Shown here piece by piece: positions 1 to 64,000 of a stretch of DNA of 64,000 nt (position 1 is its first letter; each line of letters starts with the position of its first letter). The position numbers were made by a program, and so were the translations under genes. Source of the DNA: Alicyclobacillus herbarius DSM 13609 (lineage in GTDB: Bacteria > Bacillota > Bacilli > Alicyclobacillales > Alicyclobacillaceae); contig NZ_AUMH01000014.1 of assembly GCF_000430585.1 (NCBI RefSeq), positions 1-64,000 on the forward strand, written 5' to 3'. Below the pieces are notes generated by a model. The model saw only the letters and a program-made list of their open reading frames with translations, was not told the DNA's origin and ran no database searches.

Positions 1-2
1 AG

Positions 3-245
3 TCCGAAGAGACGTCTCGAATGCGTACAGGTAACCGGTATCTGCGCTATTACCTGATTCAGGCTGCGGACAAAGTCCGAAAGTATGATTCTGAATACGC
101 CGAGTTCTACCGAAAGAAGTACGGCGAAGCATTGAAGCACAAGCACAAAAGAGCACTCGTCCTGACCGCAAGAAAACTGGTACGCTTGGTGTTCACACTA
201 CTGACCACCAAACAGCTGTACACACCCCCGGAGAGGAGGAGGTAA
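3..245 (+). mobile_element. IS110-family transposase, C-terminal end (cut by window edge)
   Basis: The reading frame is open from the window edge and ends at a TAA at 243-245. The tail contains LRYYLIQAADKVRKYDSEYA followed by a basic helical stretch, the pattern seen at the C-terminus of IS110/IS116/IS902 transposases, after the Transposase_20 helix-hairpin-helix region. The DEDD catalytic N-terminus would lie outside the window, so it is unknown whether the element is intact. An internal ATG at 21 is not the true start. The copy sits 150 bases downstream of the opuCA-like gene, where transporter permease genes would normally follow. Confidence 0.8.
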
Positions 246-392
246 TTCCTTCCCCCAATTCAACCGGAATTTCCAGTTCTGAGGCCCACCTTATCGATGC
301 GAAAATTCGGTGAACAGGCGGGTTTTATTCAAGTCATGTCTCTTTCCATAAATTTGTCGTCTTTTTCCAAAGTAATTTCCAATTCATCTCGA

Positions 393-1541
393 TCACCCCC
401 TTGACATATAACCGCTTGGCTCTTCATACGGATTCGCCATCGCGTTCAGAATGCTCGCCCGGGTGACGACGCCGAGGAGCCTGTTGTCCTTAGTCAGTAC
501 GGGGAGGAACCCCCGGCCCGTCTCCAACATGTGCTGAAAGACATCGCGAATTTGTGTCGTTTCCCGTACCAGAGGCAGGTCGGCACGCATGACGTCGCTT
601 ACACGTGCCGATTCGTTGCCATAGTTCTCGTAAATTTCTGGCGTCGAAACAACGCCAAGGAATTTGCCCTCGCGATCGGTCACAATCAGTCCGTCGACGC
701 GGTGACGCCGCATCAGGTTGACGGCTTCCGCTAGTCCTCGGGTCGGCCGTACCGTCACGGCGTTGACCATCGCATCCTTGGCGGTTTGTAGCGCGGCCGA
801 CTGGCTGAACCGTTTTTCGCCGACGAATTCCCGGACAAAATCGTCCTTTGGGTGGCGCAACAGCTGTTCTGGGCTGGCCACCTGAACGAGACACCCGTCT
901 TTCATAAGCACGATTTGGTCCGCGATTTTCAGGGCTTCGTCCATGTCGTGGGTGACAAAAACAATCGTCTTGTGTACCGTCTCCTGAAGTTTGACCAGCT
1001 CATCTTGGAGCTGCTCGCGGCTGATAGGGTCCAAAGCGCTGAAGGGCTCATCCATGAGAATCAGTTTCGGGTCCGCCGCCAGGGCTCTGGCTACCCCGAT
1101 ACGTTGCTGTTGGCCGCCGCTGAGTTCGCGCGGGTAACGGTGGCGGTATACGGACGGATCGAGCCCTATCAGGTCGAGCAGTTCCTCCGTTTTCTCCCGC
1201 ATTCGATTGGCCGCCTTGCCTTTCAAGCGTGGCACCAGCGTAATGTTCTCCTCAATGGTCATATGCGGAAATAAGCCAATTTGTTGGATGACGTAGCCGA
1301 TGTTGCGCCGAAGCTCAACCGGATTGAGCTTGGCGATGTCCTCCCCGCCAACTAACACCTGTCCCGCGGTCGGTTCAATGAGGCGATTAATCATTTTTAA
1401 GGTCGTGGTCTTGCCGCATCCCGATGGACCAATTAGTGTCGCGAGTTTGCCGCTCTCGATGGTGAGATTCAAATCCTTCACGGCATGATGCGATCCGTAC
1501 GTCTTGCTGACGTTTACGAATTCAACGGCCGCTTGCGTCAT
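393..1541 (-). CDS. opuCA: Glycine betaine/carnitine/choline ABC transporter ATP-binding protein (OpuCA/ProV type)
   Basis: This is the 382-residue ATPase of an osmoprotectant importer. Visible motifs are Walker A GPSGCGKTT near residues 38-46, the Q-loop, the ABC signature LSGGQQQR near 140, Walker B LILMDEP near 160 and the H-loop THD. Two CBS domains follow from about residue 255 to 370; in OpuA/OpuCA they sense ionic strength or c-di-AMP. An AAAGGAG lies 7 bases before the ATG. OpuC operons normally continue with permease and substrate-binding genes, but here the downstream side meets an IS110 remnant and no permease is seen, so the gene is an orphan within the window. Length and domain order match the family. 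Confidence 0.93.
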   Translation of the reverse strand: MTQAAVEFVNVSKTYGSHHAVKDLNLTIESGKLATLIGPSGCGKTTTLKMINRLIEPTAGQVLVGGEDIAKLNPVELRRNIGYVIQQIGLFPHMTIEENITLVPRLKGKAANRMREKTEELLDLIGLDPSVYRHRYPRELSGGQQQRIGVARALAADPKLILMDEPFSALDPISREQLQDELVKLQETVHKTIVFVTHDMDEALKIADQIVLMKDGCLVQVASPEQLLRHPKDDFVREFVGEKRFSQSAALQTAKDAMVNAVTVRPTRGLAEAVNLMRRHRVDGLIVTDREGKFLGVVSTPEIYENYGNESARVSDVMRADLPLVRETTQIRDVFQHMLETGRGFLPVLTKDNRLLGVVTRASILNAMANPYEEPSGYMSRG

Positions 1542-2021
1542 GTCAGTCTCCTTTCACGACCCTAGCCTGGAACGAGGCACCGAATGGACAAACACCGCCA
1601 AAGCGGATTTCTTGGCCGAGCGGGAAGGAGGCAACGGATTCAATTGCAAAACGAGTATAGGATGTTCTGTGGATGAAGGTTGAAGAGATCATCCGCAATC
1701 CGTCGTATTCGCCTGCGAGGTTAGCTGACGGGTTCGGCGGTGACTCCGCCTATGGCTGGGTGCGGGCGCACCTACAGCCAATTCACCCCATAAAAACCTG
1801 GGTCCCCCGCTCCCGCACTTCGCGGGATTCGGCCCTTCCGATCCGAGACTGCCTATGGGTCAAATAAAATTAGAAATGGAAAATCAACGTGTGCGTGTAT
1901 TATAACACACTTGGAAAGGGATTGCCTGTGCAATCTGCTTAGGTTATCGGCATCTGGCACAGGCGCGCCTTGACTGGAGCGAAACAGGTCAACCGTAAAA
2001 AGCGTCCAATCGTGTAGAAGG
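1542..2021. other. Non-coding stretch upstream of opuCA
   Basis: No convincing gene is present in these 480 bases; a 64-codon open frame on the plus strand has no family resemblance and no ribosome-binding site. The notable content is a minus-strand TATAAT at 1899-1904 within an imperfect palindrome, described separately. Confidence 0.6.
1895..1910 (-). promoter_or_regulatory. Possible extended -10 promoter in an imperfect palindrome
   Basis: The segment GTGTATTATAACACAC has GTGT/ACAC arms. On the minus strand it reads TGTTATAAT, a TGn extended -10 followed by a perfect TATAAT. No good -35 is visible. It would transcribe toward opuCA with a leader of about 350 bases, so assignment to that gene is inference. 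Confidence 0.35.
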
Positions 2022-2489
2022 TCAATGGCCCGACCAGGCTCGCAGCACGTTGGTCGTTTCGCCAGGGGAAAAGATCACGTATAACAGCAAAAATACCACC
2101 AGCCCAGTGAAGGCGGTGATGAACCAGGTGCCCAGGGTCCAAGGTCCGATTTTCCGGTGCCGGCGGAACGAGCCGCGGTACGCAAAAATGAGCGTGATGA
2201 CGCCGAGCACAGCCGCAACCGTGGCGAGGACGGAATGGATTTGCAAAAATACCTGATAGGGGGTTCGCCAGGCGGCCGGGCCGCCAAACGAGGTGTCGCC
2301 GACTACGAGGGTTTTCACGACGTAGCTGACGAAGAACAAGGCCGCGAGTACAGAACCGGTTAACATGAGGCGGCGGTGCAGGTTTTCGTAGCCGTGGCGA
2401 ATCGCGCGCCAACCGAACGCCATAACCACCGCGCTGGAGAGAATGAAACCTTCATTTAACCAGGGAAGGATGTGACTGAGAAAGTTCAT
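2022..2489 (-). CDS. DUF420 membrane protein (CtaM/YozB-like)
   Basis: This is a polytopic membrane protein of 155 residues with four predicted transmembrane helices, conserved polar residues near the first helix (LNEGFILSS) and an H-S pair in the third (FLQIHSVLATVA). That matches the DUF420 family. In staphylococci the DUF420 protein CtaM is needed for activity of heme A-containing terminal oxidases, so a role in cytochrome oxidase maturation is plausible, though no oxidase gene is nearby. I chose ATG 2489 because GAGG lies 9 bases upstream; a GTG 15 bases earlier is possible. It stands alone with no obvious operon partner. Confidence 0.8.
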   Translation of the reverse strand: MNFLSHILPWLNEGFILSSAVVMAFGWRAIRHGYENLHRRLMLTGSVLAALFFVSYVVKTLVVGDTSFGGPAAWRTPYQVFLQIHSVLATVAAVLGVITLIFAYRGSFRRHRKIGPWTLGTWFITAFTGLVVFLLLYVIFSPGETTNVLRAWSGH

Positions 2490-2720
2490 CGGACGTCGCC
2501 TCACCGTAATCCTGGATACCTACTCCCTCACATTTTACCAGAGGTGTTTTCAGGCCCGCCAGATTGGAACGGTAGGATAACAGAGCGGTAGCTGGAACGT
2601 TTTCGTTTTCGTCACATCTGGTGTGTCACATCGGTCGTGAACGGGGAGTAGCGGGAGAGGGCGGGAGTGACCGCGGCGGTGCCGTGAGCAACAAAGCACC
2701 ACCGCAGGTTGGCGCGGCGC

Positions 2721-3140
2721 TCACATCGGGGCTCTACCCAACAGACGCCGATGCTCGCGGGCAAAGCATTTATCCGTGATGACCTGGATGCCCGCATTGG
2801 TTGCCCGTTGCTCCGCGTCCGGGTTGTGGATTCCAGGTTGCAGCCAGACGGTACGGACGCCCTTGCTGATGGCGTCGTCAATGACCTGGTTGAGGCGGTC
2901 GCTGCGGACAAAGACGTCGACGAGATCGACCGGTTCGGAGATGGCCGTCAGGGATGGCACGCTCTTGTGGCCGAGAACTTGATCGACGTTCGGATTGACC
3001 GGGATAATTTGGTAACCTTGGGATTGTTGATAGGAAGCCACTTCATAACTAGGGCGCATTGGGTTATCTGAAAGGCCCACGACGGCAATCGTGTGGACTG
3101 AGCTCATCACCTGGGTGAGGTCGGCATCACTTATCGACAC
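2721..3140 (-). CDS. CoA-binding domain protein (YccU-like)
   Basis: This 139-residue protein is a single Rossmann-type CoA_binding domain. The N-terminal strand TIAVVGLSDNPMRPSYEVA is followed by QGYQIIPVNPN, a central VDLVDVFVRSD and WLQPGIHNPDAE, all typical of the small stand-alone family that includes E. coli YccU. The start is GTG with GGAGGG 7 bases upstream. The cellular role of this family is not established; nucleotide or acyl-CoA binding is inferred from the fold. The next gene upstream encodes an acyl-CoA synthetase on the same strand, but the 240-base gap containing tandem repeats argues against tight coupling. Confidence 0.85.
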   Translation of the reverse strand: MSISDADLTQVMSSVHTIAVVGLSDNPMRPSYEVASYQQSQGYQIIPVNPNVDQVLGHKSVPSLTAISEPVDLVDVFVRSDRLNQVIDDAISKGVRTVWLQPGIHNPDAEQRATNAGIQVITDKCFAREHRRLLGRAPM

Positions 3141-3245
3141 ACAGGTTCCCTCCCTTGGCGAAAACGCCGGTTTCTATCTCAGTATGGACGAAAACGTCCC
3201 CACCTACGCGCCACCGGTTGAACCCAGTTGCATGTTCAAACTCAT

Positions 3246-3297
3246 TCTCAAAGTCCCGTCTCAAAGTCCCGTCTCAAAGTCCCGTCTCAAAGTCCCG
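3246..3297. repeat. Four perfect tandem copies of a 13-nt unit
   Basis: The unit TCTCAAAGTCCCG is repeated four times without a mismatch (3246, 3259, 3272, 3285). It lies between the start of the CoA-binding gene and the end of the acyl-CoA synthetase gene. Its length is not a multiple of three and it is not in a recognised gene, so it is probably a slippage-prone minisatellite. Confidence 0.95.
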
Positions 3298-3381
3298 TAT
3301 CCGATACCCAAGCGCGCCTGAAGTCGAATCCTCGAATCCCACTACCCTAAGCGTACTTAACTACCCCAAACCGAGCACCGA

Positions 3382-5193
3382 CTATTGCCCGAGGCTTTGG
3401 TTGGTTGGACGCGAAGAGTCAGCTGTGTCAAGACGGTCCGGCAGGTCTTCAAAGACAGGGATAAAGTTCCGTCCATTGTACATGGCTTCAATCTGGTCCC
3501 GATAACGCTCGGCAATGATTTGATTCCGCACCTTCAGAGTAGGGGTGAGGTGCCCGGATTCTATCGTAAACTCTTCGGGGAGAAGCACAAACCGTTTCGG
3601 CTGTTCAAAGCCAGCGAAGGGTTGCACAGCCTCATACACCTCTTTCCGAAACAGCGCGATAACCTCCGGGTGATGAATCCATTCCGTGGCCGGTCCAGAG
3701 ATGCCTTTTTGCTGCAAGAAGGAAGACATGCTTGCAAAATCGGGCACAATCAGGGCGCTGACGTATTTGCGTTTGTCTCCAATCAACACCGCGTTGCCAA
3801 TGTGGGGCGCCAGACACAGGGCGCTTTCAATCGGCAGGGGGGCCACATTCTTACCGGTTGCCAGCACGAGGATGTTTTTCTTACGGTCAATGATACGGAT
3901 GTAGCCGTCCGCGTCGATTTCCGCGATATCCCCCGTGTGCAGCCACCCTTCCGCATCCACAGCTTTTTGGGTTTCCTCCGGCAGCCGATAGTACCCTTTC
4001 ATGACGTTTGCGCCCTTCACGAGGAGTTCGCCGTCGTCGCCCAGTTTAACTTGTACACCGGGAATCGGACGGCCAACGGTGCCGGGACGTGGAGCCTCAA
4101 TGGGATTGACGGAGACGACCGGGGAGGATTCGGTCATGCCATATCCTTCACAAACCGGAATGCCTGCCTGCATGTAGAATGAAGCGATTTCGGGGTTGAG
4201 CGCCGCCCCACCTGAAACAATTAGGCGCAGGCGTCCACCCAGCGCGGCGCGCATCTTGCGGAACACCAATCTGTCGACCAGTCGGTAGGTTGCTCCGTCC
4301 GTTTTTCCACGCCTCAGCACGTGCTGGACCATGCAGCGGATGGCCTTGGGGGCCAATTCCAGTTGCTCTTGAAATCGGGTGTATGCCTTTTCCAGGAGTC
4401 TCGGCACTGTGATGAGGACAGTGGGACGTACCTCCAGCAGGTTTTCCTGGATCTTATCAACACCCTCGGCATAAACAATGGTACATCCGCTGGCGAGAAA
4501 GACGAACTGCCCGACGGTGCGTTCAAAGATGTGGGACAGGGGCAGATACGACAGCCCCACGTCGTTCCCGGTTACCGATATCACCGTCAGGCTGGACAGT
4601 ACGTTGCTGACCAGGTTCCCGTGCGAGAGCATAACGCCTTTCGGTTGGCCAGAGGTGCCCGAGGTATGTACGATGGTCGCAATCTGCTCATTAGGTATCT
4701 GTCCAATTTCCGGGATCGCGTCCGGGACAGGGGCATTGCCCAGATGTAAGACTTCGTCCCACGATAAGACCCGTTCATCCGTCGTTTCTAAGGGTCCATC
4801 CATCACAATAACCCGTTGCAACTGCGGCGGCCAGTTGTTCTCTAGTTTCGACACCTGCTGGTAGTTATCCACAATCAGCCAACGAACCTCCGCGTTTTCG
4901 AGGATGAAGCGAACCTGATGGCTGGGGAGGGTTGGGTAAATGGGGGTGACAATGGCACAAAGGCGCAAAATGGCAAGGTCGGAAATCGGCCATTCTGGAC
5001 GGTTATTGGCGAGCAGTCCGACTTTATCATTTCGCCGGGTCCCGAGCTTGTGCAACCCGACTGCCAGACGCAGAGAAAGTTCCCAGACCTCCTGGTACGT
5101 CCACGACAGCCAATGTCCATCGCGCTTGCTGCGGAGACACTCGCGCTGCCCAAACCGTCGGGCGGACGCGCACATCATCTCCAGTAGGTTCAT
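3382..5193 (-). CDS. Long-chain fatty acid-CoA ligase (AMP-forming)
   Basis: This ANL-superfamily enzyme activates fatty acids to acyl-CoA through an acyl-AMP intermediate. The P-loop motif IVHTSGTSGQPKGVMLSHGN lies near residue 175, the adenine-binding YGMTESSPVV near 350, the WLHTGDIAEIDADGYIRI hinge motif near 415, and IDRKKN with the FACS-type linker after it. At 603 residues it matches the FAA1/FadD15-like subgroup of long-chain synthetases. The start ATG has AAGGAAG about 10 bases upstream. It is monocistronic; a palindrome about 110 bases upstream could be an operator. Chain-length preference cannot be read from sequence. Confidence 0.92.
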   Translation of the reverse strand: MNLLEMMCASARRFGQRECLRSKRDGHWLSWTYQEVWELSLRLAVGLHKLGTRRNDKVGLLANNRPEWPISDLAILRLCAIVTPIYPTLPSHQVRFILENAEVRWLIVDNYQQVSKLENNWPPQLQRVIVMDGPLETTDERVLSWDEVLHLGNAPVPDAIPEIGQIPNEQIATIVHTSGTSGQPKGVMLSHGNLVSNVLSSLTVISVTGNDVGLSYLPLSHIFERTVGQFVFLASGCTIVYAEGVDKIQENLLEVRPTVLITVPRLLEKAYTRFQEQLELAPKAIRCMVQHVLRRGKTDGATYRLVDRLVFRKMRAALGGRLRLIVSGGAALNPEIASFYMQAGIPVCEGYGMTESSPVVSVNPIEAPRPGTVGRPIPGVQVKLGDDGELLVKGANVMKGYYRLPEETQKAVDAEGWLHTGDIAEIDADGYIRIIDRKKNILVLATGKNVAPLPIESALCLAPHIGNAVLIGDKRKYVSALIVPDFASMSSFLQQKGISGPATEWIHHPEVIALFRKEVYEAVQPFAGFEQPKRFVLLPEEFTIESGHLTPTLKVRNQIIAERYRDQIEAMYNGRNFIPVFEDLPDRLDTADSSRPTNQSLGQ

Positions 5194-5301
5194 CGAACAT
5201 CGACTTCCTTCGTGTGAATTCCGTTCGGAGCAGCAAAGTCGCCCATCCTAATGGTACGAACTGGCGGGGACGTCCTATGACCTTCTTAGTCTATGGGAAT
5301 T

Positions 5302-5327
5302 CAGCATGAAATGCGCATTTCCTGCTG
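5302..5327. promoter_or_regulatory. Palindrome upstream of the acyl-CoA synthetase gene
   Basis: A perfect 14-nt palindrome GAAATGCGCATTTC (5308-5321) is flanked by matching CAGCA and TGCTG arms. It lies between the DUF2512 stop and the synthetase start. It could be a terminator for the DUF2512 gene, but there is no T-run; an operator for a fatty-acid regulator is an equally possible reading. Confidence 0.4.
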
Positions 5328-5353
5328 GATACATATCCCCTAGGTACAAACGG

Positions 5354-5743
5354 TCACGAACGGACGCCGCCCTGTTGGCGGTATCCAAGTGCGCGCAGCA
5401 TCACTTCATGTAGACCAAATTCCAAGGGTCCGAGACAAAGGGCCAGGATGAACGCGGCTAACCAGCCGACGCGGTTGTATGGGTCCAGGTGGGCAATGGC
5501 CCAAATGATGACTGTCATGCCCACAAAGCCGAGGCACAAGGAAGGAAGGTTGCCCAGACGCGGGAGAATCACCACATCCGCGACGGTCCCAACAAGGGTT
5601 AAAACAATTACCGTATAAACGGCAAACCAGTCGTTGATGTAGAGGTTCGGCAGCAGTGTGTCAGCAATTAAGAAGATGCTGCCGTAGCCAAATAGCTTTA
5701 TGACGGCGTTAAAGACGGTCCAACTGCGGAACGTGCTTAGCAT
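5354..5743 (-). CDS. DUF2512 family membrane protein (YndM-like)
   Basis: This is a 129-residue integral membrane protein with about four hydrophobic helices: the N-terminus through FGYGSIFLIADTLLP, WFAVYTVIVLTLVGTVADV, LCLGFVGMTVIIWAIAHL and VGWLAAFILALCLGPLEFG. The pattern matches DUF2512 proteins of spore-forming Bacillota, whose function is unknown. A longer open frame extends to 5944, but ATG 5743 has a strong AGGAGGGG nearby and the extension is proline- and arginine-rich with no membrane character, overlapping the divergent coat gene. It is divergent from the CotF-like gene. Confidence 0.8.
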   Translation of the reverse strand: MLSTFRSWTVFNAVIKLFGYGSIFLIADTLLPNLYINDWFAVYTVIVLTLVGTVADVVILPRLGNLPSLCLGFVGMTVIIWAIAHLDPYNRVGWLAAFILALCLGPLEFGLHEVMLRALGYRQQGGVRS

Positions 5744-5926
5744 CCGATTCCCCTCCTGGGTGTCAGCATTCCCGAAACCTCCCGGATTGATGGCACGGAT
5801 AAGCCCAGGGTCAAGGGATGACACTACACGCGGATCCCCATCGACGCTCCGGCCGCGTATACCGCGACTGCGGGGGATCCAGGGTTTCCTGTATGAGAAA
5901 GGATGAAACAAGGGAGGGGATAGCGC

Positions 5927-6481
5927 ATGCCGTTGCAAGGCCATGAGGCGTTTGACCTGAACGAACTACTGATGAGCTGCGTGAATAGCATTAACTGTAT
6001 GGGTTTCTTTAAAAACCATGCGACCGACCCTCAGCTGAAACAGATGTTCGAGAAGCACATGGACGCGCATATTCAGGATTACAACATGAAGGTAGAATGG
6101 GCGTCCAAGGGACAAAGCAACCAAAAGTTACAGGTGCCCGCGATGCCGGCCAAGATGATGCAGACGACCATGCCCAAGCCACAACCGGTGACGCCCAATC
6201 CAGAGGCCACAAGTTTTGATGATCGCGCCATAGCCACTGCCTATCTGCTGACATTGAAACGAGCGGGACGAGAATATGCCTGGTCCACGTTTGAGGCCAG
6301 TGACCCGCAATTGCGGCAGTTTTTGGAGGACGCGTTTCGGATGAGTTCCCGCCACTCGTTTGAAGTCTCGCAGTGGATGACGCAAAAAGGGTACTACCCC
6401 ACAGAACAGGCGAGCAGCACTTATCTGATGCAGCTCGCCCAGATGTACCAGCCCGTTCAAGCGATGGCTGGCGTGCACTGA
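5927..6481 (+). CDS. Spore coat protein, CotF family
   Basis: This 184-residue protein has the Coat_F architecture. A helical N-terminal half starts with FDLNELLMSCVNSINCMGFF. A Pro/Met/Lys-rich linker runs from about 65 to 90. A ferritin-like C-terminal half contains DDRAIATAYLLTLKRAGREY and FRMSSRHSFEVSQWMTQKGY. It is expected to be an outer coat component made in the mother cell during sporulation. AAGGGAGGGG precedes the ATG. A stem-loop 15 bases after the stop is a good terminator candidate. A second CotF-like gene begins at 63796. Confidence 0.88.
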   Translation: MPLQGHEAFDLNELLMSCVNSINCMGFFKNHATDPQLKQMFEKHMDAHIQDYNMKVEWASKGQSNQKLQVPAMPAKMMQTTMPKPQPVTPNPEATSFDDRAIATAYLLTLKRAGREYAWSTFEASDPQLRQFLEDAFRMSSRHSFEVSQWMTQKGYYPTEQASSTYLMQLAQMYQPVQAMAGVH

Positions 6482-6495
6482 GGGAATGTCAAACA

Positions 6496-6539
6496 GGGCT
6501 GTCCCGGCCTCCAGCTTATGCTGGGGGTGGGACGGCCCC
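6496..6539. terminator. Stem-loop between convergent genes
   Basis: GGGCTGTCCCGGCCTCCAGC pairs with GCTGGGGGTGGGACGGCCC around a TTAT loop, with one or two bulges. It sits between the convergent coat gene and the small minus-strand gene and can serve both. There is only a short T tract. Confidence 0.6.
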
Positions 6540-6545
6540 TTATGC

Positions 6546-6875
6546 TTAGGGTCGCATTTTTTGTGCTCGCGCCTTGTTCAAATCCATTTCGGCTTCATAA
6601 AGACGCGTCTTGGCTTCCTCAGTGGCTTGCCATTGTTCCTTGTCCGTAGCCTGACTCACTGCATGCCATGCCTTTTGAATGGCCTGTTCAGCTTGCTGAA
6701 TCATGACTTGACTGGAGTAGGACAGGGCTTGATCGACCGCGTTTCGCGCTTTATCGACCGAATCTTGGGCTTCGGCCAGCGGGCTTTGTGCCTGCAGGCT
6801 CGATTCTTCGTGCGTCAACCCAAAATGCCTCCTCTTTCGATGATGTTCTGTCGTAGTATGGGCGTAAGCGGCCAT
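6546..6875 (-). CDS. Small coiled-coil protein of unknown function
   Basis: This protein is about 109 residues from ATG 6875. An upstream TTG at 6911 gives 121 residues, and neither start has a well-placed ribosome-binding site, although AGGAGG lies 17 bases before the ATG. From residue 30 onward it is highly helical, rich in Ala, Gln, Glu and Lys (QDSVDKARNAVDQAL, QAEQAIQKAWHAVSQATDKE), consistent with a small coiled coil. I recognise no family. It converges on the coat gene. It may be a spore-associated or stress-related small protein, but nothing in the sequence proves that. Confidence 0.55.
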   Translation of the reverse strand: MAAYAHTTTEHHRKRRHFGLTHEESSLQAQSPLAEAQDSVDKARNAVDQALSYSSQVMIQQAEQAIQKAWHAVSQATDKEQWQATEEAKTRLYEAEMDLNKARAQKMRP

Positions 6876-6999
6876 TTCCTTGCGAGTTATGTCCTCCTGC
6901 TTGGCGTTCAATGTGGATTGAATGGGTCCGCTAGCGTCTGATACTCTGATACATTGAATACAATTGACGTTTCAACGAGATAGAGGAGTGACACCGGAC

Positions 7000-9003
7000 G
7001 TGGTCGAACTCGGACGGCGAGGATTGTGGGCAAGCGTAATGACGGCGGTAATCCTTCTTTTTCTTGCCTCAATTGGCCTCGAATTTAGTTGGGTTCAAGG
7101 TGCTCCGCGCATCCTTCACGCCGCTGTGGACGGAACATTCTACCTGCTTGTCGGGGGTTGTCTCGTCTTGTTGCGTGGCCGTCGACGCCGGAATCAAGCG
7201 CGTACGGAACAGCAGACCAAAGCCTTGGAGATGATTGCGCGTGGGAAATCGCTCGCGGAAGTGCTCGGCGAAATCATCGACGGGGTGGAGGCAAAAACGC
7301 CGTATTTCGTCGGTGTCTACCTGTTTCGTGAAGGCCCGGAGTCGCAGCTATATTGTGCGATGCACAGGAAACTACCCGAAGAAATTGTTACCGGGATTGA
7401 AGACTTTCGTCAGGTTGAGTCCCTGGCTGTCGATACGAATCGAGACTTGCAAGGCTTGCGGGTAACGTTGGTTGCCGGCACGATGCCATGGCAAGGGGTG
7501 GAGAGACTGCCAGGCGGTCGAACCCTGCGCGCGATTTGGTCGATTCCTTTGCACGCCGGCGACCAGGAGGCATTAGGGAGCTTCGCGGTATTTTCCACGA
7601 CACGCAGGTATCCCAGCCGCCACGACGCGCGTCTGATTCGCGCTTTGGCGCATATCGCGAGCCTCGCGATTGAACGGGAAAAGCGCAATGAGGAGATCCG
7701 CCGTCTGGCCTACCATGATTCCTTGACCGGGCTGCCCAATCGGCGACTGTTCACGTTGCGCGCCAATTACGCGTTGGCCAGCACCGGTCCGGATCGTCAT
7801 GCGGCGGTTATGGTCATGGATGTGGACAATTTTAAGTCGGTGAATGATACGTTTGGTCACGTGCCTGGGGATGCACTCATTCAAGCGGTCGCTTCGAGGC
7901 TAGATAAGGTGATACCTACAGATGCCACCTTGGCCCGCATTGGCGGCGATGAGTTTGCTCTGGTCATTCCGCGGGTCGGGAGCAGAGACCAGCTAAAACA
8001 GTTGGCAGAACAGGTGTTGGAACAGCTACGCCAACCCATCCGGATCGACACGTATGAACTGGCGACGACCATCAGTGTGGGGATTGCCATCTATCCGGAA
8101 CACGGGATTGATTTGGACACCTTGTTCCGCAATGCGGATGCCGCTATGTACAGCGCGAAACGCAGTGGGCGCAACACCTATGAATTCTACGACCCGGGCA
8201 TCAATGCGAACTTTTACGAGCGTCTCCTTATGGAAAGCCATATTTCCCGGGCTATGGAAAACCAGGAATTTACACTGGTTTATCAACCCAGGGTGCGCGG
8301 GAGGGACGGGCGCATTGTCGGGGTGGAAGCCTTATTGCGTTGGCAGCACCCAGAATTAGGGAACGTCCCGCCCAGCGAGTTTATCGCGATTGCGGAGGAG
8401 ACGGGGTGGATTGTCCCGATTGGCGACTGGGTCCTGGAGAACGCCTGTCGGCAGGCACGCATATGGAAGGACCAGGGAATTCGGCCGGTGCGGATTGCAG
8501 TCAATGTGTCTGGACGTCAATTGTTACAAGACGATTTCGCGGCGAAGGTTCATGCCACGTTGTTGAGGCACCGCGTTCATCCAGCCTGGATTGAGCTGGA
8601 GATTACCGAATCTGCCCTGATTCGCCGCGTGACTCACGCCTTGGCCGCGTTGAATGAACTGCGCCAGTTGGGGATTATGATTACCATCGACGACTTTGGT
8701 ACGGGCTACTCGTCGTTGACTCGCCTGGCCAGCCTGCCGTTGGACACGATTAAAATCGATAAGTTGTTCATCCGCGATATGGTCGGACACCCCGAGAAGA
8801 TGGCCGTCACGACGGCCATCATTGCGTTGGGTCATACGTTAAATCTGAAAGTGGTGGCCGAGGGTGTGGAAACGATGGACCAGCAGGCCATCTTGGTGGA
8901 AGAAGGATGCGATGAAATGCAAGGGTTTCTATTCAGTCGCCCGATAGATGCGCGAGACGTTGAGTGGATGCTGCGTGAAACCATTTCTTTAGGAGGTGCC
9001 TAA
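7000..9003 (+). CDS. Membrane GAF-GGDEF-EAL protein (c-di-GMP synthesis/degradation)
   Basis: This protein of about 667 residues begins with two hydrophobic helices (LWASVMTAVILLFLASIGLEF and a second ending in GGCLVLLRG). A GAF-like sensor spans roughly residues 75-230. A diguanylate cyclase domain follows with intact RIGGDEFALV, and then a phosphodiesterase domain with VGVEALLRWQHP and DDFGTGYSSL. Both catalytic signatures look complete, so it could make or break c-di-GMP depending on the sensor input. I chose GTG 7000 because GAGGAG precedes it; a TTG at 6964 would add 12 residues but has no ribosome-binding site. It is probably transcribed alone. Confidence 0.9.
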   Translation: MVELGRRGLWASVMTAVILLFLASIGLEFSWVQGAPRILHAAVDGTFYLLVGGCLVLLRGRRRRNQARTEQQTKALEMIARGKSLAEVLGEIIDGVEAKTPYFVGVYLFREGPESQLYCAMHRKLPEEIVTGIEDFRQVESLAVDTNRDLQGLRVTLVAGTMPWQGVERLPGGRTLRAIWSIPLHAGDQEALGSFAVFSTTRRYPSRHDARLIRALAHIASLAIEREKRNEEIRRLAYHDSLTGLPNRRLFTLRANYALASTGPDRHAAVMVMDVDNFKSVNDTFGHVPGDALIQAVASRLDKVIPTDATLARIGGDEFALVIPRVGSRDQLKQLAEQVLEQLRQPIRIDTYELATTISVGIAIYPEHGIDLDTLFRNADAAMYSAKRSGRNTYEFYDPGINANFYERLLMESHISRAMENQEFTLVYQPRVRGRDGRIVGVEALLRWQHPELGNVPPSEFIAIAEETGWIVPIGDWVLENACRQARIWKDQGIRPVRIAVNVSGRQLLQDDFAAKVHATLLRHRVHPAWIELEITESALIRRVTHALAALNELRQLGIMITIDDFGTGYSSLTRLASLPLDTIKIDKLFIRDMVGHPEKMAVTTAIIALGHTLNLKVVAEGVETMDQQAILVEEGCDEMQGFLFSRPIDARDVEWMLRETISLGGA

Positions 9004-9022
9004 AACGGCGCCAGGGTCAAAT

Positions 9023-9044
9023 CGGCGGCGGGTGCCCGCCGCCG
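9023..9044. terminator. GC-rich hairpin between convergent genes
   Basis: GGCGGCGGG pairs perfectly with CCCGCCGCC around a two-base turn, 20 bases after the GGDEF-EAL stop and 20 bases before the end of the convergent GH18 gene. There is no T-run, so its role as a terminator is uncertain. Confidence 0.45.
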
Positions 9045-9064
9045 CGCTGTTCGCAGGGAGTGAC

Positions 9065-10876
9065 TCACTTTGCCCAAGGGTTGACTGCATTCCAAAACCC
9101 TTGGTCTTCGAGCCCCGCCTTCCAAAAGGCGATGCCTGCGACCCCATACTTATCGGCTAAGGCCAGTTTCTGCTGAATGCTGGCTTGGTTTTCGTAATAC
9201 ACCTGGTGCGTATCGCCGGCGGCATCCCGGTAGGAAAACCACGGTACGGCATCCGTGCTGTCCCACGCCGGATGAACCTTGTATTGCGTAATCATCGCAT
9301 CCACTTTCGGTAGCGACAGCGCTTTAACGCTCCCCTTCTTCGATGTATCCCAATCGTATCCATAAGCGCCAATTCCGAGAAGAATTTTATGCGTAGGGAT
9401 TTTCCCGGTGGCGTATTGGAGCACTTGTTCATCCCAGTACAACGGCGCAATGGGACCCGGACCCGTGCCTGTCCAAGAAAAATCATAGGTCATAATCGGC
9501 ACCCAGTCGGCCACTTGTCCGATGGCGCAATAATCGTACGCCTGGTTCCATGGTTCTGCCGCGTCCCCCGTGCGTGCCGGGACAGTTACTGACAGCTGTT
9601 TCCCGTGGGCATGCAAGGCCTGTTCGAGCTTCCGCAGAAACGCGGTGAAGTATGGGCCATCTGCAGCTGGAATGTTTTCAAAGTCGATGTCGATGCCGGT
9701 ATCGCCTTCCTGTTCGGCCAGGTTGACGAGGCCCTGCAGCAGCCGGCTACTGGCGGCTGAGGAGGTCAGCACCTGATGCGCGAGTGAACCGCTAAAATCC
9801 CCGTTTGCGTCAAAATTCGCAACTGTGGCAAACACCGCAGTGCCATTGGCCCGGCTGGCACTCTGCAGTTGCGCCTCTACGCTCAAGGAGAGGTTGGTCT
9901 GGATGCTACCATCGGCCGAAAAGGAATAGTTGTCATTGGCAATGCGATTGATGGTGGACTGCCGTTCTGCATCGGTGAGCGAGGCGGTCGTATTCGCCCA
10001 CGCCTGAATCACCTTGTAGCCGCCCGTCGTGCTACCCGAGGATGGTGGTGCGCTCGGATGGGTCGGTGTCTTCGGATCTACTGGCGTCAGTGGCTTCGTA
10101 TCGGTAATCGGGATGGAAAATTTCTGCGCCAAGGCCTGGTTCAAAGCAGACCAGGTTCTCGGGCCCACAATCCCGTCGACCGTGAGTTTGTGCGCAGCCT
10201 GGAATCGTCGTACCGCGTCCAGGGTTCGGGGTCCGAACTGCCCATCGATGCTGCCCGCATTGTAGCCGGCGGCGTTCAGTTTTTGCTGCAGCAACACTAC
10301 CGGATATCCGTCATTCCCGCGCTGCAGGGTGGGGTACTGGGATGAATTGGCCACGTCGGTCGTAATCGGTGGCGGGGTGGTCATGCGCCACGCATAGCCG
10401 TCCCAGGTGGACCCGATGCCAAGCCGTGTCAACAGTCGCTCCATGTAGACAATCGGCATAAAGGTCGTCCGTTCATGAGTAGCCGGATCGGGGAAGACAA
10501 TGTTGTCGACTCGATAAATCAGGTGCCCATTCAGGCGGATGACCTTGTTGCCATGACTGGACGGAACATGGGTCAAATCAATCGGTAGATAGGAGGGGGC
10601 GGTCAGGCGCCAAGTCGTGCCGTCCCAGGTGCTGGTAATCCCAACCTGTTTCAACGCTTGCATCACATACTTGATAGCAACATAGGTGGTATTATTCTTG
10701 ACGATTCCAAAAGGGTGATTGACCAGTTTGCCATCCACGTAGATCGCCTTTTTTTGCGGATGCCAGGATGCCGCTTCAGCCGTTTGGCCGGCGAGTTCCA
10801 TCGAAACTGCAGTGGCGGAAAATAAAGAGAGAAGTGAGAGTCCAATCGCAGTCGTGGTCCGTTTCAGGGGAGACAC
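9065..10876 (-). CDS. Secreted GH18 protein with stalk and peptidoglycan-binding domains
   Basis: This is a 603-residue exported protein. A signal peptide ends near AETAEA (about residue 35). Two copper amine oxidase-like stalk repeats follow at about 37-170 (IYVDGKLVNHPFGIV and later IRLNGHLIYRVDN). A PG_binding_1 domain (LQRGNDGYPVVLLQQKLN through IDGQFGPRTLDAVRRFQ) covers about 190-250. A glycoside hydrolase 18 domain spans 290-603, with the active-site strand TGIDIDFENIP retaining the catalytic Glu. GH18 domains of this type occur in spore germination and cortex-associated hydrolases, so a wall or spore-cortex role is likely. The GTG start lies unusually close to GAGGA, so the exact start is uncertain. 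Confidence 0.88.
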   Translation of the reverse strand: MSPLKRTTTAIGLSLLSLFSATAVSMELAGQTAEAASWHPQKKAIYVDGKLVNHPFGIVKNNTTYVAIKYVMQALKQVGITSTWDGTTWRLTAPSYLPIDLTHVPSSHGNKVIRLNGHLIYRVDNIVFPDPATHERTTFMPIVYMERLLTRLGIGSTWDGYAWRMTTPPPITTDVANSSQYPTLQRGNDGYPVVLLQQKLNAAGYNAGSIDGQFGPRTLDAVRRFQAAHKLTVDGIVGPRTWSALNQALAQKFSIPITDTKPLTPVDPKTPTHPSAPPSSGSTTGGYKVIQAWANTTASLTDAERQSTINRIANDNYSFSADGSIQTNLSLSVEAQLQSASRANGTAVFATVANFDANGDFSGSLAHQVLTSSAASSRLLQGLVNLAEQEGDTGIDIDFENIPAADGPYFTAFLRKLEQALHAHGKQLSVTVPARTGDAAEPWNQAYDYCAIGQVADWVPIMTYDFSWTGTGPGPIAPLYWDEQVLQYATGKIPTHKILLGIGAYGYDWDTSKKGSVKALSLPKVDAMITQYKVHPAWDSTDAVPWFSYRDAAGDTHQVYYENQASIQQKLALADKYGVAGIAFWKAGLEDQGFWNAVNPWAK

Positions 10877-11053
10877 TCCTCGTCCAGAGATTCAATCGGG
10901 ATATGCTGTTGCAGTGCAAGGGGAGGGCACACAACACATTCATTTTCTCTGGAAGCATGGAGAATGACAAGCCTCACTATCTGGCAAACATATATGAAAA
11001 GTAGGAAACGCGTTTGTCAAGGGTCGAGCTGAACATCGGTCCATGTTGCCAGA

Positions 11054-11088
11054 TAAAAAGATGGCACCATCGTTTTGATGGAGCCATC
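11054..11088 (-). terminator. Rho-independent terminator of the PspA/TPM operon
   Basis: On the minus strand GATGGCTCCATC, loop AAAAC and GATGGTGCCATC are followed by TTTTT. It lies 15 bases after the stop of the TPM-domain gene. Confidence 0.85.
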
Positions 11089-11103
11089 CAAACGCATTTG
11101 CCA

Positions 11104-12342
11104 CTACCAGTCTGATCCGCCGCCGCTGTTGTCGCCTCCTCCTCCCCAATCCGATCCGCCGCCCCAGTCCGATCCGCCCGAGTCTGTGCCGCTGCTCCAG
11201 TCTCCGTAATTCCCGTTGCCGTTGTCAGTGGGGAACCCATCGCGTCGGCGTTCGTCGTCAAAGATGGTTTCCGCCAGTTCGAGGCCAATCATGGTTTCTA
11301 AGAACGAAGGTCCCGAGCGGTCGACAATCACTGTGGTCGGCTGGTCAGGTCGCCTCCAACCGGGAGAGGCGCCCACGTCATTCTCCTCTGGGCTGGACCA
11401 GTCGCCCCGCGCATAGCGTGGAGGGGGTAAAGGTTTGTCTGGGTCAATTCCGGTACCGTCGGGATTTCCGACCGTATTTGACGGTGAACGTCCCTGGACA
11501 TACGCACCGAGCTTTTTCACTTCGGAAACAATCTGACGGACGTGAAACGGCTTTAAGTTCGGCCTAGAAAGTTGTCTCCGCAGTTCGTTGAGCTTCGGCA
11601 GCGTTTCCGCGATGCGTGCTCGTTCGGCGGTTAACCGCTCACGGGTTTCGCCTTCCGCAAACGGAAGCTCATCCTGCAGGCGGCGTTCTCGTTCGACGCA
11701 AAAACTGAGCACCGTCGTCAATTCCCGCTCAGCTGCGTCAATCTCTCGGCGCAGCTCGAACCTGCGCCGTCGTCGCGTGAGGACGACCAGCATGGCTACG
11801 ATGGCCAAGAGAATCAAGATGGCCACCGCCATGTAGGGGAGCACAACCCGCGAGCGCGGCTCGAGTGCGCTCAAGGCGGACGCGGTCTTGGCCACGGCTT
11901 GGACGTAATGGCCAGAACGGGCATCTGGCACGAAGTACTTATCCGTCACGGAACGATACTTGTCCGCCGTATTGCCCCCTGGCTCTTGGGAGCGAATAAG
12001 ATTGTCGAGAGGCGAACCCCGCTCTGTCACAATCTCCACGCGTCGGTCGCCTGGATCAATAGCGATTAAAACATCGTTTCCGCCCATGCCCCAGGCGTTA
12101 AACACCTGGTTCGCCAGCGCGTCGAAGTTATCGCTTCTGGGCACAGTCAAAACGTAAAAGTGGTAGGGGGAATCCTGGGCGAGTTCTCGTTCCAGGGTGG
12201 CCACCTGGGATTGGTTGAACAGGTGGGCCTCATCCGTCACGATTCCCGCCTTCCTAGGAATGTCCGGCGCCGCCCACGCCGTCTGTAGCCAGCAGAGAGC
12301 CGCCACGCAAGCAGACAAGATGGCGGCTAGACGGCGTTTCAT
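11104..12342 (-). CDS. TPM-domain membrane protein with Gly/Ser/Asp/Trp-rich tail
   Basis: This 412-residue protein starts with a signal peptide ending AWA-APDIP (about residue 24). A TPM_phosphatase (YgcG-type) domain runs from about 35 to 160, with AGIVTDEAHLFNQSQVATLE and VLIAIDPGDRRVEIVTERG. A transmembrane helix (VVLPYMAVAILILLAIVAML) and a charged coiled coil follow. The C-terminus is low-complexity, with repeats of GSDWGGG ending in SDW. The gene overlaps pspA by 4 bases, so the two are co-translated. TPM proteins are linked to photosystem and membrane protein quality control; pairing with PspA suggests envelope stress or membrane repair. Confidence 0.85.
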   Translation of the reverse strand: MKRRLAAILSACVAALCWLQTAWAAPDIPRKAGIVTDEAHLFNQSQVATLERELAQDSPYHFYVLTVPRSDNFDALANQVFNAWGMGGNDVLIAIDPGDRRVEIVTERGSPLDNLIRSQEPGGNTADKYRSVTDKYFVPDARSGHYVQAVAKTASALSALEPRSRVVLPYMAVAILILLAIVAMLVVLTRRRRRFELRREIDAAERELTTVLSFCVERERRLQDELPFAEGETRERLTAERARIAETLPKLNELRRQLSRPNLKPFHVRQIVSEVKKLGAYVQGRSPSNTVGNPDGTGIDPDKPLPPPRYARGDWSSPEENDVGASPGWRRPDQPTTVIVDRSGPSFLETMIGLELAETIFDDERRRDGFPTDNGNGNYGDWSSGTDSGGSDWGGGSDWGGGGDNSGGGSDW

Positions 12343-13019
12343 TGGGCCTTCCCCAACTTCTGTTTGAGCTGCGCCAGTTCATCTTCGACCGCTTGCGACT
12401 GTTCGTTTTGCATCAGTTCGCGGAACGGATCTTCCTCTTGTTCGGAAAGGGAACGGGACGCTTCCGCCTCCGCTTCCATTCGGGTGACCGTCGCCTCCAT
12501 GCGTTCCAGTCCCCGCAGGGCACGCCCATCGCCGAGTCCGCCCACGGTCTGATTGATCTTTTTCTGGGCCTTGGCCGCCTCTGCCCGGGCGACCAGCAGG
12601 TCGCGCTTTGATTTCATCTCCTCGAACTTTTCACGCATGTCGCGTAGCCGTTCATTTAAGCTGTCGGTGGCTGCCCGAGCCTGCTCCAACTGGGGTTTGA
12701 GCTCATCCGCCTGCTGCTGATATTTGTTCTTGTTGAGGAGCGCCTTTCGCGCCAAGTCGTCGTTCCCTTGCTGCACGGCTCGTTCAGCATAGGTCTGGTA
12801 CTTTGCCACTTCGTCCAGCAGATTTTGATACTTCTTCTCCAGCGAGATCTTGGTGGCCGTCTGCAGGGAAACGGCACTGACCGCTTCCTCAATCTCGTCT
12901 TCCATGTCGCGTAAGTACTGGTCACACATCTTCACCGGGTCTTCGGCCCGGTCCAAGGCTGCGTGAATGTTGGCGAGTCCAATTTCCCGAATCCTTTGGA
13001 AAATACCTGCCATCATCAA
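12339..13019 (-). CDS. pspA: PspA/IM30 (Vipp1) family membrane-repair protein
   Basis: This is a 226-residue, almost entirely alpha-helical protein. It opens with an amphipathic GIFQRIREIGLANIHAALDR, followed by DPVKMCDQYLRDMEDEIEEA and long heptad-rich coiled coils, the standard ESCRT-III-like PspA/Vipp1 fold that assembles on stressed membranes. Three consecutive ATG codons start the frame; AGGAGG lies 5 bases before the first and 8 before the second. It is the first gene of a two-gene operon with the TPM-domain protein. Bacillus PspA/LiaH are induced by cell-envelope antibiotics, but no regulator is visible here. Confidence 0.92.
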   Translation of the reverse strand: MMMAGIFQRIREIGLANIHAALDRAEDPVKMCDQYLRDMEDEIEEAVSAVSLQTATKISLEKKYQNLLDEVAKYQTYAERAVQQGNDDLARKALLNKNKYQQQADELKPQLEQARAATDSLNERLRDMREKFEEMKSKRDLLVARAEAAKAQKKINQTVGGLGDGRALRGLERMEATVTRMEAEAEASRSLSEQEEDPFRELMQNEQSQAVEDELAQLKQKLGKAQ

Positions 13020-13170
13020 GCCTCCTCAATTCAGTTGCGGAGCTGGGAAAACCAAGTACGATTCCATTATACCGAACCACGCGCCTGTAGGTGTGAAGTG
13101 CTTGTGGCAGTTTGAAAATACACGCAAAAGTCGAGTGATACAAGCAGGCACGGGGCGTTACAATAGGTTC

Positions 13171-13641
13171 ATGAGAGCCAAACACCGCTTAGAGACCAAA
13201 CACGATTCGCCCAGCTTAATCGTATTTTACGATGGGTGGTGCGGGCTATGCCGTCGCACCGTCGCTGTCACGAAGCGTTGGGACTGGCTTGGCCGCCTGG
13301 CGTTTTATGACCTGCGCAATCCGGAGGTTTGCCATCGCTTTGGCCTTGATGCCCGGCGTGCTGCCGTGGCTGTACACGCGTTTGAACCGACCGCCGGCCG
13401 GTGGTTTACGGGGGCGCGGGCGATGTTGGAATTGACGAAACGGGTGCCCGCGTACTGGCCGCTTGTCTGCATCCTCGCGGTTGGAATTCGTGTCGGGCTG
13501 GGCGAACGGGTATATCAGTGGGTGGCAGACCACCGCCGCATTTCGCCGGTTGGTCATTGTCAGGGGCAGGCATGCGCTAGGGGGCTTCCTACGGCAAATC
13601 TGTCTGAACAACACACGAAAAAAACAAGGCCACCGTTATAA
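13171..13641 (+). CDS. DCC family thiol-disulfide oxidoreductase (DUF393)
   Basis: This 156-residue protein carries the family-defining DxxCxxC motif as FYDGWCGLCRRT near residue 22. It continues with a thioredoxin-like region and a hydrophobic C-terminal segment (WPLVCILAVGIRVGLGERVYQWVADHR). DCC proteins are predicted thiol oxidoreductases; substrates are unknown. A longer open frame begins at 12967, but it would run across the pspA promoter region, so I start at ATG 13171. It ends 200 bases before the left boundary of the integrative element. Confidence 0.85.
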   Translation: MRAKHRLETKHDSPSLIVFYDGWCGLCRRTVAVTKRWDWLGRLAFYDLRNPEVCHRFGLDARRAAVAVHAFEPTAGRWFTGARAMLELTKRVPAYWPLVCILAVGIRVGLGERVYQWVADHRRISPVGHCQGQACARGLPTANLSEQHTKKTRPPL

Positions 13642-13741
13642 AACCATAGTGACAGCGATGGGTTCAGTCTCTACAGAAAACTTAAGGATGCTGTCCTGTG
13701 GCGCTTACCTCCCATGGGGTAATTGTCAGAATTTAAACTAA

Positions 13742-13788
13742 GAATCCACTTCTCTTTCTGTGTTTTACACAGGAAGGGAAGTGGATTC
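13742..13788. terminator. Hairpin at the left chromosomal flank of the integrative element
   Basis: GAATCCACTTC (13742) pairs with GAAGTGGATTC (13778), with further pairing of CTGTGT and ACACAG around TTT. It closely resembles the hairpin at 33124-33160, just inside the right end. In an unoccupied chromosome it would lie downstream of the tRNA-Pro gene, so it is probably the original tRNA terminator. Confidence 0.6.
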
Positions 13789-13840
13789 GCTAGGGAAAGT
13801 GTTCTGATATTGACCACTTGTTTCCCGTTGTATCAAGGTC

Positions 13841-13891
13841 TGGTCGGAATGACAGGACTTGAACCTGCGACCTCACGGTCCCGAACCGTGC
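13841..13891. repeat. Left attachment repeat (copy of tRNA-Pro 3' portion)
   Basis: These 51 bases are identical to 33247-33297, which form the 3' two thirds of the tRNA-Pro gene, from the anticodon stem through CCA. Immediately outside, ATCAAGG is also shared, with two mismatched bases between. To the right the match stops abruptly, so this is a tRNA fragment and not a gene. It is the left boundary of the integrated element. Confidence 0.95.
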
Positions 13892-14157
13892 CAGAATTTG
13901 GAAAATCCTCTACCAACCTGAATTTCTGGGGCGTGTTGCCCTAAGACCATACGTCTCTCCTTCGCGTAAATTCAAGTGTAAAGGGCTCTTTTTAATGAGT
14001 CAAGTGTCCCGTGTTGATTCACAGTCAGATCAACACCGTTCCCCACCCTTGGATGCAGATCAAGCCCCATCCTCTTTCATCCCGTTGTCTACCACGACAT
14101 CTCCGGTTCCACAGAGACCTTTTCTTCTGATGCGTTCCCTGGACTGGCTTTGGATGG
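13892..14157. other. Gene-free left end of the integrative element
   Basis: I see no supported gene. The bases right after the att core contain CCAGAATTT and, about 30 bases on, AATTTCTGG, a near-perfect inverted pair that could be a recombination accessory site. Confidence 0.5.
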
Positions 14158-15273
14158 TCAAGCAAATCGATGACCCAAGAGAGGTGTTTGTAGTCGCGCC
14201 CAGTATTGGTAGTCAATCGCGTTTGAACGCGTAGCCCCTATGTTGCGTTCCGTGACCCACTGAACGAGCAATCCGCGGTCTACAAGGGTTACGTCAGCGA
14301 TCTTTTGGATACGTGTTGAGCGCTGACCATCGATCGAAATCTGGTATTGACCGTCTGCTGCGCTTTTGGTGAATCCCCCCAACGATACGTAGATCCCTCT
14401 CGCATCATTCTCGGCACACTGCAGTGCAAATTGATGAACGTCGCTCTTCCCCATTTTCGAGGCTCGCGCCTTGCATTGAACAATGTAACGACGCCGAGTG
14501 CCGGAGTCATCGATTTTGTACGAAACGAGGTCAATGCCGTTGTCTCCAGCCCCGTCTCTGGGCTGTATGTTCACATGTCCCATGGCGGCGAGTACGTCCC
14601 TGATGAGAAATTGTAGACACATCGGGTGAACCTTTTGTACCATGTTCGAAACATTTCGTACACTGCATGTGTCTTGCTGGTGGTGCAACTCCTCCAGTTC
14701 AGTTGCGCACTTTCGACGGATCTCTGCGAGTATTCCTTCGAGCCCTAACGCGGACATTTTGGATTTTACGCCAAGTGTACTCCCTATGAGGTCAAGGTCG
14801 GATTCCAGGTCTTCGACAAAGTCCAGTACCTCAAAGTGGTACGCGCGCCAGTCGACGTTCTGAGCATACAGCCGTTCTTTCAATCCAGGGAGCAAATAGG
14901 GCAACAGATGTGTCGCACGGATAACGAGTTTCAGCGCTGCTACCGGTCTGGCTTCTACCACTGGGTCGACGCCTACCCCACGCACGAACTCATCCGCCTT
15001 TTTGTTACTGTCGTCTGCGAGCGTTTCGAGGTTTACACGTTGACGCAATAACCTGTCGAAGGCAGCGGGTGGGAGCTCGTTGGAGGATATCGCGTGCTGT
15101 TTAAAATCGTACACCAACAGGGCAGCCTTGCTGATTAAACTCTTCTTCTGATTCCCGAGCACCGCCACTGAAAACCGTGGAAGGTCGACGGCCTTTTGGA
15201 ATCCATTTACGGTGATTCTGTTACCAAGAATCTCGGCCAGTTGCTGCGTATCCAGTACACTCTTGAATTGCAT
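14158..15273 (-). CDS. Mrr-like type IV restriction endonuclease
   Basis: This protein has 371 residues from ATG 15273, which has GGAGGGAG upstream; a longer frame to 15339 lacks a ribosome-binding site. The C-terminal third holds an Mrr-type PD-(D/E)XK nuclease core: GAGDNGIDLVSYK supplies the Asp (about 248) and RYIVQCKARA the Q-x-K (266-268). The N-terminal 230 residues are helical and unrecognised, with FVEDLESDLDLIGSTLGV, and may sense modified DNA or a partner. Mrr-family enzymes cleave methylated or foreign DNA. It sits at the left end of the element, divergent from a recombinase and beside type III restriction-modification genes. Confidence 0.8.
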   Translation of the reverse strand: MQFKSVLDTQQLAEILGNRITVNGFQKAVDLPRFSVAVLGNQKKSLISKAALLVYDFKQHAISSNELPPAAFDRLLRQRVNLETLADDSNKKADEFVRGVGVDPVVEARPVAALKLVIRATHLLPYLLPGLKERLYAQNVDWRAYHFEVLDFVEDLESDLDLIGSTLGVKSKMSALGLEGILAEIRRKCATELEELHHQQDTCSVRNVSNMVQKVHPMCLQFLIRDVLAAMGHVNIQPRDGAGDNGIDLVSYKIDDSGTRRRYIVQCKARASKMGKSDVHQFALQCAENDARGIYVSLGGFTKSAADGQYQISIDGQRSTRIQKIADVTLVDRGLLVQWVTERNIGATRSNAIDYQYWARLQTPLLGHRFA

Positions 15274-15443
15274 TGTTCCGATCTCCCTCCGGCGTGATGT
15301 CCTGGAATTGGTGTTTCCAGAGTATGGGCATTTATTCATCGAAAGTGTATTACCCCTTGTTCGAGAAACTGGGGCGTGGCCGTGATATATGTCGTGGAAT
15401 CCGTATTCTATGAAATCAAAAACTGCACTTGAGTAGAGATTTG

Positions 15444-15490
15444 TCGTATAATACGCTCTTACATACGCCTTTTAGATTTCGTATAATACG
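15444..15490. promoter_or_regulatory. Paired 12-nt palindromic repeats before the left recombinase
   Basis: TCGTATAATACG occurs at 15444-15455 and again at 15479-15490, 35 bases apart. Each is essentially palindromic (CGTAT-A-ATACG) and contains TATAAT. They lie 20-66 bases before the likely recombinase start, so they may be promoter -10 elements overlaid with a repressor or recombinase site. Confidence 0.55.
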
Positions 15491-15509
15491 TCAGAGGTTG
15501 TGGGATTCA

Positions 15510-16403
15510 GTGACACACCTTGGGGAATTCAGACAATGGCTTGTTCATGAGGGCAAGAACGAAAAGACGATCGTAGCCTACGAGCAGTCAGTGCGCCTCC
15601 TGGTTTCATGGTGGGAACAACGCGAAGATGGACAATTCAATGCGGCTGATATCACCGCACTGGACCTTCACGAGTGGAGGACATATCTCCAGACGGTTAA
15701 AAAGTACTCAGCGTCTACCGTCAATCGCCATGTGGCGGGACTCAAGACCTACTGGGCGTTTCTAACGGAGAGTGGTTTTGTACCTTCAGACCCCACGCGG
15801 AAAGTACACATGAGGCGGCCCTCGATGCTCAGTGTCTCACCACGATGGCTCACACGTAAAGAACAGGCCCGTTTCCTTCACGAGTTGGAGAAGGAAAAAA
15901 GTCCACGTAGACGTAAACGTAACGTCGCAATTGTCCAATGTATGCTTCAGGCGGGGTGTCGAGTGGCTGAAGTGGTGACTTTGGACGTAGACGATGTTGA
16001 TTTGAGGCGCAAAACGCTTACCATTCGACACGGCAAGCGGGGAAAGATGCGAGTTGTGCCGATGAACCGCGATTTGGCTGGAGCCTTAAGCGATTGGATT
16101 GAAGTGAGGAAGCAGATTGACACGCAGGACTCTGCGTTGTTCCTTTCTGAACGAAATCAACGTATTACGGTACGTGCACTACAACACATGGTAAGGAGCA
16201 TTTTTCGAAGAATAGGGGTCGAGAATGGGTCATGCCAATCATTTCGGCATTCATTTTGTAAGAATTTGCTCGACAGCGGGCAACCATTGAACGTGGTTGC
16301 GCAACTTGCGGGTCATGAATCTGTAGAAACAACACTTCGATATCTACGCCCAAGTGAAAAGGACTTGTATCAAGCAGTCGAGAATATCAGTTCGATACGG
16401 TAA
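15510..16403 (+). CDS. Tyrosine recombinase (XerC/D-like), atypical HxxR motif
   Basis: This is a phage_integrase-family protein of about 297 residues with an N-terminal SAM-like core-binding domain (HLGEFRQWLVHEGKNEKTIV) and a C-terminal catalytic domain. The catalytic Arg is in AGCRVAEV, the Lys in HGKRGKMR, the second Arg in QSFRHSF, the H/W position in LAGHESVETT and the nucleophile Tyr in LRYLRP. The usual His three residues before the second Arg is Gln here. The start is probably GTG 15510 (AGAGG upstream); TTG 15498 is an alternative, and the open frame itself begins at 15429. It may resolve dimers or move the defence cluster as a unit. Confidence 0.82.
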   Translation: MTHLGEFRQWLVHEGKNEKTIVAYEQSVRLLVSWWEQREDGQFNAADITALDLHEWRTYLQTVKKYSASTVNRHVAGLKTYWAFLTESGFVPSDPTRKVHMRRPSMLSVSPRWLTRKEQARFLHELEKEKSPRRRKRNVAIVQCMLQAGCRVAEVVTLDVDDVDLRRKTLTIRHGKRGKMRVVPMNRDLAGALSDWIEVRKQIDTQDSALFLSERNQRITVRALQHMVRSIFRRIGVENGSCQSFRHSFCKNLLDSGQPLNVVAQLAGHESVETTLRYLRPSEKDLYQAVENISSIR

Positions 16404-16493
16404 CGCTGAAAACCGACTTATTGGTTATGATTTTCTTGTGTCGAATCAATGCGTACGTAAGTGCTGCTGTACATACGAGGGGAGTATTTTTAC

Positions 16494-18119
16494 ATGCCGA
16501 CGCTTCAGTTTAAGGGAAAGTCATTCGTGCAAAATCATCACCTGACAGTGAAATACCATGAACTGATCCCTGTTCCCGAGAAAAGTCTGACGGACAAGGT
16601 ACGTCTTGACGACAACCTAATCATACACGGTGATAATCTGATTGCCTTGAAAGCATTGCTGCCGATATACGCTGGGAAAGTGAAGTGCATCTACATCGAT
16701 CCACCATATAACACAGGCACGGAACATTGGGTTTACAACGACAACGTGAACTCTCCTATGATACGCGACTGGCTCGGAAAGGTTGTCGATAGGGAAGACC
16801 TCACCCGCCACGACAAATGGCTCTGTATGATGATGCCGCGTCTCAAATTACTCCGCGAACTCCTAAGGGAGGATGGGGCAATTTTTGTCAGTTGCGACGA
16901 CCACGAACAACACCGTCTCCGAATGATCATGGATGAAATTTTCGGTGAGGATAATTTCGTTGCCACAATTATTTGGCAGAAGAAATACGCCTCAGCGAAT
17001 GATCATAAATCCATTGCTCCTATGCACGACTTCATTCTGGTTTATCAACGCTCTGCGTCCTTTCGACGAAATCTGCTGCCTCGGACAGAGAAGAAAGATA
17101 GGCAGTACCGATATGAAGATGAACGAGGTGTTTTTCGACTTAGCGACTACACCTGCAACAAAACCGCCGAGGAACGGCCAAACCTGTATTACCCTATTAT
17201 CAACCCCAACACCGGCGAAGAAATTTGGCCAAGTCGAACAAGGGTTTGGGCCTACTCTAAAGAAGTTCATGAACAACATGTGGCCCAAGGGCTGATCTAT
17301 TGGGGCAAAGATGGCCGTGCGAAAGTGCCAGCGTTCAAACGCTATAAAAACGAGTTGCGTGGTGGAGGTGGTATTGTTCCGAATACCTGGTGGACGTTTG
17401 AAATTGCCGGCCACACGGATGGAGCCAAAAAGGAAATTCGCAGTATCCTGGAAGAAGACGGACTTGACTTTATCACTCCAAAGCCGACTCGATTGATTGA
17501 GCGCATTCTTCAGATAGCAACTGATAAGGATTCCATCGTTCTCGATTCCTTTGCTGGTTCCGGTACGACAGCACACGCTGTTCTCGCGCTCAACAAGAAG
17601 GACGGCGGCAATCGCAAATTCATTCTCGTGGAGATGGAGGAATACGCAGATCGTATCACCGCCGAGCGGGTACGTCGCGTGATTCGGGGCGTCCCAGGTG
17701 CCAAGGACGAGGCACTGCGCGAAGGGCTTGGTGGCACTTTTTCGTATTTCGAACTCGGACAAGCCATCGATCCTGAGGGGCTGCTTACGGGAGAACATCT
17801 GCCGCCTTACAAGGAACTGGCCCGTTATATTTTCTATACGGCGACTGGTGAGGAGTTTCGTCCAGAGGCAGTAGATGAATCGCGCTGGTTCATCGGTGAG
17901 AGCCGAGAGTATGAGGTGTACCTCATTTACAAGCCGGACGTGGAAGCACTCAAATCCCTGGCTCTCACCTTAGAGTTTGTGCAGGGGCTTGGCACCCCTA
18001 AAAGCAAGAAGCGGCGGCTCGTGTTCGCACCGGCCCGGTTTCTTTCGGACAAGTACATGGAGGAGTACCAGATTGAGTACGCACAACTGCCTTATGAGAT
18101 GTACCGCGCAAGGGGGTGA
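16494..18119 (+). CDS. mod: Type III restriction-modification DNA methyltransferase (Mod)
   Basis: This protein of 541 residues is an adenine/cytosine-N4/N6 methyltransferase of the beta class: the catalytic motif DPPYNTG (about residue 68) precedes the AdoMet-binding DSFAGSGTTAHAV (about 352). An early HGDNLIALKALL and a central target-recognition region around 160-300 fit type III Mod subunits, although it is shorter than EcoP15I Mod. ATG 16494 has GGGGAG about 10 bases upstream. It ends 6 bases before the helicase-nuclease gene, so the two form an operon. Mod provides sequence recognition and host methylation; the target site cannot be predicted. Confidence 0.9.
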   Translation: MPTLQFKGKSFVQNHHLTVKYHELIPVPEKSLTDKVRLDDNLIIHGDNLIALKALLPIYAGKVKCIYIDPPYNTGTEHWVYNDNVNSPMIRDWLGKVVDREDLTRHDKWLCMMMPRLKLLRELLREDGAIFVSCDDHEQHRLRMIMDEIFGEDNFVATIIWQKKYASANDHKSIAPMHDFILVYQRSASFRRNLLPRTEKKDRQYRYEDERGVFRLSDYTCNKTAEERPNLYYPIINPNTGEEIWPSRTRVWAYSKEVHEQHVAQGLIYWGKDGRAKVPAFKRYKNELRGGGGIVPNTWWTFEIAGHTDGAKKEIRSILEEDGLDFITPKPTRLIERILQIATDKDSIVLDSFAGSGTTAHAVLALNKKDGGNRKFILVEMEEYADRITAERVRRVIRGVPGAKDEALREGLGGTFSYFELGQAIDPEGLLTGEHLPPYKELARYIFYTATGEEFRPEAVDESRWFIGESREYEVYLIYKPDVEALKSLALTLEFVQGLGTPKSKKRRLVFAPARFLSDKYMEEYQIEYAQLPYEMYRARG

Positions 18120-18125
18120 CGCGGG

Positions 18126-20642
18126 ATGATGGAACTCAAGGAGTACCAACAGCGGGCGCTCGCCACCATCGAGGCATATCTGAAGGAACTGCGCATCTGG
18201 CGGGAGAAGTCGCTTGCGCTTCCCGAGGACATGCGTGTTGCGTTTGACTTTCCGGCGCAGGTATGGAGTAAGGTCGTGGGTGGCGTGTACCATGGGAAGA
18301 AGACCGGCGCAGGTGAACCGCTGCCCAACTTCTGCATCAAGGTGCCGACCGGCGGCGGCAAGACGTATCTCGCAGTACATACCATTGACCGCATTCAGAG
18401 TATCTACCTCGAGCGGCAAACGGGCCTCGTACTTTGGATTGTGCCGACCAACCAGATTTACCGCCAGACCCTCTCTTACCTGAGAAACCGCACGCATCCC
18501 TACCGGCAGTTTCTCGATATCGCCACGGGTGGACGTGTGATGGTGATTGAAAAGACGGATCGCTTTACACCACAGGACGTACGGGAACGACTGGTCATCC
18601 TTCTACTCATGCTGCCGTCGGCCAACCGAAAGGACAAAGAGACGCTTAAGTTGTTCCAAGACGCCGGCGGCTTTGAGACCTTCTTCCCGGAGGAAGGGCA
18701 CCGCGAGGAACACGAACGCTGGCTCCAACGCTGGCCAAATCTCGACTACTTTGGTTCGGAAGAAGAGTGGTACGGTCGGCAGATCAAGACCTCCCTTGGA
18801 AACGTACTGCGGATCCTGTCTCCTGTCATTATCCTTGATGAGGGGCAGAAGGCGTATAGCGCCAGTGCCCAAGAGACTATTCGCGGTTTTAATCCCTCGA
18901 TTGTCGTAGAACTTTCGGCCACACCACCCGCAGAGAGCAATGTGCTGGTCAACATCCGCGGACGCGAACTCGACAAGGAAGAGATGATCAAACTCGATCT
19001 TCACGTCACAAATCGCGCCAGTACAAACTGGAAGGATACCCTGGCGGAAAGCGTGGCATGGCGCGACGCGCTGGAAGAAGAAGCAATCCGCTACGAGTCT
19101 AAAACGGGAGTCTACATTCGTCCGATCTGCCTAATTCAGGTGGAACGTACCGGAAAGGACCAGGTGGAGGCCGGTTACATCCACGCACAGCATGTGAAGG
19201 AAGAGTTGATGCAGGTCCACAACGTTCCGGAGGAACAGATCGCCATTAAGTCGAGCGAAAAGGACGATATTGAGGGCATTGACCTTCTATCTCGCGACTG
19301 CCCAATTCGCTACATCATAACTAAACAAGCGCTTCAGGAGGGTTGGGACTGTTCGTTTGCGTACGTACTGACCATTCTCACCAACCCATCATCCAAAACA
19401 GGTCTTACGCAACTGGTAGGTCGGATTTTAAGACAGCCCTATGCAAAGAAAACGGGCGTCAAGGCCCTCGACGAGAGTTACGTGTTTTGCTTCCATCGTA
19501 AGGCGGCGGAACTGTCGAAGGATATCAAGGCTGGATTGGAAGGCGAGGGTCTTGGCGATTTGGTGCACAGCGTTTCGGTGTCTGATAGTATGCCTACAGC
19601 AAATCACCAGAAGACACGGACCGTGGGCGTACGAGAGAAGTTCAAACGCTTCGAGGGGAAGGTATACCTACCAAAGTTCTTCATCGAAGAGGATGGCCGT
19701 CACGAGGAGATCAGTTACGAGATGGATCTAGTACGGCGTATTCGCTGGAGCGATCTTACGCTGAATCGCATACGCACACTCACCCTAAAGCAGAACCAGG
19801 TGGCTGACTGGGAGGAATCGTTCGGATACGGAGACGAGGGGGAATCCGTTACCGAGAAGGAAGCAGTCTTTTATGCAGCACAGGCATCTGTCAATCCGCT
19901 CTTTCTTACACGGCGTATCGAGGATTTAGTACCAAACCCGTGGGTAGCACGAGAGATTGTTGAAAGGGCGCTGTCGATTTTGCGGGAGCGGTACACAGAG
20001 GACGTGATTGCTGCAAATCAGGTGCTCATCGCAACTGAACTCGAGAAGGCCGTGGAGGCGGAGCGAGACGAACTGTGCGAAACGATTTTCCGAGAACTTG
20101 TCCGGCAGGGCCGGCTACGCCTGATCCTGATGGCCGGCAAAGCATATCAGGTGCCGAGCCGGATTGAGATTCCGCAGATGGCTTCGCCGCTCGTCCACCA
20201 TACCGGTAAGCCAGTGCAACTGAGTTTGTTTGATGATCCGGTACCAGAAGAATGGTTCAATGAAACCTTGGAAGCACCGGTAGCCTTATGTCTTGACAAG
20301 CAGGAAAAACTTCTATTTTGGTATCGTAACCTCGTTGGACGGGACTACTATTACGTACAAGGATGGCGTAAGAATCGGGTCTGGCCCGATTTTGTGGCTA
20401 CCAAGAGGTCGGAATCAGATACCGAGGAGTATGACACTATTTACGTTCTCGAGACAAAGGGGGATCAACTAGCAGGGAACCTAGACACGAATTACAAGCG
20501 TAGACTGTTTGATGTCTGCAACGAACTCGCAAAGAAGATGTCGTGGAGCGAATTGGGACTCGAGTTTCCTGAGCGAAAGGTACAATTCCAGGTCATACAG
20601 GAGAACGAGTGGCAACGAGTACTCAATGAGTTATTCGCGTGA
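18126..20642 (+). CDS. res: Type III restriction enzyme Res subunit (helicase-nuclease)
   Basis: This 838-residue SF2 translocase has Walker A VPTGGGKTYL (73-82), motif II LDEGQ near 238 in place of the usual DEAH/DECH, and motif III LSATPP. A helicase C-terminal half includes QEGWDCSFAYVLTILTNP and QLVGRILRQPY. Near the C-terminus WPDFVATK (about 755) and VLETKGDQL (about 778) provide the Asp and E-x-K of a PD-(D/E)XK nuclease. With the adjacent Mod it should cleave DNA carrying unmethylated sites after ATP-dependent communication along DNA. All catalytic signatures appear intact. Two ATGs (18126, 18129) can start it. Confidence 0.9.
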   Translation: MMELKEYQQRALATIEAYLKELRIWREKSLALPEDMRVAFDFPAQVWSKVVGGVYHGKKTGAGEPLPNFCIKVPTGGGKTYLAVHTIDRIQSIYLERQTGLVLWIVPTNQIYRQTLSYLRNRTHPYRQFLDIATGGRVMVIEKTDRFTPQDVRERLVILLLMLPSANRKDKETLKLFQDAGGFETFFPEEGHREEHERWLQRWPNLDYFGSEEEWYGRQIKTSLGNVLRILSPVIILDEGQKAYSASAQETIRGFNPSIVVELSATPPAESNVLVNIRGRELDKEEMIKLDLHVTNRASTNWKDTLAESVAWRDALEEEAIRYESKTGVYIRPICLIQVERTGKDQVEAGYIHAQHVKEELMQVHNVPEEQIAIKSSEKDDIEGIDLLSRDCPIRYIITKQALQEGWDCSFAYVLTILTNPSSKTGLTQLVGRILRQPYAKKTGVKALDESYVFCFHRKAAELSKDIKAGLEGEGLGDLVHSVSVSDSMPTANHQKTRTVGVREKFKRFEGKVYLPKFFIEEDGRHEEISYEMDLVRRIRWSDLTLNRIRTLTLKQNQVADWEESFGYGDEGESVTEKEAVFYAAQASVNPLFLTRRIEDLVPNPWVAREIVERALSILRERYTEDVIAANQVLIATELEKAVEAERDELCETIFRELVRQGRLRLILMAGKAYQVPSRIEIPQMASPLVHHTGKPVQLSLFDDPVPEEWFNETLEAPVALCLDKQEKLLFWYRNLVGRDYYYVQGWRKNRVWPDFVATKRSESDTEEYDTIYVLETKGDQLAGNLDTNYKRRLFDVCNELAKKMSWSELGLEFPERKVQFQVIQENEWQRVLNELFA

Positions 20643-20816
20643 GAGCGCGTGGTGCCACGGGTTCGTCCAAGGATGAAGGTGTTTTTGATAACGAATACGT
20701 AAGGAAGTTATTGTTCGTTTACCCAAAGTGGTTCTGGGAACATTGTTGATCTTGTAAAACTCGAAGCGTGCTCGAAAGACAAAACGATTAGTAGGCGTTT
20801 TGGAGGAATCGTACCG

Positions 20817-23354
20817 ATGAATGCGATTGATTACATCCGACAGTCAGCCATCTTCGACGATTCTCCATGGATAAAGCGTCTGGTGGCTAAAGTGTTAGAG
20901 GATGAATCAATTGAAGGAGCCATCGAAGAGATCCTATCAGGAACTTCGACATATGAATCGGCAGCCGCAAGAGAAAGTGTTGTCGAACAACAATCTGTAG
21001 GTGTGCCAGCCAAAGTACACGTTGATCGCATCGTGTCGATAGATCACATTAGCAACATCGGTCTGGTCGACGTTCAGAATCGCATTATGTGTAACGAAGG
21101 GTTAAATATTTTTTACGGCAAAAACGGGGCCGGAAAAAGTTCAGTATATGCTGCTCTCTGTAGAGTGCTGGGAAAAAAGGATAAGAAAGTAATTCCTAAT
21201 CTCTACAATGATTCCAACGAATCTTCAGTACAGATTACTTACTTGGACGAGTCCGGGGTAGAGCACACGTTAACTTGGCAGATGGGCTCAGAAGAAAACC
21301 CTGAGACAGATGTAATGGTGTTCGATACCAGCATAGCAAATGTTTTGGTTGAGCAAGATCAGGTCAACGATTTTAACCTTGCTCATTTGAAAGTTGAATA
21401 CTTCACTTACATACAAAATTTGCTTGAGGGACTGGAACTTAGATTGGAAAGCAGCCTTAGTCATCATAAATCGGTGATGTCTTCGTATGAAACACGCTTG
21501 GCCGAGAAGGTACCGTTTGTACTAACGAAAGAAGGCTTGACACGGGAATGGGTATTACAACATGACTTCTCCGAGAGTGACCGCGTGGAACTGGAGAGAA
21601 TTACCCAGAAACTTGCTCGTTTACGAGTTTCTCCATCAGTCGAGACGGTAAAAAATCTTGAAAATGCGAAACTCGCGGTACAACGGATTCTTGGTTTGTT
21701 TGGATCATTTACTGAAAACGGTGAGTGGATACCAACATATAATCAGGATTATGTAGCCGAATTGAATCGGCTAATAGAAGACTTTCTCATAGCGAAATCG
21801 CTGTTCGAGGCCAAAGGGAATACTGTTGCAATAATTCCCGAAGGGTGGATTAAGAGTGAGACGTGGAGGGCTTTCATTACCGCTAGTATCAACTTTGTGA
21901 ATTCCCTGGGAGATAAGCAAGAGGAATTTACACAAAAGACATGTGTCTATTGCTTACAGCCTTTGCAAACTGAACGGTCAAAGCAGTTGATGATCCAATA
22001 CCGGGCATTGCTACAAGAGCATGGAGACAAGGTCAAAAGTTTAGAGCGTCAACTTCAGCAGTATGTCAATTCATTAGGAAAAGTAAGAGAGGCCCTTCGA
22101 GACTGTTATACGACCATAACAATTATTGAATCAGCGTTTGATCATATTGGCCGTTCAGGTGAGACATGTATTGAAAGTGACGAAGTGGAGTACGCACTTA
22201 AAAGTATCCAATCTTCCCTCGAAGAACGTATCCCCATTAAAGAAGATGTTCTGAAGAATATTGATTCTTTTTGTCAATATTACAAAGACGTTTTGCAACA
22301 GGTGGAACATGTTTTATCGAAACTCGCAGAAGGTGAGCAGGAACGGAAGCGCCAAGAAGAGGAACTTCAAGCCTTGGCTCAGCCGCTACAGCAGCGTTTC
22401 GATCTATATGAAGCGAAGTCCGATGTTTTGGGCTATATAGACGCACGCGAATCGGTATCGCGGATTTCTCAAATGTTGTCGGATATTTCAAGGGTTAAAC
22501 GAGCGGTTTCCAATCTGAAGACCAAATTCACCAACGAAGAAGTGATACAAACGTTTGAAGTTCTCCTGAAAAATGAGTATCGAAAACTTGGCTTTGAACC
22601 TCCAACCATTTGGAGGTTGCGGTCAAGTACAACGCGGGGTGTGACGAAACGTGTTTATAGCCTTAATGACCGTAAACTATCACAGATTTTCAGTGAAGGT
22701 GAGCGCAAGATTCATGCTTTAGCAGATTTCTTTGCGGAATGCCAACTAAACAAATTCAAAGGCGTGTATATATTTGATGACCCAGTAAACAGCCTGGATG
22801 AAGAGAGAATGGAATACGTTGCCCGACGAATCGCAGAGTTAGTTGAGCAGGGGAATCAAGTCTTCGTTTTTACGCATAACCTAGTATTCCTAAACTTGCT
22901 TATCGGTACCGACGATCATAAGGTCAACAACATTACTCGTATTAACCGCCAAGTCGTCATCGATTCAGATGTCAAATTGGGCGATAAAAATGTAATGAAA
23001 AAGAAACTCGATGAAATAGAGCGAAGGATGAAGATTCTCTCTCAACGCAACGAAGGAGATATTTCAGAATGGGAACTCCGAAATATTTACGATTTAATGA
23101 GTGGATACATTGAAGACTACGTCGAAATTATCTTGCTCAAAAACATCATCAATCGCTATCGGCCCAACATAAGGATGCATACGCTAGGAAGCCTCGAGTC
23201 AATCGATACATCTGCGATAAAAGGTATCTTGGATTTGTATAACCAAACAAGTAGAAAGGGGTCTCGTCATTCCCAACCTATTGGAGCCCCTGTACCAACA
23301 TATGCTGAACTTGTGCAACATGTGGCTGTGTTAAAGTCGCAGTATCATTACTGA
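20817..23354 (+). CDS. Zinc-hook ABC ATPase, RloC-like (AAA_13) putative defence effector
   Basis: This 845-residue SMC/Rad50-like protein has Walker A FYGKNGAGKSS (about 99-109), followed by long coiled coils interrupted by a zinc hook CVYC at 376-379. The ABC signature FSEGERKIHALADFF (about 625), Walker B GVYIFDDPVNSLDEE (649-663) and H-loop VFVFTHN (about 685) follow. The layout matches AAA_13 proteins such as RloC, a phage-activated anticodon nuclease with a Rad50-type hook. The last 150 residues hold the candidate effector, but I cannot place the Arg-Glu-His anticodon-nuclease triad with confidence; SRHSQP near the end is a candidate His. It starts 175 bases after res, and the DNA is AT-richer than its neighbours. 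Confidence 0.75.
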   Translation: MNAIDYIRQSAIFDDSPWIKRLVAKVLEDESIEGAIEEILSGTSTYESAAARESVVEQQSVGVPAKVHVDRIVSIDHISNIGLVDVQNRIMCNEGLNIFYGKNGAGKSSVYAALCRVLGKKDKKVIPNLYNDSNESSVQITYLDESGVEHTLTWQMGSEENPETDVMVFDTSIANVLVEQDQVNDFNLAHLKVEYFTYIQNLLEGLELRLESSLSHHKSVMSSYETRLAEKVPFVLTKEGLTREWVLQHDFSESDRVELERITQKLARLRVSPSVETVKNLENAKLAVQRILGLFGSFTENGEWIPTYNQDYVAELNRLIEDFLIAKSLFEAKGNTVAIIPEGWIKSETWRAFITASINFVNSLGDKQEEFTQKTCVYCLQPLQTERSKQLMIQYRALLQEHGDKVKSLERQLQQYVNSLGKVREALRDCYTTITIIESAFDHIGRSGETCIESDEVEYALKSIQSSLEERIPIKEDVLKNIDSFCQYYKDVLQQVEHVLSKLAEGEQERKRQEEELQALAQPLQQRFDLYEAKSDVLGYIDARESVSRISQMLSDISRVKRAVSNLKTKFTNEEVIQTFEVLLKNEYRKLGFEPPTIWRLRSSTTRGVTKRVYSLNDRKLSQIFSEGERKIHALADFFAECQLNKFKGVYIFDDPVNSLDEERMEYVARRIAELVEQGNQVFVFTHNLVFLNLLIGTDDHKVNNITRINRQVVIDSDVKLGDKNVMKKKLDEIERRMKILSQRNEGDISEWELRNIYDLMSGYIEDYVEIILLKNIINRYRPNIRMHTLGSLESIDTSAIKGILDLYNQTSRKGSRHSQPIGAPVPTYAELVQHVAVLKSQYHY

Positions 23355-23700
23355 ATTGAATCAAAGCCGGGATACCATTAGATGTAATGGGAATTCAAGG
23401 TCTACGTATGCTATATACGATTGGACGTACGCCAAATCATTATTTTGCGCATTTTTTCTTGGGCAATGTATTCCTTCCGCATGAGGACGTGTTGGGTCGG
23501 CTCTTGATGGGGCTGGGTGACAACGACCCTACATTGAAAGCGTGCCAACCCGGTCAAATAGTCGGCGGACGCGAAGGGTGTCGTATTTCGCATGAAAATT
23601 GTCGTTTTACGGTTCTCCCGAGTCTCGATTCCGAGGCGCCAGTGATCTAAGTTTCAGACATTCCGCCGTTCGAGACGCAAACCACCCTTGAGGGATCATC
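23355..23700. other. Stretch without a supported gene
   Basis: Short open frames exist on both strands (for example 23387-23650 plus, 87 codons), but none has a family resemblance. It separates the defence cluster from the convergent lipoprotein gene. It may hold a decayed gene. Confidence 0.45.
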
Positions 23701-24432
23701 TTATTGCTTTGGTTGGCCGATGAACTTTTGGTACTCGGCTTCGTTCATACCGAGCACCTCTAGTACCGTGGTGGAAACACTATCAACCTGCGGTTGAGAG
23801 TGATACACCGGGATGATGCCTGCCTCCACCGCCTTCTTTACAGGTACGAATTCTGCAACGATAGTCGCATCGGGAGGGATATCGGTTGCTGAAATGGGGG
23901 GCCAATCCCGTCCTGCTGCCCCCTGTTTCAAAAATACCGTTCCCTGAAGCGTAATAAACAGCGTGGCGTGGTTTAGTTCCTGTGGATGGGTGTCCGTCCA
24001 CTTTTCGTTCTTGTAAAGATAGGGTGTCCACTTGGACGGAATCTGCCAGTGCTCATAGTCGTATTGCTGACCATACACCCCTTGATTGATCGCCAGATTC
24101 GGATTGTACAATGTCACCCATTGCTCTTGTTTCATCAGCGCATCGGTTAAAACCCAATTCGCGTCTGGCCATGGGCTGGCAGCCGTGGATTCCTGTGGCT
24201 TGTTAGTCGATATCGTGTTCCCTGATGTGGTGTTATCCGACGTAGTGTTATTCGATTCCGCGTAAGCGTTATTTGCTACCGCGTTTCCCTCAGTAGAGAT
24301 ATTGGCGGGCACAGAACCACTAGAAGCATTCGGGGAGACCGCGACATGATTTGGGCTGCAGCCAAATAGAGAGAGAAGCCCAAATAGATTGAGAATACCG
24401 ACGTCGGCAAGTGCATACATTCTACGCCGCAC
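23701..24432 (-). CDS. Putative lipoprotein of unknown function
   Basis: This 243-residue protein starts with MRRRMYALADVG and a hydrophobic segment ending in the lipobox LSLFGC, so it should be lipidated at Cys 25. A Ser/Thr/Asn-rich linker with repeated NTTS-like units follows (about 30-85), typical of surface spacers. A globular C-terminal domain contains WVLTDALMKQEQWVTLYNP, EHWQIPSKWTPYLY and VVAEF-like strands. I recognise no family. GTG 24432 is preceded by AAAGGGG at 7 bases. It is encoded inside the integrative element, possibly as a surface-exclusion or cargo factor, but that is speculation. Confidence 0.72.
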   Translation of the reverse strand: MRRRMYALADVGILNLFGLLSLFGCSPNHVAVSPNASSGSVPANISTEGNAVANNAYAESNNTTSDNTTSGNTISTNKPQESTAASPWPDANWVLTDALMKQEQWVTLYNPNLAINQGVYGQQYDYEHWQIPSKWTPYLYKNEKWTDTHPQELNHATLFITLQGTVFLKQGAAGRDWPPISATDIPPDATIVAEFVPVKKAVEAGIIPVYHSQPQVDSVSTTVLEVLGMNEAEYQKFIGQPKQ

Positions 24433-24597
24433 GGCGATGCCCCTTTCGCAGTCTTGGCCGGATTTGAATAATCTGGCTGATGCTACTCGGCGTCATTATC
24501 ACATTCTTGGATGATCACGTCAACCATTGGCTCCTCACGTCAACTGGGGGGTTCGTGGCGTGTTCCCAGGGTGTGTACCCATGGCGTGTCCCCATGG

Positions 24598-24667
24598 GGG
24601 GATATTCCTCACGAGGGGGATGTCTCTCACGAGGGAGATGTTCCTCGGGGGGAATGTCCCTCAGAAG
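24598..24667. repeat. Degenerate 16-18-nt G-rich tandem repeats
   Basis: About four units of the form GGGGATGTTCCTCACGAG follow one another (24598, 24616, 24634, 24652), with substitutions and one shorter unit. Just before, shorter GTGTTCCCAGG-like units occur three times from 24559. Confidence 0.7.
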
Positions 24668-24708
24668 GGGAGCAAGTATCGCCGAGGGAGTAGCGCCACA
24701 GGAGGGCC

Positions 24709-24770
24709 GCCTACGGGAACGCTGCCTACGGGGACGCTGCCGACGGGAAAGGCCTCCTACGGGGAAGGCT
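24709..24770. repeat. Four 15-nt tandem repeats
   Basis: GCCTACGGGAACGCT, GCCTACGGGGACGCT, GCCGACGGGAAAGGC and, after two extra bases, CCTACGGGGAAGGCT. The units are clearly related, and this could be an iteron-like array beside the GTACAA cluster. Confidence 0.75.
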
Positions 24771-24963
24771 GCTGTTGGAGTATCGACACCGCTGACGCGA
24801 AGTTCCTAGCAACGTGACTACCCGCGTCCGGAGAAGGGGTTCTGGGGACTATGTGGAAAGGGGGCACGAGGCATCCTACGAGGCATCGCACCTTGGGGGC
24901 CCCTTCCCCCTCGTTTTTCTACCAAGGCGGAGAGGCGGGCAGTGCGGTGTGTGGCGGTCCAGT

Positions 24964-25249
24964 GTACAAAAAACGGGGGCTTTGTACAACGTCGGTACAA
25001 AACTTTCGAAGGGCTGAGACTCCCGAAAACCCTTGTGCCACAAGGGAATCCGGGCTCCCGTACAAAAGTACAAGACCTTCGTCAACTCCTTAGGGGGACC
25101 ATCACCTCCTCTTGTAGCAATAAACAAGAGGGGAGGAGCCCTGAAAAACGTTGTACTTTTGTACGCCACCCAACTTCCCGCACGGGGCGCGGGTTTTCGG
25201 GTTGTGGTAGGCAATAAAACCTTGTACAACCAATGTACAAGTATTGTAC
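24964..25249. promoter_or_regulatory. Cluster of ten GTACAA/TTGTAC boxes (candidate iterons or operators)
   Basis: The hexamer GTACAA or its complement occurs at 24964, 24984, 24995, 25060, 25068, 25151, 25159, 25222, 25235 and 25244. Two of the sites are the full palindrome TTGTACAA (24982, 25222). GTACAAAAGTACAA at 25060-25073 is the exact reverse complement of 25151-25164. This density is far above chance for a 286-base stretch and suggests binding sites for a replication initiator or repressor encoded by the element. Confidence 0.7.
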
Positions 25250-25575
25250 GCAAGGCTTGGGGTGTCATCACCAGGATGAAACTCGCAGCCTATGGCCAAA
25301 CCAGGACCCGCTATTCCCCTGGAAGTTCCCATGATTGCCTTATATACTTGGGATTGTCGGTTGTTCAAACGTTTGAAGATGTGCGCTGCCCCGCTTGTAT
25401 GGGATTGTGGTGGTTTGCGGGGATGGACAACGTCTCGACGACGACCTCAACTTTGACGAACTTGTTGTTGGGCCCGCTACCATCGATCGGCTTGTCTTGA
25501 ATTATGTTAAAAAATTCCGATATTGTTGAATTGGATCGACTGAGTGCTTTAGCCGAGAGAAGGAAGGTGTTCTGA

Positions 25576-25881
25576 ATGGCAACTGTCGTGTTTTGTCCGG
25601 TGTGTTGCGGTGAGTATCTGCTCGGAGAGGTATTTAACCCGGGACAAGTACCTCAAGATATCCCGTCAGATGAGTTGATGGTCTGTCCCGAGGCAACGAT
25701 TGTCTGCGATGCAGGTAAGGGAACAGTCGACCGTCGCAGTGTCGTGGTGCGATTACCTAAAGTGGGTAAGGCAGCGGTGGATGATTTGTCGGGGGTTGGG
25801 CAGGTTGCGCTCATCTGCAGGGAATGTTACGCAATCGAACCGGTCGATGAGCGCATTGTTCATGTTGTTGACAACGTATGA
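25576..25881 (+). CDS. Small cysteine-rich protein, possible zinc ribbon
   Basis: This 101-residue protein opens with VVFCPVCCGEY and has a later Cys at MVCPE and ICRECYAIEP, giving CxxC pairs that could bind zinc. A well-placed AAGGAAGG precedes the ATG, and a stem-loop follows the stop, so it looks like a real single gene. I do not recognise the family. It is the first gene to the right of the GTACAA cluster and may be regulated by it; a role in replication control is speculative. Confidence 0.65.
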   Translation: MATVVFCPVCCGEYLLGEVFNPGQVPQDIPSDELMVCPEATIVCDAGKGTVDRRSVVVRLPKVGKAAVDDLSGVGQVALICRECYAIEPVDERIVHVVDNV

Positions 25882-25901
25882 TGGGTGCGGATGATAGGTT
25901 C

Positions 25902-25929
25902 GGAGGGAATTTGACCGGCCTATCCCTCC
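25902..25929 (+). terminator. Stem-loop after the cysteine-rich gene
   Basis: GGAGGGA (25902) pairs with TCCCTCC (25923) around a 14-base loop, about 20 bases after the stop. There is no long T-run. The 300 bases beyond it hold no supported gene. Confidence 0.5.
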
Positions 25930-26117
25930 CTTATGGTTACCTCTGAACGCGCCTTGCAGTGTTTACATTTCATTTGCGTTCGTGCCTTCGCATTTACGGT
26001 TTGCAAACGTACACAAAGGTCCCGTTACCCTTGGTAATGCTGTCTTGCGTCCCTTCAAAATGGGTCAGGTACTTTACAAGCGTTGAGGTACACGTGTTCG
26101 TCTACGACTACGACTAC

Positions 26118-26129
26118 GTCTACGTAGAC
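26118..26129. repeat. 12-nt perfect palindrome in a TACG-rich stretch
   Basis: GTCTACGTAGAC is a perfect palindrome at the end of a run of CTACGA-like steps (26101-26130). It has no gene context other than the gene-free gap after the cysteine-rich gene. Confidence 0.6.
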
Positions 26130-26193
26130 ACGGCGCTGTGAGGACCGGATCAGGGGACTGCGGACATAGGGCTTCGCGTGATGGCGCCAGTGG

Positions 26194-26481
26194 TTAGATT
26201 TCCGGTTTCTTCGTGGCAGCCCCTGGTGCTTTGAATCGCTGATGGCGTGAAACTTCAGTCAGACGACGCGGTCTTGCTGGTGGAATAGGCTCCCCAACAT
26301 GCACCCTGCCCCAACGAATGACCGTTCCGTCCGGAAGGTGCAGGGTCTTTTGCGCAATGGTGCCCGGCAAGCCCAGGACTCTTCTTACAAAGCACATCAA
26401 ATTGCTCACCAGAGTCATCACTCCCCGCGCTCTGGTCATTGCCGTAATTTGGCGGCATACAGCATGCAGTTGATAACACAT
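26194..26481 (-). CDS. Uncertain small ORF
   Basis: This is a 95-codon open frame with no recognised family and no good ribosome-binding site at its first ATG. An internal GTG-ATG (about residue 21) has GGGGAG nearby and would give about 75 residues. The C-terminus is basic and proline-rich. It may be a real accessory gene in the run of minus-strand frames at 26.2-27.2 kb, or chance. Confidence 0.3.
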   Translation of the reverse strand: MCYQLHAVCRQITAMTRARGVMTLVSNLMCFVRRVLGLPGTIAQKTLHLPDGTVIRWGRVHVGEPIPPARPRRLTEVSRHQRFKAPGAATKKPEI

Positions 26482-26517
26482 CGAAGGTGACCTAGGAATC
26501 TTTGTCGGTCTTGGTGT

Positions 26518-26970
26518 TTATCGTCTCGTCGAATCTCCGAACATGGCGCGCAGGGCAACTTCTGTAAACTCGGATTCGTACTTTTGGATCAATTGCCGCG
26601 TATACGATGGGCGATTGCGCTTTTCCTCAATTTTACGCAGGACTTGTGGAAGCATCTCATTCACTGTCACGTTGTCACTTGTTTTTCTGGAATCGGTCAC
26701 GGCTACGTCAACAAGACGCATCAAGATGTCCTGAATGTCGTCCATCGTCTCTCCGCTTATCCTTTGTAGCAGCCGCGCAAAAACACTCGTGATGAGTTCT
26801 GGGCACTCACTGTCACGGATGCATTCGGCGAGCCGGGGAATCGATGAACGCACTACTTCAAGATCGTCGTCGCCAAGTGCATGCACGTTGATCACCTCGC
26901 TCGATGGATGAATCTCCGTTTTGGAGTCCCGCGATCCAACATGGCTCAGCGCCATGATCGCGAAACGCAC
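26518..26970 (-). CDS. Helical protein of unknown function
   Basis: The open frame encodes up to 150 residues. The sequence is strongly helical and acidic in the middle (RSSIPRLAECIRDSECPELI, ETMDDIQDILMRLVDVAV) and ends basic, with RQLIQKYESEFTEVALRAMF. An internal GTG at 26886 is preceded by GAGGTG at 6 bases and would give a 122-residue product, possibly the true start. No family is recognised. It is transcribed opposite to the resolvase and partition genes, toward the origin-like region, so a regulatory or copy-control role is conceivable but unproven. Confidence 0.55.
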   Translation of the reverse strand: MRFAIMALSHVGSRDSKTEIHPSSEVINVHALGDDDLEVVRSSIPRLAECIRDSECPELITSVFARLLQRISGETMDDIQDILMRLVDVAVTDSRKTSDNVTVNEMLPQVLRKIEEKRNRPSYTRQLIQKYESEFTEVALRAMFGDSTRR

Positions 26971-26986
26971 CTAAACAAGGTGAAAA

Positions 26987-27208
26987 TCATCCCTTTGACG
27001 CGATTATCTCACTTTCCGGGCCGAATATCTCTTGCATGCTTGTTAGTTCTCCCGTCTTAGAGTGGCCACCGAAAGAGGAACGGGCGATTCGGACAACGTA
27101 ACGATCTTTGCTGTTGTAGAGGCTCAAAGAACCGCATGGCCTCTCAAGCCCTTGGTAAATGGATTGGTTTACGCTCCTCGTGGTTCCACACGATGACCGA
27201 AAGCGCAT
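26987..27208 (-). CDS. Uncertain small ORF upstream of the helical protein
   Basis: This is a 73-codon frame whose C-terminal half (SLYNSKDRYVVRIARSSFGG) looks protein-like. It contains GAGGAG internally but no ordinary start codon at the right distance after it. It ends 17 bases before the next frame on the same strand. No family is recognised; it may be the first gene of a small operon. Confidence 0.3.
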   Translation of the reverse strand: MRFRSSCGTTRSVNQSIYQGLERPCGSLSLYNSKDRYVVRIARSSFGGHSKTGELTSMQEIFGPESEIIASKG

Positions 27209-27583
27209 AAACCTAAGAGATGACGTACCCTTGGCAACAACCGGGGGCTAGTGAGAATTGCAACTTGGCGAATGCAGTCCGTTTGCGAAAAAAATTTTCT
27301 TAAGGAGTTGAAATGCGTCGTTTTAGCATGGTAGGATGTGCTTGCAAAGGTGAACATCCTCCTGATTCCTCCGGCATGTGCTCCTCGGAATCACCGATTT
27401 GTTTTCTTCCGCTCGGCAACGAGGGCTGTTTGTCAAACACGAATGTCACGACGGTCTCCTGTCCTCACTCGTCCGTATTTAATCGGGAAAGGCTTTGGTC
27501 CACACCCGTCTATTACACCCTTCTTGGATGCGTGTGGTTATGGCGGTACAACCGCCGAATTTCATGAGCAGAAGGGTGATTTC
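27209..27583. promoter_or_regulatory. Divergent control region with GGCGGTACAACCGCC palindrome
   Basis: No supported gene is present, although the resolvase frame stays open upstream. A perfect 15-nt palindrome GGCGGT-ACA-ACCGCC at 27542-27556 contains the same GTACAA hexamer as the origin-like cluster and ends 27 bases before the resolvase start, a good operator position. Confidence 0.5.
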
Positions 27584-28069
27584 ATGCAGAGATTGTACCT
27601 CAGTCTTGATCCGAGCCAAGCAAGCACCGGATGGGCCATCATCGGTGTTGCGAAGCGAACCCCACGTTTTGTCGCTGGCGGATTCATTGATACCAAAACC
27701 GCAAACAATCCCCTTCGAAGTATTCGCCAAGAGGTGCAACGCCTACTGCAAACGTACCCCATCGAGCGCTCTGTTGCAAAGGAACGCATGTTTTACAGGA
27801 ACAACCTCGCAACCCTGGCGCTTGCCAAGGTGCACGGCGTAATTGAGGAGGTGTTGGACGGATACGACGTGTTTGACATCCCGTCTTCAACCGTCCGCAA
27901 GATCGTTGGCGGACATGGTTGTGCGTCAAAAGACTTGGTGGCTTCAGGGGTCCGGCGACTCCTCGGATTACCGAGAACCTTTGTATTCGACCGGTGGGAC
28001 ATCTCCGATGCGGCTTCTGTAGGCATCACCTACCTCTATCAAGCCGGACTCATCGACATCCCCGCTTAA
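27584..28069 (+). CDS. RuvC-like Holliday junction resolvase
   Basis: This 161-residue RNase H-fold nuclease has the four acidic RuvC residues at nearly the same spacing as E. coli RuvC: Asp 9 in LSLDPSQASTGWA, Glu 67 in VAKERMFYRNN, and Asp 139 and Asp 142 in WDISDAASVG. It should cleave four-way junctions formed during replication or recombination of the element. ATG 27584 has AGAAGGG 7 bases upstream; earlier in-frame codons are probably not translated. Chromosomal RuvC would be elsewhere, so this is an element-encoded copy. It begins the plus-strand resolvase, ParM, ParR and primase series. Confidence 0.82.
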   Translation: MQRLYLSLDPSQASTGWAIIGVAKRTPRFVAGGFIDTKTANNPLRSIRQEVQRLLQTYPIERSVAKERMFYRNNLATLALAKVHGVIEEVLDGYDVFDIPSSTVRKIVGGHGCASKDLVASGVRRLLGLPRTFVFDRWDISDAASVGITYLYQAGLIDIPA

Positions 28070-28273
28070 CCACTGTTGTTTTCAGTTGGCGGAACACCAC
28101 ATCTTTCGGCTCCTTTGGCTTTCCAGGCCCCTTCGCGCCCTGCAAACATTCACCCAGCGTAGAGTCCCCACTTTCTTTACGGTTTTGATCTACATGAAGT
28201 TGCCGCCTACAGACGGCACGTTTACGAATACGTTTTGCTCCATACACACCGAGAAAAGAAAGGATGTTGATAT

Positions 28274-29344
28274 ATGGCTACACTACGGTTGGCAGCGGTG
28301 GACGCTGGAAACGATGCGGTCAAGGCAGTCTTCGGGACTTTGAGGAATCGATTGTGGCTTCCCAACATCATAGCGGAAGAAAAGCAGCAACGTCCGCTGA
28401 TTGAACTGGAAAGAGACCCGCTGGATGGTCTCCACGTCGAAATTGTCAGCAATGCATTGAAGAGCGGTGGAGGAACATACGTCGTTGGGAACCTCGCGAC
28501 GACTCACCCGCTTGCCCAAGAAGTGGGGATCGAGACCGTCAAGAGTGACAGCGATCAAAACATCATTGTGGCCTTGACGGCCCTGGCCATCGATGCAGTA
28601 CAGAACTTTGCGGACCATGGAGGCGTCATCGATGCTGCGTATCACTTGGCCTGCGGATTGCCGCTTACCGAGGTAAAGCAGGGGAAGAAACAACGGTTTG
28701 CCGACCGGCTTAAGGGAAGACATGAGGTCCGCTTCTTAGATACGCCCTGGTACAAAGGTAAAACTGTACGCATCCGGTTGGAGGAAGTCGCGGTATTTGC
28801 GGAAGGGCACGCAGGTATTGTCGATCTCACAACGGACGACCAGGGAAACTTGCGGAGTCCAGAGTTTGGCGTTGCCACGATTCTCGTCGCGGACATCGGC
28901 GGCCAAACGTCCGATGTATGCATAGCCGACATGTCAAAAGGGGGCAAACTCGACAACTACCACAGTGACAGCCTGCGCGAAGGGGTTTCGCCGTACTTGG
29001 ACGTGATCGCCGAGCGGGTGAGTAGGGAAATTGGCTATCGATTCAAAAATCGACAAGATGTCGTCAGGACGCTCACTCACCCAATGCCGGAACTGCGAAA
29101 CAGGGTATCTTTCCGGCGGATCTCCATTGATGATATTGTTCGTGAGGAACTTGGCAAACTTGCGGTGATTGAGTATGACTTTCTCCGCCGACTGTTTACC
29201 AAGGCGGGTCACATTGACATGGCCCACATGGTGGGCGGCGGCAGTGTTCTGCTCCGTCCATACCTGGAATCATTGAACACTGAAGGCTATCCATTGCGGT
29301 TCTTGCCAGACGCTCAGGCATCGGTGTGGTTGAACGCGGTCTAG
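28274..29344 (+). CDS. ParM/StbA-like actin ATPase for DNA segregation
   Basis: This 356-residue actin-fold protein has a phosphate-1 motif in AAVDAGNDAVKAVFG at the N-terminus, a phosphate-2 motif in LVADIGGQTSDVCIAD (about 205-220) and an adenosine-binding MVGGGSVLL near 320. It belongs to the plasmid and phage ParM/Alp group rather than MreB or FtsA. Such filaments push plasmid copies apart when capped by a ParR-centromere complex. AGAAAGG precedes the ATG. A ParR-like gene follows 43 bases later, and a tandem repeat that could be the centromere lies beyond it. Its presence in an integrated element implies a segregating extrachromosomal phase. Confidence 0.85.
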   Translation: MATLRLAAVDAGNDAVKAVFGTLRNRLWLPNIIAEEKQQRPLIELERDPLDGLHVEIVSNALKSGGGTYVVGNLATTHPLAQEVGIETVKSDSDQNIIVALTALAIDAVQNFADHGGVIDAAYHLACGLPLTEVKQGKKQRFADRLKGRHEVRFLDTPWYKGKTVRIRLEEVAVFAEGHAGIVDLTTDDQGNLRSPEFGVATILVADIGGQTSDVCIADMSKGGKLDNYHSDSLREGVSPYLDVIAERVSREIGYRFKNRQDVVRTLTHPMPELRNRVSFRRISIDDIVREELGKLAVIEYDFLRRLFTKAGHIDMAHMVGGGSVLLRPYLESLNTEGYPLRFLPDAQASVWLNAV

Positions 29345-29387
29345 TACTTCAAACTGCTGCAGATGCGGCTTCAGGCGGTTGACGAGG

Positions 29388-29729
29388 ATGAGTAATCAAA
29401 AGTTGGTTGTGGGCGAGCCATTTACCTTTCGTGTGCCTTTGGGAGCACCGATGAACGTTGTGGCATATTTGAATCACTACCGACAGGCCCACTCAAAAGG
29501 CTTCAGTGAGCACCTCTTCTTCCTGCTGCAGAGGGGGATGGAGGCGGAAGGTATTGTGGCTCCTCCTCCATCGCCCTCATCCCGGCGAACGGCCGCATCA
29601 GCCCCTTCAACATCCGCGCAACCATCCCGTGTTACTTCGCAACTCACCTCATCAAACACCGGAGCGACACCTGAAAGTAAATCGGGTGGTCGTACGGTAT
29701 CCCACCTTGATCTGAGCAATTTTGACTAG
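29388..29729 (+). CDS. ParR-like centromere-binding adaptor (predicted)
   Basis: This protein of 113 residues follows the ParM-like gene. The N-terminal 55 residues (FTFRVPLGAPMNVVAYLNHY, GFSEHLFFLLQRGMEAEG) look like a small DNA-binding domain of ribbon-helix-helix type. A disordered Ser/Pro/Thr-rich linker follows, then a short conserved-looking tail SHLDLSNFD. Linker plus C-terminal peptide is how ParR proteins contact ParM filaments. The assignment rests mainly on position and architecture, not on strong sequence identity. ATG 29388 has AGGCGG about 9 bases upstream. Confidence 0.6.
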   Translation: MSNQKLVVGEPFTFRVPLGAPMNVVAYLNHYRQAHSKGFSEHLFFLLQRGMEAEGIVAPPPSPSSRRTAASAPSTSAQPSRVTSQLTSSNTGATPESKSGGRTVSHLDLSNFD

Positions 29730-29768
29730 ACGGTGACCGCTGGTCGCCTGGGACGAGGCTCCTGGTGC

Positions 29769-29828
29769 GACCAGCGCTATCGGGACCAACGCCATCGGGA
29801 CCAGTGCCACCAGGACCAGCGCCATCGG
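29769..29828. repeat. Four 15-nt tandem repeats after the ParR-like gene (candidate parC)
   Basis: Four units related to GACCAGCGCCATCGG start at 29769, 29784, 29799 and 29814, each differing at one to four positions. They lie between the ParR-like stop and the primase start, in no recognised gene. Arrays like this are typical centromere sites, but in known ParMR systems parC is usually upstream of parM. Confidence 0.6.
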
Positions 29829-29918
29829 ATCCCCTTTCAACATCCTTCCCCACACCCTCCTTATTCCGCGCCCTCCCTTGCGCGGACAATTTAACCCCCC
29901 AAAGGAGGACGTCATACA

Positions 29919-32063
29919 ATGCAACGCTCTTTCTATCCATTCGAAGATTGGCTCATCGAAGTGCTTCCGTACCCCATTCGTTGGTCTGGAGAAGAAGGTC
30001 GTACGCGGTGCCCATTTCATGATGATCGTAACCCATCTCTGTCAGTGAACAGGGCATCTGGTCTGTTCTATTGCCACGGTTGTGGCAAAGGTGGAACAGC
30101 GGAGACCCTGGCCCGGGAACTCGGTGTTCCGGCGCCCGGTGGCAGTTCGGAACATGGCGTGTCCACGTATACGTGTACGTCAAGTGTCTCCGGCTCAAGA
30201 GGCATTAAGTGGCGAAATCACGAGAGAGAACACATCTACGAGGATGAGCATGGTTCCCCTGTTTTGCTGGTCGGTGTCGACGGCACCGGTGCACAAAAAA
30301 GAGTGTGCCAGTATCACTGGGATGGGGAAAACTGGCTCGTCGGAGCCGCGGCCCGGAAAGTACCCTATAACCTGCCTGATGTCTTGGAGACAATTCGTAT
30401 AGGTCTTCCCATTTACATCGTGGAAGGAGAAAAGGACGCTGATACGCTCGGTGCGTACAAAATAACGGCGACGACCAACCCGTGCGGTGCAGGCAGTTGG
30501 CCCAAGGATAAGGCGTTTAATCGATACTTCGAGGGAGCAGACGTCATCATCATTCCTGACAACGACTTGCCTGGGCGTATGCATGCAAACGAAGTAGCCC
30601 AAACCCTCAAGGGAATTGCCAAGAGGATAAGAGTACTCACGTTGCCTGGTTTACCCGAAAAGGGAGACGTGACAGATTGGGTGAACCTCGGAAATGACAT
30701 TACCCTGCTGGAGCGACTTTCAAAAGACCCGCGATGGGTAAAGGAACTCGAAGTCTCCTATCCAAATTTGGCTGCGACGTCTGCAGCACCCCGAGCGGAA
30801 TGGCTCGATGAGCGTGGAAGAATCATCACGGCAAGACTCGGTGGCGCGATTTTGCGCCAATTGCCGGTGATGTATTACAAAGGGGTAGTTTACGTATACA
30901 AAGACGGGGTGTATCGACCTCACGGGGAAATGGAGATCCGCCGTCTGGCTCAAAAGATGCTGGGCGAACACAGCCGCAGTACGTACGTTGAGGAGGCGTT
31001 AAAGTGGATCTGCAATGAACGTTACGTGGAACCGGATCACGAGCCGAATCCAGATGACGGACTCATCAACGTGAAAAACGGTCTGCTCGACTGGAAAACA
31101 GGAGCCTTAAAGCCGCACTCGCCAGAACGATTCTCAACGATTCAAATCCCAGTTGTGTACGACCCGACGGCGAAATCCCTAGAAATCGAGCAGTTCTTCA
31201 AGGACGTGTTGCCCGAGGATGTCGTGCCCTTGATGTATGAAATCTTTGGCTACTGTCTGGTCCCCACTGCGCGTTTCCAGAAAGCGTTCTTGCTAACTGG
31301 CGAAGGATCCAATGGAAAATCAACGCTCATCAACTTACTCAGTGCCTTCGTGGGCAGCGAGAACGTCACGAACATCCCACTTCACGATCTCGAACACAAT
31401 CGTTTCAAACTAGCCGGTCTCCGCGACAAGTTAGTGAACACGTTCGCAGACCTGCAGTACCGCGCCTTGGAGAAGAGCAGTACCTTTAAATCGGTCGTAT
31501 CAGGTGACCGTGTCAATGCCGAATACAAGGGTAAAGACGCCTTCGACTTTCGGCCATTCGCGAAACTGATTTTCTCCGCCAATGAATTGCCCTCCAGTCG
31601 CGACGTGTCAAAGGCGTTCTTCCGTCGGTGGATTGTGATTCCTTTCCCCTATACTTTTGGGAATGGGCCGAATGATAAGAAGCCAGATCCGACGCTGGAA
31701 GAGCGGTTAAAGTTTCCGGAAAACTTGAGCGCCCTCCTGAACCTTGCCGTTGAGGGACTGCGGCGATTGGACCGTCGCGGAGGATTCCAGGAGACACCAT
31801 CGACTCGAAAGGCGCTTGAAGACTATATTCGGGACGCGGATAGTGTGGCGGCATTCATTGATGAATGCGTAGCACAATCCGGAACCGTCGCCACCAAGGC
31901 TTTGTACGCTGCGTACGAGCAGTGGTGCGTTGATTCCGGGGTTCATCCGCTCAAGAAGGTCCGATTCAACAAGCGCCTTCAAGAGTATTTCCCGGGTCTC
32001 AAAAAGAAGAGAGCCCACGGGGGTTCAGAGTATTGGGTCGGGATTACCGTTCTCAACGGCTGA
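29919..32063 (+). CDS. Primase-helicase, CHC2 zinc finger plus D5/P4-type SF3 helicase
   Basis: This 714-residue replication protein has an N-terminal DnaG-type zinc finger (Cys 31, His 34, Cys 52, Cys 55 in CPFHDDRNPS...YCHGCG). A TOPRIM-like domain follows with IYIVEGEKDADTL (about 165) and VIIIPDND (about 206), then a D5_N region and an SF3 helicase with Walker A TGEGSNGKSTL (about 460) and sensor KLIFSANELPSS. The fusion of primase and helicase is typical of satellite phages and integrative plasmids such as P4. AAAGGAGG precedes the ATG. It is the likely initiator or replicative helicase of the element and is the last plus-strand gene, followed by a strong hairpin. Confidence 0.88.
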   Translation: MQRSFYPFEDWLIEVLPYPIRWSGEEGRTRCPFHDDRNPSLSVNRASGLFYCHGCGKGGTAETLARELGVPAPGGSSEHGVSTYTCTSSVSGSRGIKWRNHEREHIYEDEHGSPVLLVGVDGTGAQKRVCQYHWDGENWLVGAAARKVPYNLPDVLETIRIGLPIYIVEGEKDADTLGAYKITATTNPCGAGSWPKDKAFNRYFEGADVIIIPDNDLPGRMHANEVAQTLKGIAKRIRVLTLPGLPEKGDVTDWVNLGNDITLLERLSKDPRWVKELEVSYPNLAATSAAPRAEWLDERGRIITARLGGAILRQLPVMYYKGVVYVYKDGVYRPHGEMEIRRLAQKMLGEHSRSTYVEEALKWICNERYVEPDHEPNPDDGLINVKNGLLDWKTGALKPHSPERFSTIQIPVVYDPTAKSLEIEQFFKDVLPEDVVPLMYEIFGYCLVPTARFQKAFLLTGEGSNGKSTLINLLSAFVGSENVTNIPLHDLEHNRFKLAGLRDKLVNTFADLQYRALEKSSTFKSVVSGDRVNAEYKGKDAFDFRPFAKLIFSANELPSSRDVSKAFFRRWIVIPFPYTFGNGPNDKKPDPTLEERLKFPENLSALLNLAVEGLRRLDRRGGFQETPSTRKALEDYIRDADSVAAFIDECVAQSGTVATKALYAAYEQWCVDSGVHPLKKVRFNKRLQEYFPGLKKKRAHGGSEYWVGITVLNG

Positions 32064-32080
32064 CCCCTTGGTTGTACACC

Positions 32081-32118
32081 AGCGGGCGGGAGGGTCTGGA
32101 AAGGCTCGCCCGCCCGCT
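32081..32118. terminator. Strong hairpin between primase and integrase genes
   Basis: AGCGGGCGGG (32081) pairs perfectly with CCCGCCCGCT (32109). It lies 18 bases after the primase stop and 79 bases before the convergent integrase stop, so it can insulate both. No T-run is obvious. Confidence 0.6.
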
Positions 32119-32196
32119 CCGGGCATGTGAAGCGTAGTAGGCCTCCTTCTGCGCGATAGACCCTCGGATCGGTCATCCACGAGACATACCCCTGGT

Positions 32197-33120
32197 TTAA
32201 AGTTGAATCGTGTTCAGGGGATTGTATTTGTCATTTTGCTCTTTCAGGGCATTCCCCCAAAGGGCCAAGTAGCGTTTACACATCGTCAAATCCTCATGGC
32301 GCAGCATCCGCTGCAGTGTAAAGATGTCCATGCCGGCCATTAGGCAGCGATGCGCGAATGTGTGGCGGAAGGTGTGACACGACAGGCGTACGTCCTTAAA
32401 GTTCATGATGTGTTTCAGTCGCTTAAACATCGTTTTGATGGCGTTGTCGGACAGTTTCCTGCCGCGCGAATCCACAAACACGTACTCGGGCAATTCAGGG
32501 AATCGCTGTTCAATGTACACCTTGTACTCCGCCAGTTCCTGCTGGAGTTTTGCAACCATCGGGATGGCGACGGCCACCCTCTTCTTGCCGAACAGGGTGA
32601 TGGTTGAATTCTGGAAGTCAACATCTGCCCATCGGATGTTGATCAGTTCTCCGAGCCTTGCGCCTGTTCCGAGCAGAGTGATAACAATTGTTGAATCGCG
32701 ATACGCGTAAAACGACTTGTTCCGATATTTCATCCTGCGAAAGTACCCGAGGATTTGACGAATGTGTTCGTCCGTGAAAACTTCAATCTTCACGTCGGTC
32801 TTGAACCTGGAAATTTTGCGAATGGGGTTATTGCTTTCGGTGAACAGTTCCACTTCTTGCTGCAGGTAGTTAAAAAACGCACGGAGGTTAATCAACTTGT
32901 GATTCAGCGTGACGGCATTATTCCCTTTCTCCCGTTGACAGAAGATGAAGTACTGCTTGATAACCGCAGGAGTGACCTCCGTTACATCGACAATTTTCTG
33001 CCTTACGCAGAAGTCATGAAACTCATCGAGCGTTCGCCTATAACCTGCGACTGTGTACGGCGACACATTTTTGTATGTCCGGTCGTCCAAAAAATCCTTC
33101 ACAGCAAATTTCAACAACAA
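32197..33120 (-). CDS. int: Tyrosine integrase of the tRNA-Pro element
   Basis: This integrase of about 307 residues has a core-binding domain (KFAVKDFLDDRTYKNVSPYT) and a complete catalytic set: Arg in GTGARLGELI, Lys in FGKKRVAV, His and Arg in CHTFRHTFAH, His in MLRHEDLTM and nucleophile Tyr in CKRYLALW. The open frame runs on to 33282 across the att core, but that part translates tRNA and terminator DNA. The likely start is one of three consecutive TTG codons (33120, 33117, 33114), with AAGGAG upstream. It lies directly next to the tRNA, in the same direction, as expected for the enzyme that integrates and excises the element. Confidence 0.9.
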   Translation of the reverse strand: MLLKFAVKDFLDDRTYKNVSPYTVAGYRRTLDEFHDFCVRQKIVDVTEVTPAVIKQYFIFCQREKGNNAVTLNHKLINLRAFFNYLQQEVELFTESNNPIRKISRFKTDVKIEVFTDEHIRQILGYFRRMKYRNKSFYAYRDSTIVITLLGTGARLGELINIRWADVDFQNSTITLFGKKRVAVAIPMVAKLQQELAEYKVYIEQRFPELPEYVFVDSRGRKLSDNAIKTMFKRLKHIMNFKDVRLSCHTFRHTFAHRCLMAGMDIFTLQRMLRHEDLTMCKRYLALWGNALKEQNDKYNPLNTIQL

Positions 33121-33160
33121 AAAACCCACTCCTTCCCGTGTTTTGCACAGGAGAGAAGTG
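33117..33160 (-). terminator. tRNA-Pro terminator overlapping the integrase start
   Basis: On the minus strand CCACTTCTCTCCTGTG, loop CAAAA and CACGGGAAGGAGTGG form a long stem followed by GTTTTTTG, a textbook rho-independent terminator for the tRNA. The integrase ribosome-binding site AAGGAG is in the 3' arm and its TTG start codons directly follow the T-run. Confidence 0.8.
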
Positions 33161-33198
33161 GTCTTTGGGGCGGGGAAAGTGGTCTGGTGCGACCACTT
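33156..33198. promoter_or_regulatory. AAGTGGTC repeats, candidate integrase arm sites
   Basis: AAGTGGTC occurs at 33156-33163 and 33177-33184 (21 bases, two helical turns, apart), and its complement GACCACTT at 33191-33198. Related copies sit at the left flank at about 13779, 13797 and 13812-13819. Their symmetric placement next to both cores fits integrase arm-binding sites. Confidence 0.5.
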
Positions 33199-33246
33199 GT
33201 GTCGTTCCCCTTCAAAAATCCCCGAGAATCCAGTCACATCAAGGAT

Positions 33247-33297
33247 TGGTCGGAATGACAGGACTTGAACCTGCGACCTCACGGTCCCGAACCGTGC
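33247..33297. repeat. Right attachment repeat
   Basis: This copy is identical to 13841-13891 over 51 bases. It contributes the anticodon arm through the CCA end of the intact tRNA gene, so integration regenerates a functional tRNA. Confidence 0.95.
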
Positions 33298-33322
33298 GCT
33301 CTACCACCTGAGCTACATTCCG
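33247..33322 (-). tRNA. tRNA-Pro (anticodon CGG)
   Basis: The minus strand gives a 76-nt cloverleaf. Acceptor CGGAATG pairs with CATTCCG, followed by an encoded ACCA end; the D arm is GCTC...GAGC and the T arm GCAGGTTCAAGTCCTGT. The anticodon stem CACGG/CCGTG encloses TTCGGGA, so the anticodon is CGG and reads proline CCG. The 3' two thirds are duplicated at 13841, which marks this gene as the insertion target of the integrative element. Confidence 0.95.
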
Positions 33323-33415
33323 TTGCGTCCATCGCGTCGAACACCGTCTACTATATCACGTGTTGGCGCCTTCGTCAACCCGCATGTTGCAAGGAACAAC
33401 AATGCGAACGGATGT

Positions 33416-33446
33416 TTGCCGCTGGGTGACGGTCTTCAGGTATAAT
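33416..33446 (+). promoter_or_regulatory. Probable pcrA promoter
   Basis: TTGCCG at 33416 and a perfect TATAAT at 33441 are separated by 19 bases, somewhat long. The start codon lies 49 bases further on. Confidence 0.45.
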
Positions 33447-33494
33447 GGATGGACAGAGCTGGGCTGTCATCAGCAGCCGTAAGGAGAGATTCGG

Positions 33495-37807
<4,313 letters not shown>

Positions 37808-37853
37808 GGCAAGTGAAGCGCGCGATGTGACGCGTGTGATGGAGCGTGCAAAG

Positions 37854-38006
37854 TTATTCGCGGCTGCGGACAAATTCGGCCACAGAGTACTTTTCCTCCG
37901 TACGGGCGTGAAACCACGTCACGCGTGTGGAGTAACGCCCGAGCGCGAAGACAATCGGAATGCCAACGATGCATGCGATGAGGATTTCTTGACCGGTGGT
38001 GAGCAT
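37854..38006 (-). CDS. Small single-span membrane protein
   Basis: The product is 50 residues: a hydrophobic helix EILIACIVGIPIVFALGRY followed by a charged cytoplasmic tail (HARTEEKYSVAEFVRSRE). GGAGGG lies 5 bases before ATG 38006. No family is recognised. It is convergent with ligA and divergent from tagO. The clear ribosome-binding site and membrane segment favour a real gene. Confidence 0.6.
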   Translation of the reverse strand: MLTTGQEILIACIVGIPIVFALGRYSTRVTWFHARTEEKYSVAEFVRSRE

Positions 38007-38100
38007 ACCATCCCTCCATCCTGAGCCCAAGGTGACGGATTTGACCATCCGGTACATGTGTATGAGGACGCCCCAGTAATCATGTCGATATCGCGGGCGA

Positions 38101-38129
38101 TTGCGTCGATGGGCGGCCTCGGCTATGAT
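38101..38129 (+). promoter_or_regulatory. Probable tagO promoter
   Basis: TTGCGT (38101-38106) and TATGAT (38124-38129) are separated by 17 bases, a sigma-A-type arrangement, about 170 bases before the tagO start. Confidence 0.5.
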
Positions 38130-38297
38130 AATGGGGAATTATGAGGACACGCAGTTGACCTGAATGAACGAGGTATAAGGCAAACGTGAGGCAGGAAACG
38201 CTAACGGCAGGTCCGGGCAACCTCTGCAAGACCCAGGTGATTTTGCAACATGGATGCTGGCTGGGTCGTCGGATTGGATGAGGACGGAGGGTTTTCA

Positions 38298-39254
38298 ATG
38301 CCTGTATGGTATTACCTGGTCAGCTTTCTGCTGGCATTTCTGCTGGTGTATGTGACAGTCCCGTATATCCGCAAACTCGCATTGCGCATCGGGTTTGTCG
38401 ATCGGCCCAATCACCGCAAGATTCATACGGAACCGGTACCGCTGCTTGGCGGACTGTCGATTTATGTGGGATGCGTGGCGACCGCTGCGCTATTCGGGCA
38501 CGTTAGCCATACGTTTTGGGGTATTACGCTCGGCGGCTTGCTGATCTTCTCGATTGGCATTCTCGACGATTTCTATAAAACTCGCGGCCGTGATCTGAAG
38601 GCGTGGCCGAAGTTTGTTACACAAATCTTGGCCGCGCTCGTCTTAGTGTCGTTTGGGGTCAGCATCAACGGCGTCAACATGCCGTTTCATCCACATTTTT
38701 ACCACTTCCCGCTCTGGCTGTCGGTCCTGACAACGGTCCTCTGGGTGGTCGCCATCACCAATATGATGAACTTCCTGGATGGCGTGGATGGGCTGGCTGC
38801 TGGCATTTCCGCGATTTCCGCGATGACCTTGTTCTTCATTGCCCTCCTCAAAGGGCAATACCCCATGGCCATCTTTTCCGTGGTCCTGATGGGTTCCGCC
38901 CTCGGTTTCCTGCGCCATAACTTTCATCCGGCGCGTATCTTCATGGGCGATGCGGGCGCGACGTTTCTTGGCTTTGTGCTGGCAGCGATTGCGGTGGAAG
39001 GTGCATTTAAGAGCGCCACGCTGGTTTCGCTGGTTGTGCCGGTTTTGGCCCTCGGTGTGCCCATTGCAGACGCGCTGTGGGTCATTATTCGCCGGTTTCG
39101 GCAAAACCGCCCGATTTACGTCGCCGACAAAGGCCACACCTTCCATATGCTGATGAAATCCGGACTGTCGCAAATCCAGACCGTCGCCTTCCTCTATTTG
39201 GTCGGCATCTGCTTTTCTTTAGCTTCCATTGTTGTCCTCCTCGTTGCCCACTAA
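38298..39254 (+). CDS. tagO: Undecaprenyl-phosphate GlcNAc-1-phosphate transferase (TagO/WecA family)
   Basis: This 318-residue polytopic membrane enzyme has about ten transmembrane helices. Family motifs include VDRPNHRKIHTEPVPLLGG, the catalytic GILDDFYKTRG, MMNFLDGVDGLAAG, and NFHPARIFMGDAGATFLG in the later cytoplasmic loops. It transfers GlcNAc-1-P to undecaprenyl phosphate, the first step of wall teichoic acid or similar polymer synthesis. ATG 38298 has GGAGG about 7 bases upstream; an upstream extension to 38250 is unlikely. It is probably monocistronic. Confidence 0.9.
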   Translation: MPVWYYLVSFLLAFLLVYVTVPYIRKLALRIGFVDRPNHRKIHTEPVPLLGGLSIYVGCVATAALFGHVSHTFWGITLGGLLIFSIGILDDFYKTRGRDLKAWPKFVTQILAALVLVSFGVSINGVNMPFHPHFYHFPLWLSVLTTVLWVVAITNMMNFLDGVDGLAAGISAISAMTLFFIALLKGQYPMAIFSVVLMGSALGFLRHNFHPARIFMGDAGATFLGFVLAAIAVEGAFKSATLVSLVVPVLALGVPIADALWVIIRRFRQNRPIYVADKGHTFHMLMKSGLSQIQTVAFLYLVGICFSLASIVVLLVAH

Positions 39255-39277
39255 CCCCTGCGACCGCTTGGACAATG

Positions 39278-39325
39278 TGCTATAATCCGGAAAGATTGCG
39301 CGAGACGGAAACCCCGACACCGGGG
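39278..39325 (+). promoter_or_regulatory. gatCAB promoter and small leader hairpin
   Basis: An extended -10 element TGCTATAAT (39278-39286) lacks a good -35. It is followed by CCCCG-ACAC-CGGGG (39312-39325) and CTTTT, a short terminator-like hairpin 40 bases before the gatC start that could attenuate expression. I see no T-box motifs. Confidence 0.5.
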
Positions 39326-39366
39326 CTTTTCGTCCCTCGTGAAGTGCTGGAAGTGGAGGGATATCG

Positions 39367-39657
39367 GTGAAGATCAGTGAAGACGCAGTTCGGCATGTGG
39401 CTGCGCTGGCCAGGTTGTCGCTTTCGGACAGGGAAGTCGCCCATCTGGCGCCGCAGTTGAGTGAGATTATCGATTATGCGGAGCAGCTGCAAGAGGTTGA
39501 CCTCAGCGACGTGAAGCCCACGAGTCATTCCCTGACACAGACCAATGTATTCCGTGAAGATGAACCCCGGCCCAGTCTGGCGCGTGAGGTGGCCTTGGCT
39601 TGCGCTCCGGACAGCACTGACGAGTACGTCCGAGTGCCGGCGGTCTTGGAGGGGTAA
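39367..39657 (+). CDS. gatC: Glutamyl-tRNA(Gln) amidotransferase subunit C
   Basis: This 96-residue subunit carries the family signature of an N-terminal [16 protein letters not shown] helix, [19 protein letters not shown] and the [11 protein letters not shown] motif in the second half. It stabilises the GatA-GatB interface in the complex that converts Glu-tRNA(Gln) or Asp-tRNA(Asn) to the amide form. The start is GTG with GGAGGG upstream. First gene of gatCAB. Confidence 0.95.
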
Positions 39658-39659
39658 TG

Positions 39660-41105
39660 ATGAGCATACATACAGTGAAGGAAATCCTTGCATCACTTGA
39701 GCGGAAGGAGTCGAAGCCTTCCGAGTGGACTGAGACAGCACTGCGTATGATTGAGCGTCACAACCCGGAGTTGGGGGCGTTCTTGACAGTGGACGGGGAG
39801 CGTGCACTCGCTCACGCCCGGCGGCTCGACGATGAGGCGTTCGATGGCTTTCTGTTTGGCGTGCCGTATGCATTGAAAGACAACATTTGCACACGCAACC
39901 TCAAAACCACCGCGGCTAGCCGGATTTTGGAAAACTACATTCCTCCGTACGACGCGACGGTGGCCGAGCGGCTCGCAGAAACCCATGGTGTCCTGGTCGG
40001 AAAGACGAACATGGACGAGTTTGCTATGGGGTCTTCCACCGAAAATTCCGCGTTTCAGAAGACCCACAACCCCTATGACCTGGAGCGGGTTCCGGGCGGA
40101 TCGAGTGGAGGGTCGGCCGCGGCCGTGGCAGCCGGGATGGTGCCGTTTGCGCTTGGTTCTGACACTGGCGGATCGATTCGTCAACCGGCTTCGTACTGTG
40201 GTGTCGTCGGTTTGAAGCCGACTTACGGGCGCGTGTCTCGCTATGGTTTGATTGCGTTTGCCTCGTCGCTAGATCAAATCGGTCCATTTACGCGTACGGT
40301 GGAAGACGCCGCGTATGTCCTTGAGGCCATCAGTGGCCACGACGAGCGGGATTCCACCTCAGCTAGGCAGGAGGTTCCGCGCTTTGTGGACGCCCTGGCG
40401 GGCGGGGTGAAGGGTCTGCGCATCGGCTTGGTCACGGGACTGGACGAGCACGGGGTAGATGCCGAGGTGAAAGCGGCGGTTGACAAAGCGGTCAAGGCCC
40501 TTGAGAACGCGGGGGCCGAAGTGGTTGAAATCAGCCTGCCGCACCTGCGTTACGCCGTTGCCACCTATTACTTGATTGCGCCGGCTGAGGCCTCTTCGAA
40601 CCTGGCGCGCTACGATGGGGTCCGCTATGGGCGCCGGGTAGCCGGTGAGACCTTGCTTGAAATGTACCAGCATACGCGCAGCGAAGGCTTTGGCATGGAG
40701 GTCAAGCGCCGTATCATGATTGGCACGTACGCGCTCTCCTCCGGTTATTATGACGCCTACTACCGGCGTGCACAGCAGGTTCGGACACGGATTCGCGAGG
40801 ACTTTGACAAAGCGTTTGAACGCTGCGACGTGATAGTGATGCCGACCACCCCAACCACCGCATTTCGGATGGGCGAAAAGGTGGACAATCCGTTGCAGAT
40901 GTACCTCAACGACATCTTCACCATTCCGGCTAATCTGGCCGGACTGCCTGCGCTCAGTGTGCCCTGCGGGGTATCGTCGGAAGGTTTGCCGATTGGACTG
41001 CAGCTTTTGGCTCACTGGTGGGACGAGGCCACGCTACTTCGGGTCGGGCACACGTACGAACAGGTGCGCGGGTTTGAAATGCCGCTGCCAAGGATGGGGG
41101 CGTGA
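39660..41105 (+). CDS. gatA: Glutamyl-tRNA(Gln) amidotransferase subunit A
   Basis: This amidase-signature enzyme has about 481 residues. [19 protein letters not shown] carries the catalytic Lys, [15 protein letters not shown] the cis-Ser loop and [19 protein letters not shown] the nucleophile Ser. It releases ammonia from glutamine and channels it to GatB. Of the two adjacent ATGs, 39660 is better spaced (7 bases) from GGAGG than 39657. It directly follows gatC and overlaps the gatB region by 4 bases. Confidence 0.96.
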
Positions 41106-41107
41106 AC

Positions 41108-42538
41108 ATGGGCTACGAAACCGTAATTGGCTTAGAGGTACACGTTGAGCTCAAGACGAAGACTAAGATCTTTTGCGGCTGCAGCACGAATTTTGGCGAT
41201 CCGCCCAACACCAATGTTTGTCCGGTCTGCCTGGGTCATCCGGGTACCCTGCCGGTGCTGAACCGTCAGGCGGTTGAACTGGCCCTCAAGGCGGCGATGG
41301 CACTCAACTGTAAAATAAATCAAGACTGTAAGTTTGACCGCAAGAACTACTTCTACCCGGACTTGCCGAAGGGCTATCAAATTTCCCAGTATGATGAGCC
41401 GATTGGTGAACACGGCTACGTCGAGATTGAGGTGAACGGGGAACGCAAGCGCATTGGCATCACGCGTGTCCACCTGGAGGAGGACGCGGGGAAGTCGATG
41501 CACGGCGAGGACGGCCAGCACAGCCTCATCGACTACAACCGCACCGGCGTACCGTTGATTGAGATTGTTTCGGAACCGGATATTCGCTCTCCGGAAGAGG
41601 CTCGCTTGTACCTGGAAGCCATCAAGAGCATCATGCAGTACTGCGACATCTCGGATTGCCGGATGGAAGAAGGGTCCCTGCGCTGTGACGCCAACATCTC
41701 TCTGCGTCCAGAAGGCTCCACTGAGTTCGGCGAGAAAACCGAGCTGAAAAACATGAACTCGTTCCGCAACGTCCAGCGCGGTCTCGAGTATGAGGTGGAG
41801 CGGCAGACGAAACTCCTCGAACAAGGCCAGCCGGTCACGCAGGAGACGCGCCGTTTTGACGAGGCCACGCAGACGACCATCAGCATGCGTTCGAAGGAAG
41901 AAGCACACGATTACCGCTATTTTCCCGAGCCCGATTTGCTGCGGGTGCAGATTGATGACGCTTGGCTGGAACGGGTACGCGCGGAACTTCCGGAACTGCC
42001 GGCGGCGCGGCGCGCCCGGTTTGAGCAGGAACTGGGGCTGCCGGCGTACGACGCGGGTGTCCTGACGGCGGAGCGAGCCGTGGCAGATTACTATGAAGCC
42101 GTGGTCGCGGCCGGATCGGACGCGAAGACGGCGAGCAACTGGGTGATGGGAGACCTGTTAGGGTACCTGAACGCGCAGGGGCTGTCGGTGGCCGAATCTC
42201 CGGTGCGTCCCGAGCAGCTGGCGGGCCTGATTGCCCAGGTGGACAAGGGCACCATCTCCATTAAGCAGGCGCGCGACGTGTTCAAGCTGATGTGCGAGAC
42301 CCGGAAGGACGCCGAGGTCATCATTAAGGAGCAAGGGATGGAGCAGATTAGCGACGAATCTCAGCTCATCCCGATTATCGAGGAAGTCATTGCCAATAAC
42401 CCGAAATCGGTCGAGGATTATCGGGCTGGCAAACAAAAGGCGTTGGGCGCCCTGGTTGGTCAGACGATGAAGGCGACCAAGGGCAAGGCCAACCCGGCGT
42501 TGGTCAATAAGCTGATTTTGGAACGGATTGGGCAATAA
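41108..42538 (+). CDS. gatB: Glutamyl-tRNA(Gln) amidotransferase subunit B
   Basis: This kinase-like subunit of about 476 residues contains [20 protein letters not shown] at the N-terminus with zinc-site cysteines (CGC...CPVCLG), [27 protein letters not shown] and [13 protein letters not shown]. The C-terminal YqeY-like helical domain is the tRNA-binding part. It phosphorylates and amidates the mischarged aminoacyl-tRNA. The start is ATG 41108 or GTG 41102. Last gene of gatCAB; the RNA methyltransferase follows after a few bases. Confidence 0.96.
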
Positions 42539-42562
42539 GACGTGAAGCGGGAGGAGACCAGG

Positions 42563-44083
42563 GTGACCGAACCCCAAGCCGTAGGGCCCACGCCATCGGG
42601 ACGGCGGGTGGATGACGCGCGCTATATCCAGGACGCAGTCGGCGTTTCGAGATACAAAGAGGCGCCGTTGCCAGGTCAGGTGCACGAGGTTGAGGCGCTG
42701 CGCCTCAACGATGATGGGGAAGCGGTCGCCTACGTGAACGGGGTGGCGGTGTTTATCCCGGGTCTTCTGCCCAAAGAACGAGCACGTGTCCGGATTGTCG
42801 AGCGCAGTCGGCGTTATGCGCGCGCCGTCCTGGTCGACACGCCGGCGCCAACGGCATCTCTTGCGGACTCCGCGGCTACGGCGGGAGAACCCTTGAGTGG
42901 CCGAATCCAGCCGCTTTGTGCCGTGTTTGGCGATTGCGGCGGGTGTCAGCTGCAGCACTTGGATTACCAGCGCCAGCTCGAGCACAAGCGCCGCATGGTA
43001 CGAGAGGCACTGGCCCGTTTCGCTGGGCTGGACAATGTCACGGTTCACCCTACGCTCGGCATGGAGACGCCCTGGCGCTACCGAAATCAGGTACAGGTGC
43101 CGGTTGAGTTCGACGGGCGGGGCGGCGTGCGCCTCGGCTTTTACGCCGCGAAGAGCCACCAACTGGTGCCGACCACAGCCTGTCACCTGGAACCCGAACC
43201 GCTCGAGCGGACGATTGAGCAAGCCGCCCACATGGCCGCAGAATTGCTCGGATGGCAGGCGAATCTTATCCACCACATCATTGGTCGCTATTCGTTTACG
43301 AGTGGCGAAATGATGCTGATTTTCTCGTACAGTGCGGATCGGGAAAATTCGAGGGAGCGTCACGCGCTCAATCGCCAGGCGCTAGCCGATGTGGCTTCTC
43401 GGTTGTTGCAGCTACCTGGTGTTGTTAGCGTCGCGGCCACTCGTACGCTGGGCCGCCACGGGCGTGTATTCGGGCGTCACACCGACATCCTGGCAGGCAA
43501 GCCGTACCTCATCGAGCGTATCGGCGGGCTTGAGTTCCTGATTTCCCCGCAATCGTTCTTTCAAGTCAACACCCAACAGGCCAGACGGCTGTATGACCAG
43601 GTTTTGCGCCTGGCCCAAGTTGGGGCGGGGGATACGGTGCTCGACGCCTACTGCGGTACGGGGACCATGGCGCTTCTCTTGGCGGGTCAGGTCGCCCGGG
43701 TGTACGGCATCGAATCCGCGCCGCAGGCGATTGCCGATGCCAGGGAGAACGCCCGTCACAACCGGATTCGCAATGCAGAGTTTACCGTCGGTCGTGTCGA
43801 ACAGGTGCTGCCCGCATGGGTGATGAAGGGCTGGCGCGCCGATGTGATTGTGCTCGATCCGCCCCGCCGCGGTTGCGATACTGCGGTCCTCGAGGCGGTG
43901 GCGGCTGTCCGACCCAGGCGTCTGGTGTACGTATCGTGCAACCACATCACATTGGCACGTGATTTACGGCGTCTCGATGATCTGGGCTACGCGGTCAGCG
44001 AGGTTCAGCCTGTGGATATGTTCCCGCAAACGGCTCATGTGGAGTGCTGTTCAGTACTCGTTCCAAGGTTTGTAGCCCCATAA
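42563..44083 (+). CDS. rlmCD: 23S rRNA (uracil-5-)-methyltransferase, RlmCD/TrmA family
   Basis: This protein of about 506 residues starts with a TRAM domain (VEALRLNDDGEAVAYVNGVA). Cysteines for a 4Fe-4S cluster follow (CAVFGDCGGCQLQH), then the AdoMet fold with VLDAYCGTGTMALLLAG, VIVLDPPRRGCD and the nucleophile Cys in YVSCNHITLARDL. Such enzymes form m5U at 23S rRNA positions; the single Bacillota enzyme often does both sites. GTG 42563 has GGAGGAG upstream and is preferred over GTG 42542. It sits 24 bases after gatB, likely co-transcribed. Confidence 0.9.
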   Translation: MTEPQAVGPTPSGRRVDDARYIQDAVGVSRYKEAPLPGQVHEVEALRLNDDGEAVAYVNGVAVFIPGLLPKERARVRIVERSRRYARAVLVDTPAPTASLADSAATAGEPLSGRIQPLCAVFGDCGGCQLQHLDYQRQLEHKRRMVREALARFAGLDNVTVHPTLGMETPWRYRNQVQVPVEFDGRGGVRLGFYAAKSHQLVPTTACHLEPEPLERTIEQAAHMAAELLGWQANLIHHIIGRYSFTSGEMMLIFSYSADRENSRERHALNRQALADVASRLLQLPGVVSVAATRTLGRHGRVFGRHTDILAGKPYLIERIGGLEFLISPQSFFQVNTQQARRLYDQVLRLAQVGAGDTVLDAYCGTGTMALLLAGQVARVYGIESAPQAIADARENARHNRIRNAEFTVGRVEQVLPAWVMKGWRADVIVLDPPRRGCDTAVLEAVAAVRPRRLVYVSCNHITLARDLRRLDDLGYAVSEVQPVDMFPQTAHVECCSVLVPRFVAP

Positions 44084-44258
44084 TAATCTCCTGCAATCCA
44101 ACATAAATACCTGCTCGAGCGAGAATAAACACTTGATCCAATGCGGGGAAAATGGTGGCCATCGGCATGTGTCCGATATTCGGACGGCAATGCAAAAACC
44201 AGCGGCCGGAAAACGCGCCTCGAAAGTCTAGCGCTCCGGCCCCGTGTGCCCAGGCGAT

Positions 44259-46616
44259 TCAGACCCCTTTCATCGACAGGCCCACCCGCCCCTTGGCGGC
44301 ATCGATCTGGATAACTCGAACCTTGACCACGTCCCCGACGGAGACGACGTCCATCGGATGTTTGACAAAGTGATCCGCTAGTTGTGAGATATGCACTAGT
44401 CCGTCCGTCTTGATGCCGATGTCGACAAACGCGCCGAAATCGACCACGTTGCGCACCGTCCCCATGAGTTCCATCCCTAGCTCCAGGTCCTCCAGCTTCA
44501 GCACATCGGTGCGGAGGATGGGGGGCGGCACGTCTTCGCGCGGATCACGACCGGGGCGCTCCAGCGCATCGAGGATGTCGCGCAGCGTCGGTACCCCGAC
44601 GCCAATTTCTGCCGCGAGTTCGCTGACGGGAGTGGATTTGAGCGCGTTCAACCACTTCTCACGCGTCTTGGGACTCGAGAAAAATTCTCTGGGCTCCCCG
44701 AGGCGGCTTAACAAGCGCTTGACCGCGTCATACGACTCGGGGTGAATCGGAGTCGCATCAAGGGGTTCCTCCCCGTTGGTCACGCGCAAGAAACCAACGC
44801 ACTGCTCCAGCGTCTTCGGTCCCAAGCGCGGTACCTTGGCGAGCTCCTTGCGGCTCTGGAAGCGCCCGTTTTGCTCGCGAAACTCGACGATGTTACGGGC
44901 GACCGTCTTGTTTAGCCCAGCCACATACGACAACAGGCTGGGCGAGGCGGTGTTAACGTCCACCCCGACCTGGTTAACGACCGATTCGACGACTGCAGCG
45001 AGTTGCTCGTCGAGCTTTCTCTGCGAGACGTCGTGTTGGTACTGGCCGACGCCGATGGACTTCGGATCAATCTTGACCAACTCCGCCAACGGATCTTGCA
45101 ACCGACGCGCAATCGAGATGGCGCTGCGTTCGGAGACATCGAGGTTGGGGAACTCTTCTCCGGCGAGCTTCGAGGCGGAATAGACGCTGGCCCCCGCTTC
45201 AGAGACGATGGCGTACGGAACCAATTTGCCAGACTGCGCCTGGTATGCCCGCACACAGTCGGCAATGAATGCTTCCGTCTCGCGCGAGGCGGTCCCGTTT
45301 CCAATCGCAATCAACTCGACCTGGTAGGCCGCGATGAAACGCAGGACTTCTTGTTTCGCCGCCTCGACCTTGTTTTGCGGTGGCGTCGGGTAGATAACGG
45401 CTGTGCAGAGCAGCTTGCCGGTGTCGTCGACGACGGCCAGTTTGCAGCCCGTGCGATAGGCGGGATCGACACCGAGCACGACCCGGCCGCGAATCGGTGG
45501 CTGCATGAGCAGGTTTTTGAGATTCTCGGCGAAGATGTGGATGGCGTGCTCCTCCGCTTTTGCCGTTAACTCGGCGCGGATTTCCCGCTCAATCGCCGGC
45601 GCCAGCAGCCGCTTGTAGGCGTCGACGATGGCCGCCTCGCGGATCTGCCGAGCTGCCTCAGCGGGGGCGGCCGGAGCCGCCTGGGTCGCGGCGGAGACAG
45701 AGCCGGCCACCTGAATCGTACCGCCGACCGGCGCGTCCGGCATATGCCTGCGCACGAGATGCCTCAAGATTTCGTCCTGCGGGGCAATGACCGATACACG
45801 CAGGAATTCTTCCCGCTCCCCTCGATTCATGGCCAGAACGCGATGGGGCAGCGTCTTGGTCAGTCGTTCCTCGTAATCGTAATACGCCTCATAGACACTT
45901 TCACGGTCGGGGTCGACGGCTGTGCTTCGGATCGATCCGTTCGTATACGTATATTCCCGCAACCACTTCCGGGTCTCCGCGTCGTCTGCGACCCCTTCCG
46001 CAAGGATATCTGCCGCCCCCTGCAGCGCATCTTCGACGGTCGCCACACCGGAGGTGTCTGACACGAACGAGGTGGCGTACTCCCGCACTTCATCCGCATT
46101 CGCGCCCAGGTGCTCCGGCTGCGCCAGCCATTCGGCCAACGGCCCTAGCCCGCACTCCCTCGCCTTGCTCGCGCGGGTCCTGCGTTTGGGCCGATATGGG
46201 CGGTAGAGGTCTTCGATTTCGGTCAAGGTTCGCGCAGCCTGAATCGCGGCGATGAGCTTGTCCCGTGCTGCAGGATCGAGGGGGTGGACATCGTCGCCGC
46301 CTGCGGTGTTGGCTTTGGGGCTACCTTCACCATCGCGATGACCCACTTCATCGACAGACAGGACGCCTTGCTCTTGCAGGAGCCGCAGCACGTCACACTT
46401 TCGTTGGTAGAGATGCTTCTCAAACTCGTACTGTTCCGCGATCTCGCGCAATTGATTCTCATCCAGCTCGCCCGTCGCTTCCTTCCGGTAGCGGGCGATG
46501 AACGGGATGGTGTTGCCTTCGTCCAGCAGTCGAATTGCCGCCTCCACTTGACGCGGTTTCAACGTTAGCGTGGCGGAGATCATGCGCGCGTAATCGGGGG
46601 TTGCGAATTCCAGCAA
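44259..46616 (-). CDS. tex: Tex family RNA-binding transcription accessory protein
   Basis: This 785-residue protein has the Tex_N region TLKPRQVEAAIRLLDEGNTIPFIARYRKEATGELDENQL (in part), a YqgF-like RNase H-fold domain (VVLGVDPAYRTGCKLAVVDD), helix-hairpin-helix motifs (NTASPSLLSYVAGLNKTVA) and a C-terminal S1 domain (GMELMGTVRNVVDFGAFVDI). It binds nucleic acid and affects transcription and translation, exact role unclear. The start is TTG with AAGGAG 8 bases upstream. It is convergent with rlmCD. The segment 44084-44258 between them has no supported gene. Confidence 0.95.
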   Translation of the reverse strand: MLEFATPDYARMISATLTLKPRQVEAAIRLLDEGNTIPFIARYRKEATGELDENQLREIAEQYEFEKHLYQRKCDVLRLLQEQGVLSVDEVGHRDGEGSPKANTAGGDDVHPLDPAARDKLIAAIQAARTLTEIEDLYRPYRPKRRTRASKARECGLGPLAEWLAQPEHLGANADEVREYATSFVSDTSGVATVEDALQGAADILAEGVADDAETRKWLREYTYTNGSIRSTAVDPDRESVYEAYYDYEERLTKTLPHRVLAMNRGEREEFLRVSVIAPQDEILRHLVRRHMPDAPVGGTIQVAGSVSAATQAAPAAPAEAARQIREAAIVDAYKRLLAPAIEREIRAELTAKAEEHAIHIFAENLKNLLMQPPIRGRVVLGVDPAYRTGCKLAVVDDTGKLLCTAVIYPTPPQNKVEAAKQEVLRFIAAYQVELIAIGNGTASRETEAFIADCVRAYQAQSGKLVPYAIVSEAGASVYSASKLAGEEFPNLDVSERSAISIARRLQDPLAELVKIDPKSIGVGQYQHDVSQRKLDEQLAAVVESVVNQVGVDVNTASPSLLSYVAGLNKTVARNIVEFREQNGRFQSRKELAKVPRLGPKTLEQCVGFLRVTNGEEPLDATPIHPESYDAVKRLLSRLGEPREFFSSPKTREKWLNALKSTPVSELAAEIGVGVPTLRDILDALERPGRDPREDVPPPILRTDVLKLEDLELGMELMGTVRNVVDFGAFVDIGIKTDGLVHISQLADHFVKHPMDVVSVGDVVKVRVIQIDAAKGRVGLSMKGV

Positions 46617-46810
46617 TCAAGCCACTCCTTACTTAGTGTCATTCTACAGTATAGTGGAACACGCTGCTGCATTGGGTGCACAGCCTAGTCGACCATGGCC
46701 CGGATGAGACAAACCAACTTCACTTGTGGTCCACCGCCAATCCCTGTCTGCTTCGTTCGGCCGAAGGGGATAGGGAGGTTCAGTCGTCATCGGGTGACAA
46801 ACCGTTCTTG

Positions 46811-46826
46811 AATGACCTATGTCACA
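46811..46826. promoter_or_regulatory. Fnr/Crp-type box before hemQ/chdC
   Basis: AATGA-CCTATG-TCACA gives TGA-N6-TCA symmetry. On the other strand it reads TGTGA-N6-TCATT, 8 of 10 matches to the Bacillus Fnr consensus TGTGA-N6-TCACA. A CATTAT -10 candidate at 46846 would place it near -40. A second box lies at 59244. Confidence 0.5.
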
Positions 46827-46891
46827 GTTGCTGATGTCGCTGATGCATTATCCTAGGTGGTGGACATTCCAGTAGGAAGAAGGCACTTGGC

Positions 46892-47557
46892 ATGGACACC
46901 TATTTTACGGGGCACATCGGATTTTCGTTGACACCGGAGGCTCGCGCGGTGGCCAGCCGTCCAGAGACGGCAGCGGCGGAGTGGCTGGACATCTTTGAGT
47001 CCTTTGATGGACGAGTCACCCTGCGCGGCGTGTATTTGACACAAGGCTTTCGGGCGGATACGGACCTTTTCCTCTTCATGTACAGCCGGGACACCCGTAA
47101 CCTTCAGGAGTTGCAGCTTGCTCTGCGCAAGACCGCGCTTGGGCGGCAGATGCGTCAGCCTTGGGCGTTTATCGGCATCACCCTGGAGGCGGAGTTCAAC
47201 CGCTCACATATCCCCGCCTTTGTGCGTGGCTTACCGCCAAAGTCGTATCTGTGTTTCTATCCATATATTCGTACGCCGGAGTGGTACTTGCTCCCTGCGG
47301 ACGAGCGCCGGCGCATGTTGGCCGAACACGGTATGTTTGGACGAGAGTTTCCGGGCATTCAGACGAACAACGTATATAGTTTTGGGCTTGGGGATTACGA
47401 ATGGTTACTTTCGTTTGAGACCGATGACCTGGAGGCGCTCGTTCGTATGGTCCGCCGCCAGCGCGAGGCGCAGGCGCGCGCGTACACGAAGCATGAGTGG
47501 CCGTTTATTGTAGGCCGCAGGGTTGCCCTGGCCGAGGCCATGCAAAGCCTATTGTAG
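46892..47557 (+). CDS. chdC: Coproheme decarboxylase (HemQ/ChdC), actinobacterial-like
   Basis: This 221-residue chlorite dismutase-family protein converts coproheme III to heme b. Tyr 123 in CFYPYIRTPEWYLLP is the expected radical Tyr and His 146 in LAEHGMFGRE the heme ligand. His 106 (NRSHIPAF) sits where actinobacterial ChdC has its distal His, whereas Bacillota ChdC normally use Gln. The segments PADERRRMLAEHGMFGREFP and SFGLGDYEWLLSFE also resemble actinobacterial sequences. AGGAAGAAGG precedes the ATG. It lies just before narK and may supply heme for the NarI cytochrome b. A true chlorite dismutase is less likely. Confidence 0.82.
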   Translation: MDTYFTGHIGFSLTPEARAVASRPETAAAEWLDIFESFDGRVTLRGVYLTQGFRADTDLFLFMYSRDTRNLQELQLALRKTALGRQMRQPWAFIGITLEAEFNRSHIPAFVRGLPPKSYLCFYPYIRTPEWYLLPADERRRMLAEHGMFGREFPGIQTNNVYSFGLGDYEWLLSFETDDLEALVRMVRRQREAQARAYTKHEWPFIVGRRVALAEAMQSLL

Positions 47558-47662
47558 CTCTTTGTAGCTCTGGCTTGCGACGGGGCTTTGTATCAGGCTT
47601 TGAACCTAGCCGTGTCCCGCTTCAGAATCGGATCGAATAGTGTCCAGTCTTCTTAGGGTTTC

Positions 47663-47696
47663 CGGACTCTGCCTATTTTTCGGCAGGGTCCTTTTT
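47663..47696 (+). terminator. Rho-independent terminator after hemQ/chdC
   Basis: GGACTCTGCC, loop TATTTTTC, GGCAGGGTCC and TTTTT. It lies about 105 bases after the stop and separates the gene from narK. The rest of 47558-47872 holds no gene; GACATATTTGTC at about 47774 is a weak palindrome before narK. Confidence 0.85.
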
Positions 47697-47872
47697 CATA
47701 TTTCCATGCGGACTACAAGGGTGGACTAGTCCAAACGGGAACTGTGGCCACTTTGTGCTAGTCGCCAGCGCGGGACATATTTGTCAATTCGAAGCACCCG
47801 GAAATGGTTGCGTTGGGTCTCTTGCGCTGTGCCGTCAGTATCTATGCTGAAGCCAGGGAGGAGGCGGATTGA

Positions 47873-49105
47873 ATGCGTAAGACCGTGCTCGGAATTTCAA
47901 TGGTGTCGATGATTGTTTCCTTTGTCGTATGGTCGCTGATATCCCCCATTGCACCTGAGCTGACGCAGGTGTACCATTTGAACTCTTTTCAAAAAAGTGT
48001 GCTCGTGGCTACCCCGGTTCTCCTGGGTTCCGTATTACGAATCCCATTGGGAATGCTCACAGACCGGTTCGGAGGCCGTCGTACGTATTCGCTTTTGATG
48101 CTGTTTCTAGTCATCCCTCTGGTCGGCATAGCGCATGCCCATTCATTTGGTCTCATGATCTTCTGGGAAATTTGGCTGGGTGTGGCAGGTGCATCCTTTG
48201 CCGTTGCCGTTGCGTACGTGTCGAAATGGTATCCACCGGAACGTCAGGGTTTCATCTTAGGAATTACCGCCCTGGGCAACGCGGGCACGGCTGCGGCAGG
48301 ATTTCTGGTTCCGAGTCTTTACTTCCAACTAGGGTTTGCGGGAACTTCGTATCTATTGGTCGGCGCCGTTATTGTCATGGCCATGTTGCTTTGGTTTGTA
48401 ACCCGAGACGCTCAACCAGCCGCGAGTGGAGTGAGCAAAGGTGTGTCAACGGGCCAGCCGACTGCCCAGGTTGAAGTTCAAAACATGAATCGTCGGTTTT
48501 GGTCACACCCGGATTTGTGGTTGCTGTCTTTTTTCTACTTCATCACGTTTGGCGGTTTTGTGGCTTTTGGCAACTACCTGCCGACGTTGCTGCAGAGTGA
48601 ATTCTCACTGACACCCGTAGACGCGGGCATGCGTGCTGCTGGTTTCGTCATATTGGCCACCGCGGTACGACCAGTCGGGGGATGGTTGGCCGATTCCATT
48701 CGTCCGCAAACGCTTCTTCTGGTGACCTTTACGACTTTGCTGCTGGCGGCAGGCGTGTTGGCTTTCTCTCTCTCCAGCATGATAACGACCACCGTTGCAG
48801 CTCTTGTCATCGCGGTCATGCTCGGCCTCGGCAACGGTGCGGTATTCAAATTGGTCCCGCTCTACTTTACGGGTCAAGTCGGTAAAGCAACTGGGGTGAT
48901 TGGAGCGCTTGGCGGAATTGGCGGATTCTTCCCGCCACTCGTGCTGGGTGCCTTAAAACAAGCTACCGGCAGCTATACAAGCGGATTGCTACTCCTGGCC
49001 CTTGCCAGCCTCTTGGCCCTACTGCTGGTCGGCTTTTGCGGCCGTAAGCGTCCCCAGCAGCCTACCCATGATCTTCGGGGACGCCGTTTACGTGAAAGTG
49101 CTTAG
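47873..49105 (+). CDS. narK: Nitrate/nitrite transporter NarK (MFS)
   Basis: This 410-residue transporter has 12 predicted transmembrane helices. LRIPLGMLTDRFGGRRTY is the MFS motif A, and the nitrate signature GNAGTAAAGFLVP occurs near residue 140, with a second, weaker one at ALGGIGGFFPPLVLG. It should import nitrate or exchange it for nitrite. GGAGGCGG precedes the ATG. It is followed by the hemerythrin-like gene, an unknown gene and narGHJI, all in the same direction with short gaps, so one transcription unit is likely. Confidence 0.92.
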   Translation: MRKTVLGISMVSMIVSFVVWSLISPIAPELTQVYHLNSFQKSVLVATPVLLGSVLRIPLGMLTDRFGGRRTYSLLMLFLVIPLVGIAHAHSFGLMIFWEIWLGVAGASFAVAVAYVSKWYPPERQGFILGITALGNAGTAAAGFLVPSLYFQLGFAGTSYLLVGAVIVMAMLLWFVTRDAQPAASGVSKGVSTGQPTAQVEVQNMNRRFWSHPDLWLLSFFYFITFGGFVAFGNYLPTLLQSEFSLTPVDAGMRAAGFVILATAVRPVGGWLADSIRPQTLLLVTFTTLLLAAGVLAFSLSSMITTTVAALVIAVMLGLGNGAVFKLVPLYFTGQVGKATGVIGALGGIGGFFPPLVLGALKQATGSYTSGLLLLALASLLALLLVGFCGRKRPQQPTHDLRGRRLRESA

Positions 49106-49133
49106 TCAAGGCGCTTAGAAGGAGGGATGATTC

Positions 49134-49613
49134 ATGTCTGGTCCGGCTTTGAAACAAATGGACGCTCATCGAGCCATTCATGATGCCGCAGCGGAGGAAG
49201 CGGCTGAGCTGACAGAACTGTTGCGGCACCTGCTCCAGGCACAAGCGTGGGAAAAGGCAGAAGAGATGGCGTATATCCTCGTAGAACACTGGCAGACGCG
49301 CACGCTACGCCACGCTGGGGAAGAAGAAGCAGGGTTTTACTTGGAGGTCTGTCAGCATCACCCGGAGAAGGCGGGCGATATTGCCGCCCTCACGCGAGAC
49401 CACGACCTGATGCGGACGCTGGTGGCTGAGATTGAGGCCCGTTTGGCCGCCTGGAATGCGACTGAAAATCGGACCGTCTTGGACGATCCGGACACCTGGA
49501 GTGGCTTGCTCAGCCGTTTTGAGACGCTCAATTGGCTCGTCGTGATGCACAGCCGTGAAGAAGAGCGACGTTTACTAGAGACCCAGGTTTGTGAGGAGGT
49601 TTTACTGGTATGA
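49134..49613 (+). CDS. Hemerythrin-like (HHE) protein
   Basis: This is a 159-residue four-helix protein with His/Glu ligands spaced as in hemerythrin HHE domains: AHRAIHD (N-terminus), VEHWQTRTLRHAGEEEAGFY, LTRDHDLMRTLVAEIE and VMHSREEERRLL. It may bind a di-iron centre that senses or scavenges oxygen or nitric oxide; this is inference from the fold. AAGGAGGG precedes the ATG. Placed between narK and narG, it probably protects or tunes nitrate respiration. It overlaps the next gene by 4 bases, implying coupled translation. Confidence 0.78.
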   Translation: MSGPALKQMDAHRAIHDAAAEEAAELTELLRHLLQAQAWEKAEEMAYILVEHWQTRTLRHAGEEEAGFYLEVCQHHPEKAGDIAALTRDHDLMRTLVAEIEARLAAWNATENRTVLDDPDTWSGLLSRFETLNWLVVMHSREEERRLLETQVCEEVLLV

Positions 49614-49960
49614 AGAAGTCCAATGCGACGGTGGTGCACGCAACGCGACAGACGGTGGACACCCGTGCGGATAAAAACTTTCTAGAGGCGTTTGCCCGAA
49701 TCCAGCGTGAGCAGGAGGAGCGCCGGAGAGAGGAGGCCCTCAGGACCGATAAGGCGGACTTACTGGCGTTGTTAGCGCTGCGCTTTGGCCTCGTGCCGCG
49801 CGAGGTGAGTGAGTTTATTCTCAACATCGAAGATACCAGCCAACTGGAGCGGCTCATTTTAATCGCCGCCAATGTGCCCACCTGGACGGCATTCGTGAAG
49901 GAATTGAAAGCCCCGAAACAAAGCTTTCGGATTGTTGGGGAGCAGTACCGTCCGTTCTAG
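49610..49960 (+). CDS. Small protein with DUF4351-like C-terminus
   Basis: The 116-residue product has a charged helical N-terminal half (FARIQREQEERRREEA). The C-terminal segment LLALLALRFGLVPREVSEFI and QLERLILIAANVPTWTAF resembles the DUF4351 tail found on Rpn-type nucleases, but no nuclease domain is present. The function is unknown. It is translationally coupled to the hemerythrin-like gene and precedes narG, so a chaperone or regulatory role in the nitrate reductase operon is possible. Confidence 0.55.
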   Translation: MKKSNATVVHATRQTVDTRADKNFLEAFARIQREQEERRREEALRTDKADLLALLALRFGLVPREVSEFILNIEDTSQLERLILIAANVPTWTAFVKELKAPKQSFRIVGEQYRPF

Positions 49961-50016
49961 GAAACTGCGCGGATACGGCGGTGGTCGGTTCGGGATCATG
50001 GAAGGGGAGAGTGTTT

Positions 50017-53000
50017 GTGGCAAAGACGAAAAAATCTCGCATACCAAGGTTGCATCACCTACGCCGCGGGGAACGGATCAACCAGGGGTGGACGGAACAG
50101 AGCCCGCGTCCGCGCGACTGGGAAGACCTGTACCGCAACCGCTGGCGCTACGACAAGGTGGTGCGTACCACGCATGGCGTCAACTGTACAGGATCGTGCA
50201 GTTGGAAGGTTCACGTGAAGGACGGCATCATCACGTTTGAAACCCAACAGACCGACTATCCTTCCTTGGGGTCCGACGTGCCGGAGTACGAGCCCCGCGG
50301 GTGTCCGCGTGGGGCCAGCTTCTCCTGGTATGAGTACAGCCCCTTGCGTGTTCGCTATCCCTACGTACGGGGGGAACTCCTGGAGCTTTGGCGGCGCGAG
50401 CGGCAGGCCGGAAAAAAGCCGGTGGATGCTTGGCGCGCGATTCAAAGCGACCCGGAAAAACGCTTGATGTATCAGCGGGTGCGCGGTAAAGGCGGGTTTG
50501 TCCGGGCCACGTGGGACGAAGTGACGGAAATCATCGCCGCTGCGTCCATTGATACCATCCGCGAGTATGGTCCCGACCGGGTGGTTGGCTTTAGCCCCAT
50601 TCCGGCGATGTCTCAAGTCAGCTACGCGGGCGGATCGCGCTTTTTATCCCTCATTGGCGGGACTATCCTCAGCTTTTACGACTGGTACGCTGACCTCCCG
50701 CCGGCTTCTCCGCAGATTTGGGGCGACCAGACGGATGTCCCGGAAAGCGCGGACTGGTATAACGCGACGTACTTCATCATCTGGGGTACCAACTTGCCGA
50801 TGACGCGCACCCCGGATGCCCACTTCATGGTCGAGGCGCGCTACAACGGAACAAAGGTGGTTGGGGTCAGCCCAGACTATGCGGAATACGTCAAGTTTGC
50901 AGACCTTTGGCTGCCAGCCAAAGCGGGAACAGATGCCGCCTTGGCGATGGCGATGACGCATGTGATTCTCAACGAGTTTTATGTTCAGCGGCGCACACCG
51001 TACTTTGAAGATTACGTTACGCAGTACACCGACATGCCGTTTTTAGTGACCTTGGAGCGTAAAGGCGATGCGTATGTGTCGGGTCACTTTCTGCGTGCCA
51101 GCGAAGTGGAGACTGGGGTATCGCTCGGCGAGTGGAAAACGGTGGTTTGGGACCAGGTGACAGACGCCCCCACGGTGGTCAAGGGCAGTCTCGGGTTTCG
51201 TCACGACGGCTCCGGACAGTGGAACCTATCCCTAGAGACTGCGGACGGGCGCCGCGTCAAGCCGCGCCTTAGTCTACTTGATACGGAGCATGTGGTGCAG
51301 CAGGTGCAGTTTCCGCACTTTACGGAAGGCGGGTCACAGGTGCTCACGCGGGGAGTCCCCGCGCGTGCGATTCGTACGGTGGATGGAAATGAGGTCTGGG
51401 TGACCACCGTATTTGACTTGTTTACGGCACATGCGGGGGTGGCGCGGGGACTGCCTGGGGATTACCCCAGCTCGTACGATGACGCGTCCGTCCCGTACAC
51501 CCCGGCATGGCAGGAGGGCATCACCGGGGTCAAGCGCCAGCTGGCGGTTCAGGTGGCGCGAGAGTTTGCCGAAAACGCGGAGCAGACCCACGGTCGTTCC
51601 ATGATTGCCCTTGGGGCGGGAACCAACCATTGGTATCACAGTGACATGATTTACCGCGCCATCATCAATCTGGTTCTGCTGTGTGGCTGTCAGGGCGTCA
51701 ACGGTGGCGGTTGGGCGCATTACGTCGGACAGGAAAAGGTTCGGCCTTTAGAAGGATGGTCCACGGTAGCCTTTGCCACCGACTGGGTCCGGCCGCCGCG
51801 CCAGCAGAACGGGACGTCGTTCTTTTACTTTGCGACCGACCAGTTTCGTTACGAAGAGTTGGACACAAAGACGCTGGGATCTCCCCTGGGAGGTCGGTTT
51901 CACGACTTGCACCCGGCCGATATGAACGCCTTAGCCGTGCGCTTGGGATGGCTGCCTTCCTTCCCGCAATGGACCGAAAACTCGTTGGATGTGGTGCGGC
52001 GCGCGCGGCAGGCCGGAGCCCAAACAGAGGACGAGATTAAGCAGCTTGCCGCCAAGTGGTTAAGTGAAGGGGAACTCCACTTCGCGATGGAAGACCCGGA
52101 TAACCCGCGCAACTTTCCCCGCGTGTTCTTTGTCTGGCGGTCCAATCTGCTCGGTTCCAGTTCCAAGGGTCACGAGTATTTCCTCAAACACCTGCTGGGG
52201 GCCGACGGCCATGTGTTGGCCGCGGAATCGCCCTGGCAGCCACAGGACATTCAGCGGCGAGGCGAAACCCCGCGCGGCAAGGTCGACCTGTTGGTCGATA
52301 TCGACTTTCGCATGACCGGCACCGGACTCTACTCGGACATCGTGCTGCCGGCGGCAACTTGGTATGAGAAACACGATTTGAGCAGCACGGACATGCACCC
52401 GTTCATTCATCCGTTCAACCCGGCGATTTCGCCGCCTTGGGAGGCACGGACCGACTGGGCTATCTTCCGGAGTATCGCGAAAGTGTTCTCCGACTTAGCG
52501 ACGAGCGACTTGCCCGCCCAGGACGATCTCGTCATGGCGCCGCTTGGGCACGATTCCCCGGACGAGTTGGCGCAGGCCTATGGCCGCGTGCGGGATTGGC
52601 GGCGGGGGGAGTGCGAGGCTGTGCCGGGACGGACGATGCCGAAGCTGATGGTTGTCCGGCGCGACTATCCACGCGTCTACGAACAGATGGTTTCCATGGG
52701 ACCTCTGGCAGAACACGAGTATGGTGCCAAAGGCATCACGATTCCTGGGCAGGCGGCCTACCAAGAGCTGCGTCGGAGAGTAGGTGTAGCCCCTGGCGAG
52801 GATAAGCGGACGGGACGCCCGTCCATCTACGATGAACGTCAGGTGGCGGAGGCGATTCTGACCCTTTCTGGAGCGACCAACGGCCGGCGCGCGGTTGAGG
52901 AATGGGAGGCGCTTTCCAAGCAGACGGGACTGAACCTCAGCGATGTGGCCAAGGGTCGGGAAGACGAGGCGTACACCTTTGACGACCTGACGGTGCAGCC

Positions 53001-53703
53001 GCGTCTGTCGTTGGCCACGCCGGTGTGGAGCGGGTTAGAGGGCGAAGGCCGGCGCTATTCCCCGTTTACGTCCAACGTCGAGTTTCGCATCCCCTGGCAC
53101 ACCCTGACGGGTCGCCAACACTTTTACGTCGATCACGAAGTGATGCTCGATTTTGGCGAGGGGCTGCCTTTGTATCGACCGCCGCTCGGGATTACACCGT
53201 TTGCTGCTGAGGATAGGGATGTGGCCGATGGCACAAGGCGCACCGTGATGATTCGCTACCTGACGCCGCACCAGAAGTGGGGGATTCACTCCACGTACAC
53301 CGATAATCACCGCATGTTGACCCTGTTTCGCGGCGGCCAGACCATCTGGATGAGTGAAGAGGACGCGAAACAACTCAACATCCAGGATAACGATTGGGTC
53401 GAGGTGTACAACCGCAACGGCGTGGTGGTGGCGCGGGCCGTCTTGACCTACCGGCTGCCGCCCGGCGTGGCGATGATGTACCACGCCCAGGACCGGACCA
53501 TCGGCGTACCGGGCAGCGCCATCACAGGGGACCGGGGCGGCACCCATAACAGCGTCACGCGCATCATCCCAAAACCCACGCATATGATTGGCGGTTACGC
53601 ACAACTGTCGTACGGGTTTAACTACTACGGACCGACCGGGCATCAGCGGGACGTCCTGGCCGTCATTCGGCCCTTGAAAGAGGTGAACTGGCTTGAGGAT
53701 TAA
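50017..53703 (+). CDS. narG: Respiratory nitrate reductase alpha subunit NarG
   Basis: This 1228-residue Mo-bisMGD enzyme reduces nitrate to nitrite on the cytoplasmic face of the membrane. Near residue 55 HGVNCTGSCSWKVHV with a later RGCPRGASF provides the His and Cys ligands of the FS0 cluster. Further motifs include SYAGGSRFLSLIGG, DWYADLPPASPQ with a conserved Asp region as Mo ligand, and the C-terminal molybdopterin-binding part near YHAQDRTIGVPGS. GTG 50017 has GGGGAG about 7 bases upstream; an earlier GTG at 49981 lacks one. No Tat signal is expected for the cytoplasmic type. narH overlaps its end by 11 bases. Confidence 0.96.
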   Translation: MAKTKKSRIPRLHHLRRGERINQGWTEQSPRPRDWEDLYRNRWRYDKVVRTTHGVNCTGSCSWKVHVKDGIITFETQQTDYPSLGSDVPEYEPRGCPRGASFSWYEYSPLRVRYPYVRGELLELWRRERQAGKKPVDAWRAIQSDPEKRLMYQRVRGKGGFVRATWDEVTEIIAAASIDTIREYGPDRVVGFSPIPAMSQVSYAGGSRFLSLIGGTILSFYDWYADLPPASPQIWGDQTDVPESADWYNATYFIIWGTNLPMTRTPDAHFMVEARYNGTKVVGVSPDYAEYVKFADLWLPAKAGTDAALAMAMTHVILNEFYVQRRTPYFEDYVTQYTDMPFLVTLERKGDAYVSGHFLRASEVETGVSLGEWKTVVWDQVTDAPTVVKGSLGFRHDGSGQWNLSLETADGRRVKPRLSLLDTEHVVQQVQFPHFTEGGSQVLTRGVPARAIRTVDGNEVWVTTVFDLFTAHAGVARGLPGDYPSSYDDASVPYTPAWQEGITGVKRQLAVQVAREFAENAEQTHGRSMIALGAGTNHWYHSDMIYRAIINLVLLCGCQGVNGGGWAHYVGQEKVRPLEGWSTVAFATDWVRPPRQQNGTSFFYFATDQFRYEELDTKTLGSPLGGRFHDLHPADMNALAVRLGWLPSFPQWTENSLDVVRRARQAGAQTEDEIKQLAAKWLSEGELHFAMEDPDNPRNFPRVFFVWRSNLLGSSSKGHEYFLKHLLGADGHVLAAESPWQPQDIQRRGETPRGKVDLLVDIDFRMTGTGLYSDIVLPAATWYEKHDLSSTDMHPFIHPFNPAISPPWEARTDWAIFRSIAKVFSDLATSDLPAQDDLVMAPLGHDSPDELAQAYGRVRDWRRGECEAVPGRTMPKLMVVRRDYPRVYEQMVSMGPLAEHEYGAKGITIPGQAAYQELRRRVGVAPGEDKRTGRPSIYDERQVAEAILTLSGATNGRRAVEEWEALSKQTGLNLSDVAKGREDEAYTFDDLTVQPRLSLATPVWSGLEGEGRRYSPFTSNVEFRIPWHTLTGRQHFYVDHEVMLDFGEGLPLYRPPLGITPFAAEDRDVADGTRRTVMIRYLTPHQKWGIHSTYTDNHRMLTLFRGGQTIWMSEEDAKQLNIQDNDWVEVYNRNGVVVARAVLTYRLPPGVAMMYHAQDRTIGVPGSAITGDRGGTHNSVTRIIPKPTHMIGGYAQLSYGFNYYGPTGHQRDVLAVIRPLKEVNWLED

Positions 53704-55177
53704 AGCTCAGGTCGCAATGGTGATGAATCTGGACAAGTGTATTGGCTGCCACACGTGCAGCGTGACGTGCAAGAATACCTGGACTAATCGCCCGGGTATG
53801 GAGTACGCCTGGTTTAACAATGTCGAGACTCGCCCAGGGCCGGGCTATCCCCGGCGGTGGGAGGACCAAGAACGATTTCGTGGCGGCTGGGTGGTCCAAA
53901 ACGGCCACCTGCGGTTGCGCGCTGGCGGGGCCATCCAGAAGTTGGCCAACATCTTTCACAATCCGGACCTGCCGACGATTGACGATTACTACGAACCGTG
54001 GACGTACGACTACGAAAACCTCATCCAAAGCCCGCGGCGAAAACACCAGCCCACCGCCAGGCCACACTCCCTGCTGACCGGCGAGGCCATGGACAATCCC
54101 ACGTGGGGACCCAACTGGGATGATGATTTGGCGGGCGGATCAACCATCGCCCCGACCGATCCAAACCTGCGCGAGTTGGAAGAACATGTGGCTTTCACGT
54201 ACGAACAGACGTTTATGATGTACCTCCCGCGCATTTGTGAGCACTGTCTGAATCCAGCTTGCGTCGCCGCCTGTCCATCGGGAGCGATTTACAAGCGGGA
54301 CGAAGACGGCATTGTCCTGGTGGATCAAGAAGCCTGCCGTGGCTGGCGATTTTGTGTCAGTGCGTGTCCATATAAGAAGGTCTACTTCAACTGGAACACC
54401 CATAAGGCGGAAAAGTGCCACTTCTGTTACCCGCGCATCGAAGTCGGGCTGCCCACCGTCTGTTCGGAGACGTGCGTTGGGCGCATCCGCTACCTGGGCG
54501 TCGTCTTCTATGACGCCGACAAAGTGCGGGCCGCCGCCTCCGTGCCAGATGAAAAGGATGTCTATCCAGCACAGCTGGATGTCTTCCTGAATCCGCACGA
54601 TCCGGACGTGATTGCGGCGGCCCGTGCCGCGGGCATCAATGACGCATGGATTGACGCCGCACAGCGTTCACCCGTGTACAAGATGGCGGTGGAGTGGAAG
54701 GTTGCCTTACCGCTACATCCGGAGTATCGGACGTTGCCGATGGTCTGGTACGTGCCACCGCTGAGTCCGTTAGTCCACCACCTGGACAACGAAGACGAGA
54801 TGGATATGGACGGTTATCTCACCGTCGTGGATGAGATGCGGATTCCGGTAGCGTATTTGGCGAGCATTTTGGCGGCTGGCGACACCTCGGTGGTTCGCCG
54901 CGCCCTGGTCCGTCTGGCTGCCATGCGCGCCTTCATGCGCGGCCGGAACCTCGGGCAGGCGGCCGACAGCCGGTTGCTGGCCGAGGCCGGTCTGCCGGCG
55001 GAAGACTTGGTGGCCATGGTGCGCATGTTTGGTGTGGCGAAGTACGACGAACGGTTTGTCATTCCCACGGGGCAGCGAGAGATGGAAACAGACCTCTCCT
55101 ATGCCCAAGGCGCCTGCAGCCTCGAGGGGATTGCCCCACCAGAAGGCCTGCCGGCGCTGACCCACAGACGAGGATAG
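53693..55177 (+). CDS. narH: Respiratory nitrate reductase beta subunit NarH
   Basis: This 494-residue iron-sulfur subunit passes electrons from NarI to NarG. All four cluster motifs are visible: CIGCHTCSVTCKN, CEHCLNPACVAACPSGA, CRGWRFCVSACPY (Trp in place of Cys, the 3Fe-4S type) and CHFCYPRIEVGLPTVCSETC. The start is TTG, overlapping narG, with AGAGGTG upstream; family alignment supports it because MRIKAQVAMVMNLDKC is the normal N-terminus. The last 100 residues are helical, as usual. Confidence 0.96.
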   Translation: MRIKAQVAMVMNLDKCIGCHTCSVTCKNTWTNRPGMEYAWFNNVETRPGPGYPRRWEDQERFRGGWVVQNGHLRLRAGGAIQKLANIFHNPDLPTIDDYYEPWTYDYENLIQSPRRKHQPTARPHSLLTGEAMDNPTWGPNWDDDLAGGSTIAPTDPNLRELEEHVAFTYEQTFMMYLPRICEHCLNPACVAACPSGAIYKRDEDGIVLVDQEACRGWRFCVSACPYKKVYFNWNTHKAEKCHFCYPRIEVGLPTVCSETCVGRIRYLGVVFYDADKVRAAASVPDEKDVYPAQLDVFLNPHDPDVIAAARAAGINDAWIDAAQRSPVYKMAVEWKVALPLHPEYRTLPMVWYVPPLSPLVHHLDNEDEMDMDGYLTVVDEMRIPVAYLASILAAGDTSVVRRALVRLAAMRAFMRGRNLGQAADSRLLAEAGLPAEDLVAMVRMFGVAKYDERFVIPTGQREMETDLSYAQGACSLEGIAPPEGLPALTHRRG

Positions 55178-55187
55178 GGGGATATAC

Positions 55188-55823
55188 ATGCTCTCCAGAG
55201 AGGAAACGTGGCGGCTGGTATCCTTCCTTCTGACGTATCCAGAGGAAGGCTGCCGGAGGGTGCTGCAGGAACTGCAGACTTGGGTTGCTGACGCCGAGGA
55301 CGCGATGGCTCTACAGGCTCTCAAATCTCTCTTGGCCGCTGACCCGGACACCCTGGTTCGTGTATATGTGGAGACATTCGACTTCTCCACGAAGACAACG
55401 CTGTACCTGACGTATCACGAGTTTGGTGACGATCGCGCCCGTGGCAACGCCCTGTTGGCCCTGCATCAGCAGTTGCGAAGCGCCGGGCTAGAACCGGTCG
55501 CCAACGAACTGCCGGACTTCCTGCCGCTGTTGTTCGAATTCCTCGCAGAATGGCCGCCCCTCACGGAGACGGACTTGCCGGGGCGGATGTCCGCCGCCAT
55601 TGAACACATCTTGGCGACACTGTCTAAGGAGCATCTGTATCGTCCAGCCTTCGAATTGGCCAGGCGGTATCTGCCCGATCCAGTGGTGATGCCCCGGCCG
55701 CTTTCCCCGCGCGAGGCACTGCGGCAACGCATCCGTTCTGGGAGCGGGTCCGCGGGTGGCGCTGGTGCCGTCGGGACAGGCGTGGAGGACGCGCCGATGC
55801 CCTATCCCATCTTCTATGATTGA
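55188..55823 (+). CDS. narJ: Nitrate reductase assembly chaperone NarJ
   Basis: This 211-residue TorD-family helical protein has WRLVSFLLTYPEEGCRRVL near the start, VETFDFSTKTTLYLTYHEFG and NELPDFLPLLFEFLAEWP, the typical NarJ core. It binds apo-NarG until cofactor insertion and membrane attachment. The C-terminal 30 residues are Gly/Ser-rich and probably disordered. It lies 10 bases after narH and 48 bases before narI. Confidence 0.93.
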   Translation: MLSREETWRLVSFLLTYPEEGCRRVLQELQTWVADAEDAMALQALKSLLAADPDTLVRVYVETFDFSTKTTLYLTYHEFGDDRARGNALLALHQQLRSAGLEPVANELPDFLPLLFEFLAEWPPLTETDLPGRMSAAIEHILATLSKEHLYRPAFELARRYLPDPVVMPRPLSPREALRQRIRSGSGSAGGAGAVGTGVEDAPMPYPIFYD

Positions 55824-55871
55824 CGTACAGGCTGCCGCTTGTGGTGGTGAATGCGGCCAGGAGGGGTTTGT

Positions 55872-56543
55872 ATGGCGCAATTCTTGTGGGTCATCTTGCC
55901 TTACCTGTCGATAGCTCTCATGGTTGTCGGCAGTGTCTATCGGTTTTGTTATCGCCCGCTGGGCTGGGGCTCGAAGTCCAGCGAGATTCTGGAGAAACGC
56001 TGGCTACGCCCAGGCAGTCTGCTGTTTCACTGGGGGCTGCTCTGTGTTATCGGGGGACACGTGATGGGGCTGTTGATCCCGATACAGGTCTATCACGCCT
56101 TAGGCATCAGAGACGAGCTGTACCACTTGGTCGCCGATGTCGCCGGTGGGCTTGCCGGGGTGTGTGCCACAGCCGGATCCGCCCTGTTGTTGCTGCGCAG
56201 ACTTGTGTTTGTGCGTGTGCGCCGCAACTCGTCGGTTGGTGATTTTGTCGCGTTGGCGCTGCTGTTTGTGGTATTGGCCCTGGGAACTGCACAAACCGTG
56301 CTCTACAACAACCTGGTGGGTCCTTATGAATACCGGACGAGCGTTGGACCCTGGATGCGGGGGCTGTTGTTCTTGCATCCGAGCGTGTCCTTGATGCATG
56401 GGGTTCCAATTCTGCTGCAGATTCACATCATCTCGACGTTTATGTTGTTTGCGGTTTGGCCGTTTACGCGTCTGGTACACGTCTGGAGTGTGCCACTTCG
56501 GTATCCAACCCGGGCACCGATTCAGTATCGTTCCCGTGGCTAA
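55872..56543 (+). CDS. narI: Respiratory nitrate reductase gamma subunit NarI
   Basis: This 223-residue membrane cytochrome b has five predicted helices. Heme-ligand His pairs appear in SLLFHWGLLCVIGGHVMGL and VSLMHGVPILLQIHIISTF. It takes electrons from menaquinol and delivers them to NarH. ATG 55872 has AGGAGGGG 5 bases upstream; GTG 55851 is less likely. It ends the narGHJI series; the mrp-like gene follows after about 130 bases. Confidence 0.94.
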   Translation: MAQFLWVILPYLSIALMVVGSVYRFCYRPLGWGSKSSEILEKRWLRPGSLLFHWGLLCVIGGHVMGLLIPIQVYHALGIRDELYHLVADVAGGLAGVCATAGSALLLLRRLVFVRVRRNSSVGDFVALALLFVVLALGTAQTVLYNNLVGPYEYRTSVGPWMRGLLFLHPSVSLMHGVPILLQIHIISTFMLFAVWPFTRLVHVWSVPLRYPTRAPIQYRSRG

Positions 56544-56677
56544 CACGGCTTGCTTTTGTGACTCACCTGGGCCCGTCTTCGTGATGAAGCGCACACCCGG
56601 CCGTGACTCCGTGTGCGATAATCGCCCTGAATGATGACCATGGTGGGGCAAAAGCGCGGCTTGGGGAGGGATTCGAT

Positions 56678-57781
56678 ATGGCGACCCGTGAAGAGGTGCT
56701 GGAGGCGCTGCGCGATGTGCAAGACCCGGAAGTGCATCGCAGCATCGTGGAATTAGACATGGTCAATGATCTTGTGGTAGAGGGAGACCACGTATCCGTG
56801 GAAATTCTGCTGACGATTCGTGGCTGCCCCCTGCATACCACCATTGAACGATCCGTCCGCGAGCGCCTTTTGGCACTCTCCGGCGTGAACGACGTGGATG
56901 TACGGATTGGGTATATGACGGATGAGCAGCGAGCCCGCTTCGCGGAAAAGGTTCGTGGCGTTTCTGCGCAACAAGGGACCCCGGCGATTCTGGCCGAGGA
57001 CAAAGGCGTCGAGTTTATCGCCATCGCGTCCGGAAAGGGTGGCGTCGGAAAGTCTACGGTGACCGCCAACCTTGCCCTGGCCTTGGCGCGAGAGGGTTTG
57101 CGGGTTGGTTTGGTAGACGCGGATATCTATGGTTTCAGCATTCCCGGCATTTTCGGCCTTGAACACCAGCGTCCTACGATGATTGATGACCTCATTATTC
57201 CGATTGAGGCACATGGGGTGAAACTGATCTCCATGCATTACTTTGTCCCGCCGGGGACGCCGGTGGTCTGGCGCGGACCGATGTTAGGAAAAATGCTGCG
57301 CAACTTTTTCTCCATGGTGCACTGGGACGACCTGGATGTCATGCTCTTGGACTTGCCGCCGGGGACCGGTGATATTGCGCTGGATGTCCATCAATTGCTG
57401 CCTAAGAGCAAGGAGATTGTCGTCACCACGCCGCAGGCTGACGCGGCGGCCGTCGCCGTCCGCGCCGGCCTGATGGCAAAGCGGACCAACCACGAGGTTC
57501 TTGGCGTGATCGAGAATATGGCGTTTTTCGAGTGCCCTGGCTGTGGGGAACGGACCTACCTGTTCGGTCGCGGCGGCGGGGACGCGGTCGCCGGCGCCTT
57601 AGGCGTGCCGGTGTTGGGCCGTGTGCCGCTTCGCGCAATGGACGACGGACGGTCGCCATTGTTTGTTGAACCCTCGCCTCCGGCCGAAGTGTATCAGGCT
57701 TTGGCCCGCCAGGTATATACGAAGATTCAGGCGGAGAAAGACCGAATCGGCCAAGGAGGCAATGGGCGTGCGCGTGCGTGA
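56678..57781 (+). CDS. mrp: Mrp/NBP35 family Fe-S carrier ATPase
   Basis: This 367-residue protein has an N-terminal DUF59/MIP18 domain (LRDVQDPEVHRSIVELDMV) and a deviant-Walker P-loop ATPase (IASGKGGVGKSTVTANLALA, then LVDADIYGFSIPG and LDLPPGTGDI). CPGC in AFFECPGCGERT is the Fe-S binding pair. Such proteins assemble or transfer iron-sulfur clusters; in Bacillus the homolog SalA also acts as a regulator. Being downstream of nar, it may help mature the many clusters of NarGH. ATG 56678 has GGGAGGG upstream; the frame upstream to 56603 is not coding-like. Confidence 0.92.
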   Translation: MATREEVLEALRDVQDPEVHRSIVELDMVNDLVVEGDHVSVEILLTIRGCPLHTTIERSVRERLLALSGVNDVDVRIGYMTDEQRARFAEKVRGVSAQQGTPAILAEDKGVEFIAIASGKGGVGKSTVTANLALALAREGLRVGLVDADIYGFSIPGIFGLEHQRPTMIDDLIIPIEAHGVKLISMHYFVPPGTPVVWRGPMLGKMLRNFFSMVHWDDLDVMLLDLPPGTGDIALDVHQLLPKSKEIVVTTPQADAAAVAVRAGLMAKRTNHEVLGVIENMAFFECPGCGERTYLFGRGGGDAVAGALGVPVLGRVPLRAMDDGRSPLFVEPSPPAEVYQALARQVYTKIQAEKDRIGQGGNGRARA

Positions 57782-58070
57782 ACACTTTTTGCTCGGAACG
57801 GAGATGGCCACCATCTCCGTTACGGCAAAGCGGGAGTGTCGGCGGGAAGATCTATTTCTTCACGTCATGGAAGCCATTGTCAGTCGCTATCAGGAGGAGT
57901 TTGGTCTAGACGCGCGAGAACGTCTCCTGGCTGAACTCGTGGGAAAATCCCATTTCGGACCCTTGACCTGGCGGCTTCGCCCGGAAGACTCGTGTTGGAG
58001 TCATGCGGAGAAGCTGGGTTTGAATACGGATGCGACCGGTCACGGCAATGGTTCCGAAGATATGAGATAA
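57768..58070 (+). CDS. Unknown small protein overlapping mrp end
   Basis: The product is about 100 residues. The start is GTG 57768, with AAGGAGG 9 bases upstream, or ATG 57762; both overlap the mrp stop, so translation is coupled. The sequence (HFLLGTEMATISVTAKRECR, LFLHVMEAIVSRYQEEFGLD, FGPLTWRLRPEDSCW) looks like a real soluble protein, but I recognise no family. A strong terminator follows, so it closes the mrp transcription unit. Confidence 0.6.
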   Translation: MRVREHFLLGTEMATISVTAKRECRREDLFLHVMEAIVSRYQEEFGLDARERLLAELVGKSHFGPLTWRLRPEDSCWSHAEKLGLNTDATGHGNGSEDMR

Positions 58071-58134
58071 GACCGATTATTCGAGGATACGAAGAGATAG
58101 TGCGGGGGGAAGGGAATGTGGCTGGGATGTGAAA

Positions 58135-58177
58135 GCGGACCAGGCTCGCCTCGAGGGCAGCTTGGTCCGCCTTTTTT
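58135..58177 (+). terminator. Rho-independent terminator closing the mrp unit
   Basis: GCGGACCAGGCTCGCC pairs with GGGCAGCTTGGTCCGC around TCGA, followed by CTTTTTT. It lies between the plus-strand mrp unit and the convergent DUF2249 operon. Confidence 0.85.
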
Positions 58178-58226
58178 GTCGTCCTTGCGGATTTGCTTGC
58201 TGTATCATCTGTGACGTTTTTAATTC

Positions 58227-58556
58227 TTAACTCAACTCCAGCGCCACCTTGGCCGATTCGTATAGGGCCGCCATACCGCCGTAAAGGATGTAGAAAAATG
58301 CGTCCGGGGCATCCAAGGAAAACGAGCGGTAGTTGCGTGGGTCTTCCCCAAGTACCCACTCAAATAGGCGGGCGCTGTCGTATGCGTAGAAGCAAAAGTT
58401 CGTATAGTCAAAGGCTGGCATTTTCTCGTAAATGGTGATGATATCGTGCGCGTATGTGGGAATGTTTCTCGCTGCCTGTTGAACCATGCGCAGGGCGTCC
58501 GCCTCATTCACGGAGATCCGCAATCCGCCCTTTTCCAATCGTTCTAGTTGTGCCAC
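58227..58556 (-). CDS. Unknown protein, third gene of the DUF2249 operon
   Basis: The product is 109 residues: a helical N-terminus (ISVNEADALRMVQQAARNIP) and an aromatic-rich central part (FDYTNFCFYAYDSARLFEWV), with a C-terminal YILYGGMAALYESAKVAL helix. No family is recognised. It lies 3 bases after the preceding gene on the same strand, so it is surely co-transcribed with it. Association with DUF2249 and a nitrate locus suggests a role in nitrogen-oxide metabolism, by context only. Confidence 0.6.
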   Translation of the reverse strand: MAQLERLEKGGLRISVNEADALRMVQQAARNIPTYAHDIITIYEKMPAFDYTNFCFYAYDSARLFEWVLGEDPRNYRSFSLDAPDAFFYILYGGMAALYESAKVALELS

Positions 58557-58559
58557 CCG

Positions 58560-58934
58560 TCATCTCTCCTCGCGGGCCGTAAAGGTAAATTCTCTAGCTG
58601 CCAGGGCTGCTTGAAATACCGGCAGTGGCAACAGCTCATCGCGCTGTAACAGGGTCGGTCGCGTCTGCAAGAATCCATCATCCGCTAAGTCTGGATTATT
58701 GGTGTCAAGGACGCCAGACTCCAGCATTCGGACGACGAGGGATAGACCCCACCACAAGGAGGGGTCATCCATAGGTTCGCCGGCCGCCATCTGTTGTACT
58801 TGCCAGACGGATTCATACGGCATTGGCACAAAGACGACCACGAATTGTGGGTGGCCGTCCTTGTCCAGCGTGAACACGCGCCGATACCCGTGCGCGATGT
58901 GGCCCTTTGGCAGCCACTGCACGCTTAGGGTCAT
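58560..58934 (-). CDS. Unknown protein, second gene of the DUF2249 operon
   Basis: The 124-residue protein has beta-rich segments (HIAHGYRRVFTLDKDGHPQF, VVVFVPMPYESVW) and a central LWWGLSLVVRMLESGVLD. It overlaps the DUF2249 gene by 4 bases. No family is recognised. Coupled translation with both neighbours implies a shared function. Confidence 0.62.
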   Translation of the reverse strand: MTLSVQWLPKGHIAHGYRRVFTLDKDGHPQFVVVFVPMPYESVWQVQQMAAGEPMDDPSLWWGLSLVVRMLESGVLDTNNPDLADDGFLQTRPTLLQRDELLPLPVFQAALAAREFTFTAREER

Positions 58935-59170
58935 GCGCTCACCCGGCCAATCTTCACCTGAAACGTCTCCGGCCCTTGCTCGAGGTACTCCCAGCTGAAC
59001 TGGCCCGGACGCTCCAGCTGAAACTGGTAGCGGAGAGGGACCGGATCGTGGTCATTGATAAGCAGCATGGCTTCTCCCGGCTTCAGGCTGTCGAACGTTT
59101 CGAAAATCACCTTGTGCTTCAACTGCGGGGGATACTCGGTCGCGCGGACCGTGGCCGCGAACTCGCTCAT
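58931..59170 (-). CDS. DUF2249 domain protein
   Basis: This protein of 79 residues has a sulfurtransferase-TusA-like fold typical of DUF2249: KHKVIFETFDSLKPGEAMLL, NDHDPVPLRYQFQLERPGQF and a C-terminal GPETFQVKIGRV. DUF2249 proteins often sit beside hemerythrin and denitrification genes, as here. ATG 59170 has GGAGG 10 bases upstream; an upstream ATG at 59227 would add 19 non-conserved residues. First gene of a three-gene minus-strand operon with an Fnr/Crp-type box about 75 bases upstream. Confidence 0.82.
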   Translation of the reverse strand: MSEFAATVRATEYPPQLKHKVIFETFDSLKPGEAMLLINDHDPVPLRYQFQLERPGQFSWEYLEQGPETFQVKIGRVSA

Positions 59171-59243
59171 TCGGAAACATCCTCCTTCGCCATGGGTATG
59201 GCTCTCTTGCACTTCGACTTTACTCATAGTTGGGCCAGGAAGG

Positions 59244-59259
59244 GGTGACTTGGGTCACA
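59244..59259. promoter_or_regulatory. Fnr/Crp-type box before the DUF2249 operon
   Basis: GGTGA-CTTGGG-TCACA; on the minus strand TGTGA-CCCAAG-TCACC, 9 of 10 matches to TGTGA-N6-TCACA. A minus-strand TAAAGT at 59217-59222 is a reasonable -10 and would put the box centre at about -41.5, the normal activating position. Confidence 0.6.
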
Positions 59260-59381
59260 GCGTTATATAAAAGCGTCGGCCATCGGGACATACAGGATAT
59301 GACATGTAGCGGGGTGTGATTCAACGCACCGGAGATTGGTGCCGGCATGGATTATGCTATAGAGGTCAAGGAGGGATGGAT

Positions 59382-59519
59382 ATGGAGGCGCACGGTCCAC
59401 TATACCACCGCAACGGAGCGCACATTTGGCCACGGGGACTGGCAATAGGGTTGGTTTCCTTAGCCATTGCCGCCATCGTGGCCGAAATCGTCTTAGGTAT
59501 CGCTTCGCTGGTTATCTGA
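59382..59519 (+). CDS. Small single-span membrane protein
   Basis: The product is 45 residues. A short polar N-terminus (MEAHGPLYHRNGAHIWPRG) is followed by one hydrophobic helix rich in Ala, Ile and Val to the C-terminus. AAGGAGG lies 7 bases before ATG 59382; ATG 59376 is too close to that site. No family is recognised. Confidence 0.55.
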   Translation: MEAHGPLYHRNGAHIWPRGLAIGLVSLAIAAIVAEIVLGIASLVI

Positions 59520-59685
59520 GTATCTTCTGGTCCGTCACCCGTCTTCTCGTTCTGACCTGGACTTCCTCTTCTGTCAAGATTGCTGATTCCGACAGAATGA
59601 AATAGTATAAATGGAGTTTCGCCAAGGACGCGATTCTCCGGATTGGATGCAGCGGGAACGCGTCCGAGTGGGAGGGGGAAGACGG

Positions 59686-60933
59686 ATGACGGTTCGGCAT
59701 GCCCAGACGAGGCCTGCGACGGGCCCACGCCGAATGCGGTTAGCGGTGGTGCTCGGTTGTTTGACCGGCTTGGGACCGTTCTCTATCGACATGTATCTAC
59801 CGGCCCTGCCGTCGCTTGCGTCTGACCTAAAGGTGAGCCCTTCCCTGGCGCAACTCAGCTTGACAGCTTGCTTGCTCGGCCTGGCGCTGGGGCAGCTGGT
59901 GGCAGGTCCCATCAGTGACGCGTTGGGACGCCGACGGCCGCTCTTGTGCGGCTTGGCGGTCTACGCCGCTGCGTCTGGGCTGTGCGCTTGGACGCACGCC
60001 ATTTGGGCTCTTGTTTTCATTCGCTTCTTTCAGGGACTCGCAGGGGCTTCCGGCATCGTCATCGCCCGGGCGGTGGCTCGGGACCATTTTGCAGGCGTGG
60101 AATTGACCCGCTTCTTTGCTCTCTTGATGCTGGTCAACGGGGCGGCTCCAGTTTTGGCGCCGATTGTAGGGGGACAGCTACTGCGGCTGACTTCCTGGCA
60201 TGGCATCTTTATTGTCCTTTGTCTGCTTGGGGTGGTTTTCTGGATGGCGAGCATGTTCTTCTTGCCGGAGAGTTTGCCTCCCGAAGGGCGAACCAGCGGG
60301 GGGTGGAGCACCACCATCCGATCATTGGGCGGGCTCCTTCGGGATGTGGAGTTTGTCGGTTTTGTACTGGCGCAAGGGATGGCGTTTGCCGCCATGTTTG
60401 GGTACATCTCCGGGTCGTCTTTTGTCCTGCAGGAGCTGTACGGGGTATCCCCCCAGGGATTCAGTGTCATTTTTGCCGTCAATGGGCTTGGCATCATCGC
60501 CGCGGGGCAATTGGCCGCCCGTGTCTCTATGCGTTTCGGAGAACGAAGGGTTCTGGCCGTCGGGCTCGGTTTGGCGGCAGCGGCCGGTTTGCTGCTGGTC
60601 GTGGGTGCCCTCTGGCATGCCGGATTGACGCTGGTCCTCATCGGCTTATTTGTAGCCGTCGCCAGCATTGGCTGCATCAGCACGACGTGCGGATCGCTCG
60701 CGTTGCAAAACCACGGGAAACGGGCGGGCAGCGCGTCGGCATGGCTGGGGGTGTCCGGAATGTTGCTCGGCAGCGTCGCCTCGCCGTTGGTGGGCATCGG
60801 CGGCAGCCATATGGCGCTGCCGATGGCGGTGGTCATCGCCGTCTGTCACCTGTTGGCGGGTTTGTGCTACTGGCTGTTCGCATCGAGGCCCTCGGGGCAC
60901 CGAGCGGCGATGCCACCCTCTGTGCAGGGGTGA
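59686..60933 (+). CDS. Bcr/CflA-type MFS drug efflux transporter
   Basis: This 415-residue 12-helix transporter has PFSIDMYLPALPSLASDL after the first helix, the hallmark of Bcr/CflA proteins. Motif A follows as GPISDALGRRRPLLCG, and a later RFFQGLAGASGIVIARAVAR is motif C-like. The family exports bicyclomycin, chloramphenicol and other small drugs; the substrate here is unknown. ATG 59686 has GAGGGGG nearby. A terminator follows about 60 bases after the stop. Confidence 0.9.
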   Translation: MTVRHAQTRPATGPRRMRLAVVLGCLTGLGPFSIDMYLPALPSLASDLKVSPSLAQLSLTACLLGLALGQLVAGPISDALGRRRPLLCGLAVYAAASGLCAWTHAIWALVFIRFFQGLAGASGIVIARAVARDHFAGVELTRFFALLMLVNGAAPVLAPIVGGQLLRLTSWHGIFIVLCLLGVVFWMASMFFLPESLPPEGRTSGGWSTTIRSLGGLLRDVEFVGFVLAQGMAFAAMFGYISGSSFVLQELYGVSPQGFSVIFAVNGLGIIAAGQLAARVSMRFGERRVLAVGLGLAAAAGLLLVVGALWHAGLTLVLIGLFVAVASIGCISTTCGSLALQNHGKRAGSASAWLGVSGMLLGSVASPLVGIGGSHMALPMAVVIAVCHLLAGLCYWLFASRPSGHRAAMPPSVQG

Positions 60934-60991
60934 CGGCTTACGCCGATGGTGTGTGGATGCTTCTCGAAACGGTGAGGCAGATAGCGAAACC

Positions 60992-61015
60992 GGGGCCGCA
61001 TGTTGCGGCCCCTTT
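60992..61015 (+). terminator. Rho-independent terminator after the Bcr/CflA gene
   Basis: GGGGCCGC, loop ATGTT region, GCGGCCCC and a short TTT. It separates the two transporter genes. Confidence 0.7.
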
Positions 61016-61111
61016 GCGTTGGTTTTGCGTTGGTATAGAAACTGTGATAGAGTAAGTAAGGTTTTTATTCAAGTTGCTGAAAGCGATTCCAGCATCCAGG
61101 GGGGGACACCG

Positions 61112-62413
61112 TTGAGACACAGGTATCGTTACTTTATCATGTCGCTGGTCGTACTTATGACCATGATAAACTATTTGGACCGCGGCGCGATTTCCTACGC
61201 AGCCAATCCAATCATTCAGGCGTTCCACCTCAATGCAGAGTCCTGGGGAGCCGTGTTGTCGTATTTTGGCTACGGGTACATGGTGGGTTCCATCGTCGGT
61301 GGCTTTTTGGCCGACCGGCTCGGTCCGAAATGGGTCTGGTTGACGGCCGGTAGTTTGTGGTCCATTTTTGAGATTTGCATGGCGTTTGCCGGAAACATCG
61401 GCATGGCCGTATTCGGCGGTTCCGCGTTGGCCGGATTTGCCGTGTTTCGGATTCTCTTTGGGGTCTCGGAAGGGCCGTTGTTCTCAACGATGAATAAGAC
61501 GGTGGCCAACTGGGCCAGTCCCAAAGAGAAAGGCTTCATGCAGTCGTTTGGACTGTTCGGAGTGCCGTTCGGATCGCTCATTACGGCGCCGATTGCGGTC
61601 GGGCTGCTGTCCATCACGACCTGGCAGACGACGTTCATCATTCTCGGCGTTTTGGGGATCATTTGGGTGTTGATCTGGGCTCGGGTGTTCACAAATAAGC
61701 CCGAACAGCACCCGAAAGTGACGCAGGAAGAGTTGGCGGTCATTCGCTCCAAAGAGGTGCTGGAGACCGAAGCCACTCTGGAGGAGTCGGAACAGAGCCA
61801 AGTTCCTTGGTACTATTTCTTTCGCCGCGCGACCTTGGTCTGTAACGCGATTGGTTACTTCGCCTTTCAGTATGTGAATTTTCTACTGTTGACTTGGACG
61901 CCCAAATATCTATTGGACACCTTCCATTATTCGTTAGGAAAGCTATGGTACATGGGTATGATTCCATGGATTGGGGCCTGCGTGACGGTGCTGTTGGGCG
62001 GCCGATTGTCTGACTGGTTGCGTCGGCGGACGGGGAGTCTCCGCCTGGCCCGGGCTGGGGTTGCCGTGGCGTCACTGTTGCTGACGGCGATATGTTTTAT
62101 GCTCATTCCGACGGTCCATTCGGTTGGGGCGGTGCTCTTGCTCATGGCTGTGGGCAATGCGTTTAACTTCCTGCCCAATTCGCTGTACTGGGCGATTGTC
62201 ATTGACACCGAACCGGCCCGAGCAGGGGCGTTTGGTGGCATCACGCACTTCATCACCAACATCGCGACCATTCTGGCTCCGGCGCTGACTGGCGTTTTGG
62301 TCGCGGCGCATGGGTATAGCGCGATGTTCGTGGCGGCCGCCATCGCTGCCGTTGTGGGCATGTTGGCGATGCTGTTTGTCCGGCCGGGCAAGCGGTTTGC
62401 GTCAGCCGCATAA
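61112..62413 (+). CDS. MFS transporter, anion:cation symporter (ACS) family
   Basis: This protein of 433 residues has 12 predicted helices. MTMINYLDRGAISYA at the first helix and GFLADRLGPKWVWL are the ACS-family signature, and RILFGVSEGPLFSTMNKTVA is also typical. ACS members import organic anions such as hexuronates, glucarate, phthalate or tartrate. The adjacent tartrate/malate dehydrogenase makes a dicarboxylate a good guess. The start is TTG 61112 with an AGGGGG stretch 7 bases upstream; the frame stays open upstream to 60668 only as a shadow of the previous gene. Confidence 0.85.
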   Translation: MRHRYRYFIMSLVVLMTMINYLDRGAISYAANPIIQAFHLNAESWGAVLSYFGYGYMVGSIVGGFLADRLGPKWVWLTAGSLWSIFEICMAFAGNIGMAVFGGSALAGFAVFRILFGVSEGPLFSTMNKTVANWASPKEKGFMQSFGLFGVPFGSLITAPIAVGLLSITTWQTTFIILGVLGIIWVLIWARVFTNKPEQHPKVTQEELAVIRSKEVLETEATLEESEQSQVPWYYFFRRATLVCNAIGYFAFQYVNFLLLTWTPKYLLDTFHYSLGKLWYMGMIPWIGACVTVLLGGRLSDWLRRRTGSLRLARAGVAVASLLLTAICFMLIPTVHSVGAVLLLMAVGNAFNFLPNSLYWAIVIDTEPARAGAFGGITHFITNIATILAPALTGVLVAAHGYSAMFVAAAIAAVVGMLAMLFVRPGKRFASAA

Positions 62414-62429
62414 GTTTATCCATTTGAAT

Positions 62430-62449
62430 GGACGGGGGATGTCCCGTCC
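62430..62449 (+). terminator. Hairpin between transporter and dehydrogenase genes
   Basis: GGACGGG and CCCGTCC flank a short loop. No long T-run, so it may only partly stop transcription or stabilise the mRNA between the two coupled genes. Confidence 0.45.
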
Positions 62450-62474
62450 GTTCTGCATTTGGAGGGGAAATAGC

Positions 62475-63530
62475 GTGAAACGTTTTGAGATTGCCGTGAT
62501 ACCCGGTGATGGCATCGGCCAGGAAGTGGTCCCTGCGGCCATGCGCGTGTTAGACGCGGTGGCGGAGCGACACGGCGGACTGGCTTTTACCTGGACGACC
62601 TTCCCGTGGGGCTGCGAGTACTACCTGGAGCATGGTGAAATGATGCCAGCGGACGGCATCCAGACCCTAAGCTCGTTTGATCAGATTTTTCTCGGCGCGG
62701 TCGGCATGCCGCGGTTGGTCCCTGACCATGTCTCGTTATGGGGATTGCTCCTTAAGATTCGGCGTGAGTTGGAACAGTCTATCAACATTCGGCCTGCGCG
62801 GAGATTGACCGGCCTGCCTTCGCCGCTCCGGGATGACACCCCATTCGACTTTGTGGTGGTCCGAGAGAACTCGGAGGGCGAGTATTCTGAAATTGGCGGT
62901 CGCATTCACCGCGATAAAGACGAGTTAGCCATCCAGAGCGCGGTATTCACGAAAAAGGCGACGAAACGGGCCATGGCTTACGCGTTTACGTTGGCCGCCC
63001 AGCGCCGGGGGCGGGTCACCAGCGCCACCAAGTCCAACGGGATTTATCACAGCATGCCGTTTTGGGATGATGTATTCCGCGAAGTGGCCACGGAATACCC
63101 GGACATCAAGACGGAAAGCCGCCACATCGATGCACTGGCGGCGATGCTGGTGATGAAACCGCAGGCGTTTGACGTGATTGTCGCGTCTAACCTGTTCGGG
63201 GACATCTTGACCGATTTGGGTGGGGCGATTATGGGCAGCATTGGCGTAGCGCCTGCAGCCAATCTGAACGTGGAACGCAAGTATCCATCCATGTTTGAAC
63301 CAGTTCATGGATCCGCTCCGGATATCGCGGGAAAGGGGATTGCCAATCCGCTCGGCCAGATCTGGACAGGGAAGTTGATGCTCGACTTCCTGGGTTATCA
63401 CGATGCGGGGGAGAGGCTGCTTGGGGCGATGGAGAGGGTCTTGGCTTCAGGAGTAAAGACCCCGGATTTGGGTGGCCGGCATTCGACCCAGGAGGTTACG
63501 GATGCTGTGATTGCCGCTCTCGACGAATAA
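62475..63530 (+). CDS. Tartrate dehydrogenase / D-malate dehydrogenase (decarboxylating)
   Basis: This 351-residue member of the isocitrate/isopropylmalate dehydrogenase family has FEIAVIPGDGIGQEVVPAAM at the N-terminus, active-site VVRENSEGEYSEIGGRIH with the conserved Tyr, catalytic Lys in SATKSNGIYHSMPFWDD, metal-binding Asp in ASNLFGDILTDLGGAI, and NAD-site EPVHGSAPDIAGKGIANP. The loop sequence fits the TtuC/DmlA subgroup rather than LeuB. It oxidises tartrate or D-malate with NAD. GTG 62475 has GGAGGGG upstream. It is likely co-expressed with the ACS transporter. Confidence 0.88.
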   Translation: MKRFEIAVIPGDGIGQEVVPAAMRVLDAVAERHGGLAFTWTTFPWGCEYYLEHGEMMPADGIQTLSSFDQIFLGAVGMPRLVPDHVSLWGLLLKIRRELEQSINIRPARRLTGLPSPLRDDTPFDFVVVRENSEGEYSEIGGRIHRDKDELAIQSAVFTKKATKRAMAYAFTLAAQRRGRVTSATKSNGIYHSMPFWDDVFREVATEYPDIKTESRHIDALAAMLVMKPQAFDVIVASNLFGDILTDLGGAIMGSIGVAPAANLNVERKYPSMFEPVHGSAPDIAGKGIANPLGQIWTGKLMLDFLGYHDAGERLLGAMERVLASGVKTPDLGGRHSTQEVTDAVIAALDE

Positions 63531-63618
63531 CCCCCCGGTGTATGTCGCACAAAATCGTGTTCGCGGCGTAACCCCGGTCGCCTCAACGCATAACCGTCAT
63601 CGGTTCTCTTTCTGCTGC

Positions 63619-63645
63619 AGCCTGGGCGAAAAACCCAGGCTGTTT
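63619..63645 (+). terminator. Rho-independent terminator after the dehydrogenase
   Basis: AGCCTGGG, loop CGAAAAA, CCCAGGCT followed by GTTTT. It lies about 90 bases after the stop; the rest of 63531-63795 holds no supported gene. Confidence 0.75.
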
Positions 63646-63795
63646 TGCACCCGTCTTCGTGCCGCTCTTTGCATCTCTGGGAACGGCTTTGTACAGACTA
63701 ATCGGGAGGGCCCCTCCGCGGTCGTCTACGTTCAAGGCCACTTCTCGGATACGCACTTTAAAGAATTTCAGGGCAAACCTACGGAGGCGAGACAC

Positions 63796-64000
63796 ATGCC
63801 GCAATCAATGCAAACACAGGCGAATCAACAGGCGGCCCAACCAGTGATGATGGCTCCGCCGGCAGTGATTACCACCAAAGACCTGTTGTATCTCAAGGAT
63901 GCGATGTCGTGGGAACTACTTGCAGCCAAGAAGTGTTACCACTTTGCGAATGAATGCACCGACGCAAAGGTCGCACAGGCCATCCATCGGGCTGGACAGA
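63796..64000 (+). CDS. CotF-like spore coat protein, N-terminal part (cut by window edge)
   Basis: The visible 68 residues start with a Gln/Ala/Pro-rich leader and continue with ITTKDLLYLKDAMSWELLAA and KKCYHFANECTDAKVAQAIH, the first helices of a Coat_F domain. ACGGAGG lies 8 bases before the ATG. The gene continues beyond the window. Confidence 0.8.
   Translation, partial: MPQSMQTQANQQAAQPVMMAPPAVITTKDLLYLKDAMSWELLAAKKCYHFANECTDAKVAQAIHRAGQ

Follow-up and report, generated by a model that had tools for sequence, protein, structure and literature searches.

The pri-rep-ori modules of SaPI and PICI elements combine a primase-helicase initiator of the P4/D5 kind with an origin directly downstream of rep, in which two sets of iterons flank an AT-rich core, and their initiator alleles vary (PMC6092414, PMC7581432). 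Cch2 is reported to bind its putative origin through the C-terminal domain, and DUF927 helicases are of the SaPIbov1 Rep or Cch kind (PMC7581432). Phage P4, with its alpha protein and ori-crr, joins a bacterial-type primase and a helicase to a C-terminal winged helix that binds repeats (PMC6092414, PMC4234260). The Sulfolobus plasmid pRN1 depends on a stem-loop of 100 nt that follows the gene and remains functional when relocated, and one stem mutant functioned only after the symmetry of the stem had been restored (PMC4234260). The authors describe the pRN1 origin as a stem-loop without iteron structure and report that the initiator was not seen to bind this region specifically (PMC4234260).

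Here we analysed a 64,000-nt stretch of the Alicyclobacillus herbarius genome (the window) and propose that a cluster of GTACAA boxes within it is very probably the iteron-type replication origin of an integrated 19.4-kb element, displaced from the rep gene that it would serve (Table 1). The exact 51-bp repeats that bound the element lie at 13841-13891 and 33247-33297, the right copy being inside a tRNA-Pro(CGG) gene (33247-33322). A second tyrosine recombinase (15429-16403) is encoded near the left end of the element, upstream of the type III restriction-modification genes, with an Mrr-like nuclease beside it. Phage-satellite packaging genes, as in PICIs, were not noticed in this element and we do not class it as a PICI; its content also differs from that of phage P4, which we compared by description only.

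Table 1 Coordinates of the GTACAA array and of the element that carries it (positions in the window)
Feature	Position	Strand	Remarks
GTACAA array, proposed iteron origin of replication	24964..25249		
GTACAA matches, left half	24964+, 24982-, 24984+, 24995+, 25060+, 25068+		
GTACAA matches, right half	25151-, 25159-, 25222-, 25224+, 25235+, 25244-		
Left outer boxes	24964..25000	+	24964+, palindrome 24982-24989, 24995+
Left-arm hairpin	25022..25054		with CCTTGTGCCACAAGG (25031-25045); GGGTTTTCGGG on minus strand
Left inner iteron pair	25060..25073	+	GTACAA-AA-GTACAA; 14-mer GTACAAAAGTACAA
77-bp core	25074..25150		strong hairpin about 25105-25137
Right inner iteron pair	25151..25164	-	exact inverse of 25060-25073
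Right-arm hairpin	25177..25201	+	ends in GGGTTTTCGGG; left-arm motif inverted
Right outer boxes	25222..25249		palindrome 25222-25229, 25235+, 25244-
CGTCTACG/CGTAGACG boxes, candidate actin centromere	26094..26134		type beside actin genes in related elements
Integrated element, 19.4 kb	13841..33297		between two exact 51-bp direct repeats
Type III restriction-modification genes	16461..20642	+	MTase 16461-18119, REase 18126-20642
AAA ATPase, candidate defence family PDC-S06	20817..23354	+	
RuvC-like Holliday junction resolvase	27587..28069	+	ORF open from 27338; start inferred from domain
ParM/Alp7A-like actin	28274..29344	+	
P4-family primase-helicase, proposed initiator Rep	29919..32063	+	714 aa
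Tyrosine integrase	32197..33282	-	adjoins attR

The array spans 286 bp and contains GTACAA at ten physical sites, two of which are full TTGTACAA palindromes, with 12 strand-wise matches in all; the tenfold hexamer, the two palindromes and the exactly mirrored 14-mer of the original prediction, which had been made from the letters of the DNA, were all recovered. Counted from the first box, the matches stand at offsets 0>, 18<, 20>, 31>, 96> and 104> in the left half and 187<, 195<, 258<, 260>, 271> and 280< in the right half, a mirror image in which either half has its own outer group and inner tandem pair. Two iteron sets flank a core, as in the PICI/P4-type module. The inverted inner segments would form a perfect stem of 15 bp, with 105 bp between the outer ends of the 14-mers, and by its sequence the window therefore has a predicted inverted-repeat stem-loop of about 100 nt like that of a pRN1-type origin. 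Each arm also carries a hairpin bordered by GGGTTTTCGGG, the arms being inverted relative to each other, and within the 64 kb exact matches to NGGGTTTTC[AG]GG occur at these two arm hairpins only. Folding of the segment as single-stranded DNA gave z = -5.5, with none of 200 shuffles equally good, bearing out the strong hairpins that had been predicted.

Dinucleotide shuffles of the 286 bp (n=5,000) contained 0.3 GTACAA on average and at most 4, the runner-up 6-mer anywhere in the window has a count of 5 per 300 bp, and the repeat score of the array is 20.1 against 6.7 for the next cluster in the element. The concern, raised at the outset, that the hexamer might be equally dense elsewhere in the genome did not hold, as a background sample of 20 stretches of 20 kb (400,000 bp) contained 0.415 GTACAA per kb and at most 2 per 286 bp; in the same sample 6-mers with at least three different letters never exceeded 7. 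The rest of the element contains 18 GTACAA in 19.5 kb (0.93 per kb); the two flanks, which measure 13.8 kb and 30.7 kb, contain 4 and 8 (0.26-0.29 per kb) and are about three times sparser.

Two further features of the original prediction stood in part. The tandem repeats said to flank the array are present on the left, where three adjoining degenerate arrays with units of 13, 18 and 15-16 bp occupy 24556-24769, whereas on the right we found only weaker ones (25878-25904 and 26099-26125). The 15-nt palindrome with GTACAA before the RuvC-like gene exists (GGCGGTACAACCGCC, 27542-27556), but its link to the array is unsupported; it forms a GC hairpin with GTACAA over the centre and does not repeat the array. 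At Rfam gathering scores no known RNA was found in the array, which speaks against a riboswitch or other known RNA there, and the only matches in the window were a tRNA and, outside the element, a c-di-AMP riboswitch (RF00379, 84 bits) at 1695-1844 on the minus strand.

The proposed initiator contains a DnaG-type zinc ribbon, a phage-primase-like region, a D5-type helicase and a predicted C-terminal winged helix. It belongs to the P4 family by TIGR01613 (229.8 bits, cut-off 108.7), also matches D5_N and Pox_D5, and matches PDB 7ola/7om0 (E 1.6e-25), which we take to be the SaPI5 protein; judged by these profiles, it is a primase-helicase of the P4 family, the initiator type of the PICI/P4-type module. 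An AlphaFold model of the C-terminal 90 aa (pLDDT 80.5) has the RFX DNA-binding domain as its best structural match (E 7.5e-5) and predicts the winged helix that initiators of this module carry; the full-length model was poor (pLDDT 58.8) and was left out of the analysis. Unlike the SaPI/PICI origins and the arrays of close relatives, the GTACAA array lies about 4.8 kb upstream of rep, with no repeat cluster in the region after this gene, and its core is not AT-rich (A+T 48%, against 49% for the element). Position after rep and an AT-rich core are the two usual features that this array, which is of a known kind, lacks.

We searched 2.9 million virus contigs and 398 genomes of the class for the pattern GTACAA-N2-GTACAA inverted at 65-95 bp, which revealed matches in three virus contigs and in two of the class genomes, the window's own and G235. 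Two of the four other arrays lie beside a primase-helicase and one about 3 kb from one. A VapE-like helicase immediately precedes the array of L071, and about 0.5 kb separates the G235 array (L099, 10134-10405) from the DUF927 primase/helicase before it. The start of a DUF5906/PriCT protein is about 3 kb from the L101 array, and none of the L102 proteins tested was recognised as a primase. The G235 array shares with the window the box, the outer triplets, the inner pair, the mirror image and a core of similar size, although it adjoins a DUF927 rather than a D5-type helicase; outer boxes, including the G235 triplets, were not required by the search pattern. The expectation that related elements would carry the cluster had a mixed outcome: its layout recurs with other boxes in the close Rep relatives L041, L024, L082 and L026, and the exact GTACAA layout is present in only 2 of 398 class genomes, of which one is the window's own. 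Because exact conservation of GTACAA in the class was confined to these two genomes, we compared layouts instead.

Homologues of Rep were found in other genomes, and in many of them the densest short repeat lies near the end of rep. When the short-repeat clusters of each locus were ranked, the strongest one lay immediately downstream of rep in 11 of 21 Rep loci, against 0.55 expected. The ten failures were L028, L029, L033, L035, L038, L040, L042, L044, L046 and the window, which fails because nothing lies after its rep. Eligible loci had a Rep match reaching residue 640, and L025 lacked DNA downstream of rep. A further 24 loci had been removed before the test, namely shorter cuts or duplicates of contigs that were already represented and six short stretches without a longer cut (L018-L023, about 2.9-4.0 kb), and the plasmids L123-L131, fetched later or duplicates, are left out of the test.

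The boxes differ from locus to locus, with CATACAG in L041, GGTGACA in L024, TGCGCAA in L026, CGTCTTA in L082, GGTGGAC in L031, TGACGCAA in L045, GGTAACAG in L036, and others. K-mer scans revealed no GTACAA boxes in the arrays of close Rep relatives, and L041, L024, L082 and L026 have the layout in common with the window. The Rep proteins of L041, L024 and L082 are 44-48% identical to that of the window over the full length of the latter, and the arrays of these three loci and of the window contain a CCTTG-N5-CAAGG hairpin. The wider pattern CCTTG-N3-8-CAAGG has 10 strand-wise matches (5 hairpins) in the four arrays, compared with 10 in the remaining 394 kb of the loci and another 10 across 400 kb from the window's own genome, and the hairpin is absent from 17 of the 21 arrays tested, which include the near-duplicate pairs L026/L027 and L053/L063. 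L096 was set aside from this count because it had been found by that hairpin, with TTTTC behind it, in the virus collection; it carries an AGTTACA array adjoining a Toprim primase, and L095, the only other match to the hairpin pattern in that collection, has no array.

Among the arrays that were not selected for GTACAA, 17 of 18 have neighbouring boxes facing opposite ways around a central gap of 47-135 bp, and 15 of these 17 gaps measure 66-114 bp. The script takes the largest such gap above 40 bp, and array limits and motifs were set by hand from k-mer scans; the exceptions are L037, with only 17, and L053, which passes at 47 bp and is doubtful, its main gap not being inverted. The comparison omits L026, whose box is itself a palindrome, and L032, L096 and L101. 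Of four plasmids inspected, pRN1 and L131 were entered for their clear inverted boxes, and pHEN7, which has a 10-bp inverted pair, and the Haloquadratum plasmid L130, in which no clear array follows rep, were omitted.

The window, L041, L031, L045, L042, L046, L125, L124, pRN1 and L131 have inner pairs spaced by 8-10 bp on either side, and in L070, L071 and G235 they are present by selection. Perfect inner stems of 15-18 bp run through the spacers in the window, L031, L045, L046, L125, pRN1 and L131, and stems of only 6-7 bp in L041, L024, L042, L036, L054, L053, L082, L127, L124, L029 and L126. In arrays not selected for GTACAA, 16 of the 21 spacer bases within inner pairs are complementary (P 1.2e-6 at 0.25 chance). 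L042 (0/3) and L124 (1/3) are counter-cases, and differing pair spacings prevented the comparison for L041 and L054. Seven of nine other cores measured exceed their own locus in A+T by more than 5 points.

Plasmids extend the comparison of positions. The array of the autonomous plasmid pSR11 (L125) directly follows rep. Three plasmids have candidate arrays off this position: that of pHTUR06 (L127) immediately precedes rep, that of a Thermaerobacter plasmid (L124) is 0.6 kb upstream of the gene, and in pGEOTH02 (L126) the distance to rep is about 4.3 kb. An array 4.8 kb from rep may thus not be unique, the last three being linked to Rep by layout only. On the strength of the mirror-layout arrays near the genes of Rep relatives, the hairpin common to the array and three close relatives, and the primase-helicases at or near three of the four other GTACAA arrays, the putative iteron origin, one of the two readings originally offered, is well supported by the comparison with relatives.

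We infer that Rep binds GTACAA and that the array fires, in a two-ring model that also assigns roles to the hairpins. The element would first excise, and the C-terminal winged helix of Rep would bind the GTACAA boxes, whose two inverted sets would bring a pair of helicase rings into a head-to-head arrangement. The centre of 105 bp, consisting of the inner pairs and the 77-bp core and capable of a 14-15 bp stem, would then melt or extrude, and the helicases would unwind outward while the primase part primes both strands. Such an origin would give a mobile, defence-carrying element a concrete, clonable start site, and would supply a layout rule with which integrated elements, plasmids and phages could be searched for origins, by which any hexamer in a mirror-image set around a core is sought both near and away from the P4-family gene.

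The layout may also bear on pRN1, which our plasmid search returned as a relative. The 21-nt stem after orf904 of pRN1 (L128, about 3338-3440) contains TGTCCA twice per arm, 9 bp apart; plasmids of this Sulfolobus family resemble the window in having two tandem boxes inverted around a loop of 58-77 nt, and differ from it in that pRN1 has an archaeal-type primase and no outer boxes were recognised there. We count this inner-pair plan, and the continued function of the pRN1 origin after relocation, in favour of the array as an origin. The stem mutant and the lack of observed specific initiator binding speak against a pure iteron reading of pRN1, where pairing and boxes may both matter. We tentatively suggest, as a possibility rather than the expected outcome, that replicons of the P4/SaPI and pRN1 types, bacterial and archaeal alike, share one origin plan, in which two tandem iterons would be inverted around a core of 60-135 bp and the sequence bound as iterons would be that of the extruded stem. 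The box sequence could then be a fast-changing address, with the layout and partly the stem pairing conserved, and the origin could become separated from rep, as proposed for this element. If true, this plan would explain why the essential pRN1 stem seemed free of iterons and would make stem-loop versus iteron origins of this initiator family directly testable; it was not found stated in the parts of the literature covered by a limited search, and we make no claim of priority.

The second reading originally offered, a multi-operator control region whose boxes are bound by a repressor or activator encoded by the element, draws on the palindromic TTGTACAA boxes and on the location of the array between divergent ORFs at 24432(-) and 25576(+), between which there is no sizeable ORF (the largest in 24433-25575 has 155 aa, with smaller ones besides). 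We nevertheless consider it improbable, for ten mirror-symmetric boxes around a 77-bp core with arm hairpins resemble the arrays just downstream of rep genes, and a Pfam search of 14 element proteins revealed no separate HTH regulator, although a small or unknown one may exist. The exact inverted 14-mers 77 bp apart could also be read as the ends of a miniature transposon (MITE), with terminal inverted repeats of 14 bp at 25060 and 25164. This we reject as barely conceivable: further boxes follow beyond the pair in mirror order, the one additional genomic copy of the 14-mer (at most one mismatch) stands alone inside an apparent sugar-binding protein gene (frame read by eye), and no second inverted pair was found in the genome, where a MITE would be expected in several copies.

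Actin-type partition systems use repeat arrays, and the array might instead be the centromere (parC) of the ParM/Alp7A-like actin, acting through an unrecognised adapter protein. The actin gene lies 3 kb from the array, with no GT[AC]TACG box within 500 bp upstream of it, and the main result against the origin, which could tie the boxes to something besides Rep, comes from the G008 element. Its left-half array of GTACA boxes (L084, 2613-2722) has offsets 0, 20, 31, 97 and 105, compared with 0, 20, 31, 96 and 104 in the left half of the window, and its actin is 53% identical to that of the window, yet we found no clear right half of the array and no recognisable Rep in this element, in which a 794-aa ORF has a weak primase match only (E 0.0021). 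The half-array layout, a pattern drawn after seeing it, was found nowhere else in 1.58 Mb of sequence. The G008 half array may be what is left of an origin that decays once rep has been lost, or its boxes may serve another protein.

We still regard a centromere as unlikely. Directly upstream of the actins of 12 loci, which include the window and G008, three from one genome and two from another, GT[AC]TACG, a box type picked after the clusters were seen, is enriched (35 boxes within 6.0 kb, compared with 85 over 220 kb of other sequence), whereas GTACAA is not (3 against 142). The boxes of a ParM/Alp7A centromere would be expected beside the actin gene, as in relatives, where the GTACAA array does not lie, and the window carries CGTCTACG boxes at 26.1 kb, 2.1 kb from its actin. 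The layout and hairpin of the array match those of Rep-linked arrays, in line with the proposed replication origin. Locus L092 contains at 3-283 a regular 13-bp tandem repeat with 22 TACTTATA boxes, about 2.9 kb from an actin gene.
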